Below, piece after piece: positions 1 to 64,000 of a DNA stretch of 64,000 nt (the first letter of the stretch is position 1; every line of letters begins with the position of its first letter). The translations under genes and the position numbers were made by a program. This DNA is from Laspinema olomoucense D3b (lineage in GTDB: Bacteria; Cyanobacteriota; Cyanobacteriia; Cyanobacteriales; Laspinemataceae): the NCBI RefSeq assembly GCF_025370785.1, contig NZ_JAMXFA010000032.1, positions 1 through 64,000 of the forward strand, in the 5' to 3' direction. The notes below the pieces were generated by a model, which had not been told where the DNA came from, made no database searches, and saw only the letters and a program-made list of their open reading frames with translations.

Positions 1-1306
<1,306 letters not shown>

Positions 1307-1722
1307 TGGTTTGCCTGTTTCTCCTCTCTCGGACGGATCAGGCAGACAGTCGTTATTTTAGGGGAAGGTCGGGGTTGAGTTTTGGCCCATTGAGTGGGTG
1401 TGGTTTCCCGTAGGGGAAGGCGCAATTGTAGATCTTGCCTCTGTTCCCGATCGCCTGGGTTTGTTGCTTCCCCTTACACGCGCTGCCTGCTGAAACACTA
1501 GGTATTTTCCTAATGTATCTTTTTTTGTAGTAATATGTAGAATTTTTAAAGGCAGTTGATCAAGGCGGAGATTAAGATAGGATTTTTTCAAGAGTCGGTC
1601 AGCTTGATCAAGAAAAGGGCTAAAGATTTCATCAAGGGTGCGATCGCGTTATCCACCGCTCTTGATTTTGATCGCTCTTGACAGGCAGATCTCTATCCCG
1701 CAGCAGAAAATAATTTGACATT
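1307..1722. other. Divergent intergenic region mrp/hemF
   Basis: About 415 bp separate the divergent starts of mrp and hemF, so it must hold both promoters. I see HIP1-like GCGATCGC at about 1641 and A/T-rich segments, but no convincing hairpin, riboswitch or operator. A short minus-strand open frame (1358-1591) has no recognisable protein features. Confidence 0.4.
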
Positions 1723-2754
1723 ATGACAGTTTCTTCGACTTTTGAGGCCACCTCTACCCAGAATTTGCCACCGGATGACTCGAAAGAACGAGTCACTCAG
1801 TTTATGCGATCGCTACAAGATGAAATTTGTCAAGGGTTGGCAGAACTCGATGGCCTTGGCACGTTTCAAGAAGATTCTTGGGACCGCCCAGAAGGAGGCG
1901 GCGGCCGTTCTCGGGTGATGCGCGAGGGCAATGTCTTTGAACAAGGGGGCGTGAATTTTTCTGAAGTGTGGGGCGATCATCTGCCGCCTTCTATTTTAAA
2001 ACAACGTCCCGAGGCCGAAGGCCATCGTTTCTATGCCACGGGCACTTCGATGGTGTTGCACCCGCGCAATCCTTACGTTCCCACGGTCCATTTAAACTAT
2101 CGCTACTTTGAAGCAGGGCCGGTTTGGTGGTTTGGCGGCGGTGCAGATTTGACGCCTTATTATCCGTTTGCGGAAGATGCGGCCCATTTTCACCAAACCT
2201 TGAAAGCGGCTTGCGATCGCCACCATGATGAGTATTACCAGGTTTTCAAACTCTGGTGTGACGAATATTTTTATCTGAAGCATCGTGACGAAACCCGAGG
2301 GGTGGGCGGTCTATTTTTTGACTACCAAGATGGTCAAAGCGAACTCTATCGCGGTCCAGACCCCACAGGACCGGCAGCAGAATATAGTCGAAACATTGGC
2401 ATCCCTCCCCAGCGCAGTTGGGAAGCGTTGTTTGCTTTTGCTCAAGAGTGCGGGCGATCGTTTTTACCCGCTTATCGGCCCATTGTTGAGCGTCGTTCCA
2501 GCATGGAATATGGCGATCGCGAACGCAATTTCCAACTCTATCGCCGGGGACGGTATGTGGAATTTAACCTCGTGTACGATCGCGGCACCATTTTTGGACT
2601 CCAGACCAATGGACGCACCGAGTCGATTTTAATGTCTCTGCCGCCTTTAGTGCGGTGGGAATATTGCTATCAACCCGAACCCAACACCCCAGAAGCGGAA
2701 CTCTACGAAACCTTTTTGAAACCGCAAAATTGGGCGGAGTGGACAGGTAAATAA
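1723..2754 (+). CDS. hemF: Oxygen-dependent coproporphyrinogen-III oxidase
   Basis: HemF converts coproporphyrinogen III to protoporphyrinogen IX by oxidative decarboxylation of two propionates, using O2, in the heme/chlorophyll branch. The 343-residue protein carries the family signatures: GGGRSRVM near residue 60, the [12 protein letters not shown] stretch, [23 protein letters not shown] in the middle, [10 protein letters not shown], and the C-terminal [16 protein letters not shown] and SILMSLPP segments. The ATG at 1723 gives a short N-terminal extension usual in cyanobacteria. It is a single gene with no obvious operon partner; the next gene, a STAS protein, starts about 270 bp later. The assignment is very secure. 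Confidence 0.97.
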
Positions 2755-3022
2755 AGGCCCCCGCACCCTTCCTGGAGACTGTCAGTTTTTGCTTCATCCC
2801 CCGCGACGGCCTGGAAAAATTGGGCAAATTTACCCAAATTCCCGGTCAATGCGGGCGATGGAGTTACGCGATCGGGCATTTCCTTCGTCAAGGGATGACG
2901 CACTGTGCTATTTTTCTAGCAGCAAGTTTGGCTAATTTCGGTCAAGCTCAATCGGGGCAATGGCTCCGATTTTGCTAAACTACGAAAGCGAGGTAGGCAA
3001 CTAGCGTATTGAGGGAGGGCCT

Positions 3023-3391
3023 GTGATTCATATCGAGCAAAAAACCCATACGACCCAGGATGGAACAACGGTGATTGTATTGGCCCCAACGGGTCGCCTA
3101 GACATTACCACCGCTTGGCAATTTCGCCTCAAATTACAGGAGTGCATTTCTAAACTGAGTCGTCATATTGTCGTTAATTTAGGGCAGGTTAACTTTATTG
3201 ATAGTTCTGGCCTGACGTCGCTAGTAGCAGGGATGCGAGATGCGGACAAGGTTAAAGGCAGTTTCCGTATTTGTAACGTGCATCCAGAGGCCAAATTGGT
3301 TTTTGAAGTCACGATGATGGATTCAGTCTTTGAAATCTACGAAACCGAAGAAGAAGCGCTGGAAGCGGGACCCCGGAGCATGGCGACTTAA
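3023..3391 (+). CDS. STAS-domain anti-sigma factor antagonist-like protein
   Basis: A 122-residue single-domain STAS protein of the SpoIIAA/RsbV type. The GTG start at 3023 opens IHIEQKTH. The phospho-acceptor region reads NFIDSSGLTSLVAG (about residues 58-71), with Ser after Asp as in phosphorylatable antagonists. Family members bind a serine-kinase anti-sigma factor when unphosphorylated and are reset by PP2C phosphatases. No kinase or sigma gene is adjacent, so the partner lies elsewhere; the SpoIIE-type phosphatase domain encoded at 27.4-32.8 kb is a possible but unproven partner. It converges on the bilin lyase gene with about 80 bp between stop codons. Confidence 0.85.
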   Translation: MIHIEQKTHTTQDGTTVIVLAPTGRLDITTAWQFRLKLQECISKLSRHIVVNLGQVNFIDSSGLTSLVAGMRDADKVKGSFRICNVHPEAKLVFEVTMMDSVFEIYETEEEALEAGPRSMAT

Positions 3392-3474
3392 TGCCGGAAG
3401 GGGATTGGAGAAACGGGTCGGACCATTTCTGACTAGGTTGGGCATCCCCGGGACTTCGCAAGGCTCACCGGCTT

Positions 3475-4110
3475 TCATCTTACGAGTCCGACGAGTTCCC
3501 CTGAAAAATCTTGACGCTTGGTGAAGTGGAATGGCCCTAAAATGGCCCCCCACAAGGCTTTACCCGTATTGGGATCGATGCCTTTATCAAAGCTGAACAG
3601 TTCAGTCGGGGATGCCTCAAAACCCAGATCGACTTGGCGAGTTTCTCCTTGATAGGGAAAGCAGCATCTTGCTCCCGAGGGCAAGGATGCGGCAAAATGA
3701 TAGGTCCCGTCAGTTAAGCGTTTCGGGCTGACGGTGAGGGTACATCCGGGCAAGAGTTCTACTTGTGCCGGATTTAGCTGTTTGAGTAGACTGGGTTGGC
3801 GACCAGCCCCCCGGAATTGGCTAGGGTCTTTGAGCATGAAATACTGTACTTCTAACTGGGGTGGCCCGTCACCGTTGGCAAGTTGTCGAAGTTGCATGAT
3901 TCGAGGCCGATAAGGGTGTTCCAGATTGAGAATGTTGGCTTGTTCGGCAAACAGGGTCAGACTGGGTTCAGGAAATAACTGGACCGGGACCGGACGCTGC
4001 CACAGGTGCAGGTGGACATACCAGGTAGGTTCGGCGATCGCCTGTTCTCGATTGTCAAATTCCCCCGCTAAATATTGCCCCAGGGCGATTAACTCCGATG
4101 TCAGGGTCAT
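3475..4110 (-). CDS. CpcT/CpeT-family phycobiliprotein bilin lyase
   Basis: The predicted 211-residue protein matches the CpcT/CpeT chromophore lyase family, whose members attach or handle phycocyanobilin on Cys of phycobiliprotein beta subunits. Visible signatures are the N-terminal LGQYLAGEFDN, the ARCCFPYQGE segment, and the C-terminal WGAILGPFHFTKRQDFS. I choose ATG at 4110 (MTLTSELIAL) rather than the upstream in-frame ATG at 4176, because family members begin close to that point and the 22 extra residues look non-conserved. It is transcribed divergently from thf1. Whether it acts on phycocyanin (CpcT) or handles chromophore for another subunit (CpeT-like) cannot be settled here. Confidence 0.85.
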   Translation of the reverse strand: MTLTSELIALGQYLAGEFDNREQAIAEPTWYVHLHLWQRPVPVQLFPEPSLTLFAEQANILNLEHPYRPRIMQLRQLANGDGPPQLEVQYFMLKDPSQFRGAGRQPSLLKQLNPAQVELLPGCTLTVSPKRLTDGTYHFAASLPSGARCCFPYQGETRQVDLGFEASPTELFSFDKGIDPNTGKALWGAILGPFHFTKRQDFSGELVGLVR

Positions 4111-4283
4111 TTTTAATTTAAAAATTGCAACGTTTTCATGAAATATCCAGCCGGAAATCTCCGGTTGATTTTGCATTTTAAAGCATTCTAGGCCAGATCC
4201 CGAGGGCGATCCCCCGGATGCCGCTTGGCAAAAGTACGTTTACGAGAGAAAATGAAGGGAAGTTCTCCTTAACAACGCACCCC

Positions 4284-4991
4284 GTGAATAACGTCCGCAC
4301 CGTATCAGATACCAAGCGAGCCTTCTATACCATTCACACCCGTCCGATTAACTCGATTTATCGACGGGTCGTCGAAGAATTGATGGTGGAAATGCACTTG
4401 CTGTCGGTGAATGTGGATTTTAATTATGACCCCATTTATGCCCTCGGAGTCGTAACCACCTTTGACCGATTTATGCAAGGATATCGACCCGAAGATGATA
4501 AAGTATCGATTTTTAATGGCATCTGCAAGGGGTTAGAAGCTGATCCCCACAAATATCGGCAAGATGCCCAATGGTTAGAGGAAATTGCCAGTCGCCATTC
4601 TGGAGAGGAGATGGTGGCGTTACTCAGTCGTTCTGCAGGGCCAGAAATGGAAGGAGATTTCCAAGGCATCCTGGGGGCGATCGCTGCTAAACCCAACTTT
4701 AAGTACAGCCGATTATTTGCCGTGGGTCTGTTTACCCTCCTCGAACAAGCTGACTTAGAACTGGTGAAAAATGAAAAATCCCGTCAAGATGCGGTTCAGA
4801 GCATCTGTACGGCGCTGAATCTGCCTCCAGATAAACTCTCTAAAGACCTCGACCTCTACCGCAGCAATTTAGAGAAAATGATTCAGGCCCGCAGTGTCAT
4901 GGATGACATTTTAGCCGCAGACCGTAAAAAACGCGAAGACCGGGCGAAGCAGAAAGGGGCAGCAACTGTACCTCCTGGTTCTCCAGAGTAA
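4284..4991 (+). CDS. thf1: Thf1/Psb29, photosystem II biogenesis protein
   Basis: Thf1 (Psb29) is a helical thylakoid-associated protein needed for normal PSII assembly and repair and linked to FtsH protease stability. The sequence from the GTG at 4284 begins NNVRTVSDTKRAFY, the conserved N-terminus, followed by HTRPINSIYRRVVEELMVEMHL (shown in part: RPINSIYRRVVEELMVE) and YDPIYALGVVTTFDRFM. The C-terminal third is a charged helix (SVMDDILAADRKKRED) ending in a flexible tail, as in the family. An in-frame ATG at 4218 would add 22 poorly conserved residues; GTG at 4284 gives the usual length of about 235. It is divergent from the bilin lyase gene, which fits a shared photosynthetic context. 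Confidence 0.92.
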   Translation: MNNVRTVSDTKRAFYTIHTRPINSIYRRVVEELMVEMHLLSVNVDFNYDPIYALGVVTTFDRFMQGYRPEDDKVSIFNGICKGLEADPHKYRQDAQWLEEIASRHSGEEMVALLSRSAGPEMEGDFQGILGAIAAKPNFKYSRLFAVGLFTLLEQADLELVKNEKSRQDAVQSICTALNLPPDKLSKDLDLYRSNLEKMIQARSVMDDILAADRKKREDRAKQKGAATVPPGSPE

Positions 4992-5025
4992 GAGATAACG
5001 GCCCTGGCCCCGCGCCCTTACCTGG

Positions 5026-5077
5026 CCCCGCACCCTGAAGGGTGGGGCTATACGAACAAAGCCCGCCTGCGCGGGCT
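5026..5077 (+). repeat. Dispersed hairpin repeat, copy 1
   Basis: It contains GCACCCTGAAGGGTGGGGCT followed by TATACGAACAAAGCCCGC and the palindrome AGCCCGCCTGCGCGGGCT (5060-5077). Nearly the same roughly 50-bp unit occurs in inverted orientation at 12094-12144, and its palindromic core is at 9571-9590. It lies between thf1 and the phosphoribosyltransferase gene and could act as a transcript-end hairpin, but no T-tract follows. Confidence 0.85.
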
Positions 5078-5111
5078 AAATTTACGGTATTCGGGTTTTA
5101 AAATTGCTTAA

Positions 5112-5822
5112 ATGACTATTGTGCGATTTCCTTGGGATGAATTTCCAGAAGTATGGATTCATGCCCAAGAATTAGAAGTGAAAAAGCATTTGGCCTACCG
5201 TGAAGCCAAATCAGGAGACCCTGAAGCTGCATATCGCTTGGTTAATGAGATGCTTTCCGCACAAGTAGTAGAGCAGTTAGCATCTACCTTTGAGGGAACC
5301 CAGGTGACATTAGTTTCAGCCCATGCGATCGAGTCTATAGGGGTGAATGCGATTCCTGAAGCATTAGCCAGTTCCCTAGCCCAGCAATTACATTGGCCTA
5401 CGGACAGTGGAATTGTTCAAAGCAATATTGTTGGACATACAGGGGCTGATGGATTTTCTCGCCTTGCCCGACAAGCTGAGTTTGAGGGAGAGGTCACCCC
5501 AAACCAATGTTATCTTTTAGTTGACGATTTCGTAGGACAAGGTGGAACCCTCGCCAACCTGCGGTCTCATATTATGAGTGGTCGAGGACAAGTCATTGGG
5601 GCAACTGTCCTCACGGGTAAACCCTATTCGGCCAATATCACTTTAACAAACACAACTCTTGATGCACTAAGATCAAAACATGGATCCGAACTTGAAAACT
5701 GGTGGCAAAATCGATTCGGCTTCAACTTTGCCTGCCTTACAGAGTCTGAAGCACGTTACTTGCTCAAAACCCCGACGGCTCAACGAATCCGAGATAAGAT
5801 TACTCAGGCAGAGCAAAGTTGA
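5112..5822 (+). CDS. Phosphoribosyltransferase-like protein
   Basis: A 236-residue protein of the type I phosphoribosyltransferase fold. The PRPP-binding loop is clear: YLLVDDFVGQGGTLANL at about 134-150 matches the hhhDDxxxxGGT signature. The N-terminal half (ELEVKKHLAYREAKSGDPEA) is helical and not recognised, so the base substrate is unknown; it is not an obvious orotate, adenine or uracil enzyme. The ATG at 5112 follows a long A/T-rich leader. Near the C-terminus the frame stops at TGA (5820-5822), but the +1 frame stays open for about 19 more codons to a TAA at 5875-5877, which could mean a frameshift or sequencing slip. It converges on tsaB. Confidence 0.75.
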   Translation: MTIVRFPWDEFPEVWIHAQELEVKKHLAYREAKSGDPEAAYRLVNEMLSAQVVEQLASTFEGTQVTLVSAHAIESIGVNAIPEALASSLAQQLHWPTDSGIVQSNIVGHTGADGFSRLARQAEFEGEVTPNQCYLLVDDFVGQGGTLANLRSHIMSGRGQVIGATVLTGKPYSANITLTNTTLDALRSKHGSELENWWQNRFGFNFACLTESEARYLLKTPTAQRIRDKITQAEQS

Positions 5823-5945
5823 AATTGCGCGAAAGGTGATTGAACTTTCTGAGTTAAGTAAAACGGCTCAAGAGTAAAAATGAGGACAAGGTAGTGCCGT
5901 TTCCCTACAGTTAAAGCAACAGGCACTTTTGTTCTACGAATCGCT

Positions 5946-6587
5946 TTACTGGTCCACTGGATGCTGTCCATAAAATGGCAGGGCCTCGGAACTCAGAGGA
6001 CGTTTCCCTTGTTGCCATTCCAAATGGCCGAGTTCCAGAAGACTGGACACGGTAGACCCTAAATTTTCTGGGACTTGGATGAGTTGATAGGGACTCGAAC
6101 AAGTGGCAAGGGCCTCTTCCCATTGTTCTGGGGTGAGGACGGTATCCGCAAGGAGGGGAATCGCTGCCGTGGGTGTGATTTCATAAATGGCGGTGAAGAG
6201 GTGACCCCTTTGGGCGGGCATTTGTAGGGCGATCGCCTTCGGTTGGGGGTCAGTCTGCTGGCGAGTTTGGGACCAGGCGACTGCGGCTAAACTAGAAATT
6301 GCAAATAAGGGAATAGAGAGTTGTTGGGCGAGAATTCGGGCAGTGACGACCCCAATACGGGTCCCGGTAAAGCTACCCGGTCCTTTGGCAACAGCAAGAA
6401 AGGCGAAATCCTGCCAAGTTTGAGGGGAGATAAACTCGGCAAGATAGGAGTGTAGGTGGGTGGCAAGCGATCGCCCCATGTCCCAGGTTTGGCAGCGGTG
6501 GGTTTCAGCAAAATTGCTCAAAGCTAGACCTAGTTCGGGACTGCTGGTATGGAAGGCGATCGCGTAGGGGTTAGAGTCCAATGGCAC
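5946..6587 (-). CDS. tsaB: tRNA threonylcarbamoyladenosine biosynthesis protein TsaB
   Basis: TsaB is the inactive-ASKHA scaffold that works with TsaD and TsaE to make t6A37 in ANN-decoding tRNAs. The diagnostic segment AVAKGPGSFTGTRIGVVTAR is visible in the N-terminal half, after the strand YAIAFHTSSPELGLAL, and then the dimer helix with LAQQLSIPLFAISSLAAVA. Start choice is uncertain. The longest frame opens at 6638 (MLKMLYCRE), but family members begin just before the first strand, so the GTG at 6587 or the TTG at 6581 is more plausible. The length of about 213 residues is slightly short but acceptable. It stands alone between a convergent phosphoribosyltransferase gene and the WD40 gene. 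Confidence 0.88.
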   Translation of the reverse strand: MPLDSNPYAIAFHTSSPELGLALSNFAETHRCQTWDMGRSLATHLHSYLAEFISPQTWQDFAFLAVAKGPGSFTGTRIGVVTARILAQQLSIPLFAISSLAAVAWSQTRQQTDPQPKAIALQMPAQRGHLFTAIYEITPTAAIPLLADTVLTPEQWEEALATCSSPYQLIQVPENLGSTVSSLLELGHLEWQQGKRPLSSEALPFYGQHPVDQ

Positions 6588-6716
6588 AATCAGAAAACAA
6601 TTGAAGATGATCTCCCTACAGTACAGCATTTTTAACACAAACTGGGTTATCGGATCACCTGAATCACAGCGCTAATAGTCAGCTTTGCCCACGCTCGATC
6701 TGCGGTTCTCTCCCCT

Positions 6717-7904
6717 TCAATGCCATTCCCAAATATTAATTGTGCCATCATCGCCGCCAGTTGCTAGGGTTTGTCCATCGGGACTGAAGGCGACTGCACA
6801 AGTGGCGCGGGTGTGACCCGGGAGGGTGCGGATTTCTCGGCCTGTTTTGACGTGCCATAGTTTTACGGTGTTGTCGCGACTGCAACTGGCGAGGGTTTGT
6901 CCATCGGGACTCCAGGCGATCGCATAGACCCAATGGGTATGACCGAGAAGGGTGCAAAGATGGCGTCCGGTTTGGATTTGCCAGAGGTTGATGGTTTGGT
7001 CAAAGCTGCTGCTGGCGAGGATTTGGCCGTCAGGACTCCAGGCGATCGCGCAGACTTGTTCCCCATGTCCCGTGAGGGTATAGAGTTCCCTGCCGGTTTC
7101 TCGATGCCAGAGTTTGATGGTTTTGTCACTGCTGCCACTAGCAATGAGTTGGTTATTGGGACTAAATGCCACTGCCATTGCATAACCCTGATGTCCGACG
7201 AGGGTTCTAACTTGCTGTTTTTTGGCGATATCAATGAGTTTGATGGTTTTATCCCCACTGCCACCGGCAATAAATTCGCCGTCGGGACTGATGGCGATCG
7301 CATAAATTTCGCTGTCTCCGGGGAAACTATAGAGTTCGCGTTCCCCAAGACGTTGCCAAAGTTTGATGGTGTAGTCCCAACTGCCACTGACCAGAATCGG
7401 CGATCGCGGACTGTATGCCACTGCGGAAACCCAATGACTGTGACCCTTGAGGGTGTACAATTTGCGTCCGGTATCCCTCACCCACAATTTAATCGTTTTA
7501 TCCTTACTGGCGCTGGCAATTTGCCGTCCTGTGGGACTAAAAGCGATGGACAAAACCCAACTGCGATGCGCTTGAATGGTATGAATGCATTCAAAAAAGC
7601 GATAGGCATTAAACTTTTTTAAAGCAGCGATCGCCGTCGGTTCGGTCCGATGTTTCAGCAACAAAAATGCCGATCGCCGCACGGTGTGACAGTCATCTTT
7701 TAACGCTTCAATGACTAATTCTAAACCTGCTTGACCATAATTTAACGCCTCTTTCAACGCCGAAACTTTCACGGGAATATCCACCACCGCCAAGCGGTTT
7801 TGAATCCCCGTCAGTCCCCCCAATACTGCGGATCCCGGTGGCGGTGAATGGTGGCCGCCCATCACTGCATCATAATATTTCGGTCCCTCAAAATTCATTG
7901 GCAT
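6717..7904 (-). CDS. WD40 beta-propeller protein, seven repeats, helical N-terminus
   Basis: A 395-residue protein. Residues 1-100 are mostly helical (IPVKVSALKEALNYGQAGLE, CHTVRRSAFLLLKHR) and resemble a HEAT-like pair. From about 105 to the end, seven WD40 repeats follow with the pattern GH...V.A.A.SPDG..LASGS.D.TIKLW, enough for one complete propeller. No enzyme domain or signal peptide is seen, so it is a cytosolic scaffold by analogy. It starts 34 bp after the stop of the upstream kinase gene in the same direction, suggesting co-transcription and possibly a functional link. The repeats are similar at DNA level (phrases such as TTTGTCCATCGGGACT recur), which favours repeat exchange. Confidence 0.9.
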   Translation of the reverse strand: MPMNFEGPKYYDAVMGGHHSPPPGSAVLGGLTGIQNRLAVVDIPVKVSALKEALNYGQAGLELVIEALKDDCHTVRRSAFLLLKHRTEPTAIAALKKFNAYRFFECIHTIQAHRSWVLSIAFSPTGRQIASASKDKTIKLWVRDTGRKLYTLKGHSHWVSAVAYSPRSPILVSGSWDYTIKLWQRLGERELYSFPGDSEIYAIAISPDGEFIAGGSGDKTIKLIDIAKKQQVRTLVGHQGYAMAVAFSPNNQLIASGSSDKTIKLWHRETGRELYTLTGHGEQVCAIAWSPDGQILASSSFDQTINLWQIQTGRHLCTLLGHTHWVYAIAWSPDGQTLASCSRDNTVKLWHVKTGREIRTLPGHTRATCAVAFSPDGQTLATGGDDGTINIWEWH

Positions 7905-7938
7905 ACTATTTGCTGATTCAAATTTGAATCAATTTTTA

Positions 7939-9447
7939 TCAATTTTTAATTAAAATTTCCCACGCTTGCCATAACAAGGAAGCTCGGTCAGCATCCCGTT
8001 CCGGCAAGATCTGTCTAGCTTGATCTAAAGTGGTTTGGGCCTCTTTATAATTGCCTGATTGCCTAATTGCCATGCTCATTAATAGCCAGATTAAAGGCTG
8101 ATTTGGTTGAAATTGTAATGCTTTTAAATAGCTGGAAATAGCATCGGGATAGCGGCGCAATTTATAGAGCATAATGCCTTTATCTCGCCATGCATCCCAG
8201 CGGTCTGGCTTGAGTTCCAGGGTTTTTTCATAGCCGGATAATGCCTCGTCATGGTTGCCCATTTCGGCATAGAGACGAGCTTTTTTATACCAAGCATCGG
8301 CATTATTTGGTTTGAGGGCGATCGCCTGGTCATAAGAAGCGATCGCCGCTTCAAATTTGCCAAAATTCTCCAAAATTGTCCCTTTAATCATTTGCGGTGT
8401 CGCCCCGATTAATCGCGAGACAATGGAGGGATTATTGGGGGGTTGGGGTGGTGAATTTCCCCTAACTCCGGGCGACGGGTTGGGTTTCGGAGTCGTTCGA
8501 TTAGTCACCGGGGGTAACCACTCTAAATCCGTGAGAACTTCTGTCGCTGAATGATAGCGCCGATTGAGATTTGCTTCTAATAATCGGTCTAAAACTTTGG
8601 CAAATTCCAGGTTAACGGGAGATAATAGATAATCCCGCCAATGCCAAACTCCTTCCTTGACATCAAATAGACTAAAGGGTTCAGTTGCCGTTAATAATTG
8701 CACACAAGTCACCCCCAAACAATACAAATCACTAGCCGGAACCGCTTGACCTAAAAATTGCTCTGGGGCGACATATCCAGCAGTGCCAATTACTGTTCCA
8801 GTCCGCCCCAAGGCGGTAGCGGTGGCAAATTTAGCAGCCCCAAAATCCACTAACACCAGTTGCCCAGATTGAAAATGATTGGGTTCTTCTCGTGCTTCAG
8901 GGTCCGCTTCTAAAAGTTCAGTTAGGGTAGTGCGGCGAATAATATTTTCCGGTTTAATATCTCGGTGAATGACTTTTTTATCATGAACAAATTGTAAAAC
9001 TGGCAATAAATCAAATAGCACTTGACGAACTTTAAATTCCGAGAGTGCGCCCTCAGTTTCCAACTCTTGGGCTAAGGTTTGTCCGTCGATAAATTCTTGG
9101 ACTAAATATTGATAATTATCCGACTCAAAATGAGCCAGTAAGGCAGGGATTTGGGGATGAGTTCCTAAATCATCTAAACGGACGGCTTCTTTTTGAAACA
9201 GTTGCGCTGCTTTTTGAGCATTTTGCGGGGTTTGGAATTGGGGAAAAAACTGCTTGATGACGCAGCGGGGTTTGGAGGGTTTATACTCATCGACTGCCAG
9301 GAAAGTTCGCCCAAACCCACCCTGTCCAATGGATTTAAGCGCACGATAGCGATCGCCCAGTAGCAGCTTTGCACCACAATTATGGCAAAAGTTATAGGTT
9401 GCTGGGTTTTGAGGCTTTTGACAGTCGGGATTTAAACAATAGCTCAT
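7939..9447 (-). CDS. Ser/Thr protein kinase with N-terminal Cys motif and TPR tail (SpkB-like)
   Basis: A 502-residue kinase. Residues 1-27 carry a four-Cys motif (C4, C9, C21, C24) like a zinc ribbon. The kinase domain spans about 30-300: glycine loop GQGGFG (41-46), Lys65 in CVIKQF, HRDIKPEN catalytic loop, DFGAAK metal loop, and GTAGYVAPEQ, so it should be active. A Pro-rich linker (about 310-350) leads to TPR repeats (NADAWYKKARLYAEMGNHDE and following). The Cys motif plus kinase layout matches cyanobacterial SpkB-type kinases. It likely heads an operon with the downstream seven-repeat WD40 gene. Substrates are unknown. Confidence 0.92.
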   Translation of the reverse strand: MSYCLNPDCQKPQNPATYNFCHNCGAKLLLGDRYRALKSIGQGGFGRTFLAVDEYKPSKPRCVIKQFFPQFQTPQNAQKAAQLFQKEAVRLDDLGTHPQIPALLAHFESDNYQYLVQEFIDGQTLAQELETEGALSEFKVRQVLFDLLPVLQFVHDKKVIHRDIKPENIIRRTTLTELLEADPEAREEPNHFQSGQLVLVDFGAAKFATATALGRTGTVIGTAGYVAPEQFLGQAVPASDLYCLGVTCVQLLTATEPFSLFDVKEGVWHWRDYLLSPVNLEFAKVLDRLLEANLNRRYHSATEVLTDLEWLPPVTNRTTPKPNPSPGVRGNSPPQPPNNPSIVSRLIGATPQMIKGTILENFGKFEAAIASYDQAIALKPNNADAWYKKARLYAEMGNHDEALSGYEKTLELKPDRWDAWRDKGIMLYKLRRYPDAISSYLKALQFQPNQPLIWLLMSMAIRQSGNYKEAQTTLDQARQILPERDADRASLLWQAWEILIKN

Positions 9448-9570
9448 AGGGTCAAGCCAGCAGGGGGATAACTTTATAGTAATCGGTTGGCTGTAGAATG
9501 CTATGGAGTTAAATACCCGCAGGCTGTTCGCGTAGCGTTCCGTAAGGAAAGCCCGGAGGCTATACTAACA

Positions 9571-9590
9571 AAGCCCGCCTGCGCGGGCTA
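9571..9590. repeat. Dispersed hairpin repeat core, copy 2
   Basis: The palindrome AAGCCCGCCTGCGCGGGCTA lies between two minus-strand genes, preceded by the related stretch CGCAGGCTGTTCGCGTAGCG and GGAAAGCCCGGAGGCTATAC (9518-9563). It shares the ACAAAGCCCGCCTGCGCGGG core with the copies at 5026-5077 and 12094-12144. It lies downstream of the membrane WD40 gene's end in the reverse sense of travel and upstream of the kinase start. Confidence 0.8.
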
Positions 9591-9626
9591 CTCTATAGAA
9601 ATAACTTTTCATACCTGGATTTGGGA

Positions 9627-12008
9627 TTACTCGCGCTGCCAAATCATCACAGTTTTATCGCTGCTGCCACTCACCAGGGTTTTGCCGTCGGGAGTGATGG
9701 CAATGCCGGTGACGCTGTTGCTATGACCCTTGAGAGTTCGGATCAGTTCGCCAGTCTCGCGATGCCACAGTTTAACGGTTTTATCGGTACTGCCACTAAT
9801 CAGGGTTTCGCTGTGGGGGGAGAAGGCAACAGCAGCGATCGCCCCGGTATGTCCCGTAAAGGTGCGAAGTTCTTCCCCAGAGTTCACCTGCCACAGTTTT
9901 AGGGTCATGTCGGTACTGCCACTGGCGAGGAATTGTCCATCACGACTGAAGGCGATCGCATTCACGGCATCGTTATGAGTCTTAAAAACGCAAATTTCCT
10001 GTCCCGTTTGTAACTGCCAGAGTTTAATCATCCCCTCATCTGAGGCAGTGGCAAGAATGCGATCGTCCGGACTAATCGCTAAAGCGCGAATCATGCCCGG
10101 ATGAGCATTAAATCGGCGCAGTTCTTCCCCAGTTTCCCGATGCCAAAAAGCCACTGACCCTCGGGTATCACTGGCGATGATTTGTTGACCGTTATTAAGA
10201 AAAATAACCGCATAAACTGCCTCGGAATTGCGGGTAAATCGATGAAGTGCGCGACCCTGGGCTACATCCCACACCTCCACCGCTTCCCCAACGCCACAGG
10301 CGATCGCCCCACCATCGGGACTCCATGCGATCGCATTCACCGAGGCAAACCAATCTTCCCCATTAAAGCTGCGGATTTCGCTGCCTTCAGCAATCCCCCA
10401 GAGTTTCACCGTATTATCCCCATCCCCAGCAGCAATGCTGTTGCCTTCAGGATGAATTGCCACACAATTGACAATATCTCGATGTCCGGCGATCGTGCGA
10501 ATGCAGCGCCAATTTTGATTAGGAAATCCTTCAGCATCGGGAACAGTTTCAGAGGCATCTGGGGAAGATTTTTCCCCGCGCCATTTGCCGACAAATCCTT
10601 GCAAATCCCCCAACACTTCGCCGATGGAGGATTCGATTCCCCCCATTGCTTTGGTGAGGGATTCGGGTTTAGTAAAGGGTTTGATAGACAATTTCGGGAT
10701 TAAGGGTTTGTTCGGTGTCGTTGGCGTAGACTCTGGGTTTTCCTCCGATGGCGCGATGATTTCTTCGTCCCACTCGTCCAAGTCATCCTCGGAATTAGCA
10801 GGCGGTGGGGTTAAGGGTTTCACGGAAAAGGCTTCTTTGCGATATTCCGAGGGGACCCGAGGCGGTTGGCTGGGGTTTTCTGGGGTTGGAGGATTGGCAG
10901 TGGGTGGATTGGCGTTGCTCTCGTCAGGAGGAGGTAGGTGGTGGAGTTCCGGGAGGGGAGAGGGTATGGCGCGGGATGCGGTTTCTAGGCGTTCCAAACG
11001 CTGGGTGACTGCCTCAATTACCGTATTCACCCGGGCGATCGCCTCTTGGTTTTGTTGGGTTAACGTTGCTTGAATTTCCTGAAGTTCAGACGTTGTTGGG
11101 GGTTCGTTGAGTGCTTCTAATTGTTGCAGGCGATCGTAAATTGCCTCAAATTTCGGGGAATTCGAGAGGGATTGGATGGCATCTTGGAGTGCAGCAGCAG
11201 AAGTGCTAGAGGCGTCTGTTTCTGGGGATGAAGCCAGGGCGATCGCATTAGTAGTAAGTTCCAGTTGACTCAGGCGATCGCTAAGAGTTGTCAGGGTTTC
11301 AGCAGTGGGTAAAGTGGCGAGGGATTGATAAATTTGCCCGACTGCCTTTTCTGTTTGTTCCCACAGGGATTTTGTGAACGCTTCGATTTGGCGTTCAGTT
11401 TCTTGGTTGACTTGTTCCGTTGCGGTTTCCAGTTGTTCGAGGCGATCGGCTAAAGGTTTGAGATTAGGGAAGGGGGGAAGGGATTCCAATGCTTGATGGA
11501 TGCGGGCGATCGCCGTTTCATTTTCCTGGCGCAATGAGTCTTTTAATTCCAATTTCTGCGCTTCGATGCGATCGCGCTGTTGTTCCAGTTGGGATTCTAG
11601 GGCGTTTATCCGGGCAATTAGCGGGTCCAGGGTGGGGACTTCCGGGATAGGGGGGAAACTCTCCTCAACTTGGGCGATCGCCTCGAACAGTTCATCCCGT
11701 AAAGATTCTTGTAACTGGGTGATCCGTTCTTCCGTTTGGGAGTTTGCCTGTTGCTTGCTGGATTCCAGGCGATCGAACCGTTGGTTTAGAGGTTGCAGGG
11801 AGTCATAAACTTGGGCGATCGCCTCCTCGCTGCGTCGTTGGTTGAGTTGGTACAGTCGTTGTCGATTCGCCACATTCAAACTCACCGCCACCGTTAACGG
11901 GACCGCTGCATAGAGGACTTGTTGAGTTCCAGCAACGGCGATCGTGCCCAGCACAGAACCGGCAAGGGCCACAGATTCAGTAATTTCGAGCCAGTGGGGT
12001 TTAGTCAT
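9627..12008 (-). CDS. Membrane-anchored coiled-coil WD40 protein
   Basis: About 793 residues from the ATG at 12008 (MTKPHWLEITES); an upstream in-frame ATG at 12038 adds 10 residues. Near the N-terminus two hydrophobic stretches (VALAGSVLGTIAVAG and VLYAAVPLTVAVSL) predict a membrane hairpin. Residues about 50-330 form a long coiled coil of repeated units (RLEQLETATEQVNQETERQI style, each with a PPxP hinge), followed by a Pro/Ser-rich linker to about 480. The C-terminal 300 residues hold seven WD40 repeats (GHRDIVNCVAIHPEGN through TVMIWQRE). This resembles cyanobacterial membrane WD scaffolds; function is unknown. Downstream is the kinase gene, about 180 bp away in the same direction. Confidence 0.88.
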   Translation of the reverse strand: MTKPHWLEITESVALAGSVLGTIAVAGTQQVLYAAVPLTVAVSLNVANRQRLYQLNQRRSEEAIAQVYDSLQPLNQRFDRLESSKQQANSQTEERITQLQESLRDELFEAIAQVEESFPPIPEVPTLDPLIARINALESQLEQQRDRIEAQKLELKDSLRQENETAIARIHQALESLPPFPNLKPLADRLEQLETATEQVNQETERQIEAFTKSLWEQTEKAVGQIYQSLATLPTAETLTTLSDRLSQLELTTNAIALASSPETDASSTSAAALQDAIQSLSNSPKFEAIYDRLQQLEALNEPPTTSELQEIQATLTQQNQEAIARVNTVIEAVTQRLERLETASRAIPSPLPELHHLPPPDESNANPPTANPPTPENPSQPPRVPSEYRKEAFSVKPLTPPPANSEDDLDEWDEEIIAPSEENPESTPTTPNKPLIPKLSIKPFTKPESLTKAMGGIESSIGEVLGDLQGFVGKWRGEKSSPDASETVPDAEGFPNQNWRCIRTIAGHRDIVNCVAIHPEGNSIAAGDGDNTVKLWGIAEGSEIRSFNGEDWFASVNAIAWSPDGGAIACGVGEAVEVWDVAQGRALHRFTRNSEAVYAVIFLNNGQQIIASDTRGSVAFWHRETGEELRRFNAHPGMIRALAISPDDRILATASDEGMIKLWQLQTGQEICVFKTHNDAVNAIAFSRDGQFLASGSTDMTLKLWQVNSGEELRTFTGHTGAIAAVAFSPHSETLISGSTDKTVKLWHRETGELIRTLKGHSNSVTGIAITPDGKTLVSGSSDKTVMIWQRE

Positions 12009-12093
12009 GGTTTTCACAACAGGTGAACAAGCAATCAACAGTCTGACAATAGTCTCATCCCAAATCCGGTGGTGAAAGACCTATTTTATTCTT

Positions 12094-12144
12094 TAGCCCG
12101 CGCAGGCGGGCTTTGTTCGTGTAGCCCCACCCTTGAGGGTGCGG
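12094..12144 (-). repeat. Dispersed hairpin repeat, copy 3 (inverted)
   Basis: The reverse complement reads GCACCCTCAAGGGTGGGGCT, then ACACGAACAAAGCCCGCC and TGCGCGGGCTA, almost identical to 5026-5077. It lies upstream of the membrane WD40 gene and before the restriction-modification system. Confidence 0.85.
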
Positions 12145-12236
12145 TTTTTCGCCGAAGAGTACCGGATTGGGTCTAAATTACATCGAAGCACAGACTCACC
12201 AAGGAAATTTACTCCAATGTAGTCCTGACCGTTCGA

Positions 12237-12261
12237 TTTCTTTTCTCTATGGTAAGGCTTC
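12237..12261. repeat. Left copy of 25-bp direct repeat bracketing the R-M system
   Basis: The last 16 bases, TCTATGGTAAGGCTTC (12246-12261), are identical to 14930-14945, and over 25 bp the two copies match at 22 positions in the same orientation. The enclosed segment of about 2.7 kb holds the methyltransferase, nuclease and controller genes. On the minus strand both copies can be read as RSLTIE, so they may also be remnants of a coding sequence. Confidence 0.7.
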
Positions 12262-12511
12262 GGATGGCAATCCGATGAGCGGGGGTTGTTGCGGTGCTGT
12301 TATGGTCTCAGGGCGAGGAAATTGATTGTCGATTGAGTGACGTGAGTAGTAAAGGTTTTTTTTACAGGCTTTCTCTACCTAATCAACACAGGGAAGCTCA
12401 TCAATTAGGTGGCAATCAACAACTACCAACTCTATTTACCTCCTCCAAGGAGCTTGACATTATTAAAGGTAAATGTGAAAATTCAATTGTTATCAAAATA
12501 AGCCCTACATT

Positions 12512-13660
12512 ATGGAAGGAGAACAACTTTCTCTGTGGCCCGAATTAGAAACAATAGATTCTAAAAGAATAGAGAAACAACCTAAGTTACGACGATACGA
12601 GCGGATTCAGCGGGAACTGGTATTGAGTGAAACGGATCCTCACAAAATTTTTGTAGAAGTAGAAGCGGGTCTCAAATCTGATAATCCCTATCTATTTATG
12701 GATCTGTTTTGTGGTGCGGGAGGAATGACTCAAGGTTTATTCCAAGCTGGCTTTAACCCGATCGCGAGTGTAGAAGTAAATCCGATTGCTTCTGCAACTT
12801 ACCAAAGAAATTTTCCAAATTGCAATCATTTTTGTGGAGAAATAGAGAAATTTTCTACTGATTTAGTTCTCAATCAAATTAATTCTTCCCCCGTACATTT
12901 AATCGTGGGAGGGCCGCCTTGTCAAGGGTTTTCCGTAGCGGGAAAACGCAACCCCGATGATCCTCGGAATCGTTTGTTTCAGGAATTTGTAAGAGTGGTT
13001 TCCCACGTACGCCCCTGGTATGTTGTCATAGAAAATGTACCGGGAATTTTGACGCTCCAGAAAGGAGCTATCAAACAAGCAATTTGTGAAGCACTGGAGG
13101 CGATCGGTTATTCCCATGTATCGATTGCCATTCTTGAATCGGCTGATTATGGAGTTCCACAAATTCGCCCCCGTGCTATTTTCATTGCCAACCGATTTGG
13201 AATGGACAACCCTTATCCCAAGCCTCAATTAACCTCTGAACAGTACAAACCCATCGAATCCGCAATTTCTGATCTGCCCGAATATACCCGAATTCCTGAA
13301 ATTAACCATGAGTGGACTCGCCATTCCTCTGAATATATGGAACGAATTGCAAAAGTTGCTCCGGGTGGGTCATTATATGAAAGTTATGTTGATGCTTTTA
13401 AGCGGCAATATCCCGGTAAACCAAGCATGACTGTTAAAGAAAATCATGGGGGCACTCACATCCATCCCTACCTCAATCGTGTCATTTCAGCCCGAGAAAT
13501 GGCAAGATTGCAAAGCTTTCCCGATACATTTATTTTTGAGGGGTCTATGAAGAAAGCAATGTGGCAAATCGGGAATGCTGTTCCACCTCGTTTAGCTGAG
13601 TGTATTGGCTACGCACTGATTCCCGCTCTCAACCACATAAAAAATTCAGGCTTAAACTAA
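12512..13660 (+). CDS. DNA (cytosine-5) methyltransferase, type II R-M modification subunit
   Basis: A 382-residue C5-MTase. Motif I DLFCGAGGMTQG begins at D64; motif IV GGPPCQGFS places the catalytic Cys at 137; motif VI ENV is at 174-176; motif VIII QIRPRA and motif X QIGNAVPP are present. The target-recognition region between motifs VIII and IX is compact, and I cannot read the DNA site from it. The ATG at 12512 (MEGEQLSLWPEL) lies within an A/T-rich leader that differs in composition from neighbours. It converges tail to tail with the nuclease gene (14 bp between stops) and should protect host DNA from it. It methylates cytosine C5 in double-stranded DNA using S-adenosylmethionine. Confidence 0.95.
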   Translation: MEGEQLSLWPELETIDSKRIEKQPKLRRYERIQRELVLSETDPHKIFVEVEAGLKSDNPYLFMDLFCGAGGMTQGLFQAGFNPIASVEVNPIASATYQRNFPNCNHFCGEIEKFSTDLVLNQINSSPVHLIVGGPPCQGFSVAGKRNPDDPRNRLFQEFVRVVSHVRPWYVVIENVPGILTLQKGAIKQAICEALEAIGYSHVSIAILESADYGVPQIRPRAIFIANRFGMDNPYPKPQLTSEQYKPIESAISDLPEYTRIPEINHEWTRHSSEYMERIAKVAPGGSLYESYVDAFKRQYPGKPSMTVKENHGGTHIHPYLNRVISAREMARLQSFPDTFIFEGSMKKAMWQIGNAVPPRLAECIGYALIPALNHIKNSGLN

Positions 13661-13674
13661 CATTTTGCTACAGG

Positions 13675-14400
13675 TTAATCAGTCTGAGCTATTTGTTGAT
13701 TGAGGCGATCGCGCCAAGTTTCAAAATCATACCAGCCACATCCCACGCAACCTGTTTCAGCATCCTTCCCTCTAACGGGGACATCGGCGGGCCAGTTTTC
13801 ATCTCCTTCATAATAGAATTTTATGCCTAACGGTGTCCCTCGTTTATTCGTTTTGATACAACGTTCACAACTGCGGGATTTTAAAAGGTTATGGTTTCCA
13901 GCACTATCTTTTTTGAGTAACTGAAATTTTTGCTTAATTTCTGCTGGGGTCATGTCCGCATCATGAGGTGGTTCAGTATCTCCCCACCGTTCCATTGGAA
14001 AGCGATGATCAATTATCAGTTCGTGAACGGAACGGGTTCTTTGTTCTATTACATCCCTGTAAGCATAGAATTCCAATATTTTTTTTGCTAGTTTAAGGGA
14101 AATATTTGTTGAAGAATTTGCCGGTTGAAGATTTCCTGTCCAGCGGTCTTGTAGTTGATTAGATTTACAATTTTCGCAATATCTACTTGTAGTTTCAATG
14201 ATTAAACCAGGACGACTTTTAGTCCCACGTTGTAATCCTTGAATTCCACCCCCTCCCGCATATTGTCCCGAACCAATTTTGCTTCCTTCACATCTACGGC
14301 AATGCCATTTTTGGTCGGCCAGAAGGTCAAATACTTTTCGTTGGGTCGAGTTTTTTCTGAATTGAGTGATAATGTCAAAGGGTAAGTCATCCGGGTTCAT
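13675..14400 (-). CDS. HNH-type restriction endonuclease with zinc-binding CxxC motifs
   Basis: A 241-residue protein directly between a C5-MTase gene and a controller gene, so by context it is the restriction subunit. An HNH-like core is visible: IIDHRFP with D131-H132, then GNHNLLKSRSCERC with N171 and the basic K174. Four CxxC pairs (C34/C37, C75/C78, C178/C181, C218/C221) suggest two zinc sites. The start codon overlaps the controller stop as ATGA at 14397-14400, implying translational coupling. I do not recognise a characterised isoschizomer, and the recognition sequence is unknown. Base composition is more A/T-rich than surrounding genes, as expected for an acquired cassette. Confidence 0.78.
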   Translation of the reverse strand: MNPDDLPFDIITQFRKNSTQRKVFDLLADQKWHCRRCEGSKIGSGQYAGGGGIQGLQRGTKSRPGLIIETTSRYCENCKSNQLQDRWTGNLQPANSSTNISLKLAKKILEFYAYRDVIEQRTRSVHELIIDHRFPMERWGDTEPPHDADMTPAEIKQKFQLLKKDSAGNHNLLKSRSCERCIKTNKRGTPLGIKFYYEGDENWPADVPVRGKDAETGCVGCGWYDFETWRDRLNQQIAQTD

Positions 14401-14645
14401 TCTATCTCGTCCACTTCAACTTCTAATCCATTTAGAAGAGTGGAAACCGTTAAACTTAGACCCCGGGCTAGACTGACAAGAGCAGTTAGAGAAGGATTTC
14501 TCATCCCCCTTTCAATTCCCGAAATGTAAGTTCGATCCAGGTTGGCACGAAAACCCAGTTCCTCCTGGGAAATTCCCAACTCTGTCCGACGCTTCTTGAC
14601 AAGATTACCCAAGGCAAGCAGGATTGCTCTTCTCGATTGATTCAT
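14397..14645 (-). CDS. Controller (C) protein, XRE-family regulator of the R-M system
   Basis: An 82-residue single HTH protein: LVKKRRTELGISQEELGFRA then LDRTYISGIERGMRNPS, the classic controller-protein helix-turn-helix. In type II R-M systems such proteins first activate and then repress the C-R operon, delaying nuclease synthesis until methylation is complete. Here the gene overlaps the nuclease gene by 4 bp (ATGA), and twin palindromic boxes lie 21-49 bp upstream of its ATG, which fits autoregulation. ATG at 14645 begins MNQSRRAILL. Confidence 0.92.
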   Translation of the reverse strand: MNQSRRAILLALGNLVKKRRTELGISQEELGFRANLDRTYISGIERGMRNPSLTALVSLARGLSLTVSTLLNGLEVEVDEIE

Positions 14646-14665
14646 TTACCGATTGTCAAGGCCTG

Positions 14666-14694
14666 TAGACGATATGTCTATGGACGATGTGTCA
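14666..14694 (-). promoter_or_regulatory. Twin C-box operator of the controller gene
   Basis: Two adjacent imperfect palindromes: TAGACGATATGTCTA (14666-14680) and TGGACGATGTGTCAC (14681-14695). Both share the layout GAC-N5-GTC and are spaced one DNA-helix turn and a half apart. Their position just upstream of the C gene matches the left and right operator sites of known controller systems. By analogy the distal one (14682-14694) would be the activating site and the proximal one the repressing site. Confidence 0.8.
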
Positions 14695-14723
14695 CATCAA
14701 GCTTGATGAACCCCATATAGAGA

Positions 14724-14796
14724 GTAGGGCTATTTCATTCTAAAATTTTCCCAGAACCATAAGTTTTATCTGGCCCGGAGAATGAAACAGCCCTAC
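14724..14796. repeat. Imperfect inverted repeat upstream of the controller gene
   Basis: Arms GTAGGGCTATTTCATTCT (14724-14741) and AGAATGAAACAGCCCTAC (14779-14796) pair at 17 of 18 positions around a 37-nt spacer. It sits just outside the C-boxes and could be a hairpin terminator for transcripts entering from the right, or a miniature element. Confidence 0.75.
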
Positions 14797-14817
14797 CATT
14801 CTTTAGGGTACAGGGTC

Positions 14818-14979
14818 CTAACCCGAAGAATTTTGCCACAGCTTAATCGTGCCATCGTGAGATCCACTCGCTAAGGTGATGCCATCGGGACTATACCCTA
14901 GAGAACTGACTATCATGGAATGTCTTTCTTCTATGGTAAGGCTTCTGAGTGCAGTCGCCGATCGCTCCTGGGGATCCAT
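14818..14979 (-). pseudogene. WD40 gene remnant (one C-terminal repeat)
   Basis: A 53-codon minus-strand frame whose second half is an unmistakable last WD40 blade: GYSPDGITLASGSHDGTIKL then WQNSSG and a stop. The first half (MDPQERSATALRSLTIEERH) overlaps the right copy of the 25-bp direct repeat. A single blade cannot form a propeller, so it is best read as the tail of a WD40 gene truncated by rearrangement, possibly when the R-M cassette arrived. Confidence 0.7.
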
Positions 14980-15516
14980 GCGGTTTGGGTGGTCCGCGCC
15001 ATCGCCTTAAGTCTCCTGGAATTGTGCTGTGGGGGAGCAACTTCGGTGCGATCGCGCATTTCTCCGCTTCTTTCTAATAGTTTAGCCTTTTTGATGTCCT
15101 TTATCTTAGCTGATTCTAAGCGAGATCTCGGAAGTCTCTTCGCGGTTTGTCTGACATTAAATAACCCTCTCAATATCGCTTAGTTTAGCGAGGGTTTTCT
15201 TGGGGTTTGAGTGTCCAGACTGCATCTATCTCACCCCCCGGCCAGAGATGTTCTACAATAAAGGCGCTCAACAAATCCTCATGCGACTACAGTTTAAAAA
15301 AACATTATGGGTTAGAGTTGAGTAACAGAAAACTCGGAGTTCAACTCCAGTTTGCTGCACCTAGCAAAATTTCCGTATTTTTACAGTAGTAAAAAAGGCG
15401 AAATTAAGCTATTAGCGGATATAAAATGAACCGCGTTTATTAGAAGCTTAAGAGTAATCTGTCCCATTTAATTCTTGATCCCCGTAGTGAGATGTCGGGC
15501 ATCTCCTCCTTCAGCC
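14980..15516. other. Intergenic region before the CBS/GAF kinase
   Basis: About 540 bp without a convincing gene; short open frames on both strands (14920-15183, 14931-15173) have no recognisable features. A terminator-like inverted repeat AACCCTC (15163-15169) and GAGGGTT (15190-15196) followed by TTCTT is visible, enclosing a smaller TCGCT/AGCGA stem. The promoter of the large kinase gene must lie to its right. Confidence 0.4.
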
Positions 15517-18500
15517 ATGCCGATCAGCGAACCTGCCATCCATACCCTCAATTTAGAAGCGGCGATCGCCCATGCTCCGATCTCCGTTGGGCCCCAAACC
15601 CCGGTGAAGGAGGTCCTAAAACAGATGAATCGGGTCAAATCGACTGCTTGCCGCCTCGGCGAGAGTGCGTCAAGCCCCCTCAATTCCCAAACCCTCTCCA
15701 GTTGTGCCGTTGTCCAAGAGAACGACCAATTTTTAGGCATCTTTGTTGAGCGGGATGTGGTGAAATTGATTGCCTCGGGCAAATCTCTCGAAGGCATCAC
15801 CGTGGGAGAACTGATCAATCCCTCACCCGTGTGGGTGCGTCGATCCCAATTGCAGGATATTTTTTCCGTACTGCCGCTATTGCGGCAATATCATATTTCG
15901 CATTTACCCATTCTGGATGAGGGCGATCGCTTCATAGGTTTGATCAGCACGGAAACCCTTCGGGAAATCCTGCAACCTGCAAATTTGTTGCAATTGCGAC
16001 AGGTTGCCGAAGTGATGACTCCCCAGATTGTCAGCGCCCCACCTACGACTTCATTACGGGATATTGCCAAACTGATGACCAGTAACCAAGTCAGTTGCGT
16101 GATGATTTGCCAGAGCGCAGAGGGAAAAATCACTCAGATGGGGGCCCACAACCGAGAAGATATCAAGCCCCTGGGCATTATTACTGAGGGAGATATTATC
16201 CAAATCCAGGGACTGGAACTGGACCTGGGGAACACCCCCGTCGAGCAAATGATGAGATCGCCAGTATTTGCCATTGGTCCCGAGGAGTCCTTGGGGATGG
16301 CCCTCCAGAAGATGCAGCAGCAGCAGGTGGGGCGATTAGCAGTCACCGGCATCCGAGGAGAACTGCGGGGAATTATTACCCAAACAACCCTGCTCAACTC
16401 GATCAATCCCTTGGAAATGTACAAGGTGATTGAAGTCATGCAGGATACGATTAGCGCATTGGAAGCCGAAAAGATAGAAATGCTGCAAAATCGGACCATC
16501 GAGCTGGAAAAACAAGTGCGATCGCGCACCGCTGAACAAGAGCAACTCATCGCCTCCCTGGAAGCCAGCAGCCAACGAGATCGCCTCCTGGCTAAAGTCT
16601 CCCTGCAAATTCGCAAATCCCTCAATCTCGACGAGATTCTTGCCACCACTGTAGAAGAGGTGCGTCAGTTCCTCCAGTGCCATCGGGTTCTGGTGTACCA
16701 GTTTGCGCCGACGAAGGAGGGAAAAGTGGTAGCCGAATCAGTGGAGGTAGGGTATTCGGCGATTTTGGGCATCCAGGTTCGGGATATCTGCTTTCAGCAA
16801 ATGCATGGCACCGATTATCTGAACGGGCGCAACCAGGCGACTGCGGATATCCGTGAAGCCGGATTAAGCTTCTGCCATCAGCAGCTATTGGAGCATTTTC
16901 AGGTACGCGCCAGTCTCGGGGTCCCGATCGCCATTCAGGGAGACCCCGCTCACCCCCATCTCTGGGGCTTGCTGATTGCCCATCACTGCAATGAACCGCG
17001 ACCCTGGCAGGCATCAGAAATTGATTTACTGGATAAAATTTCGGTGCATATTGCGATCGCCATCCACCAAGCCCAACTTTACCGCGATACTCAAATCGAA
17101 CTGGCTGAACGTCACCGGGCAGAAGCTGCCCTGCGTTCCAGCGAACAATTATATGCCACCCTAGCGGAAGCCTCTCCCGTGGGCATTTGGCGTACGGATC
17201 CCGTAGGAAAATGTATTTACATCAACGATCGCGCTTGTGAAATGCTGGGGTTATCTCGACAAGCTGCCCTTGGTGACGGTTGGCTCCAATCTTTGCATCC
17301 CCAGGACCGCGATCGGGTCATCGCGGAATGGGCCAAATCAACCCAACTCCAAACCCCCTTTGCCTGCGAATATCGCTTCTGCCGTCCCAATGGGGAAGTA
17401 ACTTGGGTTTTTGGTCAAACCCTTGCGGAAATTGGCCCCGATCAAAACGTGACGGGCTACATCGGGACGGCTACAGATATCAGCGAGCGCAAACAAGCCG
17501 AACAAGCCCTAAAAACCTTGAATGCCGAACTCGAAATCCGAGTTTCTAAGCGAACTGAGCAATTAGAACAAACCGTTCAACAATTACAGGAAGAAATTCA
17601 GCAACGACAGCAGGCACAACAAGAACTGATCCTGGTCAAAGAACGGCTGCAATATTTACTCTGGGTCAGCCCCACGATTATTTATAGCTGTCAAGTGCAA
17701 GACCCTTACCCCACCACCTTTATCAGTTATAACGTCCTCCAAATCTTAGGATATGAACCTAAACAATTCCTGAACAATGCACAATTTTGGTGGGATTGCA
17801 TTCATCCTGAAGATGTGGAGATGGTCGAAACCGGATTCTCGGAGATCTGCGATCGCCAAAACCTCAGTCTGGAATATCGATTACACCATGCCGATGGCCG
17901 CTATCTCTGGGTCCAGGACGATTTTCGCGTTGTCCGCAATGCCCAAGGTCAAGCGATAGAAATTGTCGGGTCTTGTGTTGATATTAGCGATCGCAAATTC
18001 GCCGAGAGTGAACTGAAAGAAAGCACCGATCAACTCAGTAAATTTTTCGAGAGTGCAAACGATTTGATTCAAACCGTTGACGCTCAAGGAAAAATTCTCT
18101 ACGTTAATCGCGCTTGGCGCGAAACCCTGGGCTACAGCCCAGAAGAAGTGCAGCACCTCTTTGTATCTGACATCATTCATCCCCACTGCAACCCGCGCTA
18201 TCATCAACTCTTAAGCACCCTCACCGGAGGCTGCACTCAAACCGTCACCTTTGAACTTAAAGCCCTCAAAAGCAACGGGCGAGCTGTCTTTTTAGAAGGA
18301 AGACTATCGTTGAAAAACGAGGGAAATCACTCCCGAATTCACGGCGTATTTCGAGATATCACTCGGCGCAAAATTGATGAATTAAAGCTCCAAAGACAAG
18401 CGGAAGTTTTACAAACTATTTTTGACAATCTTCCCCTGATGCTGGTATTTTTTGATGGTCAAGGTCAAATCCAGCTTCTCAATACAGCCCTAGAAAAAAC

Positions 18501-20655
18501 CCTGGGTTGGTCCTTGGCAGAAGCGCAAGCACAAGATACCTTTGTGGAGTGCTATCCCGACCCGCAAGAACGCCAAAAGATCCGAGATGCCATAGAGGCA
18601 GGAACAGGCGAGTGGATTGAGGTTAAAGCCCGCACCCGCCAGGGGAGAGAGTTAGATGCCGCTTGGGCGAATATCCGACTCTCCGATGGCAGTGGGATTG
18701 GCATTGGTCAGGATATCACCGAACGGAAGCGATCGATCGCCGCCTTGCGCGAGAGTGAGCAGTTATTCCGTTCCACCTTTAATGGGGCCACTATCGGACT
18801 GGTTCATAGTAATCTCAAGGGTCAGTTTCTGCGAGTTAACCAAAAATACTGTGAAATTTTCGGCTATTCTCAGGAAGAATTGCTGCTTAAAAGTTGGAGA
18901 GATATTACTCATCCCGATGATGTGGAGGAGAATATTCGGTGTATGAATCCGCTGCTAAGGGGAGAGGCTCGCGAGTGTTCCTTTGAGAAACGGTATTATC
19001 GGCAGGATGGGTCAATCATTTGGGCATCTCTGACGGTATCCCTCGTGCGTCAACCTTCAGGAGAACCCGACTATTTTATTGCCGCTGTGGAAGATATTAC
19101 CGATCGCAAAAAAGCAGAAGTTGAAAAAGAAAAACGCGATCGCTATCTGACTGCCTTAGTCGAAATTCAACATCAATTATTAAATTCCTCCGTAGATACG
19201 GACCTTTACGAACTCGTTCTGAGTATTCTCGGACCCGTCTCCGGTGCCAGTCGCCTCTATATTTTTGAAAATTCCCGCGATTCCCAAGGTTCTTTAGTCA
19301 CCAGTCAAAAAGCGGAATGGTGCGCCGAAGGGATGGAGTCCCAACAGAACAATCCCGACTTGCAAAATTGCCCCTACGAAGAATTTTTCACGAGGCTGCC
19401 CAATACCCTGGGGAAGGGAGAAATCATTGAAGGAATTGTCTCTAATTTTTCGGACTCCGAACGCTTAGTTTTAGAACCCCAAGGGATTCAAGCAATTCTG
19501 TTGTTACCCCTGATGGTAAATGGGGACTTTTTTGGCTTTATCGGCTTTGATAATTGCCTCGAAGCCCAACCTTGGGACCCCTTAGAAGTCAGCTTATTAA
19601 GTTCCGCAGCAGCGGCGATCGCCCTAGCAAAAGAACGTCAAATTACCCAAGCCGCCCTCGCCCGTCAGTTGGCTGCCGTAGAAGCCGCTACCGATGGCAT
19701 CGGGATTCTCAATGAAAATAGCGAATACATTTATTTGAATTCCGCTCATGCCAAAATCTTTGGATATGACGACCCCAAAGAGTTGCTGAATAAAAGCTGG
19801 AAAGAGTTATACCATACCCCAGAGATTCAGCAAATAGAACAGGAAGTTTTTCCAGTGCTGGGGGCATCGGGACAATGGAGCGGGGAAACCTTGGCCAAAA
19901 GACGAGATGGCACGACCTTTTCTGAAGAAATCTCCCTCACCTCTATTGCTGGGGGGGGATTAATTTGCGTGGCGCGGGATATTACCACTCGTAAACAATC
20001 CGAGGAACAAATTAAAGCCTCCCTTCATGAAAAAGAGGTATTGCTTAAAGAAATTCACCATCGGGTCAAAAATAACCTGCAAATCATCCACAGTTTATTG
20101 AAACTGCAATCCAGCTACACGAAAGACCCCCAAGCTCTGCAAATGTTCCGGGATAGCCAAAACCGGATCCGGTCAATGGCTTTGATTCACGAACTGTTAT
20201 ATCGCTCCCATAACTTAGGCAGCATTAATTTTTCGGAATACATCAACCAGTTAACCACGAATTTATTGCGAGCCTATAATATAACGGCTCATTCCCGGCC
20301 CAAAATTGTCATTAATGTAGAGCCGGTTCAATTGGGAATCGATACAGCAATTCCTTGTGGATTAACCATTAATGAATTAATCACCAATGCCTTAAAATAT
20401 GCCTTTATTGATGGTTTACCGGGGACAATTAGCATTGACTTTCATAAAGACGGACCGGACACCTACGAACTGAAAATTTCTGATAATGGGGTCGGACTTC
20501 CTCCGGACTTGGATTTCCGCAATACTGAATCTTTAGGGTTGAAATTAGTCTGTAACCTCACCCGGCAACTCGATGGAGAAATCAGCCTCGCTCGCAGTGG
20601 AGGAACCTGCTTCACGATTCGATTTCAGGAATTAACTTACCAACCTAGAAAATAA
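15517..20655 (+). CDS. CBS-cyanobacteriochrome GAF-multi-PAS-GAF-PAS HisKA_2 histidine kinase
   Basis: About 1712 residues from ATG 15517 (an in-frame TTG at 15475 would add 14). Order: four CBS motifs (about 15-300), coiled linker, a bilin-type GAF domain (about 355-525), five PAS/PAC domains (about 545-1215), a second GAF (about 1220-1375), another PAS (to about 1500), then a HisKA_2 kinase with EIHHRVKNNLQ (H1514/H1515) and an HATPase_c domain with NELITNALKYAF. The first GAF holds CH at C453-H454, the canonical chromophore-binding pair of cyanobacteriochromes, and DICF at 423-426, matching the DXCF second-cysteine motif, 28 residues earlier as in TePixJ-type blue/green sensors. So it may sense light as well as adenine nucleotides. 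It precedes a receiver-kinase gene by 4 bp, an operon. Confidence 0.88.
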   Translation: MPISEPAIHTLNLEAAIAHAPISVGPQTPVKEVLKQMNRVKSTACRLGESASSPLNSQTLSSCAVVQENDQFLGIFVERDVVKLIASGKSLEGITVGELINPSPVWVRRSQLQDIFSVLPLLRQYHISHLPILDEGDRFIGLISTETLREILQPANLLQLRQVAEVMTPQIVSAPPTTSLRDIAKLMTSNQVSCVMICQSAEGKITQMGAHNREDIKPLGIITEGDIIQIQGLELDLGNTPVEQMMRSPVFAIGPEESLGMALQKMQQQQVGRLAVTGIRGELRGIITQTTLLNSINPLEMYKVIEVMQDTISALEAEKIEMLQNRTIELEKQVRSRTAEQEQLIASLEASSQRDRLLAKVSLQIRKSLNLDEILATTVEEVRQFLQCHRVLVYQFAPTKEGKVVAESVEVGYSAILGIQVRDICFQQMHGTDYLNGRNQATADIREAGLSFCHQQLLEHFQVRASLGVPIAIQGDPAHPHLWGLLIAHHCNEPRPWQASEIDLLDKISVHIAIAIHQAQLYRDTQIELAERHRAEAALRSSEQLYATLAEASPVGIWRTDPVGKCIYINDRACEMLGLSRQAALGDGWLQSLHPQDRDRVIAEWAKSTQLQTPFACEYRFCRPNGEVTWVFGQTLAEIGPDQNVTGYIGTATDISERKQAEQALKTLNAELEIRVSKRTEQLEQTVQQLQEEIQQRQQAQQELILVKERLQYLLWVSPTIIYSCQVQDPYPTTFISYNVLQILGYEPKQFLNNAQFWWDCIHPEDVEMVETGFSEICDRQNLSLEYRLHHADGRYLWVQDDFRVVRNAQGQAIEIVGSCVDISDRKFAESELKESTDQLSKFFESANDLIQTVDAQGKILYVNRAWRETLGYSPEEVQHLFVSDIIHPHCNPRYHQLLSTLTGGCTQTVTFELKALKSNGRAVFLEGRLSLKNEGNHSRIHGVFRDITRRKIDELKLQRQAEVLQTIFDNLPLMLVFFDGQGQIQLLNTALEKTLGWSLAEAQAQDTFVECYPDPQERQKIRDAIEAGTGEWIEVKARTRQGRELDAAWANIRLSDGSGIGIGQDITERKRSIAALRESEQLFRSTFNGATIGLVHSNLKGQFLRVNQKYCEIFGYSQEELLLKSWRDITHPDDVEENIRCMNPLLRGEARECSFEKRYYRQDGSIIWASLTVSLVRQPSGEPDYFIAAVEDITDRKKAEVEKEKRDRYLTALVEIQHQLLNSSVDTDLYELVLSILGPVSGASRLYIFENSRDSQGSLVTSQKAEWCAEGMESQQNNPDLQNCPYEEFFTRLPNTLGKGEIIEGIVSNFSDSERLVLEPQGIQAILLLPLMVNGDFFGFIGFDNCLEAQPWDPLEVSLLSSAAAAIALAKERQITQAALARQLAAVEAATDGIGILNENSEYIYLNSAHAKIFGYDDPKELLNKSWKELYHTPEIQQIEQEVFPVLGASGQWSGETLAKRRDGTTFSEEISLTSIAGGGLICVARDITTRKQSEEQIKASLHEKEVLLKEIHHRVKNNLQIIHSLLKLQSSYTKDPQALQMFRDSQNRIRSMALIHELLYRSHNLGSINFSEYINQLTTNLLRAYNITAHSRPKIVINVEPVQLGIDTAIPCGLTINELITNALKYAFIDGLPGTISIDFHKDGPDTYELKISDNGVGLPPDLDFRNTESLGLKLVCNLTRQLDGEISLARSGGTCFTIRFQELTYQPRK

Positions 20656-20659
20656 ACAA

Positions 20660-21820
20660 GTGGAAAAGATGATTACAGTTTTAGTTGTTGAAGATGAAAT
20701 TATTACGGCTATCGACATTAAAAGTAGTTTAGAAGACTTAGGGTATCACGTTCCTCCCATCGCTTCTACGGGCCAAGAAGCCCTAGCCCAGGTCGAGAAA
20801 TTCCAGCCGGATATTATCCTGATGGATATTGTCTTAAAAGGGGAAATAGATGGTATCGAAACGGCTAATTTGATTCGCGATCGCCATCCACTTCCGATTA
20901 TTTTCCTCACGGCTTATTCTGATGATGCCACCTTAGCCCGGGCCGGAATTAGCGAACCCTTTGGCTACTTACTCAAACCCTTTGACGACCGGGAACTCCA
21001 TACCACTATTCAAATGGCCCTCAAGCGCTATCAGGCTGAAGGTAAAATCCGTCAAGAGCGAGATCTCGCCGCCCAACTCCAACGAGAAGCGGAAAATTTG
21101 GTAGAATTGAATTCTCGCTATATTGCCATGACTTCCCACGAATTCCGAACTCCCATGACAACGATTCAATCCTCATCGGAATTACTGGAACATTACAGTC
21201 ATAAATGGTCCGAAGAGAAAAAACTCAGCCATCTCAAGCGGATTCAATCCTCGATTAAGACGATGACAAAACTCTTAGATGAAGTATTGATGATTGGCAA
21301 AGCTGACGCGGGCAAACTAGAGTTTAAGCCGATTGAGTTAGATGTAGTCCAGTTCGCTAAACAACTGGTGGAAGAACTGAATTTAAACCCCGATAAACCT
21401 CGAATCAATTTGCGGGTCTGCGGAGAGATTGACCAGGCAACTCTGGACCCAAAATTGCTGGTTCATATCTTGACAAATCTCCTATCAAATGCTTTAAAAT
21501 ATTCCCCGGCTGGTGGAACAGTTAATTTTACCGTGAGCGGGGAAGGGGAACGGCTAATCCTGTCAGTGGAAGATTCAGGAATTGGGATTCCCGAATCTGA
21601 TTTAATCCATCTATTTGAATCCTTTCAACGGGCCAGCAATGTCGGCAGTCTTCCCGGAACCGGGTTGGGATTAGCGATCGCGAAAAAGTGCGTCGATCGC
21701 CATAATGGAACCATTACGGTCAGCAGTACGGTAGGGGTGGGCACCACTTTCACCGTCACCTTACCCCTGCATTCCCCTGTTGCTTCCAGCCTTCCGGTGA
21801 TTGAATCCAGTTTGCCCTAA
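20660..21820 (+). CDS. Receiver-HisKA-HATPase histidine kinase
   Basis: A 386-residue protein from the GTG at 20660 (ATG at 20669 is an alternative and begins ITVLVVEDE). The N-terminal receiver domain has the acidic pair E11/D12, phospho-acceptor D56 in LMDIV, and the conserved T/K (FLTAY, LLKPF). A short coiled linker leads to HisKA with H160 in TSHEFRTPM, and HATPase_c with NLLSNALKYSPAGG and [10 protein letters not shown]. Receiver-kinase proteins relay a phosphate from an upstream kinase; here the giant HisKA_2 kinase encoded 4 bp upstream is the obvious donor. Output is unknown because no DNA-binding regulator follows. Confidence 0.92.
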   Translation: MEKMITVLVVEDEIITAIDIKSSLEDLGYHVPPIASTGQEALAQVEKFQPDIILMDIVLKGEIDGIETANLIRDRHPLPIIFLTAYSDDATLARAGISEPFGYLLKPFDDRELHTTIQMALKRYQAEGKIRQERDLAAQLQREAENLVELNSRYIAMTSHEFRTPMTTIQSSSELLEHYSHKWSEEKKLSHLKRIQSSIKTMTKLLDEVLMIGKADAGKLEFKPIELDVVQFAKQLVEELNLNPDKPRINLRVCGEIDQATLDPKLLVHILTNLLSNALKYSPAGGTVNFTVSGEGERLILSVEDSGIGIPESDLIHLFESFQRASNVGSLPGTGLGLAIAKKCVDRHNGTITVSSTVGVGTTFTVTLPLHSPVASSLPVIESSLP

Positions 21821-22215
21821 ACAAAGCAAGCCAGATACTCCCACTGATTCTCCTGGGGCGGCCATAACTCCTGTTCTTTTGCCCCTAAATCGTGGATACT
21901 GTATTCAAGAAAGAGGACGGTTACGGGGTAACAACTCCATTGGTTATGGATTAGCCGAAATCCTGTTAAGAAACCCCCGACTCTTCCCTCCACCGTACTA
22001 CCCTTTTAGATCTAATCCTGAAGCGACCTCTTAAGATTCCGGTACAGCATTTGATCAACCGGAGAAAAGACGAGGTTTCTGCATCGGATTTGTTGCCAAG
22101 GCAGGAGAGTATTTTTGAGCAACCCACTGGTTTTTCCTGGACTGTACTGAGATCCTAGAGGAGTTGTCAAGTCTGCTGAGTTGAGATACTATTAAACCAA
22201 ACTTTTCTAGAGCCA
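21821..22215. other. Intergenic region between two receiver-kinase genes
   Basis: About 395 bp with no gene-like frame. It contains stretches such as GACGAGGTTTCTGCATCGGA that loosely resemble the dispersed AGAAACCGGGTTTCT family, and an A/T-rich segment (TTGAGATACTATTAAACC) before the next ATG that could hold a promoter. Nothing firmer is seen. Confidence 0.35.
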
Positions 22216-23334
22216 ATGAAAAAAATTTTAGTGATTGAAGACGAAACAGGGGTTCGCGAAAATCTCCTCGATTTATTGGAGGCGGAAGATTTTGATGCGA
22301 TCGCCGCTGAAAATGGTCGCGAAGGAATTGAATTGGCAAAAGAAAAATTGCCCGATTTGATTTTATGCGATGTCATGATGCCTGAGATCGATGGATACGG
22401 CGTCCTCACCGAATTGCGCCAGGACCCAGCAACGGCCATAATTCCATTTATCTTTCTCACCGCAAAAGCGGCAAAAGGGGATACCCGACAAGGCATGGAA
22501 CTCGGTGCGGACGATTATTTAACCAAACCCTTCAGCCGAGAGGAAATTCTAGCCGCCATTTCCACTCGTCTGCAAAAACAAAGTATCACTCAAAAAAATA
22601 CTGAACAAAAACTACAAGCGTTAACCAACAGTATTGCCCTAGCCCTACCTCACGAATTGCGGACTCCCATGAATGGCATTCTCGGCTATTCCGAACTGTT
22701 ATTACAGGATATAGAGAGCTACGATAAAGCCGAGATCCAGGAAATGTTAGAAGGAATACAAATTTCCGCCAAGCGATTGTATCGGCTGGTTCAAAATTAT
22801 TTACTCTATGCTGAACTAGAAATTGCCATTCACCAACCTCAGCGCCTGGATTATCTACGCGACCAGGCGATGAGTGGGGCACTAAGTATGATTTCACAGA
22901 GTGCTGGAGAAAAAGCCAAACAGACCGGTCGAGAAGCTGATCTTCAGATGGATATCGAAAACGCCTTCTTAAAAATTTCCGAAACCCACCTTTATAAAAT
23001 TGTTGAAGAACTGGTGGATAATGCCTGCAAGTATTCTGAACCGGGGACGCCGATCGCAGTTAAAGGAGAGGTAAGCGGGACTGCATCCTATACCCTATCC
23101 GTAACCGACTTAGGTCGAGGTATGACTCGGGAGCAAATTGCCAATCACGGGGCCTATATTCAGTTTGATCGCCAACTTTATGAACAGCAAGGAACGGGAT
23201 TGGGAATGGCCATCGCTAAACGACTCGCCGAATTATATGGGGGAAAATTAACCATTGAGAGCATCCCTAATCAAGAAACGACGGTTTCGGTGGTTCTGCC
23301 GATTGAGCTTAGCTTGTCAATTGAAGAAGAATGA
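22216..23334 (+). CDS. Receiver-HisKA-HATPase histidine kinase, second copy
   Basis: A 372-residue protein. Receiver domain MKKILVIEDETGV has D52 in LCDVMMPEIDGYG, T in FLTAKA, and K in LTKPF. HisKA follows with H146 in LPHELRTPMNGIL, then an HATPase_c domain with VDNACKYSEPGTP and GTGLGMAIAKRLAELYGG. It has the same architecture as the preceding gene but a different receiver subtype (closer to the DVMMPEIDG class, shared with the GGDEF-EAL regulator at 62.5 kb). It is separated from the operon by 395 bp, so it may have its own promoter. Confidence 0.92.
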   Translation: MKKILVIEDETGVRENLLDLLEAEDFDAIAAENGREGIELAKEKLPDLILCDVMMPEIDGYGVLTELRQDPATAIIPFIFLTAKAAKGDTRQGMELGADDYLTKPFSREEILAAISTRLQKQSITQKNTEQKLQALTNSIALALPHELRTPMNGILGYSELLLQDIESYDKAEIQEMLEGIQISAKRLYRLVQNYLLYAELEIAIHQPQRLDYLRDQAMSGALSMISQSAGEKAKQTGREADLQMDIENAFLKISETHLYKIVEELVDNACKYSEPGTPIAVKGEVSGTASYTLSVTDLGRGMTREQIANHGAYIQFDRQLYEQQGTGLGMAIAKRLAELYGGKLTIESIPNQETTVSVVLPIELSLSIEEE

Positions 23335-23698
23335 ACTTGCTCAGGAGGAAGGGTGGAAAAGAATATCGCTAGTCTTGCTCTCTAGTTGGGTTCCACATTA
23401 TTTAGGATTGCTATAGAAATATCTGTACCTCATGAGTTCAAAACCCGCTATATATCGCCAACCGGGCCGACAGGGGACGATTTTTAACAACAGTCGCAGA
23501 GTCTGCTCTCCCGGATAGGGTTCCTTTGTGAATCGGATGTGGGGTTGCCTGAAAATGAGGAAGGACAGAGCATTGGCCCTGTCCCTAGGATGCCCCGTGA
23601 ATGGTGGGGTTTCAATCGATTTAAATGGGTCGAAGTTTGGAGGAAATAAACGGAACTGGACCAGTTTAAATCGATTAAACGGGTGATGGATTTCTATC
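23335..23698. other. Intergenic region with a long inverted repeat
   Basis: About 360 bp between convergent genes. Arms AATCGATTTAAATGGGT (23613-23629) and ACCAGTTTAAATCGATT (23660-23676) pair over most of 17 bp around a 30-nt loop, a stable AT-rich hairpin lying just after the kinase gene and before the ycf34 stop. A G/C-rich stretch near 23520-23600 could also fold. No small protein is recognised. Confidence 0.5.
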
Positions 23699-23947
23699 CT
23701 AAGTGGGAACTAATTCCCCTGGACGTAATCGCGCCCATTTGCCCATTTCTTCTTTAAAACTTTCACACCCGACGACATCCCATTCCATTTCAATGGCATC
23801 CGGGGTATTGCGGATATTCACATTAATGGTAGGTTCTAGGGGTTCAAAATCAGGGGTTTCAGTTAAGTGGGGCTGTTGATGCTGATATTCCACTGCGTTA
23901 TAGGTTAAGCAGCGATCGACATAGTGGCAGTTTACGCAAATACACAT
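23699..23947 (-). CDS. ycf34: Ycf34 family protein
   Basis: A conserved cyanobacterial and algal plastid protein, reported as an iron-sulfur protein affecting phototrophic growth. The start at ATG 23947 gives MCICVNCHYVDRCLTYNAVE, the signature N-terminus with four early cysteines; an upstream in-frame ATG at 24034 is unlikely because conservation starts here. The C-terminal half (DAIEMEWDVVGCESFKEEMG) matches the family. At 82 residues it is the usual length. It is divergent from the CCA-type nucleotidyltransferase with about 80 bp between starts. Confidence 0.93.
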   Translation of the reverse strand: MCICVNCHYVDRCLTYNAVEYQHQQPHLTETPDFEPLEPTINVNIRNTPDAIEMEWDVVGCESFKEEMGKWARLRPGELVPT

Positions 23948-24025
23948 CGTAAACACTCCATACGGCTTTTTTGTTACTCTAACGTAATCCACAGAGATAT
24001 TGCCCACCCGGTAGGTTGATTTTTT

Positions 24026-25294
24026 ATGAAACAAGGCGAATCTATTCGTGCTCTGGGTCCCGAAACTTGGCCGTTTAGCGTGGAAATGCTGCCTAATGAT
24101 GCCTATCTCGTCGGCGGTTCGGTCCGGGATGCCTTGCTGGAACGGCAGTCCCCCTATTTGGATTTAGATTTTGTCTTACCGGGTTATGCGATTAAAATTG
24201 CCAAGCAGATTGCCGATCGCTACAAAGCAGGGTTTGTGGTCCTCGATGATGAACGCAAAATCGCCCGGGTGGTGTTTCCCCATGCCACGGTGGATTTTGC
24301 CAAGCAGGAGGGGATGACTCTAGAGGCAGATTTGCAACGCCGGGATTTTACGATTAATGCGATCGCCTACCACCCCAAAACGGGGCAAATTATAGACCCT
24401 CTGAAAGGACAGGAAGACTTACAAAACCGCAGGATTCGGATGATTTCCCCCACGAATCTCGCGTCGGACCCCCTGCGCTTGTTACGCGGTTATCGGCAGG
24501 CGGCGCAATTGGGGTTTACCCTCGAACCTCAAACCCAAGCGGCAATTCGGCAATTAGCGCCTTTGTTGCGGCAGGTGGCAGCAGAACGGGTGAATACCGA
24601 GTTATGGTATCTCCTGAACCGCATAGGGGGAAGTGCTCCTCTGGTGGCGGCATGGGAGGATGGGTTGTTGCGCTATTGGTTGCCCGATGCCACGAAAGAT
24701 TCCCTAACGATTTTAACTCGGATTGATGAAGCAGCGATCCAACTCGGGGAAAAATGGCCGCAGTTGGGGGAAGAATTTTTGTTGGATTTGCGAGCAAGTT
24801 TAAGGATTTCTGGATATTTAGGAGTTGCCAAATTAATCTGTTTGTTACCCTTCGACTCGGGTCTAGCTGAAGCGCAATTAATGCGATTAAAGTTGAGTCG
24901 GGTGGAAATTAAAGCAGCGATTCAGGTGATAAAAAGTTGGCAGTTCATCCAACAGCAACCGGGGTTGACAGACTGGACGGTGCGATCGCATTATTTTCTG
25001 TTTCGTCAGGTGGGGTCGCTGTTTCCCTCCCTAGCAGCGATCGCCCTGGCATCGGGAATTTCTCTGGAGGCCCTAGGCAATGCTGTTGAGCGCTATTTGA
25101 ACCCGGAAGATTTGGCAGCGCATCCCAAAGTTTTGATTACGGGGACGGATTTAATCAGCGAATTGGGCATTCCTCGGGGTCCGCAAATTGGGGAGATTTT
25201 AAACCAAATTCAGTTAGCTACCGTGGAGGGAGAGATTTCCACAAGGGAAGAGGCACTGGCATTAGCTGATAAAATCAGGCAAGCTATGGGATAA
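24026..25294 (+). CDS. tRNA nucleotidyltransferase / poly(A) polymerase family protein
   Basis: A 422-residue class II nucleotidyltransferase. The catalytic segment YLVGGSVRDALLER, then DLDFVL with the metal-binding D-x-D, the RRDFTINAIAYHP motif and DPLRLLRGYRQAAQLGF, are all intact. Members add CCA to tRNA 3' ends or, in bacteria with split enzymes, add only CC or A; which of these cannot be told from sequence alone. The helical C-terminal region is of typical length. Start ATG 24026 follows a short leader divergent from ycf34. Confidence 0.9.
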   Translation: MKQGESIRALGPETWPFSVEMLPNDAYLVGGSVRDALLERQSPYLDLDFVLPGYAIKIAKQIADRYKAGFVVLDDERKIARVVFPHATVDFAKQEGMTLEADLQRRDFTINAIAYHPKTGQIIDPLKGQEDLQNRRIRMISPTNLASDPLRLLRGYRQAAQLGFTLEPQTQAAIRQLAPLLRQVAAERVNTELWYLLNRIGGSAPLVAAWEDGLLRYWLPDATKDSLTILTRIDEAAIQLGEKWPQLGEEFLLDLRASLRISGYLGVAKLICLLPFDSGLAEAQLMRLKLSRVEIKAAIQVIKSWQFIQQQPGLTDWTVRSHYFLFRQVGSLFPSLAAIALASGISLEALGNAVERYLNPEDLAAHPKVLITGTDLISELGIPRGPQIGEILNQIQLATVEGEISTREEALALADKIRQAMG

Positions 25295-25307
25295 TTAAAT
25301 CACCCCC

Positions 25308-25420
25308 AGGTAAAGGATTAGAAAGTGGGTTTCTTGCCCCAATTGGTGATAATTACAGCAATTGAATTAAGAAACCCGGTTTCTGAACCCCAGGTAAAGG
25401 ACCAGCAACCCAGTTTCTAC
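25308..25420. repeat. Cluster of dispersed palindromic repeats
   Basis: Three related units: AGGATTAGAAAGTGGGTTTC (about 25313), the perfect palindrome AGAAACCCGGTTTCT (25370-25384), and GGTAAAGGACCAGCAACCCA (about 25393). The same family (consensus AGAAACCGGGTTTCT preceded by AAAGGACC) recurs at 27273-27360, 45619-45650 and, degenerate, 55961-55977. Confidence 0.8.
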
Positions 25421-25431
25421 CGGAGTTGCTT

Positions 25432-27237
25432 TCAATCTCCTACTTTTATCCCAGATTGGCACAAGGCCACATCAATTCCATATTCGTCTAAATCTTCTGG
25501 GGTTAAACAGTAGAGGTCCATTTCTTGTAACCCGAATAAATCTGGTCTAATAACGGCCAAACCCGGGCCGTTTTATCCCGTGAGGCCGTGATGACGCTTT
25601 GTCCATCGGGGGAAAAATAGGCGGAATTGACCCCTTCCCTATGTCCGGTTAAGGTATAAATTAGTTTGCCTTTTTTGTCCCAAATTTTAGCAGTTTTATC
25701 CTGAGAAGCGGTGAGCAAATAGTCTCCATTTTCGGAAAAATCCCCGCTGCGAATATTGTCCCCATGACCTTTGATATCTAACTCATCTAAACGGGTTAAG
25801 CGCACAAAGATATTCCGAACCTGAGTTTGTTCCATTGGGGATAAACTGTGATATACTCGGTCCGCCGTTTGGGCGATCGCCTGACTCACTCCCCCGAGTT
25901 CTCGATATTCCTCTCAGCGCAACCACCACTCCACCGCGCGATCGATCGCACAGAGTGTTAATCTCCCCTAACGCTTGATATCGTTCCTGACGCGCTTGGG
26001 AGTTCAAAACCACCGCCTCGGCCCCGAGACTCCTCTCTAGGATAGCTTTTTGGGCCTGGAATTCAGGAATCACGACCGGCGATCGCTCCTGTAACAGGGT
26101 CTGTAAACTCTTCAAACCCTCCTCAATTTCTGCACTGGTAAGGTCTCGATCCAGGTTATCACTAAACAGAGGTCGGTCCCCCAATCGGCTAAATAGGGCC
26201 GGAACCGTGATATCATCCCGTTCCGCTAGTCCTGCGGTGGCCTCACATAAGACCAAATCCACCTGTCCAGACTGTCGCAGTTGTGGGTAAAATCTGCTGG
26301 TGAGGGCCAAGGCGGTTTTTACCGTGACGGGTTCACTCATGGCGATCGCCCCAGGCATCCCCAACTCCCGCACCAAGCGCTGTCCTAATCCGCCTAATCC
26401 CGCTTCCGCATCAGGACTGGCGGTTTCGCAGCTACAAAGAAAGGTAAAGTGAGGCAATCCTTTGGGTCCATTTAAGTCCGCTAACCATTGTAACAATCGA
26501 GTTGCCGTCACGGGTTCGACTTAATTCTTAGCATTAGCCCAAAACAGCACCGTTTCACCCCCCTCGATCACCTGGCCATGACAAACAAAGTGCAGCAGAC
26601 TAGAGCGCTGTTCTCGCTTCGTGAGTTGCTCACACAACGCATCTAAAGTCGGGAATCCCACGGCATCCGGGAGATGGGCCAAAACATCGCCAGGGATGCC
26701 TCCCAACGCTTGTCTCACGCCATCCACAGCATTCTGAACATCAAAGGGGGCTAACCGAAATCGATCTAAGGAGTCGGGAGTGGCAACGAGCACTAATGCC
26801 CGCAAATCGCGATTTCCGATGGGGGGAAAGCGGCGTTCCGTAATTGCGGGAATGTATAGGGATAACAAAACGCGCTGATTCGTCGCCAACAGTCGCCAAG
26901 TATCGTCTATGGGGGCGCAGAGTCTTTCCCAGCGCAGGGTTCGGACTTCCAGATCCGTTGCTTCGATAAACAGTAAGACTCGCAAGGGGTCTTCACTTTC
27001 GTATAAAGCCCCCACAAAGGCATCCCGGATTTCATCTTGAAAGAGGGGGGCCCCTAATGTGCGACCATAGTCTCGGGGCCGTTTTTGCAAGCGCAGTAGT
27101 TCCTGGAGGAGATCAGGAGTCAGTTACAGCAATCCTTCTGATCGCTGGGGTAAAAGTTGCTGCGATCGGCTATATTTGACCACAATCGGCCAGCGATCGG
27201 CATTTTTGCGTTGGATTGTAATCTCAAAAACATTCAT
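25432..27237 (-). pseudogene. Decayed CHAT-domain / WD40 gene
   Basis: Reading from ATG 27237 (MNVFEITIQRKNADRW) the frame is broken by TAA at 27124-27126, then continues as a CHAT caspase-like domain (SSLLHFVCHG holds the catalytic His), is broken again by TAA at 26521-26523, and continues with FTFLCSCETASPDAEAG (catalytic Cys) and a linker. Near 25900 the frame shifts and jumps to two WD40 blades (GDFSENGDYLLTASQDKTAK), apparently with the middle NTPase domain deleted. A further shift near 25525 moves the C-terminal tail DLYCLTPEDLDEYGID to another frame ending at 25432. In intact relatives these genes encode CHAT-STAND-WD40 proteins of cell-death or signalling type. At least four lesions make it non-functional as a single protein. 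Confidence 0.88.
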
Positions 27238-27272
27238 TTCTTCAACTGCGGACTAGAAACGTTTCTCACACC

Positions 27273-27360
27273 CAGCAAAAGACCAGAAACCGGGTTTCTG
27301 ACCCAAACTTGTGGCAATTGGCAGCAATCGAGTTGAGAAACCCGGTTTTTGACCCCCAAT
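27273..27360. repeat. Pair of dispersed palindromic repeats
   Basis: AGAAACCGGGTTTCT (27285-27299) and AGAAACCCGGTTTTT (27336-27350) flank a spacer TGTGGCAATTGGCAGCAATC. Same family as 25308-25420, so repeats stand at both ends of the decayed CHAT gene. Confidence 0.8.
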
Positions 27361-27403
27361 AAAGAACTACAGCACTTCGGCAAAACCTTTACTCTAATCA
27401 GGA

Positions 27404-30400
27404 TCAATCCCCTGCCTTCTGCTTGAGCACCAGTATGGTGATGTCATCATAAACTTTTTGTTGACCAATATATCCCTTAACATCCGCAATCACCGCTTCT
27501 TGAATTTCATGGGCGGATTTGTGGCAATTTTGCTGGACTACCGCAATTAACCGTTCTAATCCATATTCTTGCTCATCCAGATTCCAAGCTTCTGTAATCC
27601 CATCGGTGTAGAGCACCACCACATCCCCTGGATTTAACTCGATGCGGGCGGTGGAGATAAACTCGGACATTTCTTCCACCATTGCGATGGGAAATCCTAA
27701 ATCAAGGGTATCAATTCGTTCCACTTCCCCGTGCGATCGCACCACCAGCACTTCTTCATGTTGTCCGCTTATTTGCAAAACGCCATCGGCATAATCCAAC
27801 AGCGCTAAAGTCATAGTTTTATCACAACTCATCCGTTGAGCATTTTGATAAACCGTGCGATTCAGGACATCTAAAAAGTGCTGAGGATTAGTAAAATTGC
27901 CTTCCAATAAGGTTCGGACTGCCGTTTGAGCCATAATCATCAACATCCCACTTTCTAACCCATGTCCCGTCACATCCCCGATGCCAATTTTCACCCGGTC
28001 CTGATATTGCAGCACATCATAATAATCCCCACCAACTTCCTCCGCTGGTTCCATAAATCCCGCCATATCTAACCCAGAAACGGCATTAAGTTCCGCCTGT
28101 TTCGGTAAAATCATTTGTTGCAGACGACGGGTGACATCTAACTCCGCTGCCATGCGCAAATTATCCGCTTTGAGGCGATCATTCAGAATAGTAATTTCCT
28201 CATTTGCTTGGGCCAATTCAGCCGTGCGTTCCTCCACTTTTTGTTCCAAAGTGCGGTACAGCAGGGCATTTTCTAGGGAAATAGCAGCTTGAGAGGCTAA
28301 GACTTGCAGGACTTCGAGGCGATCGCTCGTAAAGGCATCGGTGGTTAAGTTATTCTCAAAATACAGAATCCCCGTCAGTTTCCCTTGATGGCGAATTGTT
28401 GTACAAAGTACGGATTTCGGTTGATGGTTCAGAATATAGGGGTCTTGGGTAAACAGTCCTTCCCTTGTGGCATTATTCAACACTACATCAGACTGGGTTT
28501 TGGCTACATAATTGACAATTGCCGAGGAAATATCCTCGCATTCTTCTACGGGAATCGATTGCATGACTATCCTTTCTTCCCCAGAAACCACCGCTGCTTC
28601 AACGGTTAAGCGGTTTTGGGTTTGTAAAATTAAAAAGGCTTTAGAGGCCCCGGCATTTTCTTGGAGAATTTGAATTAACTTTTCCAGCATCTTACTCAGG
28701 ACAATTTCACTGGAAAATGCTTCCGAGGCTTTCATCACCGTAAACAAATCCAAGGAACTGGCGCGACTGCTTCCCGTGGAGGAGTTAACCGTTTGGAACG
28801 AATCAATCTGGGCAGCAGATAGACCCCCTCGGCGTAAAAATTGAAGATATTTATTTTCTAACTGTTGGACCTTGGCATCTGCACCCCATTTTTGGTAATT
28901 ATAGGCCGCTTCTCGGATATAAACTTTGCCCACTTCATCCCACCCTTTCGCAAAATAAAACTGCGCCGCCAGTTCATTGGCGAGGGCTTCATTTTGAATA
29001 AACCCCGATTCTTTTGCCTGGGCGATCGCCTGCCGATAAAGCTCCATTGCCTCCAGTTCTTTACCGGAAATTCGGGCCATTTCCGCCGATACTAACTGGA
29101 ATTTATCCTGATAATTTTCTGGGCAGTTTTCCGCCCAAATTTTGAGCTGCTGCTGCTGTTTTTCCAGAAGAAACCAATACTCCTGTTGCTCCGTTTCCGA
29201 TGCCGTGGGATAAACCGCCGCTAACACCAAGCCATAATAAAAAGGATGTTTTGTTTGGGGGAAAAACCCAAAGTTAGCGGGAACGAGGGGGTCCGCTTCC
29301 CGACAGATGGCGAGGGCTTCCTCATAGCGTTCAAAGGTATATAAAACCTGTGCTTTTAAATAATAGTACCAGTTAACCCCACTAATTAAATTTCCCTCGC
29401 GCCATAACCGCAACCCTTCCACTTCATCAAACTCATTCTCAACCCCCTGTAACTGCTTGATCACGTGGTACAAATTCAGGCCAGCATACACCATACTCTG
29501 ATAATTAGTCTGGCGAATCGTAATCAGAGATTTGTCCGCTTCTTTGACAATTTCTGCCAGATTGTCTCCCATTTCTAACCGCGTCCACAGTCTCAAGAAT
29601 AAAGCCCATACCCCATAAATCACATCCCCCACAGACCGGCAAATGAAGTAAGAGCGATCGTACAGCGCCAGATTGCTACTGAAGGGTTTCCGGTACGGAT
29701 TGACGGCATTACAAAACAAATTAATCACCTTGCCCCCAAAGACGGGAGTTTTGGATTTTTCTAACAGTTTTAACGCCACTACTCCAAATTCATACCCGGT
29801 TTTATAGTGGTTTTGTAGTGCCAGCATCAATCCGTAGGCCGAATAACCAAAAGCCGAGGTTTCTGCATGACCAAAAGTTAAAGAAAGCCGGGTCATTGTT
29901 AACACACACCAGACATTATAATTGATGTAACCCCCGCCAAAGGAAGCTCCCCAAAAGTTAGCGAGGAGGGTCATGCAAACCTGTTTTTCTGGGTCTTCCA
30001 TCGGGGGTCGGTGCAAGAGATCCGCAATATTAACTTCGCTTAAATTGGCTTGCACTTCCTGCATTTGAATGCCGATCGCCCTTTGCAATTCCTCCTCGGT
30101 CTCCGGGACCTCTAACCCCATCAGCTTCATCCCCGCTAATCCCGCTTGTACCGATTCCTGAAATCGCTCTTGGGTAATCGTCAGCAGCACAATTAGGTTG
30201 TAAATTTCCGCCCGGTCAAATTTATCAAGGACGCGCTCTAATAGAATGGTAAATAGCTCGTCTGCCCCTTGAAAATTTCCCGATAAATATTCACATTCTG
30301 CCAGTTCTCGATATACGGTAAAGGTGAGGGAGTAATCTGTATTCCAAGCACTTTCTGGGAACAAAGACCGGGCGATCGCCAAATGCTTGACCGCCGCTTG

Positions 30401-32755
30401 GTAGGCTGTAGAAGCTTTCGCTTTTTTGCCAGCAATCCGATTCAAACGAGCGACTTCTAATTTAAAATCAGGGTCAAAAATTGACTCACTTCCCGCATTC
30501 AAATGGGTCACAATATCAAAAATTTTAGACTCTAACTCTTCCGAACCCGTGTGATTGAGAATTAACTGACCAATCCGTAAGTGAGTCGTGGAACGTTCAG
30601 ATTCAGGAATTAAAGAGTAGGCCGCCTGTTGAACGCGATCGTGCAGAAACTTGTACTCTATACTAAAATCGCTATCTTGCAAAAACGCAGCAGTTTCTTC
30701 GCTACTTTCCGGTAAAAAACTATAATTCTTGCTCGAAAAAATGAATCCTTCCCGCACTGCAGGCCACAAATCCCGGGCGATCGCAATCTGGGACTGTTCC
30801 CGGACCACCCCCAAAGTTTTCAAATCAAAACTATTCCCAATACAAGCAGCTATCTTCAAATTTTCCTGGACCCTCTGCGGAAGTTTCTGAATATTATTAG
30901 TCATTAATTCGACTACATTATCCGTCATTCCCACCGCTTGAATTTGCTCCATTTCCCAGGACCACTCACCCTTGCTCTCCCCCTCTGGAAACCGAAAGGT
31001 TAACAGATGACTGTCATAAAGCGATTTAAGCAACTGGTTTATAAAAAATGGATTACCTTGAGTTTTAGTAGAAATTAACTCTCCCAAAGGTAGACTTTTT
31101 GTCTCCGAACAGTGCAGAGTATCGGCAATCAATTGATTGATATGTTCTAACTTCAGCGGTTGCAGTTCAATCCGATTAATAATAGCTCCCTGTTCCTCCA
31201 TCTCCTCCACTGCCGAGATTAACGGATGAGCCGCATCCACTTCATTATCCCGATAGGCACCAATAATCAGTAAAGCCTGACTTTCCGAAGCCGTTGCTAA
31301 TCGTTGGATCAGTTTCAATGAAGCCAAATCAACCCACTGCAAATCATCCAAAAATACCACGAGGGTATGTTCTTTTTGGGCAAAAACTGCAATAAACTTT
31401 TGAAACAGTAAATTAAATCGGTTTTGGGTTTCCGTTGGCGGCAGTTCAGGAACCAGAGGCTGCACCCCAATCAGTAACTCTAATTCCGGAATCACATCGG
31501 TGATCACCTGTCCTTCTGTTCCTAATGCCTCCATAATCCGCTGTTGCCACCGCGCCAATCGTTCCGGGGTTTCAGTTAAAATTTGCCGAATCAGATTTTG
31601 GAATGCTTGAATCAGGGATTGATAAGGGATATCCCGATTGAATTGGTCAAACTTTCCCGATATAAAATAGCCCCGTTGTTGGGCGATGGGTTTGTGAATT
31701 TCTTGAACAATCACCGATTTACCAATACCCGAAAACCCAGACACTAACATCAGTTCGATTCCCGATGACTTAGGTTCTGAAAAGTCTCCATTTTGGGCCG
31801 TTCCGCTGACTCGTTCAAATGCCGCCATTAAAGCCGCAATTTCCGCTTCTCTACCGTACAATTTCTGGGAAATTTGAAATTTGTCCGAGGTATCCTGTTC
31901 CCCAGGGGTAAACTCATCTATCTGACCCGTTTCTCCCCATTGCCTCCAGCATTTTTCTAAATCATAAATTAACCCATAGGCACTTTGATACCGCTCTTCT
32001 GCCGTTTTTGAGAGCAATTTCATCACAATTGCACTGACAACGGGAGGAATTTCGGGATTAACTTGATGGGGGGGAATCGGTTGTTTAGCAATGTGAGCAT
32101 GAACCATTTCCACCGGGTCCGTCGTGGGAAAAGGAAGCTCCCTGGTGAGCATTTGATAAAAGGTGATTCCCAGAGAATAGAAGTCCGTGCGGTAGTCAAT
32201 GGAGCGATTCATCCGCCCGGTTTGTTCTGGGGACATATAAGCCAGAGTCCCTTCGAGTAAATTGGGATTACTCAAAGTTTGGTGGGAGCGTTCCAGGCGA
32301 GTAGAAATGCCAAAATCGATTAGGGTCACTCGGAATGGATCGAGATTGACTACAATATTTTGGGGTTTAATATCTAAATGAATAATCGATTGTTTATGAA
32401 GTTCTCCCAAACTTTTCGTAATGGAAATGGCAATTTTAAAAAAGTTTTCTAAGTTTATAGTTTGAGTAGACAGCAGTTGCTCCGCTGACAAAGGTCCAGC
32501 ATCTTCCATCGTTAAGACCAGACCCCGACCCCAGCTTTCTAGGTGTAAAGGCTTAACAATGCCGGGGATATTCAAGGGCTTGACAATTTCATATTGATGC
32601 CGGAATTTAGCAAGTTCTGTAGGGGTGGGATATTCAGTTTTTAAGAATTTAAGAATTCCCGTCTGGACTTGGCCTTCCTTCCGACCGCGACAAACAATGG
32701 TATGATTACTTTCGTGAATTTCTTCTAAGATTTCATAACCCGGAAAAGAGAGCAT
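27404..32755 (-). CDS. Giant Ser/Thr kinase-AAA ATPase-GAF-PP2C (SpoIIE-type) signalling protein
   Basis: 1783 residues. N-terminal kinase domain (about 5-265): K36 in GILKFLK, catalytic loop HLDIKPQN (H126, D128; Leu replaces the usual Arg), DFGIS at 147-151, GTLAYMSPEQTGR. Next an AAA/STAND-type ATPase with Walker A GFSGIGKS (340-347) and a Walker B-like LVVFLDDLQWVD, then a long helical repeat region (about 600-1320), GAF (about 1345-1500), coiled coil, and C-terminal PP2C/SpoIIE phosphatase with EVGGDYYDV, GDVTGHGLESG, DGITEA and DDITIL, metal-binding aspartates intact. Having a kinase and a phosphatase in one chain suggests a switchable regulator. The non-RD catalytic loop may mean unusual activation. 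Minus strand, monocistronic. Confidence 0.93.
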   Translation of the reverse strand: MLSFPGYEILEEIHESNHTIVCRGRKEGQVQTGILKFLKTEYPTPTELAKFRHQYEIVKPLNIPGIVKPLHLESWGRGLVLTMEDAGPLSAEQLLSTQTINLENFFKIAISITKSLGELHKQSIIHLDIKPQNIVVNLDPFRVTLIDFGISTRLERSHQTLSNPNLLEGTLAYMSPEQTGRMNRSIDYRTDFYSLGITFYQMLTRELPFPTTDPVEMVHAHIAKQPIPPHQVNPEIPPVVSAIVMKLLSKTAEERYQSAYGLIYDLEKCWRQWGETGQIDEFTPGEQDTSDKFQISQKLYGREAEIAALMAAFERVSGTAQNGDFSEPKSSGIELMLVSGFSGIGKSVIVQEIHKPIAQQRGYFISGKFDQFNRDIPYQSLIQAFQNLIRQILTETPERLARWQQRIMEALGTEGQVITDVIPELELLIGVQPLVPELPPTETQNRFNLLFQKFIAVFAQKEHTLVVFLDDLQWVDLASLKLIQRLATASESQALLIIGAYRDNEVDAAHPLISAVEEMEEQGAIINRIELQPLKLEHINQLIADTLHCSETKSLPLGELISTKTQGNPFFINQLLKSLYDSHLLTFRFPEGESKGEWSWEMEQIQAVGMTDNVVELMTNNIQKLPQRVQENLKIAACIGNSFDLKTLGVVREQSQIAIARDLWPAVREGFIFSSKNYSFLPESSEETAAFLQDSDFSIEYKFLHDRVQQAAYSLIPESERSTTHLRIGQLILNHTGSEELESKIFDIVTHLNAGSESIFDPDFKLEVARLNRIAGKKAKASTAYQAAVKHLAIARSLFPESAWNTDYSLTFTVYRELAECEYLSGNFQGADELFTILLERVLDKFDRAEIYNLIVLLTITQERFQESVQAGLAGMKLMGLEVPETEEELQRAIGIQMQEVQANLSEVNIADLLHRPPMEDPEKQVCMTLLANFWGASFGGGYINYNVWCVLTMTRLSLTFGHAETSAFGYSAYGLMLALQNHYKTGYEFGVVALKLLEKSKTPVFGGKVINLFCNAVNPYRKPFSSNLALYDRSYFICRSVGDVIYGVWALFLRLWTRLEMGDNLAEIVKEADKSLITIRQTNYQSMVYAGLNLYHVIKQLQGVENEFDEVEGLRLWREGNLISGVNWYYYLKAQVLYTFERYEEALAICREADPLVPANFGFFPQTKHPFYYGLVLAAVYPTASETEQQEYWFLLEKQQQQLKIWAENCPENYQDKFQLVSAEMARISGKELEAMELYRQAIAQAKESGFIQNEALANELAAQFYFAKGWDEVGKVYIREAAYNYQKWGADAKVQQLENKYLQFLRRGGLSAAQIDSFQTVNSSTGSSRASSLDLFTVMKASEAFSSEIVLSKMLEKLIQILQENAGASKAFLILQTQNRLTVEAAVVSGEERIVMQSIPVEECEDISSAIVNYVAKTQSDVVLNNATREGLFTQDPYILNHQPKSVLCTTIRHQGKLTGILYFENNLTTDAFTSDRLEVLQVLASQAAISLENALLYRTLEQKVEERTAELAQANEEITILNDRLKADNLRMAAELDVTRRLQQMILPKQAELNAVSGLDMAGFMEPAEEVGGDYYDVLQYQDRVKIGIGDVTGHGLESGMLMIMAQTAVRTLLEGNFTNPQHFLDVLNRTVYQNAQRMSCDKTMTLALLDYADGVLQISGQHEEVLVVRSHGEVERIDTLDLGFPIAMVEEMSEFISTARIELNPGDVVVLYTDGITEAWNLDEQEYGLERLIAVVQQNCHKSAHEIQEAVIADVKGYIGQQKVYDDITILVLKQKAGD

Positions 32756-32991
32756 AGTTTTTCCTTGTCAAGTTAGTTTGAGGGGTTGGGTAATAGAAGT
32801 AAGGTATCTGGGCTAAAATCAGGTTAACAGTTTTTCGCAAAGACGGGTAGGAATAACCTTCTAACTTTATTTGCAAGGGAACTCCACCCCGTAAAATTTT
32901 TCTATGGGGTTAAGGCGAGGTCTGGGTCCTATCTCGATAGGTATTTTGTTTTCCACATGATAATCCAGGTTTTTAATGGAAATTAAGTCGG

Positions 32992-34125
32992 TTATTTCTC
33001 CTGAGCGATCGCCTCCCATAAACTCGCCAAAGGTGGCATCGGTGCTCCCCCCAGGCGATCGCTCACCCATTCGGCAGCAGCTAAACCGGATTGCAATGCA
33101 GTTTCAATTTGCCGATCGCCACACCAATCTCCAGCACAAACCATCGGTAACGGTGTGCTCGTAGTCAATAACGGTTCTGTTAAGGGACGCCGACAAAAGG
33201 CATAGCGCCAACGATGGACCTGCATCCATTCTGGCTCCTTCAACCAGGGAAACACCGCTTCCCCCACCCAGTCGCACAATTCTCTCCCCACGGGTTCAAG
33301 TTCCGTGGCATCTAAATACTGTTCGGCAAACTGGGCGCTACTGTGCAAGACAAACACAGGTTGAGTGGCGTCTGAACTCTTGCTACTTTGCCAAAACATT
33401 CCCCGCAGGGGACTGTTTGGGGGAAATCCCACCGCTCGCCCCCGATATTCCCCCTGGACTAACTCCCGTTGTTTCGATGCCGGATACCCCGCCATTACAC
33501 TGATGCAGGGGTCAAACTCCACCGCCTTGAGGCGATCAACAAACTCCCCTGGCAAACCCGACTCCCCCGACTCTAACAGCATCACCGCCTGGGGTGCGGG
33601 AGTCGCCATCACGATCGCTTTGGCCTGCACAGCTAAGGGGACAGCAGCATCTTTGGACTCGGCGATCGCTTCTAACTCCAGATGCCACTTCCCCTGGTCC
33701 GTGGGGGTAACCGTTTGGACGCGACGGCAATGCCAAATCGGTAAATGACGGGCCAAAAACTTGCCCACCGCATTGATCCCCGTCGGGGCCACATAATAAG
33801 GAGCAGAAAGGGTTGCAGCAGGATTCATCGGGTAGTCGCCCTCGTTAACCTGATAAACCGTATCCGTCCAAGGGACCACAATTCCCGCCCGAGACAGGAC
33901 CTGCACCAACGGTTGAGAAAGCCTTCCCCTCGGCTCTAAAAACGGTGCACCAAAATCAGCGCGGGTATCATATAATCGACGGGTAGCCACTCGTCCGCCC
34001 ACGCCGCGAGATTTTTCGAGGACGACAACAGAATGACCCAGACAGCGCAACGATTGGGCCGAGATCAATCCCGCGATCCCCGCACCGATCACGGCAATAT
34101 CAAATTCAACGATGCGATCGCTCAT
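32992..34125 (-). CDS. FAD/NAD(P)-dependent oxidoreductase (renalase/amine-oxidase-like)
   Basis: A 377-residue flavoprotein. The dinucleotide-binding motif VIGAGIAGLISAQSL lies near residues 12-26 and is followed by VVLEKSRGVGGRVATRR, the second conserved FAD segment; the C-terminal end has CAGDWCGDRQIETALQSG, the FAD-contacting tail. This pattern is shared by renalase-like and amine-oxidase-like proteins common in cyanobacteria. The substrate is unknown. ATG at 34125 (MSDRIVEFDI). It faces away from the YaaW-like gene, with about 215 bp between starts. Confidence 0.88.
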   Translation of the reverse strand: MSDRIVEFDIAVIGAGIAGLISAQSLRCLGHSVVVLEKSRGVGGRVATRRLYDTRADFGAPFLEPRGRLSQPLVQVLSRAGIVVPWTDTVYQVNEGDYPMNPAATLSAPYYVAPTGINAVGKFLARHLPIWHCRRVQTVTPTDQGKWHLELEAIAESKDAAVPLAVQAKAIVMATPAPQAVMLLESGESGLPGEFVDRLKAVEFDPCISVMAGYPASKQRELVQGEYRGRAVGFPPNSPLRGMFWQSSKSSDATQPVFVLHSSAQFAEQYLDATELEPVGRELCDWVGEAVFPWLKEPEWMQVHRWRYAFCRRPLTEPLLTTSTPLPMVCAGDWCGDRQIETALQSGLAAAEWVSDRLGGAPMPPLASLWEAIAQEK

Positions 34126-34342
34126 CGGTTGGTCCTCATCCGGTGTAAAAAAAGGGGTTTGACTAATCTACCGGATTTGGGACGGTTTCGAGTAAGCTAA
34201 CAGCAATGGGTCAACTCAGAAGGCAGGAACAGACGGTAAATATTTCGGGCCCTAGAGTCGCCGAATCCATCGCTCATATCAAGATTGCCAATCTGTCGAA
34301 ACCGCAGGGTTTACAAGACAAGCACAGGGGAGGAAGCCAACC

Positions 34343-35185
34343 TTGGACGAACTGAGAGCAGCGCTAGAGTTAGCCACAGAAGAGGAATTACAGCAAATCA
34401 CGGACATCTTATTCCGTCGTCGCTTTAATCCGATTGATTACCTACAAACTCCAGAACCGATCGATATCCAAAGTCGCGATCGCGATTTCTGGCTGGATGC
34501 GATCGAAGAGAGATTTCGCTATCTCGCCGCCGATGGGTTAACTGTTTTAAGAGGAAAAACCCGCAAAGTCACCTACCGACAAACCCTCATCCAAGTTTGC
34601 CGCTATTTAAAAATTCCCTATTCTCAAGCCCTGTCCACCACGGATTTAGAAGCTGAGGTGTTTCTGTGCTTGTTGGGCAAAGCATGGCGACAACTCCCCG
34701 CCTCGGAACAAAACGCCTTGACAGTAAGGGTCCAGCGATCCCTGGCCTCGGCAACCATTCCCAAACCCCTGCCCCTGTCGGTCCAAAAAGACCCCCTGGG
34801 CTTATTCTTCAAAGGCGGAAGTGCGGTCGCCTTTACCTCCGTCGTCAAGCCAGTCGTCCTTCAACATATTGCCCACCAGTTCTCCCTCCATTTTGCCCGG
34901 TATCAAGTCGCCCAAACGGCGATCGTCCGAGGGGGCGCAGTGGCAGCAGGTCAAGTTCAGACTTACCTCACTGCCCAAACTGCCAAACGCGGAATGGCCC
35001 TCTCCGTTGCCCGCTATGGGGCTGCCCGCAGTGCCTTAGCATTACTCGGACCCGTCCTGTGGGGTTGGTTCTTCGCCGATTTAGGCTGGCGGACCATTGC
35101 TACCAACTATGGACGCATTATCCCCACCATTTTTACCTTGGCCCAAATTCGCTTGACACGCAGTGAGTGTTGGGAATTTGCTTAA
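34343..35185 (+). CDS. YaaW-like (UPF0174) protein
   Basis: A 280-residue protein starting from TTG at 34343 (LDELRAALELAT). Segments such as LATEEELQQITDILFRRRFN and RGKTRKVTYRQTLIQVCRYL resemble the YaaW family, whose function is unknown. The C-terminal third contains hydrophobic stretches (GGAVAAGQ, ALALLGPVLWGWFFADL) suggesting membrane association. No operon partner is certain; the next gene, an O-antigen-ligase-like protein, starts about 165 bp later after a minisatellite tract. Confidence 0.7.
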   Translation: MDELRAALELATEEELQQITDILFRRRFNPIDYLQTPEPIDIQSRDRDFWLDAIEERFRYLAADGLTVLRGKTRKVTYRQTLIQVCRYLKIPYSQALSTTDLEAEVFLCLLGKAWRQLPASEQNALTVRVQRSLASATIPKPLPLSVQKDPLGLFFKGGSAVAFTSVVKPVVLQHIAHQFSLHFARYQVAQTAIVRGGAVAAGQVQTYLTAQTAKRGMALSVARYGAARSALALLGPVLWGWFFADLGWRTIATNYGRIIPTIFTLAQIRLTRSECWEFA

Positions 35186-35197
35186 TGAGTCCTGGGT

Positions 35198-35256
35198 TGG
35201 AGATGGGGGAGACCGCCATCGAGACGGGGAAGATGGGGAAGATGGGGGAGATGGTC
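35198..35256. repeat. Minisatellite tract with GAGACCGCCATCGAGA insert
   Basis: Units of the GGGGAAGATG/GGGGGAGATG type with an internal GGGGAGACCGCCATCGAGA (35206-35224), which is identical over 19 bp to 196-214 at the end of the first array. It is followed by TAGTAACGACTTGCTGTCGT, a sequence of the kind found dispersed in cyanobacterial genomes. Confidence 0.85.
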
Positions 35257-35351
35257 GTTAGGCGATGTTTGTAGTAACGACTTGCTGTCGTTTCCCTCGT
35301 TCGTGATTTTCCTCATCCTTGCCACTTCATCCTTAATCCTGCACTCTGCCA

Positions 35352-36788
35352 ATGACCAAATCCTTATCCTTGCGGACCATTTGCCATCCCGATCGCCGTT
35401 TACAACTCTGGTGGAATAGCGCCCAAGTGGGACTGTTGTTATTACCCATGAGTCCGTTACTGGGTGGGATGGGTTTGTTGTTGGCCCTGTTTGGCACCTG
35501 GAAACAACGGTACCGGGAAATTCACGAGCGATCGCTCAACCAAGGATTTGCGGTCCTGGCCCTGTGGTTAGTTGTGACAACCGTGTTTGCCACCGATCGC
35601 CTCTCTGCCTTCCTGGGATTATTTAATTTTCTGCCCTTCTTTGCCTTATTTGTCACCTTTAGCCTACTGATCCAGACCCCTGCACAGATGCGGCGAATGG
35701 CTTGGATTGCGATCGCCACCTCGGTCCCGATCGCCGTGATTGGCTGGGGTCAATTATTTTGGGGATGGGCAGGACCCGTCAAATTAGGATTAATCTTAGA
35801 TTGGCGCTTGGATGCCACCGGCGCCCCTCCGGGACGGATGGCATCGGTGTTTGAATATGCCAACGTTTTGGCCAGTTATTTTTTAATGACCTTGATTCTG
35901 GGATTGGGACTCTGGTGTGAGAGTTTTCAGGCATGGCGAACCCTGAAACAACAGCCGAAAAAACCCGAAAAAATCCGCGATCCCCGCGATCCCCGGGTGG
36001 TTAAAACCATTGACCTGTCGGTGACGGGAGAGGAAGAAAAAGTGGGGTGGGGGTTGGTGTTTTTGACCCTGGCGCTATTGGCGAATGCGATCGCCTTGGT
36101 ATTGACTAATTCCCGCAATGGGTGGGCACTGGCTTCTTTTGCGGGGTTGGTGTTTATCCTGTACCAAGGATGGCGTTGGCTGTTGCTGGGGATTCTCGGG
36201 GCCATATCTGCGGTGTTAGGGTCGGCGTTTGGTCCTCACCCCATCCGCCAAGGATTACAGGCGATCGTTCCGGCTTATTTTTGGATGCGAATTACGGACC
36301 AGTTATATCCCGATCGCCCCGTGGCAACCCTCCGCACGACTCAATGGCAATTTGCCTGGGATTTGACTCGCGATCGCCCCATCACCGGGTGGGGTTTACG
36401 AAGCTTTAGCGAACTCTATGAGGCCCAAACTCAAGTCTGGATGGGTCATCCCCATAACCTATTTTTGATGCTGAGTGCAGAAACGGGAATTCCCGGGATG
36501 CTGTTCTTGTGCGGGTTAGTCGGTTGGGTCCTGGCCAAAGGGGTCTTAGCGTTCAAGAATTGGAGCGATCTGCCTTTAGACAGAAATGCTGAGGCGACTG
36601 TCTCTGTCCCTGGGGTACTCACAAACGATCGCTTGATTTTTTTCACCTACCTAGTTACCTTTGCCGGTTGTACCTTATTTCACCTCTTCGATGTCACCCT
36701 CTTTGACTCTCGGGTTAACATTTTGGGATGGTTGATCCTCGCCGCAATTTATGGGGTAGCAGACTCCCGGCGATCGGCGGTTTATTAA
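35352..36788 (+). CDS. O-antigen ligase / Wzy-like (or IctB-like) membrane protein
   Basis: A 478-residue integral membrane protein with about ten hydrophobic segments, for example VGLLLLPMSPLLGGMGLLLAL and AVLALWLVVTTVFATD. The periplasmic loop and HPHNLFLMLSAETGIPGMLF are the hallmark of the Wzy_C/WaaL O-antigen ligase superfamily, which also contains the cyanobacterial IctB group. Family members join or polymerise surface glycans at the plasma membrane; a bicarbonate role has been proposed for IctB but this is uncertain. A cytoplasmic loop rich in charged residues (KKPEKIRDPRDPRVVKT) divides the protein. ATG at 35352. Confidence 0.8.
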   Translation: MTKSLSLRTICHPDRRLQLWWNSAQVGLLLLPMSPLLGGMGLLLALFGTWKQRYREIHERSLNQGFAVLALWLVVTTVFATDRLSAFLGLFNFLPFFALFVTFSLLIQTPAQMRRMAWIAIATSVPIAVIGWGQLFWGWAGPVKLGLILDWRLDATGAPPGRMASVFEYANVLASYFLMTLILGLGLWCESFQAWRTLKQQPKKPEKIRDPRDPRVVKTIDLSVTGEEEKVGWGLVFLTLALLANAIALVLTNSRNGWALASFAGLVFILYQGWRWLLLGILGAISAVLGSAFGPHPIRQGLQAIVPAYFWMRITDQLYPDRPVATLRTTQWQFAWDLTRDRPITGWGLRSFSELYEAQTQVWMGHPHNLFLMLSAETGIPGMLFLCGLVGWVLAKGVLAFKNWSDLPLDRNAEATVSVPGVLTNDRLIFFTYLVTFAGCTLFHLFDVTLFDSRVNILGWLILAAIYGVADSRRSAVY

Positions 36789-36951
36789 GTAATTTTGCCT
36801 CTGCTATCAGAAATACGAGAATATACGGAAGTGCGTATCCGAGAATTTACGGAGAATCGATTTCTATAGATCTGCGGTGGTTGAATCAAGACGATCGCGT
36901 TTATGGTAGCTTCAGAAGCCCATAGAAATTTTGAAACTTTGAAAAATTCTT

Positions 36952-37161
36952 ATGATGATCATAGATGCGATTTACCAGTTCCCGAATCTGACCGTAACCG
37001 ATGTTTTTTCTCATATTTATTCCGTGGGTCGGATTACCCAACGCGATCGGCAATTTATCAAGGTTGCCCTTTTAGAACAGGACCTCAGTGATGAAGAAAT
37101 TACCCTCATCGATCGCCTCGTTTATGCCGTCCGGCGCGGTTGGCTGCAAATGATTGACTAA
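36952..37161 (+). CDS. Small conserved cyanobacterial protein
   Basis: A 69-residue protein (MMIIDAIYQFPNLTVTDVFS) with no domain I can name. Its composition (acidic, helical, ending in RRGWLQMID) and the coding-like codon pattern suggest a real gene, and similar short proteins are common in cyanobacteria. An ATG pair at 36952/36955 gives the start. It follows the membrane protein by about 160 bp. Confidence 0.6.
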   Translation: MMIIDAIYQFPNLTVTDVFSHIYSVGRITQRDRQFIKVALLEQDLSDEEITLIDRLVYAVRRGWLQMID

Positions 37162-37529
37162 TTTCTCTCCCTAGTCTGAATTCAGTCAATCTTAACTGTA
37201 ACCTGGGATACAATTTGCTCAGTTAATTCGCTTCATCCGCGTCATTCTCTGCCTTTTTTCTCTTCGCTATATCAGGAGAATTCGCAAAGCCCACTTTGCC
37301 CTAATCGTTATGATTTCTTAACATTTTAAAACCCCCTGATGGGAACTTTTCCCTCACTTGCCCGAGATTTATGGGGAAAAACAAGGCAGTGCCTTAGTAT
37401 CAACCTTGGTACTGCCCCATAGCATTGGCGCAGCCTTCAAGTCAGCCCTTAGCCCGAGCTTCGGGCTTTACATCTTGCTCGGTGGTGTTGTTCCCAATCA
37501 TTTAGAATTGCTATATTCCGTGTTACGAT

Positions 37530-37915
37530 TAGCTCCATTTCGTTGCCCTGCGCTGAAACACTTTACCTCTTGGTTAGGCTTGTGCCTTGGAACTCGCATT
37601 ACGGGAGGTAAGGCTAAAAGCTCCAAAACTCGCCATGTTGTCAATGGAGTTGCTGGGGCGTTACCCAGGGCTGCCCAAACCTTCAGGAGGAGCAATTTCA
37701 CGTTAAGCGCTTTTTATTGACGGATGCGATCCCGTTTGGGTACACCTCAAGCTATTATTGCTACTGCTCACAAACTGGCACGCCTTTTCTATCACTTCTG
37801 GACATTAGGGGCCTCTATGTAGATCCAGGCATAGATGCCTATGAACAGAAGTATTGAGAACGGGTGGTCAATAACCTCCCGAGAAAAGCTAACTCATGGG
37901 GCTTTTTTTGGTAGT
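37530..37915 (+). mobile_element. IS110-type transposase remnant
   Basis: In the frame from about 37550 the product reads KHFTSWLGLCLGTRITGGKA then SSKTRHVVNGVAGAL, the typical C-terminal half of IS110-family (Transposase_20) enzymes. A TGA at 37718-37720 interrupts it, after which RMRSRLGTPQAIIATAHKLA continues in frame, then a TAG, a frameshift, YVDPGIDAYEQKY, a further TGA, and ERVVNNLPRKANS. Several lesions and no N-terminal DEDD domain mean it is dead. It sits immediately upstream of the peptide-modification-like cluster. Confidence 0.85.
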
Positions 37916-37952
37916 TAAACCTACCTTTGTGAGTGTATTTCTTAAAAGTTCA

Positions 37953-38005
37953 AACCGACTAAAAGCCGGAACACAATAACTCTTTCAGTCGGTTAAAAAC
38001 CGACA
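37953..38005. repeat. Inverted repeats before the cluster
   Basis: AACCGACT (37953-37960) pairs with AGTCGGTT (37987-37994), with further related copies TCGGTTAAAAACCGAC (37990-38004) forming a small palindrome. This type of short repeat is common in cyanobacterial intergenic DNA. The rest of 37162-38138 outside the IS remnant shows nothing else I can support. Confidence 0.6.
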
Positions 38006-38138
38006 TCTTGCACGATTCTCGCTCTGGTTTCTTCAAACCCTACGCTCCGGCGTCGGATTTATCCCCCTAGCTCCGTTTAGCAATCCTCGACCTGCGCGCG
38101 GGCGATCGCCAATCAAAACTCCTATACATTGACATCAG

Positions 38139-39377
38139 ATGTTATATCAAATCAACCTCGAACAATTCACAAAAACCCATCTACGAGAACTCGAAATTTT
38201 ATTGACTTGTGCCAGTTCCCAGCCCGAGTCGGAGAAAATAGACTTGCTGAAATCTCTGTTACAAAACCCCATAAACTGGCAGATTCTCCTAAAACTGGCA
38301 AATCGCCATCGCGTCATGCCTCTGGTTTATACCAGTTTGAGCCCTCTAAGCGAGTCCATCCCACCCGCAGCTTTCAAACAGTTAACCCTCGATTTTCGCT
38401 TAAATAGCCGACACAATTTATTATTAAGTGGAGAGTTGTTAAAACTGTTGTTATTGTTGGAGAAAGAAGGAATTAAAAGCCTTCCTTTTAAGGGAGCGAC
38501 CCTGGCCGCATTAGCCTATGGAAACTGTTCCCTGCGTCAGTTTAGCGATTTAGATATTTTGATTCGCGAAAAAGACATTGAAAAAGCCAAAGCGGTATTG
38601 TTGTCCCAGGGATACCGAATGAAAATCGAACGGATTCAACTCACCTCAGAACAAGAAGAGACTTTTTTGCGATCGCGGGATATTTATCATTTCGTTCGCG
38701 AAGCCGCCTATCCCTTCGTGCATCCCCAAAGCCATTTAGTCATCGAACTGCATTGGGCAATCATGCCTAAATATTTTAGTTTTTGTCTTGAAACAGAAGA
38801 CTTTTGGGAGACTCTGGAATCCGTGAGCATTTCCGGACAAGAAGTGCCCACCCTTTCCCCCGAAAGAACCCTCTTCGCCCTGATTGGACATGGCACCAAA
38901 GACTGTTGGAGGCAACTCTCAAGAATTGCCGACATTGCCTACCTGATTCGCAACCATCCTCAGCTAAACTGGGACCAAATTCTCCAGCAAGCTCAGCACC
39001 ACAGAGTCCAGCGAATGCTAGGGCTGGGGTTAAGTTTGGCCTCCGAACTATTGGGAATCGATTTACCCGAAAACATTCAGCAGCAACTGTCGCGCGACCC
39101 CAGCTTGAAGACTCTCCTTCCTGGGGTTTATCAACAATTGTTCGAGCCTCCAGTCAGTTCCATTTCCGATGGGACCCAAACCCGATTTCATCTGCAAGTC
39201 AGAGAACATATCGGCGATCGGCTCAATTATTTTTTCCAAGTGGCAACTACTCCAACTACCTCAGACTGGTTGATGCTGCCTTTATCGGAATTTCCCCAGC
39301 TTCCCTATTACTTTCTGCGCCCTTACCGACTGGTTCGCGAACAAATTGTGAAAGCATTGGAAAAACACAGAAATTAA
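38139..39377 (+). CDS. NTP_transf_5-type nucleotidyltransferase family protein
   Basis: A 412-residue protein of the uncharacterised nucleotidyltransferase family often found in RiPP (lasso-type) clusters. The fold core is visible: FKGATLAALAYGN with K118-G119, then FSDLDILI with the metal-binding pair D137-L-D139, followed by a helical C-terminal region. The active site looks intact, so transfer of a nucleotide or similar group to a peptide or sugar is plausible but unproven. It is the first gene of the cluster after the IS110 remnant. The ATG at 38139 is preceded by an A/C-rich leader. Compare the degenerate paralogue at 44391. Confidence 0.82.
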   Translation: MLYQINLEQFTKTHLRELEILLTCASSQPESEKIDLLKSLLQNPINWQILLKLANRHRVMPLVYTSLSPLSESIPPAAFKQLTLDFRLNSRHNLLLSGELLKLLLLLEKEGIKSLPFKGATLAALAYGNCSLRQFSDLDILIREKDIEKAKAVLLSQGYRMKIERIQLTSEQEETFLRSRDIYHFVREAAYPFVHPQSHLVIELHWAIMPKYFSFCLETEDFWETLESVSISGQEVPTLSPERTLFALIGHGTKDCWRQLSRIADIAYLIRNHPQLNWDQILQQAQHHRVQRMLGLGLSLASELLGIDLPENIQQQLSRDPSLKTLLPGVYQQLFEPPVSSISDGTQTRFHLQVREHIGDRLNYFFQVATTPTTSDWLMLPLSEFPQLPYYFLRPYRLVREQIVKALEKHRN

Positions 39378-39638
39378 TCCACGGCCTTACTCCAGGAAGT
39401 CCAGACGGATTCTACCCCCTGAAAGGAGTCCGTCCCTCGCTTCTAAGCTAGAAAAATTTTAAAGTTAAAGTTTAATAAAACTTTATCAAATCAACATTTT
39501 TAAACGAGCCAATCTCTTGACAAGAGGAAAACCCCCGGTTAAGCTAAATTTAGCCTTTTACAAGTCCAAGAAACACCCCTATTTCCTACGTCCCCCAAAT
39601 CCGGGCGGTCCTTCTATCACTTTGAAATCAAACAAGCC

Positions 39639-40091
39639 ATGAAAATAACGCAAAAATATAGAGTCAATAGCCCCAAAGTGGTTCACGAAACCATTGAAGG
39701 AGAAGTGGTAGTGGTCAACTTAGACAAAGGAGACTACTATAGTTTTATGGCAACGGGAGCCGAAATTTGGGAAGGTTTACTGCAAGGAAAACCCACCGAA
39801 CGCGTTTTCCAAGAAATTCTAGAGCGCTACGAAGGAGAACCTAGTCAAATTGAGACTTCCATCCAGGATTTTTTAGCTAAACTAGAGCATGAAGAACTGA
39901 TTGTCCCAGACGCTCGGGGCGCTTTATCGTCAGAAACTATTTCCAATGCTATTGCCGAAAATTTATCCTCAATGCAAAAGCAGCCCTTTGAAATTCCCAC
40001 TCTACAAAAATATACCGATATGGAGGAATTGCTGGCATTAGATCCCATCCATGAAGTTGATGACATGGGATGGCCCAACGTCAAACAGTAA
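39639..40091 (+). CDS. PqqD-like peptide-recognition protein with precursor-like C-terminus
   Basis: A 150-residue protein. Residues 1-90 are a PqqD-type RiPP recognition element: VVVVNLDKGDYYSFMATGAE, then IWEGLLQGKP, then IQDFLAKLEHEELIV. After a Ser-rich linker (91-115) the tail reads FEIPTLQKYTDMEELL (117-132) and ends ALDPIHEVDDMGWPNVKQ. F117, P120, L122 and T126 match the spacing of the lasso leader motif YxxPxLxxYG (with F and T in place of Y and G), so the protein may carry its own leader plus a short core (about 133-150). That reading is inference. It follows the first nucleotidyltransferase by about 260 bp and precedes the kinase-like gene by 10 bp. ATG at 39639. No separate precursor gene was found in the cluster. 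Confidence 0.8.
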   Translation: MKITQKYRVNSPKVVHETIEGEVVVVNLDKGDYYSFMATGAEIWEGLLQGKPTERVFQEILERYEGEPSQIETSIQDFLAKLEHEELIVPDARGALSSETISNAIAENLSSMQKQPFEIPTLQKYTDMEELLALDPIHEVDDMGWPNVKQ

Positions 40092-40101
40092 GCGTAGAAC
40101 T

Positions 40102-41268
40102 GTGAAAACCCGGGGTTTAAAAAGAGATTTAAACCCCAATCCAAAAAATAAAAAGCAGCAAAAGAAAGCGATGGTAATCCCGAAAAAAATAGAGTTAGAA
40201 GCTGCAACATCGAATACGGACCCACAAGCGCCTATAGATTTTTTCAATGCTGTTGGCGAGAAATATAAAACAGCCGAAGTAGCGTCCGAGGGATCTGTAG
40301 AACGATTTTATAACCTAGCGGGACATAAAATCCGCTTGTGTTTTGCGGGTTCCGCTTTAATTCCCTATTTGACGCCAGCATTATCCCATTTAGAAATAGA
40401 AGCGGTTGCCAATCCAGAACTCACCGTGTGTTTGTGGGATAGCGAATCTACGCACACCGCTATGCTACCACCACCGTGGTCAAAAGATTGCTACCATCCC
40501 AAACGCGGCGAAATTATCGGATACAATACCGATCGCATTCATACGAGCTTTCAATGGGGTTCTTATGCCTTAAGCTTACTCGATCGCGATCGCAACTTAG
40601 GGATTTATTGGATATCTACCGTCAAACAAATTCCCTATTGGGAAACGGGTGCTCCCCTGCGAACCATTTTTAACGTTTGGTTGAATCAACGAGAGGTGCA
40701 ACTGGTTCATGCCGGTGCCGTAGGACTTCCCGAAGGCGGCGTTTTGCTTGCTGGAAAAGGCGGATCGGGAAAATCTACCTCTGCCTTAGCTTGTTTAAAT
40801 TCTAACTTGTTTTATGCCAGCGACGATTATTGTTTAATTTCTCCAACACCGACTCCTACCGTATTTAGTCTTTACAATACCGGCAAAAAAAATGCTGATG
40901 ATGTGGAACGGTTGCCGTTTTTAGCCTCTGCCATTCGCAATCGCGATCGCCTCGATACAGAAAAAGCGCTTTACTTTATTCATCAAACCTTTCCCGAGAA
41001 AATTCTCAACCATTTCCCCATCAAAGCCATTTTGATTCCTCGAATTGCCGGAACAAAAGACACTACATTAGAACCCACTTCATCCACCAGTGCCTTAACC
41101 GCACTCGCTCCCAGCACGATGATTCAATTACCCGGTACCGGCAAAGAAGCCTGTCAAATGATGAAAACCGTGGCCGATCGCGTCCCCTGTTACGAATTGC
41201 GAGTCGGTACCGAAATCGAGCAAATTCCCCAAACTATCTTCCAACTTCTCAGCCAAGGAATACATTAA
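40102..41268 (+). CDS. HPr-kinase-like P-loop protein
   Basis: About 388 residues from the GTG at 40102 (ATG at 40171 is an alternative; the open frame extends up to 40051, overlapping the PqqD gene). The C-terminal half has Walker A GKGGSGKST (about 218-226) and ASDDYCLI with D241-D242, matching the HPr kinase/phosphorylase catalytic segment. Such proteins in lasso-type clusters phosphorylate the precursor peptide; here the substrate could be the PqqD tail or a sugar. The N-terminal half (ERFYNLAGHKIRLCFAGSAL) is typical of the stand-alone members. It starts 10 bp after the PqqD gene and ends 5 bp before a glycosyltransferase. Confidence 0.82.
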   Translation: MKTRGLKRDLNPNPKNKKQQKKAMVIPKKIELEAATSNTDPQAPIDFFNAVGEKYKTAEVASEGSVERFYNLAGHKIRLCFAGSALIPYLTPALSHLEIEAVANPELTVCLWDSESTHTAMLPPPWSKDCYHPKRGEIIGYNTDRIHTSFQWGSYALSLLDRDRNLGIYWISTVKQIPYWETGAPLRTIFNVWLNQREVQLVHAGAVGLPEGGVLLAGKGGSGKSTSALACLNSNLFYASDDYCLISPTPTPTVFSLYNTGKKNADDVERLPFLASAIRNRDRLDTEKALYFIHQTFPEKILNHFPIKAILIPRIAGTKDTTLEPTSSTSALTALAPSTMIQLPGTGKEACQMMKTVADRVPCYELRVGTEIEQIPQTIFQLLSQGIH

Positions 41269-41273
41269 AGGTG

Positions 41274-42035
41274 ATGGAAAAATTACCCTTGATTAGCGTT
41301 ATTATTCCCGCCTACAATGCAGAAACTTATCTATCTGATGCGATTGAAAGTGTCTTCGTTCAAGATTATCATTCCCTAGAAATTCTAGTGGTTGATGACG
41401 GCTCCAGCGATCGCACTGCTGAAATTGCCAAGGAGTATGGCGATCGCATTCGCTACATTTATCAAAACAATGCGGGACCTGCTGCGGCTCGCAATGCAGG
41501 CATCAAACTGGCAAAAGGCGAGATTCTTGGGTTTTTAGATGCGGACGATTTATGGTCGGAAAATTGTGTAATCGAGTTAGTCAATGCGTTCCTCGAAAAT
41601 CCGTCTATTCAAATCGCGCAAGGCTTGATTCAAGAACTGCAACTTTTTGACTCTAAATTTGAAAAAACGACGCCAGCCTATCACTATATTAATCTGGGAA
41701 GTGCACTTTATCGCCGAGGCGTTTTCGATAAACTCGGTGGCTTTGATGAAACCATGCGCTATGGCGAAGATGTGGATTTATTCTTGCGAGCTTGGGAAAA
41801 CAATATTCCTAAAAAACTGATAAAAACTGTCAGTTTGTTTTATCGCAAACATCAAGAAAATATGACAGGCGGTAAAGAATTAGTAGAATTGGGGTTTTTG
41901 CGAATTTATAAAAAGCATATTGAGCGCAAACGGCAACGCCAAGACACTTTTGCGAGTTTACCCAAGGAGTTACCTTCCCTGTCGGAATATTTGGGAGTGC
42001 ATCCCAGTCATCCTCGCTTTCAGTCGTTTAATTAA
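41274..42035 (+). CDS. GT2-family glycosyltransferase A
   Basis: A 253-residue GT-A fold enzyme. N-terminal SVIIPAYNAETYLSDAIES, VVDDGSSDRT, NNAGPAAARNAGI, LDADDLW (the metal DxD) and GGFDETMRYGEDVDLFLR give the complete GT2 signature set. Donor and acceptor cannot be read. No membrane segment is seen. GTG at 41271 is an alternative start one codon upstream. It is tightly packed (5 bp after the kinase-like gene, 2 bp before the next glycosyltransferase), consistent with one transcript. Confidence 0.9.
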   Translation: MEKLPLISVIIPAYNAETYLSDAIESVFVQDYHSLEILVVDDGSSDRTAEIAKEYGDRIRYIYQNNAGPAAARNAGIKLAKGEILGFLDADDLWSENCVIELVNAFLENPSIQIAQGLIQELQLFDSKFEKTTPAYHYINLGSALYRRGVFDKLGGFDETMRYGEDVDLFLRAWENNIPKKLIKTVSLFYRKHQENMTGGKELVELGFLRIYKKHIERKRQRQDTFASLPKELPSLSEYLGVHPSHPRFQSFN

Positions 42036-42037
42036 AT

Positions 42038-42745
42038 ATGAATCCAAACTGGCTTATGAATGCTCCAATGGTTAGTGCTATCATCGTGGTCAAAAATGGC
42101 GAACGATATATCGCCAGAGCGATCGACAGTATCATGGCTCAAACCTTTAAAGATTATGAGATTATTGTGGTAGATGGTCACTCTAGCGATCGGACCTTAA
42201 ACATTGCTCAATCCTATCCTCAAGTGCGTTGTGTTCAACAGAAGAAACCGGGAATTGCCGAAGCTTATAACTTGGGAATTGAAAGCGCACGAGGAGAGTT
42301 TATTGCTTTTCTTTCTCATGATGATGTTTGGACTTCCAACAAATTAAGCACTCAGATTAACTATCTGCTTGAACATCCAGAAATCCAATATAGCGTTGCC
42401 AAAGTCAAGTTTATTTTAGAGGAAGGTCATTCGATTCCACCTGGGTTTAAACCAGAACTGTTTGAAGGCGATCGCATTGCTTATATCATGGAAACCTTAG
42501 TCGCTCGCAAATCTCTATTCGATTCCGTGGGGAAATTTAATTCTAATTTTACCATTGCTAATGATGTAGACTGGTTTTCACGAGTCAAAGATCTGAATAT
42601 TTCGGTGATAGCAATCCCGGAAGTGTTTCTTCATAAATATATTCACGATACCAATCTCTCCAACCAAGCTCAGGTCAACAATCAAGATTTATTAAAACTG
42701 CTGAGACAATCGATAGAGCGAAAAAAGCAAAAAGCTGAAGGATAG
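42038..42745 (+). CDS. GT2-family glycosyltransferase B
   Basis: A 235-residue GT2 protein: SAIIVVKNGERYIARAIDSI, VVDGHSSDRT, GIAEAYNLGIESARGEF, and FLSHDDVW in place of the DxD. The acceptor-side ED motif is replaced by TIANDVDWFSRV. It is a variant with His-Asp-Asp and lacks the usual LDADD; still likely active but different in donor handling. It starts 2 bp after glycosyltransferase A, whose stop it nearly touches. Confidence 0.88.
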   Translation: MNPNWLMNAPMVSAIIVVKNGERYIARAIDSIMAQTFKDYEIIVVDGHSSDRTLNIAQSYPQVRCVQQKKPGIAEAYNLGIESARGEFIAFLSHDDVWTSNKLSTQINYLLEHPEIQYSVAKVKFILEEGHSIPPGFKPELFEGDRIAYIMETLVARKSLFDSVGKFNSNFTIANDVDWFSRVKDLNISVIAIPEVFLHKYIHDTNLSNQAQVNNQDLLKLLRQSIERKKQKAEG

Positions 42746-42787
42746 AAAACTGCTGGAAGTGGAAGGCTCGATAATGAGGAGTTGGAA

Positions 42788-43486
42788 ATGAGGGAAAATC
42801 AACCGTTAGTCAGTGTGATCGTGCCAGTTTATAACTGCGATCGCTATTTAAAAGAAGCGATAGAAAGCATTTTGCGCCAAACTCATACTCCTTTTGAAAT
42901 CCTGGCAATCGATGATGGTTCCACTGACAACAGTGCGGCGGTAGCGGGAGAATTTTCCGCATCTATTCAATACTACGCTCAACCCCATCAAGGAGCCGGA
43001 ACCGCTCGCAATTATGGCACTCAACTCGCTAAAGGCAACTATTTAGCCTTTTTAGATGCTGATGATATTTGGGAAGAAAACAAGTTAAATCGTCAATTAG
43101 AAGCTTTTGCGAATAAACCCGAAGTGGATATCGTTTTCGGACAGATGAAAAACTTTCACAGTCCAGAATTGCCTGAAGACGTGAAACAGAAAGTTTACTG
43201 TCCCCCGGAATTAATAGCGGGATATCATCCGGGAACAATGATGATTAAGAAAGAGGCATTTGAGCGCGTGGGATTGTTTGATACTCATTGGAAATTAGGA
43301 GAATTTATTGACTGGTATTTAAAAGCAATGGAGGCGGGATTAAAAAGCGTGATGTTACCGGATCTAGTGCTAAGGCGCAGAATTCATCAAACGAATACGG
43401 GAATCCGCGATCGCGACTTCCGGAAAGATTACGTTCGCATTGTCAAAGCGTCTCTGGATCGGCGTCGCGGGAAAACTCAACCATGA
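42788..43486 (+). CDS. GT2-family glycosyltransferase C
   Basis: A 232-residue GT2 enzyme starting at ATG 42788 (an upstream TTG at 42782 is possible). SVIVPVYNCDRYLKEAIESI, IDDGSTDNS, GAGTARNYGTQ, FLDADDIWEENK and VGLFDTHWKLGEFIDWYL are intact. Its stop codon overlaps the SDR start as ATGA (43483-43486), implying translational coupling. Function by family only: sugar transfer to an unknown acceptor. Confidence 0.9.
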   Translation: MRENQPLVSVIVPVYNCDRYLKEAIESILRQTHTPFEILAIDDGSTDNSAAVAGEFSASIQYYAQPHQGAGTARNYGTQLAKGNYLAFLDADDIWEENKLNRQLEAFANKPEVDIVFGQMKNFHSPELPEDVKQKVYCPPELIAGYHPGTMMIKKEAFERVGLFDTHWKLGEFIDWYLKAMEAGLKSVMLPDLVLRRRIHQTNTGIRDRDFRKDYVRIVKASLDRRRGKTQP

Positions 43487-44367
43487 AATTTAACTTGCAA
43501 AAGCGGTTAAAAGCTGGGGTAAAAGCCTTTGTCAATCCCAGCAAGTTGCAGACGGCCAAATTTCGCGAAGTGCCTCCCGAACCTAGCGTTATTATTAGCG
43601 ATCGCCTGTTAAAGAATAAAAATGTCTTGATTACCGGAGCGGGATATAATATTGGCAGAAGTATTGCGCTGGAAATGGCGCAACAGGGAGCCAATATCTT
43701 TGCCATCGAGCGCAGTCAAGAAAGAGCCGAACAATTACAGCATGAATTAAACCTTTATCCGATTCAGGTTAAATGCTTTATTTTCGATATTTCAGAACAG
43801 GAGAAAATTCTTAATCTGTGTAAGGAGTTAGAAGCTAGTCAGATTAATATCGATATTTTGGTAAATAATGTAGCCCTAAAAATCGATAAAATTGGACTAA
43901 AAAGTTTGAAGTTAGAGGATTGGCACAGCACTTTTAATATTAATGTATTTGAGCCGATGTTTTTAACCCAAGTGATCGCCAATAGAATGCGCGATCGGCA
44001 AACTCAGGGTTCTATTCTGTTTGTCACTTCCATACATCAGTGGGAAATTTCCCGATGGGTGAGCTATAGTGCCTCTAAAGCAGCATTAGGAGCGATCGTG
44101 CAAGAACTTGCCGTAGATTTAGCACCCCATAACATTCGTGTCAACGGAATTGCGCCGGGGTGGATCGCGGAAAACGAAGACGGAACTGCTCTCCCTCACC
44201 CTTACACCGTACTTTATGAACACTCGATTCCCCCCCGTTACATTGGTAGAGCAGCCGTGTATTTAGCCTCGGATTATTTCTCAAAATTTACCACCGGAAC
44301 CATCCTCAAAATTGATGCGGGATTATCATTATATAACTCTCGGGTTTATGAACATCCCCCCCATTAA
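43483..44367 (+). CDS. Short-chain dehydrogenase/reductase
   Basis: A 294-residue SDR. The nucleotide-binding motif VLITGAGYNIGRSIA has the TGxxxxxG pattern, NNVALKIDKIG matches the NNxA segment, SIHQWEISRWVSYSASKAAL gives the catalytic Ser and YxxxK, and NIRVNGIAPGWIA follows. It is a reductase/oxidase of unknown substrate, perhaps a nucleotide-sugar or a peptide-derived group. A 50-residue N-terminal extension (MKFNLQKRLKAGVKAF) is unusual and basic. Its start overlaps the upstream glycosyltransferase stop by 4 bp. Confidence 0.9.
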   Translation: MKFNLQKRLKAGVKAFVNPSKLQTAKFREVPPEPSVIISDRLLKNKNVLITGAGYNIGRSIALEMAQQGANIFAIERSQERAEQLQHELNLYPIQVKCFIFDISEQEKILNLCKELEASQINIDILVNNVALKIDKIGLKSLKLEDWHSTFNINVFEPMFLTQVIANRMRDRQTQGSILFVTSIHQWEISRWVSYSASKAALGAIVQELAVDLAPHNIRVNGIAPGWIAENEDGTALPHPYTVLYEHSIPPRYIGRAAVYLASDYFSKFTTGTILKIDAGLSLYNSRVYEHPPH

Positions 44368-44390
44368 ACCCTCGCTCAGGAGTCTTTAAA

Positions 44391-45443
44391 ATGCAAGAAC
44401 AAGAACTGCTGGTTTGGGGTCAACCCACCTTAGCACAAAAACGATTGCTGCAAGCGGCGGTTGAAAAAAGTGAAAAGGCGATCGCCTACTGGCAAGAATG
44501 GAGCGAATTAGTCGATATTGAAACACTCGATTCTGAATCGTATCGGTTGCTGCCATTATTATACCGAAATTTATCACAATACGAGATTAGCGATCGCTCC
44601 TTGGTCAAACTCAAAGGCGTGTATCGACGAACGTGGTGTGAAAATCAGCTCATTTTCAAACATTTAACGGAAATCTTACAGCAGTTTAAATCTGCCAGCA
44701 TTCCCAGTTTGTTGATAAAAGATGCAGCGTTATGTTTGCTGCATTATTCCGATATTGGCGAAAGAATGATTAATAACTTTGAGATATTAGTTGGTTCTCA
44801 AGATGCAGTCAAGGCGATGACCCTCCTGGCGAAAATGGGATGGAAATCTAAGAAACCCATAGGCGATCGCCTTTCTCCATCAGATTGCGTCATGGAATTT
44901 ACAAATCAAGCGAATTTGCAATTAATGTTGCGCTGGCATTTATTTTGGGATAACTTTTCCGAAACCCTGGAACGCAGTTTTTGGCATCGCGCTCAAGAAG
45001 TGTCAGTGGGTGACACTTTCACCCAAGTATTGCATCCGAGGGACCAATTATTTTACGTTTGCGTCGGTGGGGGGATCAGAAATCCAGTTTTCCCGTTAGT
45101 GCGACTGGCAGATGCTCATCGAATCCTGGAATCCGATGCCGCTGAAATCGATGGAGATGAATTGTGCGATCGCGCCAACACCTTTCGGTTTTTGCTGCCT
45201 TTTCAAAACTTTATCAACGCATTTGAGGAGATTTTTCAAGTTCCTTTTATCAACTCCACCGTCTCCGCCAGCAAAACTTTACCCATTTCTGCATTTGAAC
45301 AGCAAGAGTGGCATTGCTGGCACGCCAACTCTCGCTCTTTATTTAATCGATTGCAAAATAAATATTTTGTTTATCAAAGAAGATATGGAGCGCCGGAATA
45401 TCAGGTCAATTGGGTAAAGTTTTTAACCACATTAAAGTCTTAA
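44391..45443 (+). CDS. Nucleotidyltransferase-like protein with degenerate active site
   Basis: A 350-residue relative of the first cluster gene. Where the intact enzyme has KGATLAAL and SDLDI, this one has KDAALCLL and NNFEIL (N129, F130, E131), so the metal-binding Asp pair is lost. It is probably a non-catalytic partner or binding subunit of the first protein. The rest of the helical region (MLRWHLFWDNFSETLERSF) is well maintained, so it is not a random decay product. It starts 23 bp after the SDR stop and closes the cluster. Confidence 0.75.
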   Translation: MQEQELLVWGQPTLAQKRLLQAAVEKSEKAIAYWQEWSELVDIETLDSESYRLLPLLYRNLSQYEISDRSLVKLKGVYRRTWCENQLIFKHLTEILQQFKSASIPSLLIKDAALCLLHYSDIGERMINNFEILVGSQDAVKAMTLLAKMGWKSKKPIGDRLSPSDCVMEFTNQANLQLMLRWHLFWDNFSETLERSFWHRAQEVSVGDTFTQVLHPRDQLFYVCVGGGIRNPVFPLVRLADAHRILESDAAEIDGDELCDRANTFRFLLPFQNFINAFEEIFQVPFINSTVSASKTLPISAFEQQEWHCWHANSRSLFNRLQNKYFVYQRRYGAPEYQVNWVKFLTTLKS

Positions 45444-45751
45444 CTTTTCAAATCCATCCTTGAAGAGGGGGTTAAATCCGAGGGAATGGTGGATCTGGAG
45501 TTTAGGAGTAGGGTGAGCAATGATCACCCTACAATTGATTCAGGGGAAGGGTTTGGGCTATTTTATTTTTTGGAGTTCCCTAAATATCGATCCCCGGAGA
45601 GTCTGGGAACCGCTATAACTGGGTAAGGGACCAAAAACCGGGTTTCTGACGGAGTTTTGTACCGATTTTCCCCCGACTTGAACAAGGCGATCGCCTCTTT
45701 TGAGCAACAAACCGCTACAATACATTCAACCCCTGAAGTGGCACAGCTCAA
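45444..45751. other. Intergenic region closing the cluster
   Basis: About 308 bp. A perfect hairpin GTAGGGTGA (45508-45516) / TCACCCTAC (45524-45532) with a 7-nt loop is present, and a dispersed repeat AAAAACCGGGTTTCT lies at 45633-45647. No open frame is supported. The hairpin has no T-run, so terminator function is only possible. Confidence 0.6.
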
Positions 45752-46309
45752 ATGGACGACGAACCGACAACCTTGACCTTTTTGGACTATCTGGAATTGG
45801 AAAAAACCAGTTCCGTTCGCCATGACTACATCGCCGGTCAATTATTTGAAATTGAAACCCTCAGTCCCCAACACGATCGCCTTGCTATCAATATCGGATC
45901 CGGACTATACGACCGCCTACGGGATACAAACTGCCAAGTATTTACAGTAGAAATGAAACTCTGGATTCCCCAGGCAGATGTTGCCTATTATCCCGATGTT
46001 ATGGTCGTTTGCGAACCCTCCGACGGCCATCCCCAGTATAAAACTCAACCTCGATTAATTGTTGAAGTTCTCTCCTCTAATACCGTCGCTACAGACCGTC
46101 AAGAAAAGTTTTTAGCCTATCAAACCTTACCCAGTTTCCAAGAATATATCCTCGTTCCCCAAGAGAAAATGCCCATTGAAATTTATCGCAAAAACCCATT
46201 AGGTAACTGGGAAAAAACCCTGGGAAATCTAGGAAACGACCTGTATTTGGAATCCCTAGGATTAACCCTACCTCTGACAGAAATTTATGAAGATTCCTTG
46301 ATAGAATAG
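45752..46309 (+). CDS. Uma2-family (DUF820) endonuclease-like protein
   Basis: A 185-residue member of the Uma2/DUF820 family, abundant in cyanobacteria and carrying a PD-(D/E)XK-like fold. LTFLDYLELEKTSSVRHDYI opens it; YYPDVMVVCEP and LIVEVLSSNTVATDRQEKFL give the conserved PD...E-x-L and D-x-x-K-like residues. Biological role is unknown. ATG at 45752 begins MDDEPTTLT. Confidence 0.88.
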   Translation: MDDEPTTLTFLDYLELEKTSSVRHDYIAGQLFEIETLSPQHDRLAINIGSGLYDRLRDTNCQVFTVEMKLWIPQADVAYYPDVMVVCEPSDGHPQYKTQPRLIVEVLSSNTVATDRQEKFLAYQTLPSFQEYILVPQEKMPIEIYRKNPLGNWEKTLGNLGNDLYLESLGLTLPLTEIYEDSLIE

Positions 46310-46530
46310 CTCAACAAGTGTCACAACTGACGCAGGGGTGAACCTGTGGCGCTCATTGACCAAACCCAGCCGGTCACTCGGTTAGGCACAAGGACCCGGC
46401 ACATTGAATGCCTACCCTAATTGGGTGCGTCAGAGGGTTTAGGGGAGCAGGGAATGGTGATGCAATCGGGGACAAAACAGAAGGGGTGGCAATCTGATCT
46501 AAGGGCAGTTTGATATTTAGTATCTAGTCT

Positions 46531-49284
46531 ATGAAAGGAATGTTGACTCAACTGATCACCCGATGTCGATCGCGCTGTACCCCCTGGAAAACCAGTATTT
46601 TTAACCGGAGGGGATACCGACTGCTGCTTAGGGGGATAGCTTTCCTGATGGCGTTGGGATTCGTCACCGGGATGTTACCGGCGATCGCCTCAAGACTGCA
46701 TTCTGAACCCTCACAAGTTCTCACAGTTACTCCAGTCCAGGGAATTTCCGGCGATCGCCTGCCGTTGTCCCAACTCCCTGCGCAGTCCGTGGAGGAGCAA
46801 CGGGAGACCCTCGTCAACCAGGGACGGGAGCTTTATCAGGGGGGACGGTTTGCAGAAGCACTCAGGGTTTGGAACCGCGCTGCCGAGGGGTATCAACAGG
46901 GAGGCGATCGCCTCAATCAAGCCCTCTGTCTCAACTATCTCACCCTGGCGTATCAAGCATTAGGAGAGTGGGACAGCGCAGAAGCATCAATCCAAGAGAG
47001 TTTATCCCTCCTAGATTCCCCGGCAACTTCCTCTCACAGGACCGGGAATCCAGTCTCCGAAAGGATTCGCGCCCAAGCGTTAAACAGTAAAGGCAGTTTG
47101 CAATTGACCCGGGGAGAACCAGAAGCCGCCCTCGACAGTTGGAAACAAGCCGAAGCCTTGTATCAAGCTCAAGGGGACCTCACCGGGGCCTTGGGCAGTC
47201 AAATTAACCAAGCTCAAGGGATGCAAACCTTGGGACTCTACCGGCGATCGCGACTGTTATTAGAGCAAGTGAACCAAGAATTGCAGTCCCAACCGGATTC
47301 CCATCTCAAAATCACCGGCTTACAAAATCTCGGCAATGCCTTACAAGTCGTGGGAGATTTACCCGAAGCGCAACGAGTGTTATCACAAAGTTTAGCTATT
47401 GCCCGGAATCTGCGCGCTGCCGGAGAAATCAGTACCACCCTCTTGAGTTTGGGCAATACCGCCCGGGCTTTAGAGGATTGGGACCAAGCTCTCACCTACT
47501 ATCAGGAAGCGGCAGCAACAGCGACTGCACCGATTACTAAACTGGATGCTCAACTCAATCAGCTCAGTTTATCCGTAGAAACCCAACAATGGGAAACTGC
47601 CCGATCGCTCTTGAACCCCATCATTGAGCAACTGGCAACCCTCCCCCCTAGTCGTTCCGGGGTCTATGCGCGGGTGAATTTCGCGTTTTCGGCCCTGAAA
47701 ATGCTGGAGGGGTTATCGGCAACAGGCGAGGGGGAACCGACCCTGAGTGAGCCAGAAATCGCCCAAATCCTGGCAACAGCAGTTCAAGAGGCTAATGCCT
47801 TGCAAGATCCGCGATCGCAATCCTACGCCATCGGCGAGTTAGGGCATTTGTACAAACGCACCGGGCAGTTTTCCGATGCCAAAAAATTGACTCAGCAAGC
47901 TCTGGCGATCGCCGTGAGTATTAATGCCAAAGAGATTGCAGCGCGGTGGCAATGGCAACTCGGACGCATTTTGAAGCAGACAGGGGAGACTCAAAGTGCG
48001 ATCGCTGCCTATAGCGAAGCGGTTCGCAGTTTGTCTCTCCTACGCCGAGACTTAGTGGCGATCGCCCAAGAGGTGCAATTTTCCTTTCAAGAACGAGTCG
48101 AACCCATCTACCGGGAATTAGTCAGTTTACTCTTAAGTGACAATCCCACTCAAGACCACCTCAAACAAGCCCGGGAAACCCTGGAAGCCCTGCAACTGGC
48201 TGAATTAGAAAACTTTTTTCGCCAAGCCTGTTTAGATATCCAGCCGGTGCAAATCGACCAGGTGGATGCCAAAGCGGCGGCAATTTATCCGATTATTTTA
48301 CCCGATCGCCTGGAAGTGATTCTCTCCATCCCGGGACAGCCCCTGCGTCATTATGCCACTGGCTTACCGCAAAGTGAGGTAGAACGTACCCTAGAACGGT
48401 TACTGGCTGCTTTGAATCCTTTTTTCTCGGATCAGGAGCGATTGAAGTTATCGGAACAGGTGTATGACTGGCTAATTCGACCGGCAGAAGCGAGTTTAGC
48501 TGATGCACAGATTCAGACCCTGGTGTTTGTCCTTGATGGTCTTTTGCGAAATCTACCAATGGCAGCGCTTTATGATGGAGGGCGGTATCTGGTAGAAAGT
48601 TATAACATTGCCCTCACGCCGGGATTACAATTGCTGGCTCCCCAGGCGATCGCCCCGAATCAACTCCGCGCCTTAACGGTGGGATTGACGGAAGCGCGGC
48701 AGGGATTTAGTGCCTTGCCTGGGGTTGCGAGGGAACTGGACGAGATTAGCTCACATCTCCCGGCACAGATGATTTTAAATCAGGCATTTACGGCGGATGC
48801 TCTGAAGGAGGAGATCCAAAATAGTTCTTTTCCCGTGGTCCATTTGGCCACCCACGGCCAGTTTAGTTCCAATCCCGAGGATACCTTTATTCTCACTTAT
48901 GATCAGAAGATTCATGTGACGCAACTCCAGGAGATTTTGCGATCGCGAGAAACGGGCCGCTGGGGGGTCACCCAGTCCGAGATTCCTCCCATTGAATTGC
49001 TCGTGTTTAGTGCTTGTCAAACGGCAACCGGGGACAAACGGGCAGCATTGGGTTTAGCTGGGGTGGCGGTGCGCTCAGGTGCGCGATCGACTTTAGCAAC
49101 CTTGTGGTCTGTGAAAGACGATTCTACCTCACAGTTGATGGCTGATTTTTATCGGGAATTCTCCCTGGGTCAAATGAGCAAAGCTGAGGCCCTCCGTCGC
49201 GCTCAAGTCGCTTTATTGCAGCAACCGGAGTACCAACATCCGTTTTACTGGGCACCGTTTATTTTGGTCGGGAATTGGCTTTAA
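46531..49284 (+). CDS. Secreted/membrane TPR-CHAT caspase-like protein
   Basis: 917 residues. A basic N-terminus (CRSRCTPWKTS) and hydrophobic stretch YRLLLRGIAFLMALGFVTGM predict a signal peptide or anchor. Residues about 90-560 contain TPR repeats (YQQGGDRLNQALCLNYLTLA). The C-terminal CHAT domain has HLATHGQF (H775) and SACQTATGDKRAALGLAG (C829), both catalytic residues of the caspase-like dyad, so it may be an active protease. CHAT proteins act in programmed-death or protease cascades; a partner is not visible here. ATG at 46531 (MKGMLTQLIT). Confidence 0.9.
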   Translation: MKGMLTQLITRCRSRCTPWKTSIFNRRGYRLLLRGIAFLMALGFVTGMLPAIASRLHSEPSQVLTVTPVQGISGDRLPLSQLPAQSVEEQRETLVNQGRELYQGGRFAEALRVWNRAAEGYQQGGDRLNQALCLNYLTLAYQALGEWDSAEASIQESLSLLDSPATSSHRTGNPVSERIRAQALNSKGSLQLTRGEPEAALDSWKQAEALYQAQGDLTGALGSQINQAQGMQTLGLYRRSRLLLEQVNQELQSQPDSHLKITGLQNLGNALQVVGDLPEAQRVLSQSLAIARNLRAAGEISTTLLSLGNTARALEDWDQALTYYQEAAATATAPITKLDAQLNQLSLSVETQQWETARSLLNPIIEQLATLPPSRSGVYARVNFAFSALKMLEGLSATGEGEPTLSEPEIAQILATAVQEANALQDPRSQSYAIGELGHLYKRTGQFSDAKKLTQQALAIAVSINAKEIAARWQWQLGRILKQTGETQSAIAAYSEAVRSLSLLRRDLVAIAQEVQFSFQERVEPIYRELVSLLLSDNPTQDHLKQARETLEALQLAELENFFRQACLDIQPVQIDQVDAKAAAIYPIILPDRLEVILSIPGQPLRHYATGLPQSEVERTLERLLAALNPFFSDQERLKLSEQVYDWLIRPAEASLADAQIQTLVFVLDGLLRNLPMAALYDGGRYLVESYNIALTPGLQLLAPQAIAPNQLRALTVGLTEARQGFSALPGVARELDEISSHLPAQMILNQAFTADALKEEIQNSSFPVVHLATHGQFSSNPEDTFILTYDQKIHVTQLQEILRSRETGRWGVTQSEIPPIELLVFSACQTATGDKRAALGLAGVAVRSGARSTLATLWSVKDDSTSQLMADFYREFSLGQMSKAEALRRAQVALLQQPEYQHPFYWAPFILVGNWL

Positions 49285-49296
49285 ATTCCAGGTTGC

Positions 49297-49357
49297 CAGG
49301 GATTGGAGCCTCTTGCTTCCGGATTAGCCAGATGGCCGCCAGAGGCTCCAATCCCTG
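49297..49357 (+). terminator. Perfect 17-bp inverted repeat after the CHAT gene
   Basis: CAGGGATTGGAGCCTCT (49297-49313) and AGAGGCTCCAATCCCTG (49341-49357) pair perfectly around a 27-nt loop, 13 bp after the stop codon. No T-tract follows, so it is either a weak or Rho-like terminator or a REP-type element. The remaining 350 bp to the next gene hold nothing I recognise apart from an A/T-rich promoter-like region before 49714. Confidence 0.65.
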
Positions 49358-49713
49358 AATGTTATTGTCCTGGGAACCCAAGGGAAGCCATAAGGAGCAA
49401 TCAGAGCAAATCCAGGGGCAAAAAATGCAGTATTTTTAACAATTTATAGGGCTATTTTCCGACAGGAAAAGACAATTTATGACTCACTTTAGACAAAATA
49501 ATCCTTACCAATCGGTCGGATAAAATTTAATCCGGAAAGAAAAATCCTCCAGATTGGGGGATGGAAACCCTGAAATCAATGAGGACAATGCAGAAGCTCA
49601 ATTGAAGTTGGAAGAAAACTTTATAAAAACTATAAGATTGGAGTGGAACTTGAATCAGAATATAGAGTAAAGTGAAATAAAGCGGCACATTATCCTAGAG
49701 GGGTAACTGTAAT

Positions 49714-50487
49714 ATGGCAAGGCAACAGACTAATGTACCTCTAACCCTCTTGTTCACCCTATCCTTAAATGTGGCATGGGTGGGAGGACTTCTTAATCCA
49801 GCTCAGGCTCAGACTAGCAGCAACGCTCCACGGCTACAACCCGGGGCGATCGCTCAAGTCACTTTCAATCCCCCAGGCAAGGGACAACCTCGCAATACAG
49901 CAGGGGGTGCATCCCGGGATGGAAATTCCTGTTTACAAGAACCACAGTTGTCCAGTGCGTGCGTCACACCACTCATCCCCGAAGCGGATCAGGGGTTGAC
50001 CGTAGCCCAGCGTCCAACCTTTTACGTTTACGTTCCTAAAACCTCAGCGAGGGAACTATTTTTCGCCCTCAAAGATGAAAATAATCAGCATCACTACCAA
50101 ACCAATATCCCGATCCCTGAAGGCGAAGGTGCAGTCATGGCGATCGCCTTACCCGATGATGCACCTCCTTTAGAAATCGGCCAAACCTATCGCTGGACCT
50201 TTATCCTCGTTGATGAAGCCGGACTCAAACCCGATAGTCCCGGTGTCCAGGGAGACATTCGCCGGGTGGAAGCCAACTCCCTAACCCGGGGTTCCGAGCA
50301 GGCTGCTCCCACCCTGGAACTCGCCCAGCAGTACGGAAACGCCGGGATTTGGTATGAAATGATGACCACCTTAGCCCAGCTTCGGCAGTCGAGTCCCAAT
50401 GACCCTACAATTCTAGCGAGTTGGACTGGGTTATTAGCCTCGGTTGGGTTAGAGGAAATTGCCACCAAACCGATCGCACTGCCTTAG
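49714..50487 (+). CDS. DUF928-family exported protein
   Basis: A 257-residue protein with an N-terminal signal peptide (LTLLFTLSLNVAWVGGLLNP, cleavage near AQA). The mature part has the DUF928 pattern: RPTFYVYVPKTSARELFFAL, QTNIPIPEGEGAVMAIALP, LEIGQTYRWTFILVDE, and an Ala-rich end. DUF928 proteins are common in cyanobacteria, often next to CHAT/TPR genes and CHASE2 proteins, as here on both sides. Function unknown. Confidence 0.88.
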   Translation: MARQQTNVPLTLLFTLSLNVAWVGGLLNPAQAQTSSNAPRLQPGAIAQVTFNPPGKGQPRNTAGGASRDGNSCLQEPQLSSACVTPLIPEADQGLTVAQRPTFYVYVPKTSARELFFALKDENNQHHYQTNIPIPEGEGAVMAIALPDDAPPLEIGQTYRWTFILVDEAGLKPDSPGVQGDIRRVEANSLTRGSEQAAPTLELAQQYGNAGIWYEMMTTLAQLRQSSPNDPTILASWTGLLASVGLEEIATKPIALP

Positions 50488-50663
50488 ATGAGTTCCCTGG
50501 GGATTCAGTCCATTTCTGGACTCCCCTCACTCCAATGTCCGCTCAATCGTTGCCATTTCATCAAGCCGGGAAATACCCTTCCCGGCTTTTCCGATCCAAC
50601 CCGAGTGCAGCGGCTTTGAGAGAAAACTGATTTAAAACAACCGAATTGGGTATCAGTCTATAT

Positions 50664-50799
50664 TAGACCTCTTGCATAAATCTCTTAAGCCCCCGGGAAA
50701 TAAACATTTATTCCTCTGGCTTCCCCCTTCTTAAGGGGGACGGGAGGGGGATAATCAGGGGGGTTGGGGGGATCAATCCGGAATTTTGCAAGAGGTCTA
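50664..50799. mobile_element. MITE-like element with TAGACCTCTTGCA terminal repeats
   Basis: Perfect 13-bp terminal inverted repeats TAGACCTCTTGCA (50664-50676) and TGCAAGAGGTCTA (50787-50799) enclose 110 bp without coding content, including a G-rich stretch. The ends begin and finish with TA, consistent with TA duplication by an IS630-like transposase, though another family is possible. The unit lies between the DUF928 and CHASE2-cyclase genes. The rest of 50488-50992 contains no supported gene. Confidence 0.75.
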
Positions 50800-50992
50800 T
50801 TTTAGCCCAGTGCAGGTTTTCCTTGGGTGAAAGCCGGGAACTCAACCCATCGCGTGGAGCTCATCATCGGTATATCTTTAAACTTGATTGGCTGTGGTCA
50901 ATTTGTGTTATTTTTCTCCACAAACCCCAGGAATTCTTCTAGAATTTGGGATAAACCTAGAGTCTTTCATCCTTTCTGGGTATCGATAAAAG

Positions 50993-53500
50993 ATGTGGCT
51001 AAAGCTCAGAAAGCAAGTTTGGAAATGGCGTGGCGTCTTGATGACGGCCCCCACTGTTGCTGCGATCGTGATTGCTGCCAACACAGCGGGACTCTTTCAA
51101 TTGTTAGAGTGGGCTACGTTAGACCTATTTGTTCGTCACCGTCCCTCCGAACCCACTGACCCTCGAATTGTCATTGTCACCATTGATGAGACAGATATTA
51201 CAAATGTCGGACAATGGCCGATGCCAGACGCGATTTTAGCCCAATTATTAGAAAAAGTGAGCGCTTATGAACCCCGGGTCATGGGCATTGATTTATATCG
51301 GAATTTTCGCGTAGAACCCGGGTCAGAAAGATTACAACAGGTGTTTGAATCGACCCAAAATTTAATTGGGATAGAAAAAGTGGTGGGCAATCCAGTCAAA
51401 GCCCCAAAACTTTTAGAAGATCTTGAACGGGTGGCAATGGCGGATTTGCTCCTAGATCCGGATGGTAAAGTTCGTCGCAGTTTACTCTCCGTGGTTACTG
51501 ACGATGAGGTGACTAAATTAAGTTTATCTGCCCGGATGAGTTTAATGTATTTGGAAGCCGAAGGGATGGCTTTAGAGGCGGTAGACCCAAATAGCTCCCA
51601 ATTGCAATTGGGTAAAGCCCGCTTTATCCCCTTACAAGGAAATGAAGGGGGATATGTCCGGGCTGATACGGGAGGGTATCAAATTTTTCTGAACTATAAG
51701 GGGACAGAAAAGAATTTTAAAACAATCTCAATGACTGATATTTTGAATGATCGGATTCCCCCAGATTTATTCCGCGATCGCCTGGTGTTAGTGGGGGTGA
51801 CCGCTGAGAGCCTGAATGACCTGTTTTTGACCCCCTACAGTGCCTATGGCAACAGTCTAAAGCGAATGCCTGGAGTGGTGATTCATGCTAATGCGATCGC
51901 TCAAATTTTAAGCGCTGCCCTCGATGGTCGTCCCTTCATTCAAGTCTGGTCCGATTCTGTAGAATGGTTCTGGATCACCTTCAATTCCCTGTTTGGGGCC
52001 ACCGTCTCCTATTCCTTGCTCCAAGCTCGAATTTTTAAGAACAATTCGAGCGGGCGATGGGCTATCTTTGCCCTCTGGCTAGTATTGGGGAGTACAGGAG
52101 TTTTAATCACGGGCTATGTTGCTTTTTTAAATAGTTGGTGGGTTCCCATCGTCTCTCCAATGGTGGCTTTAACCACTTCAGCAATCACCATTGCTGGATA
52201 TTATAGCCGGGGACTCCAGCGCGATAGTCAAAGTCAATTGACTCAATTTTTAGAAGCAATGCCGGTGGCGATCGCCGTCCTGGATGCTAAGGGTAAGCCT
52301 TATTATACCAATCAAAAAGCCAAAGAATTATTGGGAAAAGGACCGATAACAACTGCACCAACCCAGCGCTTATCAGAGGTTTATCAAATCTATTTTGTGG
52401 GTAGCGATCGCCCCTATCCTTCGGAACGCTTACCCATCGTGCGCGCACTTCAAGGCGATCGCACCACCGCCGATGATATGGAAATTCACCGCCCTGATGC
52501 CACCATCCCTATAGAAGCCTGGGGAACTCCTATTTATGACGAAAATGGCAATATTTCCTACGCAATGGCTGCCTTTCAAGATATTACCGATCGCAAACAA
52601 GTTGAAGCGGAACGAGAACGCTTTACCAAAGAACTCTTTGAACTCAATCAAAACCTCGAAGATGCCCTCGATGCGGAATTAGAGCTCACCGATGCCTACG
52701 GGCGCTTTGTTCCCCATGAGTTTCTTTATTTTTTAGGCTATGAAAGCATTGTCGAAGTTAAACTCGGGGAAGCAGTCGAAATGGAAATGTCTATTTTATT
52801 CTCGGATATTCGCGATTTTACCACCCTTTCGGAAGGGATGACACCGGAAGATAACTTTAAATTTATTAACTCGTATCTCTCCAGTATGGAACCCGCGATC
52901 GCCGATAATAATGGCTTTATTGATAAATATATTGGCGATGCGATTATGGCTTTATTTAGCGGCAGCGCCGATGATGCCGTCAAAGCCGGAATTACCATGT
53001 TAAATCGACTCACCGAATACAATCAAGGACGAGAACAAAGCGGTTATCTCCCCATTCATATCGGCATTGGTATCAATACAGGTTCCTTAATGCTGGGGAC
53101 CGTTGGCGGACAGAAACGGATGGATAGTACGGTGATTAGTGATGCGGTCAATTTAGCCTCACGGATTGAAGGCTTGACGAAAAATTATGGGGTAGCCTTA
53201 TTAATTGGCGATCGCACCTTTTGCGGATTGAAGGACCCGAATTCCTATAATATCAGACATATTGATCGCGTTCAAGTCAAAGGCAAATCCGAAATTGTCT
53301 CCGTCTATGAAGTCTTTGATGCCGACCCTCCCTCCATCCGCGAGGGCAAATTAATCACCAAAAGCATCTTTGAAGAAGCCATCGAGCTTTACAACAAAGG
53401 CTTATATGCCGAAGCTGCCCGGTTCTTTCAAAAATGTCTCAGAATTAACCCAGAAGATAAAGTTGCCCAAATCTATTTAAAACGCACTCAGTCCCGCTAA
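50993..53500 (+). CDS. CHASE2-PAS-class III adenylate cyclase
   Basis: 835 residues. After an initial helix, a CHASE2 extracytoplasmic sensor (about 40-310: FVRHRPSEPTDPRIVIVTID, FRDRLVLVGVTAESLNDLFL) is followed by three membrane segments (to about 405), a PAS domain (about 415-540), then a class III cyclase catalytic domain (about 590-770: SILFSDIRDF, IDKYIGDAIMALF, DAVNLASRIEGL). Two metal aspartates, the K in DKYIGD and the D/N-R transition-state residues are present, fitting ATP use. A TPR-like tail (LYNKGLYAEAARFFQKCLRI) ends it. It would make cAMP in response to external signals at the plasma membrane. ATG at 50993 (MWLKLRKQ). Confidence 0.92.
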   Translation: MWLKLRKQVWKWRGVLMTAPTVAAIVIAANTAGLFQLLEWATLDLFVRHRPSEPTDPRIVIVTIDETDITNVGQWPMPDAILAQLLEKVSAYEPRVMGIDLYRNFRVEPGSERLQQVFESTQNLIGIEKVVGNPVKAPKLLEDLERVAMADLLLDPDGKVRRSLLSVVTDDEVTKLSLSARMSLMYLEAEGMALEAVDPNSSQLQLGKARFIPLQGNEGGYVRADTGGYQIFLNYKGTEKNFKTISMTDILNDRIPPDLFRDRLVLVGVTAESLNDLFLTPYSAYGNSLKRMPGVVIHANAIAQILSAALDGRPFIQVWSDSVEWFWITFNSLFGATVSYSLLQARIFKNNSSGRWAIFALWLVLGSTGVLITGYVAFLNSWWVPIVSPMVALTTSAITIAGYYSRGLQRDSQSQLTQFLEAMPVAIAVLDAKGKPYYTNQKAKELLGKGPITTAPTQRLSEVYQIYFVGSDRPYPSERLPIVRALQGDRTTADDMEIHRPDATIPIEAWGTPIYDENGNISYAMAAFQDITDRKQVEAERERFTKELFELNQNLEDALDAELELTDAYGRFVPHEFLYFLGYESIVEVKLGEAVEMEMSILFSDIRDFTTLSEGMTPEDNFKFINSYLSSMEPAIADNNGFIDKYIGDAIMALFSGSADDAVKAGITMLNRLTEYNQGREQSGYLPIHIGIGINTGSLMLGTVGGQKRMDSTVISDAVNLASRIEGLTKNYGVALLIGDRTFCGLKDPNSYNIRHIDRVQVKGKSEIVSVYEVFDADPPSIREGKLITKSIFEEAIELYNKGLYAEAARFFQKCLRINPEDKVAQIYLKRTQSR

Positions 53501-53731
53501 TTCCTCAATTTATTCTCTTAAGTTCCTACTCAAAAATTCAGTCAATTGGGTGAACTAATCCCAAAGGTGATATTAAAAACTTCGTCTTTGTGGGACGGGA
53601 AGTGGGGGCTGGGGTGGGATACCTGCACCCTGTAATTTTTGGGTTTTGGGTGAAGTCAAAACAGGATTCTCAAAAAACAGCCAATCCATGTCATAATTTC
53701 ACTGATATGTCCCCTCCTCCCTGGTGGCCTG

Positions 53732-55432
53732 ATGACCCTCCGCAAGAAAACATTACTGGCGATCGGCATGACCCTGGCTGGGTTATTTGGAGTCGTGCAT
53801 CTGACCTCCTCAACTATTTTACTCAATGGCTTTACCGCTTTAGAGCAAAAAGAAGCAAGGCGGAATGTCAAAAGAGTTTTGGATGCCTTCTCCAATTATC
53901 AGCAGGAATTACAGGCGCTTAACTTTCAGTGGGGGGTTTGGGATGAAACTTATCGGTTTATCCAAAATGGCAATTTAGACTATATTGATAGAAATTTAGG
54001 GGAGGTGAATTTGGCCTCCCTTCGAGCCAATGCGGTCCTCTTTATTAATCAAGAAGGTAAACTGGTTTTTGGTCAGGGTTTTGACTTAGTTCGTCAGCGG
54101 TTAGTACCGATTCCGGCAGAGGTTTCTCAGAAGATTACAGAGACTTCCATTCAGGTGTTAAAACCCAAAGAATCTTTGGCTGGAATTGTCACCATTAATA
54201 ACCGTCCAATGACGCTCGCCGCCGGTCCAATTCTCAACAGTCAGGGGAATCTTCCCTCGCGGGGAACCCTGGCGATCGCCCGCTTTCTGGATCGCGAAGA
54301 AATCCAGCGTTTAGCAAAACTTACCCACTTGGATGTGAGGGCTTATGGACTCATGGATCCGACTACCCCCGTTGAGTTACAACCGGCGATCGCTCGCTTA
54401 TCCCAGATGTCCGATGATCCTCCTATCCTCATCGAACCACTCAATCAGGAATGGATGGCAGGGTATAGTTTATTACGGGATATCTATGGTCAACCGGCAG
54501 TTTTATTAGAACTGAATATTCCTAGGGAAATTTTCCATCAAGGTCAAGCCAGTGCCAGGTATATGATGGTGTCGCTGGCGATCGTCGGTCTGGTTTTTGG
54601 ATTTTGTACCCTATTGTTACTCGAAAAAATGGTATTGGCTAGATTATCATATTTGAGCCAAGATGTCAAAAAAATTGATAACCGCCGAGATTTAACCTTG
54701 CGAGTATCCATCTCTGGAAAAGATGAATTATCCAGTTTGGGCCAGACCATTAATGCCATGTTAGAAACCTTGGAATCCTCAGCCAACGCCCTAGCAATCG
54801 AACGCGAAAAGGCAGAAAGTTTGTTGCTGAATATTTTACCGGAAGTCATTGCCGATCGCCTCAAGGGTCAGGAAGAAAATATAGCCGATACTTTTGCTGA
54901 AGTCACCGTGTTATTTGCTGATATTGTCGGCTTTACCCAACTTTCAGCTCAAATTGAAGCAGCGGAATTGGTCCACTTGCTCAATAATATTTTTTCTCGC
55001 TTCGATCGCGCCTTGGAACGGTATCAGTTAGAAAAAATTAAAACCATTGGCGATTGTTACATGGTTGTAGCGGGAATGCCGGTTCCCTGTGAAAATAGTG
55101 CCGTTGCGATCGCCGAGATGGCCCTAGAAATGCAAGAGGAAATCGCCCGATTTAATGCAGAATTTAATCAATCCTTAAAAATGCGCATGGGGATCCATAC
55201 TGGACCCGTCGTCGCTGGGGTGATTGGGATTAAAAAATTTATCTATGATCTGTGGGGAGATACGGTGAATACCGCCTCCCGCATGGAATCCCACGGCATT
55301 CCCGGCCAAATTCAAGTGTCTGAGGCTACCTATAACTGTTTGAAAGATCAATACCGTTTTGAAGCAAGAGGAGCGATCGAGATTAAAGGCAAAGGAGCAA
55401 TGCAGGTATATTTGCTCAAAGGGCGCTTGTAG
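53732..55432 (+). CDS. CHASE4-HAMP-class III adenylate cyclase
   Basis: 566 residues. TM1 (LLAIGMTLAGLFGVVHLTSS), CHASE4-type periplasmic sensor (about 40-260: LNFQWGVWDETYRFIQNGNL), TM2 (VSLAIVGLVFGFCTLLLL), HAMP (about 300-350), a short helix (SLLLNILPEVIADRL), then the cyclase (about 385-560: VLFADIVGFTQL, IKTIGDCYMVV, YDLWGDTVNTASRMES). K in KTIGD and D in DLWGD fit adenylate rather than guanylate specificity. It is followed by a minisatellite. ATG at 53732 (MTLRKKTLL). Its catalytic end closely resembles that of the cyclase at 56713, a paralogue. Confidence 0.92.
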   Translation: MTLRKKTLLAIGMTLAGLFGVVHLTSSTILLNGFTALEQKEARRNVKRVLDAFSNYQQELQALNFQWGVWDETYRFIQNGNLDYIDRNLGEVNLASLRANAVLFINQEGKLVFGQGFDLVRQRLVPIPAEVSQKITETSIQVLKPKESLAGIVTINNRPMTLAAGPILNSQGNLPSRGTLAIARFLDREEIQRLAKLTHLDVRAYGLMDPTTPVELQPAIARLSQMSDDPPILIEPLNQEWMAGYSLLRDIYGQPAVLLELNIPREIFHQGQASARYMMVSLAIVGLVFGFCTLLLLEKMVLARLSYLSQDVKKIDNRRDLTLRVSISGKDELSSLGQTINAMLETLESSANALAIEREKAESLLLNILPEVIADRLKGQEENIADTFAEVTVLFADIVGFTQLSAQIEAAELVHLLNNIFSRFDRALERYQLEKIKTIGDCYMVVAGMPVPCENSAVAIAEMALEMQEEIARFNAEFNQSLKMRMGIHTGPVVAGVIGIKKFIYDLWGDTVNTASRMESHGIPGQIQVSEATYNCLKDQYRFEARGAIEIKGKGAMQVYLLKGRL

Positions 55433-55795
55433 GGGGGATGGGGAGGATGGGGAAGATGGGGTGGATGGGGTGGATGGGGTGGATAGGGGAGGATAGGGGA
55501 GATGGGGAAGATGGGGAAGATGGGGAAGATGGGGAGGATGGGGAAGATGGGGAAGATGGGGAAGATGGGGTGGATGGGGAGAGTAGAAGTGCATCTCGTA
55601 TTATGGCTGGAGCCGTAACACGCACTATCCGAGACTGAAGCGCCTCGCTGGGGGACTGTAGGCACAGCCTCCAGAGTCCATGACTCCCTTCAGCCAAGTC
55701 ACGAGGATAAATCTCCCCTATCCTCCCCATCTCCCCTATCCTCCCCATCTCCCCCATCCTCCCCATCTCCCCCACTCCCCCACCTTCCTGCAAAA
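55433..55795. repeat. Inverted pair of 10-bp minisatellites
   Basis: Right after the cyclase stop, GGGGAAGATG/GGGGTGGATG units run from about 55433 to 55580 on the plus strand; after a roughly 110-bp non-repetitive centre (55585-55700) the complementary form CCCCTATCCTCCCCATCTCC runs from about 55708 to 55790. Together they form a large inverted repeat able to pair over tens of bases. Open frames read through it (for example low-complexity HPIFPI proteins on the minus strand) are not genes. Confidence 0.92.
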
Positions 55796-56060
55796 TTCTG
55801 TCGGGCAAGTTAAAATACTAACCAATAACCACAACGGGAACAGAGGTCTAAGTTGGCTGGGGATTTCAGCATTCATGGGTTCCCTGGGGTTAAGGTCTTC
55901 CAGTCTGACTGATTTAGCATGAAGGAGGGATAAAGATTTCTTGACTTCAATCCAGTCTATAAAACCCGGTTTTTTTTACGGGCTTAGGCTACAGAGTAAT
56001 AACTAATCAGCCCTAGACTTGGATGCTTTGTTTTCGTGAACATTATTAGGAGCAAACAAA

Positions 56061-56489
56061 ATGACCCAAGCCAAAGAAGGCGATATGGTGAAAGTTCACT
56101 ATACGGGTAAATTAGACGATGGGACTGTATTTGATTCCTCCATCGATCGCGACCCTCTGGAATTTGTCCTCGGGGAAGGACAACTCATTGCCGGTTTTGA
56201 ACAAGCAGTTTTAGGGATGAGTCTGGGGGAATCCAAAACGGAAAAGATTCCAGCGGAAGAGGCTTATGGTCCCCATCGGCAAGAAATGGTGGTGGAAGTT
56301 GAGCGGCAGCAACTGCCGGATAATATCCCCTTAGATGTGGGACAACAATTACAAATTCAACAAGCCCCGGATCAAATTATTCCCGTGGTCATTACGGCGA
56401 TTTCTGAATCAAAAGTTACTTTAGATGCCAATCCTCCCCTGGCGGGAAAAGATTTGATTTTTGAAATTGAGTTGGTTGGCATTGCTTAA
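56061..56489 (+). CDS. SlyD-like FKBP peptidyl-prolyl isomerase
   Basis: A 142-residue FKBP-type prolyl isomerase with an inserted-flap domain. [17 protein letters not shown] is the FKBP N-terminal core, [20 protein letters not shown] gives the hydrophobic pocket, and [20 protein letters not shown] begins the IF chaperone domain. The His-rich metal-binding tail of E. coli SlyD is absent. Cytosolic folding helper. It is preceded at 56040-56050 by CATTATTAGGAGCAAACAAA with an AGGAG ribosome-binding site. A degenerate dispersed palindrome (AAAACCCGGTTTTTTTT at 55961) sits upstream. Confidence 0.93.
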
Positions 56490-56565
56490 GGGCAAGAAAG
56501 ACCCTCTCCGTTTTGTAACACCATAAAAGATTTAGAGGTTTTTAAACCGTTAGGACAAAAACGCT

Positions 56566-56587
56566 GGCGGGGATACAAATCCCCGCC
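56566..56587. terminator. Strong GC hairpin between convergent genes
   Basis: GGCGGGGAT (56566-56574) and ATCCCCGCC (56579-56587) pair perfectly with a 4-nt loop (ACAA). It lies between the stops of the FKBP and cyclase genes that converge here, so it may be a bidirectional terminator, although T-runs are short. Confidence 0.6.
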
Positions 56588-56712
56588 GGTTTATAACACT
56601 CCCGCAGGACATTTAAACCCCGATTGATCGCCCTTTAAGATTCGGGTCAAGGCTGTTCCATCGCCTTGCTCTAGCTGGAGATATCTAAAGGGTTTGAGGA
56701 ATCGAGGAACTG

Positions 56713-59112
56713 CTAGAATTCTGATTTTGACCCGATGAGAAAATAGGTATTCATTTCTCCCTTTCCTTTCACCGCAATCGGTCCGCGTTTTTCTAATTCA
56801 TAATGCTCCCGCAATAAATAATAGGTGGTTTCGCTGACTTGAATTCGTCCGGGTAAACTGTGAGATTCCATGCGGCTGGCAATGTTTACCGTGTCCCCCC
56901 ACAGGTCATAAATAAACTTTTTGATGCCAATTACTCCTGCTACCACGGGTCCGCTATGAATGCCAATCCGAATGCTAAAAGACTGCTCACTTTGCTGATT
57001 AAATTGGCTCAAGGCGGTTTGCATATCGAGGGCCATATCTGCGATCGCCTCGGCATGATCTTCCCGTTCGGTGGGCAATCCCGCCACCACCATATAGGCA
57101 TCTCCAATGGTTTTAATTTTTTCCAGTTGATGCAATTCAGTGAGGCGATCAAAGGCCGAAAAAATTAAATTCAGCAACTCAACCACTTCCAGGGCCGAAA
57201 GTTCCGAAGCAATTTCGGTAAAGCCTACCAGATCCGCAAATAAAACCGTGACATTGGCATAAGTTTCCGCGATACTGTTGGGTTCCAGCTTGAGGCGATC
57301 GACGATGGGTTCCGGTAAAATATTCAACAGCAAATTTTCGGTTTTCTTTTGTTGTTTTTGCAGGGCTTTTTCTACCCTAATTCGTTCGGTGATATTCCGG
57401 AAAATTCCCCGAATAGCGACGGGGTGGCCTTCTAAATACTTACAATTCATACTGCCTTGTAAGAAGATTGTCTGACCGGATTTCGTCATAAATTCAGCGG
57501 TGACTTCATCCAGGGTTTCCCCAGCAAAGATGCGGTCAAAGCGGTCTTGATACTGGGGTTTACTTTGGGGATGCAGAAGTTCAAACACCGTCAGGCGCTC
57601 TAGGTCGGCTTCACTGTATCCCAGGGTTTCTTTCCAGGCACGATTGACATACAAAAAACGACCTTCTATAGAAACACTCTGAATCAAATCACTGGCATTT
57701 TCAAATAAATCGCGATAGCGTTCTTCGCTTTCTTGGAGGGCAATTTCGGCTTGTTTACGTTTGATAAATTGACCAATCTGGCTGGCGATCGCACTACAAG
57801 TTGCCATCAAATCTTCATCAATCGTCTGGACATCGCGGCTATAGAACCCAATCACCCCAAGCAATTCTGAGGATGGCTCCACCAGGGGTTCAGTTTCCGA
57901 AGCGTCACCGAAAATCGGGAAGGCAAACCCAGTGTTCAAACCCGCTTGCACTAAGTATTCTGTTCCGGGACAGGCGATCGCTTCCCTCGGGAGATCCGCT
58001 GTCCACACTGCCTCATGACTCGCCCACACATGACCAGGTAATCCTTCACCCTCGGCTAACTGCGTCTTTCTGTTCTGGTGCAACCCGTCCCATTCCGGGG
58101 TCTGGCGATGCCACAGTTGCAGACAAGTGAGACAATCTGGTTGCTGTTCTGACTCCCTGGATACCTCAGACAGATAGTCCCCGCCTCCATCCCGCATTTG
58201 CACCTGCCAAATTTCGCCGACATCCCACTCTAAACTGTCACATAAAGCAGGTAACAGTTTTGGTACTGCCTCGACCAAATTCGCCGATTCGGATAAAATC
58301 CGCATCGTCGCCGATTGTGCTAAATTCCGTTGTTGTTTGCGCTTGCGATCGGTGATATCCCGACCGATATAAACTAAATCGGGAATATCGGCGGCGGAAA
58401 CATCAATCACTGCACAGGAAAATCCTACATATACTTTTTTCCGAGTTTTGGTATGGCAAACGATTTCTACCGGGGCTAATCCGGGTTCATCTCGATCAAT
58501 TTGGGATAGGAAAAAATCTTTAACCAAATCCTGATGAATTCCGACAATTTGGGAAATGCCTTTTCCCAGTAATTCGGCCTCAGAATACTCAAATAAATCT
58601 AGGGTACTCTGATTAACTTTTTTGATTAAACCCGTTTCACTGGTGACGATTAATGCCTCCGCCATCGAGGAGAGAATTTGCTCGATATAGCGTTTGGATT
58701 CAAAGAGGGCAGCCAGGAGGAGATGGGTTTCATTAGTGGCTTGGACTAATCGCTGTTCCAAGCTCATGCGATCGGTGACATCTTCTAAAAAAACGATGAG
58801 CTGTTGGCCCTGAACCTGGTCATCTTGAACGACATACATATCAAAATACACCGGCTTCCCTGCTTCGGTAAACCGGCTCAGGGATTTTAAATCAAAGCTC
58901 ATCTGCCGCCCTTCTAAAACCTCCTGTAAGAGGTCCTCTACTCCGATCAATTCAGGGAAAGCAAGGCCCACCTCGTCATTGACTTGAATGGGACCGGGAG
59001 AATCCGAAAATCGGTTCACTCCCTCGGAGGTTTTACGGATGGTTAAGGCTGAATCGAGGATCAGATACTCAATGCCGTGGACAACTAAAAATTTTTTAAA
59101 GAAGGGGTTCAT
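56713..59112 (-). CDS. PAS-GAF-PAS class III adenylate cyclase
   Basis: 799 residues. An N-terminal PAS-like module (1-120: EYLILDSALTIRKTSEGVNR, VGLAFPELIGVEDLLQEVLE) is homologous to that of the hybrid kinase encoded upstream. Then PAS (about 140-255), GAF (about 270-440), PAS (about 450-575), the helix LLLNILPEPIVDRL, and the cyclase domain (about 600-795: VLFADLVGFTEI, IKTIGDAYMVVAGLP, YDLWGDTVNIASRMES). Residues for ATP use (K, D) are present. Its ATG (59112) overlaps the stop of the upstream hybrid-kinase gene by 17 bp, suggesting co-translation. No membrane segments, so cytosolic. Confidence 0.92.
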   Translation of the reverse strand: MNPFFKKFLVVHGIEYLILDSALTIRKTSEGVNRFSDSPGPIQVNDEVGLAFPELIGVEDLLQEVLEGRQMSFDLKSLSRFTEAGKPVYFDMYVVQDDQVQGQQLIVFLEDVTDRMSLEQRLVQATNETHLLLAALFESKRYIEQILSSMAEALIVTSETGLIKKVNQSTLDLFEYSEAELLGKGISQIVGIHQDLVKDFFLSQIDRDEPGLAPVEIVCHTKTRKKVYVGFSCAVIDVSAADIPDLVYIGRDITDRKRKQQRNLAQSATMRILSESANLVEAVPKLLPALCDSLEWDVGEIWQVQMRDGGGDYLSEVSRESEQQPDCLTCLQLWHRQTPEWDGLHQNRKTQLAEGEGLPGHVWASHEAVWTADLPREAIACPGTEYLVQAGLNTGFAFPIFGDASETEPLVEPSSELLGVIGFYSRDVQTIDEDLMATCSAIASQIGQFIKRKQAEIALQESEERYRDLFENASDLIQSVSIEGRFLYVNRAWKETLGYSEADLERLTVFELLHPQSKPQYQDRFDRIFAGETLDEVTAEFMTKSGQTIFLQGSMNCKYLEGHPVAIRGIFRNITERIRVEKALQKQQKKTENLLLNILPEPIVDRLKLEPNSIAETYANVTVLFADLVGFTEIASELSALEVVELLNLIFSAFDRLTELHQLEKIKTIGDAYMVVAGLPTEREDHAEAIADMALDMQTALSQFNQQSEQSFSIRIGIHSGPVVAGVIGIKKFIYDLWGDTVNIASRMESHSLPGRIQVSETTYYLLREHYELEKRGPIAVKGKGEMNTYFLIGSKSEF

Positions 59113-61894
59113 TCTCCCAGGCTCGCTCTACAAAAATAACGAATGCTTGATAGGCTTCAGTTAATTGAGCGAATAAATCAGATAGATTACCTGCTTTACC
59201 TTGCTTAGCCTCTCGTTCCAATTGGGCCGCAATACCACAAATTTGTTGAGCTCCCACATTCCCACTGGCACCTTTAATATAATGCGCTTCTTGTTTGAGG
59301 GTGGCAAAGTCTTCTAAGGAAACGCTTTGGAGTGATACAATATGGGTTTGTAGTTCTTCAATAAATGTTTCTAGCAGCTCTTTCCTAAAACCCGAATCTC
59401 CTTGAGAAATTCGTTCAAGACGCTCCAGATCCAGGATCTGGTCTCCGGAGGAGCGATCGCCCGAGTTAACGGGTTGAAAGCTAACTCTTGCTCCGCTCAA
59501 TTGATTTACCCATTTTGATAGTATAGCCTGAAGTTGTTCCGGACAGACTGGCTTACTAATATAATCATCCATTCCTGCGGCTAAACATTTTTCCCGGTCC
59601 TCCTTCATGGCATGAGCAGTCATGGCGATGATCACGGTATGCCGGGGGTTACGCACTGGAGAATCCCCGGTTTCCTGTTCTAAGCGGCGGATCTCTGCGG
59701 TGACTTGATATCCGTCGAGTACCGGCATTTGGCAATCCATCAAAATGATGTGATAAGAATGATCCTGCCATAATTTCAGTGCTTCTTCACCCTGATTGGC
59801 AATATCCGCTTGATATCCTAATAACTCCAGTTGTTTAATGGCTACTTTTTGATTAACGGGATTATCTTCAGCCAACAGCATTTTAATCGGAGTTTGTCCG
59901 ATGTTAATCTTATCTTTGGGATAGGAAACCCGGTCCGGCTCTATTGCTACAGCTAGACCTACTGCACGACAAATAACTTCCAGAAAACGTGCAGGTTTAA
60001 TGGGTTTAATCAGACACTGGCAAAATCCACTGGTTAAGGCCGTTTTGACGAAATTGCGCTGATGGGTTGCAGCGATCGCAATTAAAGGAATGCTGGCAAA
60101 TCGGGAATCCTGTTTAATTTGTTCGCCTAAGGCAATTCCCGTGATATCTGGCATTTCTAAATCAATAACAATTAGGTCATATTCTATCCCTTCCTCCCAT
60201 TGGTTTTGCAAGAAATTAAACGCTGTGGCACTCTCGGTTTCCTCCACGTCGATTCCCCAACTGGTGACGCGATCGCCAATCACCATTCGCACCACTTCAC
60301 TATTAGCGACGACTAACAGAGATAGACCCGATATTTCCGGGGGTGAGGATAGCTTATTAAGGGAAATCTCAGGCTTTGTAAAGGGAACTTTAAACCAAAA
60401 ATTAGACCCTTCTCCTTCCCGACTTTCTACCCCAATCTCTCCCCCCATCAGGGTCACTAGCTGTTGGCAAATTGCCAGTCCTAACCCCGTTCCTCCATAT
60501 TCCCGGGTTGTCGAGGAATCCACTTGGGAAAAGGGTTGAAACAGCTTACCTTGGTTTTCGGGGGCAATCCCGATTCCTGTATCAATGACCGAGAACAACA
60601 AAGTCGCTGAATTGGAAGTTTCGGCCACTCGTTCGACTTGCAGGACGACATATCCCTCCTCAGTAAACTTAATTGCATTTCCCATCAGATTGGTGAGAAT
60701 TTGCCGCAATCGGGAGCTATCTCCCCGCAACCCCAGGGGGATACCCTCCTCGATAAATGAGGCAACTTCTACGGATTTTAAATGAGCTTGCGGGGCCAAT
60801 AAATCGATGATTTCTTCCACCGTAGTGCCTAGGTTGAAATCTAATAGTTCTAAGTGCATCTCTCCCGCTTCGAGTTTCGAGAGGTCTAAAATTTCATCAA
60901 TCAAGGTTAAAAGGGCATCCCCACTGGTGCGAATTGTGTCGATAAAGTCCCGCTGTTCAGCGGTCAAAGCTGTTTCTAATAATAACCCAGTCATCCCCAA
61001 AACTGCATTCATCGGGGTCCGAATTTCATGGCTCATATTCGCTAAGAAGTAACTTTTTGCGGTGGAAGCCTGTTCCGCTTCTCGACGGGCACGATCCAGT
61101 TCTGCCGTGGCCCGTTGACGCTCTGTAATGTCTCGGCCAATATAAACTAAATCCCCATAATCATCGAGTTCGGTACCAATGGCTGCAATAGAGAAAGAAA
61201 CAATGATACTTTCTCCTTTTTTCGTCCGACAAATGCCTTCAGCCGTTGTTAAGAAGGTAGGTTCAGTGGGGGCTGGGTTACCCCGGTCATGGGTTAAAAT
61301 GTCTTCGCTTTCAATCAGCATAGAAATTGGCTGACCGAGCAGTTCTGAGTCTTGGGAATAACCAAATAAATTAACGGCGGCGGGATTGACACTTTGAATC
61401 CGACCCCGGCGATCGGTCACCAACAATGCATCAGCCATTGAGGTGATAATTTTATCGGTGTAGGATTTAGCTGCCTCTAGGCTAGAAAGGAGCAGGTTAG
61501 CTTCATTGATGCGTTGCACTAATTCTTGCTTTAATACCATCGTTTCTGTGGTATTTTCTAAAAGAATTAGCGATCGCCGTTCCTCGGTTTCAGCTCTTGT
61601 CGGGTCGGAGATCAAGTACAAATCGAAATAAAGAGGGTCACGGGATTCTATAATCCGGGCAATTCCTTTGATTTCAAACGCCTCCTGTTGTCCTTGAAAG
61701 ATCGCCCGGAATACCTCTTCGAGTCCGATGAGTTCGGGAAATCCCAGCCGGACATCCTCTCCCACCCCGACTCTAGCGCCCCCGGATGCAAATTCCATCG
61801 CGCCAGCAGATGCCTCAATTATGTACCAGTGGCGATCAACGCCTAGGTACTCCATGTGGCGAGGAGTGAGTAGTTTATGGAGAATCGGATTCAT
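59096..61894 (-). CDS. Hybrid histidine kinase PAS-PAS-HisKA-REC-REC-Hpt
   Basis: About 932 residues from ATG 61894 ([20 protein letters not shown]); the in-frame ATG at 61912 adds six. I prefer 61894 because it aligns with the cyclase N-terminus [20 protein letters not shown]. After the shared module and a PAS domain comes HisKA with [18 protein letters not shown], HATPase_c with [20 protein letters not shown], a first receiver ([15 protein letters not shown]), a second receiver ([16 protein letters not shown]), and a C-terminal Hpt ([20 protein letters not shown]) with its phospho-His. This is a full phosphorelay in one chain. Its gene overlaps the cyclase gene, so the two likely act together on one sensory input. 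Confidence 0.93.
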
Positions 61895-62468
61895 TCGGCG
61901 TTTCAGGTTCACGACAGAAACAGTCTGGGCTATTTATTTAGTATGCCCAATCGGCTAACTTGCTTACTAACCGTTCCTTAAATGGATCAAAAGGGGGCGA
62001 TTTCACGGACTGACACCGCCACCATACCGGGTGTATTGCTTTTGTATTTTATCCCTTAGTATTCAGTTTTTAATCAAAAAGTTTTAACGGTTATCATGAT
62101 TTTGATTCATATTTAACCCCGGCGCCGATTAAACTTCCCCTAGACTTAGGGAGCCGGTATGGTAAAATAAAATAATATTTGTTTTTATCCTCAAAGGTTC
62201 AGGGTCCTAAGAATAGGCAGGGAGAGGTTCAGGCTTAGAAAATCCTCCGTGGGAATCTGGAACCTTCCAACGGGCGATCGGGCCAACTTTTAGAATAAAA
62301 TCACGGATTGCTTAAAAAGTGTCAAACTCACGGCGGTGGAATCCTCCTGGGAGCTTGGGCAATCGAATTGGGGAAAATGGCGACAATACAGTATTGCGGC
62401 CATTTAGGGTGCGGTTAAACCGAAAAGTTAATGGGTAAAGAAAACGATCAGCTTGGGTTGTTGAGTGC
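61895..62468. other. Intergenic region with distant inverted repeat
   Basis: About 570 bp between divergent genes. A perfect 10-bp inverted repeat ACCATACCGG (62021-62030) / CCGGTATGGT (62154-62163) is separated by 123 bp and is A/T-rich inside. No riboswitch core I recognise and no gene; promoters for both the hybrid kinase and the GGDEF-EAL regulator must lie here. Confidence 0.45.
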
Positions 62469-64000
62469 ATGAAAAAGAAAATACTGGTTGTCGAAGATGA
62501 AAATTCGTTTCGCAAAACCGTCCTCAAAATCCTGAGTTTGGAAGGTTTTGAAGCCATTGGGGCAGAAAATGGTCGCACCGGGGTAACATTGGCACAAACT
62601 GAACAGCCCGATTTAATTTTGTGCGATATTATGATGCCGGGGCTGGATGGTTATGAAGTGTTGACCATCCTCCAGCAGGACCCCACCACGGCAACAATCC
62701 CGTTTATCTGTTTAACTGCCCAGGAGGACCGTTCCGCCATGCGCCGGGGGATGGAACTAGGAGCGAGTGATTATCTGACGAAACCTTTTACTCGGACGGA
62801 ACTGATGGGTGCGATCGCCACCCAACTCGGCAAACGGGAACGCCTCAAGCAGCAACAGAATAATGCTGTCCAAGAGGCGATCGCCCAACTCAACGACCTT
62901 GTTTATTACGACAGCTTAACCAATCTCCCGAATCGATTAATGTTGCGCGATCGCTTCGAGCGCACCCTCACCACCAACCCTCATCAACCCTGCTTCATCC
63001 CCGTAGCCATCCTCAGTTTAGACCAGCTCAACCGCTTTAACAATACCCTCGGAACCGACTACAGCGACTTATTACTCCAAGCCGTCACCGAGCGTACCCT
63101 GCGGTATGTGGGACCCGAAGGGACCGTCGCCCGGTTAAACAGCGAGCAACTGGCCTTAATTTTGCCCCCCTTGACGGAAAAACCGCAAGTGGAAGAAACA
63201 GCGCGTCGAATCCTCGGCCTATTTTCCACCTTTTTTAGTATCTTAAACGACGAAGTATTTCTTACGAGTAGCATTGGCATCGCCATCTATCCCGATGATG
63301 GTCAAGAAATTGATAGCTTGCTCAAATCCGCTAACTTAGCCATGCACCAAGCCAAAGAACTAGGGGGAAATTGCTATCAACTTTACACCTCAGCCATTGA
63401 AGAGAAATCTTACGATCGCCTCATGCTAGAAATGAGCTTGCGGCAGGCATTAGACCGCAATGAATTCATCCTTTACTATCAGCCCCAAGTTCACTTAAAA
63501 ACCGGAAAAATAGTCGCCGCTGAAGCCCTGGTCCGGTGGCTCCATCCCGACCGAGGCTTAATTTCCCCCGCCGAATTTATTCCCCTAGCCGAAGAAACCG
63601 GACTGATTGTGCGCCTCGATGAATGGGTCTTGCAAAATGCCTGCGAACAAGCCAAAATCTGGCAACAGGCCGGGTATCAACTCACCATTGCAGTCAACTT
63701 ATCCGGACTGCAATTTAATCAACCCGGTTTAACCCAGCGCATCATTCATATTATCCGAGAAAGCCAAGTTAATCCCTGTCATGTAGAAATTGAACTCACC
63801 GAGAGCGCCCTCGTCCAAAATCCTGAACTCGCCATCTGCATCCTCAGAGACCTCAAAGACTTCTCCCTACAACTTTCTTTAGATGATTTTGGAACCGGCT
63901 ATTCTTCCTTGAGTTATTTGCAGCAATTTCCCTTCGATACACTAAAAATAGACCGCTCTTTTGTTAGAGACTTGCTGAGTAGCTCCAAAAATGCCGCCAT
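62469..64000 (+). CDS. Response regulator with degenerate GGDEF and intact EAL (partial)
   Basis: Starts at ATG 62469 (MKKKILVVEDENSFRKTV) and continues past the window end. Receiver domain D52-type (CDIMMPGLDGYE), K in LTKPF. The GGDEF-like domain follows: where the signature should be, it reads RLNSEQLALIL (N224-L228), so it is catalytically dead. The EAL domain begins at E352 (AAEALVRWLHP), with ELTESAL, LDDFGTGYSSLSYL and LKIDRSF visible, so phosphodiesterase activity against c-di-GMP is expected. The degenerate GGDEF may bind GTP as an allosteric sensor, as in other dual-domain proteins. The stop codon is beyond position 64000. Confidence 0.93.
   Translation, partial: MKKKILVVEDENSFRKTVLKILSLEGFEAIGAENGRTGVTLAQTEQPDLILCDIMMPGLDGYEVLTILQQDPTTATIPFICLTAQEDRSAMRRGMELGASDYLTKPFTRTELMGAIATQLGKRERLKQQQNNAVQEAIAQLNDLVYYDSLTNLPNRLMLRDRFERTLTTNPHQPCFIPVAILSLDQLNRFNNTLGTDYSDLLLQAVTERTLRYVGPEGTVARLNSEQLALILPPLTEKPQVEETARRILGLFSTFFSILNDEVFLTSSIGIAIYPDDGQEIDSLLKSANLAMHQAKELGGNCYQLYTSAIEEKSYDRLMLEMSLRQALDRNEFILYYQPQVHLKTGKIVAAEALVRWLHPDRGLISPAEFIPLAEETGLIVRLDEWVLQNACEQAKIWQQAGYQLTIAVNLSGLQFNQPGLTQRIIHIIRESQVNPCHVEIELTESALVQNPELAICILRDLKDFSLQLSLDDFGTGYSSLSYLQQFPFDTLKIDRSFVRDLLSSSKNAA

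Follow-up and report, generated by a model that had tools for sequence, protein, structure and literature searches.

Can a PqqD-like protein carry the very peptide that it recognizes? The question is raised by a small gene in the 64,000-nucleotide stretch of Laspinema olomoucense DNA analyzed here (the window). The initial annotation described the gene as a PqqD-type recognition domain fused to its own leader- and core-like tail, and proposed a self-presenting precursor. The annotated frame proved to be exact, as the ORF opens with an ATG at 39639 on the + strand and its stop codon ends at 40091 (150 aa), and Pfam recognizes a PqqD domain (PF05402) at residues 22-88 with an E value of 1.1e-13. 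As shown in Table 1, the C-terminal tail, FEIPTLQKYTDMEELLALDPIHEVDDMGWPNVKQ, lies behind the PqqD/RRE domain and a variable linker. Both tail segments quoted in the annotation were found, with the residues AL between them. A PHROGs search was without a match.

Table 1. Coordinates of the tailed PqqD gene, its segments, and neighboring genes in the window
Feature	Position	Strand	Evidence
Whole gene, RRE-linker-leader-like/core-like tail, 150 aa	39639..40091	+	ORF and PF05402
PqqD/RRE domain, residues 8-90 (PF05402 at 22-88)	39660..39908	+	Pfam, AlphaFold2, Foldseek, profiles of TbiB1/PbaB1/TfuB1/LppB
Variable linker, residues 91-116	39909..39986	+	Residues 91-115: entropy 3.39 bits, pN/pS 0.464; low pLDDT at 91-110
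Leader-like segment FEIPTLQKYT, residues 117-126, [FYW]xxPxL	39987..40016	+	[FYW]xxP in 105/111 rows; good pLDDT
Core-like segment DMEELLALDPIHEVDDMGWP, residues 127-146	40017..40076	+	D127, D135, P136, W145 in 111/111 rows, H138 in 107/111; low pLDDT
PF14907 nucleotidyltransferase	38139..39377	+	Pfam, E 3.8e-62
HprK-like kinase	40171..41268	+	Hpr_kinase_C among homologs, HprK structure profiles, PEPCK fold, conserved motifs
Glycosyltransferase family 2	41271..42035	+	PF00535
Glycosyltransferase family 2	42038..42745	+	PF00535
Glycosyltransferase family 2	42782..43486	+	PF00535
Short-chain dehydrogenase (ORF family in 17/81 loci)	43483..44367	+	PF00106
Second PF14907 nucleotidyltransferase	44391..45443	+	Pfam, E 4e-25
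Wzy_C protein, upstream of the PqqD gene	35352-36788		Domain match

Distribution and conservation of the tail

Is this tail common among PqqD-like proteins? The whole protein, used as a query against 388 genomes of the window's class, found 50 places in 44 genomes. A tail profile, applied to 388 genomes drawn likewise, found 17 places in 13 genomes, every one of them in a PqqD-like frame. All 17 lie within the 50 whole-protein places and include the 16 best scores, while the tail profile does not match the remaining 33 places at E <= 0.01, and these align little outside the PqqD domain. The tail defines a subfamily of PqqD-like proteins. In 13 aligned proteins, the window's included, it recurs after a varying linker.

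A scan that covered 84,980 species, with one genome apiece, yielded 351 matching stretches, of which 242 were confirmed. The best 80 of the 242 confirmed loci carry the tail by construction, because the scan used two tail patterns; with the window they make up the 81 loci, or 81 rows, analyzed below. The record titles of these 80 span at least 12 phyla (Cyanobacteria, Chloroflexi, Nitrospirae, Acidobacteria, Brocadiia, Anammoxibacter, Delta-, Gamma-, Beta-, and Alphaproteobacterial names, Lentisphaerae, Verrucomicrobia, Ignavibacteria, Bacteroidetes, Latescibacterota, Bipolaricaulota, and Bacillota), although single taxon assignments may be wrong because most of the loci are from metagenome bins (MAGs). 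The closest relative among the 80 is in Oscillatoria sp. HE19RPO, at 91%, which marks the window as cyanobacterial. Two NCBI lasso-PqqD models match the window's protein, both with scores under the model cut-offs, and one of the two is matched by 80 of the 81 aligned members (E <= 0.001).

Does the tail ever occur alone? No stand-alone tail peptide was found among the 17 matches in the 388 genomes of the window's class, among 16 matches in 12 genomes to which known tail loci had led, among 3 matches in 43 genomes belonging to the same phylum as a MAG titled Bacillota, among 6 matches in 251 Chloroflexi-group genomes, or, apart from a remnant (L181), among 13 matches in 247 Acidobacteria-group genomes. 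L181 is a 22-residue tail remnant between stop codons, with neither a start codon nor a PqqD domain, and is apparently a decayed copy of a tailed gene. Two other Acidobacteria-group matches, L183 and L184, were discarded as chance matches in unrelated long proteins. Apart from the remnant, every convincing tail match is attached to a PqqD-like domain, which was recognized by eye without a family scan in the new matches of the Acidobacteria, Chloroflexi, and Bacillota searches.

One of the clusters (L190) lies on the Crinalium plasmid pCRI9333.04, which is typed as mobilizable and may represent a route of spread. RefSeq annotates genes of matching kinds on this plasmid, under the names PqqD family protein, nucleotidyltransferase family protein, HPr kinase, FkbM methyltransferase, and glycosyltransferase.

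Within the 150-aa protein, constraint is strongest on the tail. In 14 pairs of close relatives, which were picked by the author and use two rows twice, pN/pS is 0.073 for the tail, 0.235 for the RRE, and 0.464 for the linker. The mean column entropy in the 81 rows follows the same order (0.87, 1.96, and 3.39 bits). The initial annotation had expected a conserved tail behind a varying linker if the tail serves as a substrate, and these figures agree with it; the opposite outcome, a tail missing or random in most homologs, did not occur.

The leader-like half and the RRE cleft

The leader-like half of the tail is probably a ligand of the RRE, in cis or between sister molecules. Residue counts were made in a set of 111 rows, which contains one identical pair (L033 and L082) and excludes L181, L183, L184, and 14 repeats. 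A [FYW]xxP sequence occupies positions 117-120 in all rows except L080, L120, L046, L177, L179, and L180, and residue 117 is Phe in 97 of the 111 rows. The comparison with the lasso-type leader YxxPxLxxYG made in the annotation thus stands in the form [FYW]xxPxL, but the lasso-type Gly is absent and the first residue is mostly Phe. According to the available text of PMC13381572, discrete lasso RREs bind the motif [Y/W]xxPx[L/V/I/F/A], and crystal structures exist for two complexes.

The RRE of the window is kin to the leader-binding RREs of lasso and LPP pathways. Its profile matches TbiB1 (E 7.1e-18), PbaB1 (4.9e-14), TfuB1 (1.9e-7), and LppB (5e-6), whose entries are RRE-leader complexes. 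The best Foldseek matches of the model are TbiB1 and TfuB1, both solved with leader peptides, and these alignments cover the RRE only; with an rmsd of 1.0-1.7 A between TbiB1 and the model over this region, the domain has the RRE fold. In the AlphaFold2 prediction (81 sequences, best of five models), the first half of the tail is also placed. The block pLDDT is 84 for residues 111-120 and 82 for 121-130, with a predicted tail strand at 123-125, compared with 55 and 46 for the linker blocks within 91-110, and 56 (131-140) and 51 (141-150) for the distal tail. The leader-like half is therefore predicted to be placed and the distal half to be loose. A counter-case named in the annotation, a tail that folds with the PqqD domain, may thus apply to the leader-like half. 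From the motif, the homology, and the model, I infer that FxxPxL binds the RRE of its own or of a sister chain.

Is the binding pocket retained? The pocket residues were taken from section 8 of PMC13381572, as far as its text was available, and mapped manually; a window number equals the PbaB1 number minus 5 or the LppB number plus 4. Eight positions are kept or conservatively replaced in most of the 111 rows, namely Y39/Y34, L41/F36, I48/I43, L65/I60, Y69/Y64, F83/F78, L87/L82, and L92/L87 (PbaB1/window), while I44/T39, V71/G66, E75/Q70, and Q79/S74 vary. In LppB, D70 forms a hydrogen bond with the leader Tyr (PMC13381572, available text). This residue maps to position 74 of the window's protein, where TbiB1, TfuB1, and LppB have Asp and PbaB1, whose leader has a Trp, has Gln. 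In the tailed family, Ala, Ser, or Gly predominates at position 74, which fits the Phe at 117. D74 occurs in 6 of the 8 rows with Tyr117, in 1 of the 97 with Phe117, and in 1 of the 3 with Trp117 (Fisher p 1.2e-7 for Tyr versus Phe, uncorrected for kinship). On the tree, the coupling is represented by 2 independent pairs on supported branches and by 5 on all branches (sign test p 1), and the pair 117-74 ranks 62nd of 2822 RRE-tail pairs by MI-APC (94 rows). With two independent comparisons on supported branches and such a rank, the coupling is only suggestive.

The core-like half

The distal half is nearly invariant, as four of its residues are the same in every row and H138 in almost every row (Table 1). 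Position 126, at the end of the leader-like segment, has Thr or Ser in 95 of the 111 rows. Since this is short of all rows, the tail offers no universal hydroxyl group to a kinase, and Thr126 was ruled out as a universal phosphorylation site. According to the available text of PMC13381572, the phosphorylated Ser3 of LPP lies 18 residues past the leader Tyr, in the consensus YxxPxVLxHQxIxFETxxS. Counted in the same way, D135 is 18 residues past F117 and matches LPP Ser3 by spacing alone; it is Asp in all 111 rows.

Some tails deviate. L083 and L100 have a second GWP nine residues further downstream, where L093 has DWP. A second type of tail, DMxxLLALDPP(M/I)P...W, is found in L040, L045, L182, and L188 (one row has xML); these four have Tyr at 117 and Asp at 74. 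The two types differ beyond LDP, and both are present in the genomes G120 and G255.

The HprK-like kinase and other partners

Which genes accompany the tailed PqqD gene? In the 81 loci, those cut by contig ends being counted, BLAST-linked ORF families with representatives confirmed by Pfam comprise HprK-like proteins (68 loci), family-2 glycosyltransferases (GT2, 67), PF14907 (58), ABC exporters (22), and dehydrogenases (17). I take the N genes of lasso and LPP clusters to be PF14907 genes and liken the two PF14907 genes of the window to them. A census covered 237 of 258 selected same-strand neighbors in 80 loci, with ORFs of <90 or >800 aa excluded. Short-chain dehydrogenases (14/110), SMP-30/gluconolactonase-like proteins (12/110), and group-1 glycosyltransferases were common, ABC exporters were found in 11/110 and 9-10/127, and radical SAM proteins in 4/127. 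No peptidase family was among the 25 commonest families per set.

A separate search for the kinase subfamily (E <= 1e-20) gave 14 matches, spread over 12 of the 388 genomes. Each of the 12 is also one of the 13 tail genomes, and all 14 matches lie <5 kb from a tailed PqqD gene; in the thirteenth tail genome, G312, the tail is on a contig of 3.3 kb. Hpr_kinase_C was recognized in 49 of 53 kinase homologs (E <= 0.1), the window's member having an E value of 0.0089, below Pfam's cut-off. The kinase profile finds HprK structures (E 1.2e-5), the motifs GKGGSGKS (Walker A) and DD are conserved, and the fold matches of the model (mean pLDDT 93.7) are all PEP carboxykinases among the 50 listed. PEP carboxykinases share the P-loop fold of HprK. 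The product thus has the Walker A motif, the DD motif, and the HprK/PEPCK fold of an HprK-like kinase. Its ORF opens at 40051 in a longer frame, and the start in Table 1 is the author's choice.

Some of these genes are fused. L044, in G255, is a 648-aa frame consisting of a PqqD domain, the tail, a second PqqD-like stretch (recognized by eye), and the kinase, so that the tail is internal; Pfam recognizes the PqqD domain alone. Kinase ORFs of about 600 aa are found in L093, L100, L107, and L109-L112, three of which (L093, L109, and L112) were verified as kinase-GT2 fusions. The same enzyme types act on peptides with a YxxP or WxxP leader in known pathways (PMC13381572, PMC10368454, and PMC8498205, in their available parts). 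There, the RRE protein BsfB1 speeds phosphorylation by BsfK (PMC8498205, PMC10368454), and deletion of LppN left the LPP products unchanged (PMC13381572).

Search for a separate precursor and for processing genes

If the tail is not the substrate, is there another one nearby? In the 81 loci, no separate precursor was found, and the tail profile matches one ORF per locus, which is the PqqD gene; six further matches have E values of 1.7 or worse. The small ORFs considered, 1709 in all, are 20-110 aa long and lie within 6 kb and outside larger genes. Counting recurrence as presence in three or more loci, no recurrent small ORF was found in the 81 loci except groups confined to three sister Oscillatoria contigs. 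The leader motif occurs in 27 of 829 small ORFs on the + strand and in 34 of 880 on the - strand, with no excess on the + strand. The annotation had noticed no separate precursor gene in the window's cluster, and a short precursor gene always standing beside the cluster is likewise missing from the 81 loci.

The lasso B2 protease (PF13471) is absent from the window's genome, and neither a lasso macrolactam cyclase (asparagine-synthetase-like) or protease nor an MsbA-like exporter was found among the 10 neighboring ORFs scanned in the window. Three of the 13 tail genomes have a lasso B2 gene, away from the tail locus as far as the contigs allow; it is on another contig in G336 and >0.8 Mb from the tailed gene in G120 and G197. 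In G197, a tail-less PqqD gene lies about 160 bases behind the B2 gene and the tailed one about 0.9 Mb off, and the tail is therefore not linked to lasso B2 in this genome. An LPP SpI-like peptidase (archaeal-type, TIGR02228) was found above the cut-off in none of the 13 tail genomes. Weaker matches occur in 10 of the 13, and that of G197 is about 10 kb from the tailed gene. A lasso cluster was rejected, as there is no B2 gene in the genome, no cyclase among the 10 neighbors, and no separate precursor at the locus. An ordinary LPP member was rejected too, for lack of a SpI peptidase over the cut-off and of a separate precursor.

Comparison with known systems

Three components of LPP pathways, an RRE, an HprK-like kinase, and an NTP transferase, are present at the window locus. 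LPP (reported in 2026, PMC13381572, available text) also shares with the locus a [Y/W]xxP-type leader motif, and both occur in glycosyltransferase or polysaccharide surroundings; the MsbA-like exporter of LPP has a counterpart in the ABC exporter family of 22 of the 81 tailed loci. As far as that text goes, the differences are as follows. LPP precursors are separate, with a conserved N-terminus and highly variable C termini, whereas the tailed family has a fused and nearly invariant core-like part. LPP has a leader Tyr and a phosphorylated Ser where the tailed family has Phe and, at the counted position, Asp. LPP is restricted to Bacillota, while the tailed family occurs in many phyla, and LPP has the SpI peptidase found over the cut-off in none of the 13 tail genomes.

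The paeninodin, pseudomycoidin, and Bsf pathways (PMC8498205 and PMC10368454, in part) share with the locus a discrete RRE, a kinase (K), a nucleotidyltransferase (N), and YxxPxL, but these pathways to phosphorylated or phosphoglycosylated lasso peptides have B2, a cyclase, and a separate precursor; at the tailed locus, no B2 or separate precursor was found, nor a cyclase among the 10 neighboring ORFs scanned. I file the tailed family as a variant of the LPP/phospho-lasso kind that is a member of neither family. RRE-enzyme fusions resemble the window's protein in having a PF05402/RRE domain with an extra stretch (RRE-Finder, PMC7470986; PMC12710340). The parts of these two papers that were available state that 21% of PF05402 proteins are larger than the discrete size without another Pfam match, and contain no description of an RRE joined to its own leader and core. 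Nor was such a description found in the open-licence PMC literature searched. Borosins (PMC7878506) also bear a core-like part C-terminally on one of their own pathway proteins; their fused domain is a modifying enzyme, in contrast to the recognition domain alone found here.

Possible roles of the tail

What does the tail do? I put at about even the chance that the locus encodes a pathway of LPP/lasso-like type in which recognition domain and precursor form one protein, a single-chain 'RRE plus precursor'. In such a pathway, the C-terminal FxxPxL would bind the cleft of its own RRE like a lasso or LPP leader, and the distal LDPIHEV..GWP would be presented to the HprK-like kinase, the PF14907 nucleotidyltransferases, and the family-2 glycosyltransferases. 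If the paeninodin, pseudomycoidin, Bsf, and LPP pathways are a guide, the tail might be phosphorylated and then glycosylated, and in part of the clusters the ABC exporter could carry the product out. That the distal half may be the substrate is the most economical reading, since the published pathways modify the [Y/W]xxP-leader peptide and no other such peptide was found; the distal tail would then be the part that is modified. Against the fused-precursor pathway also stand the presence of the ABC exporter family in 22 of the 81 loci, the few independent pairs behind the coupling of 117 with 74, and the unchanged LPP products after deletion of LppN. The self-presenting precursor of the initial annotation is upheld in part. 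The conserved tail, the RRE-binding motif in its first half, the lasso/LPP-type RRE, and the lack of a separate precursor in the 81 loci favor it. Its claim on the second half, as a modified or released core, is weakened by the near invariance of this half across many phyla, the lack of a universal Ser/Thr, the failure to find a dedicated leader peptidase, the internal tail of L044, and a locus that is not of the lasso type.

All but the last of these points also suit the main rival reading, a permanent part of the machinery, in which FxxPxL would fill and stabilize the RRE, LDPIHEV..GWP would dock the enzymes, and the true substrate would be a glycan, a lipid, or another protein. The fusions of kinase and GT2, the glycosyltransferase-rich surroundings, and the upstream Wzy_C protein point the same way. 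Since LppB needs its leader to be soluble and about half of the expected NMR peaks are seen with PbaB1 alone (PMC13381572, available text), a built-in ligand would be useful to an RRE. On the other hand, published pathways with these enzyme types modify the [Y/W]xxP peptide, GWP is doubled in L083 and L100, as cores can be, and the two tail types diverge beyond LDP. On balance I lean against this possibility while taking it seriously. The tail might instead be an unrelated extension of an ordinary PqqD chaperone that serves a lasso or LPP cluster with its precursor elsewhere. The likeness of the RRE and the B2 genes elsewhere in 3 of the 13 tail genomes agree with this, but the extension would have to be the most constrained part of the protein and carry an RRE-binding motif, the window's genome lacks B2, no small ORF recurs in the 81 loci beyond the three sister contigs, and a tethered motif would probably compete with a leader acting in trans; this explanation is improbable. 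It is more doubtful still, to the point of being very improbable, that dimers or chains form, with each tail occupying the RRE of a neighboring molecule. The 26-residue linker permits both arrangements, but the single-chain model is already confident for the leader-like segment, and tethering would favor cis.

Apart from the fused-precursor pathway preferred above, an unlikely variant may be mentioned. The tail could be a self-presented carrier arm, an invariant RRE-held peptide, found in many phyla, that bears a phosphate-linked glycan, possibly from Asp135. The kinase, the nucleotidyltransferase, and the family-2 glycosyltransferases would build the glycan on the tail. If true, peptide-borne glycans would be made by way of a carrier protein, and the tail would not be a variable natural product.

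A single product or function is likely because many phyla share one nearly fixed tail sequence. RREs serve to find adjacent RiPP precursors, and such searches would miss a precursor that is fused to the RRE. One small protein would be enough to probe the single product or function. The tailed family connects the phospho-peptide pathways of LPP with glycosyltransferase-rich clusters, and it bears on the roles of the HprK-like kinase and the PF14907 nucleotidyltransferase.

Other genes in the window

The window also contains large signaling genes. A giant protein of 1726 aa (15475-20655) has CBS, GAF, several PAS, and HisKA_2 domains, and another of 1783 aa (27404-32755) has protein kinase, AAA, GAF, and SpoIIE phosphatase domains. 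Three adenylate/guanylate cyclase genes with CHASE2, CHASE4, and PAS sensor domains are clustered at 50993-59112, and a hybrid histidine kinase gene (59096-61912) adjoins them.
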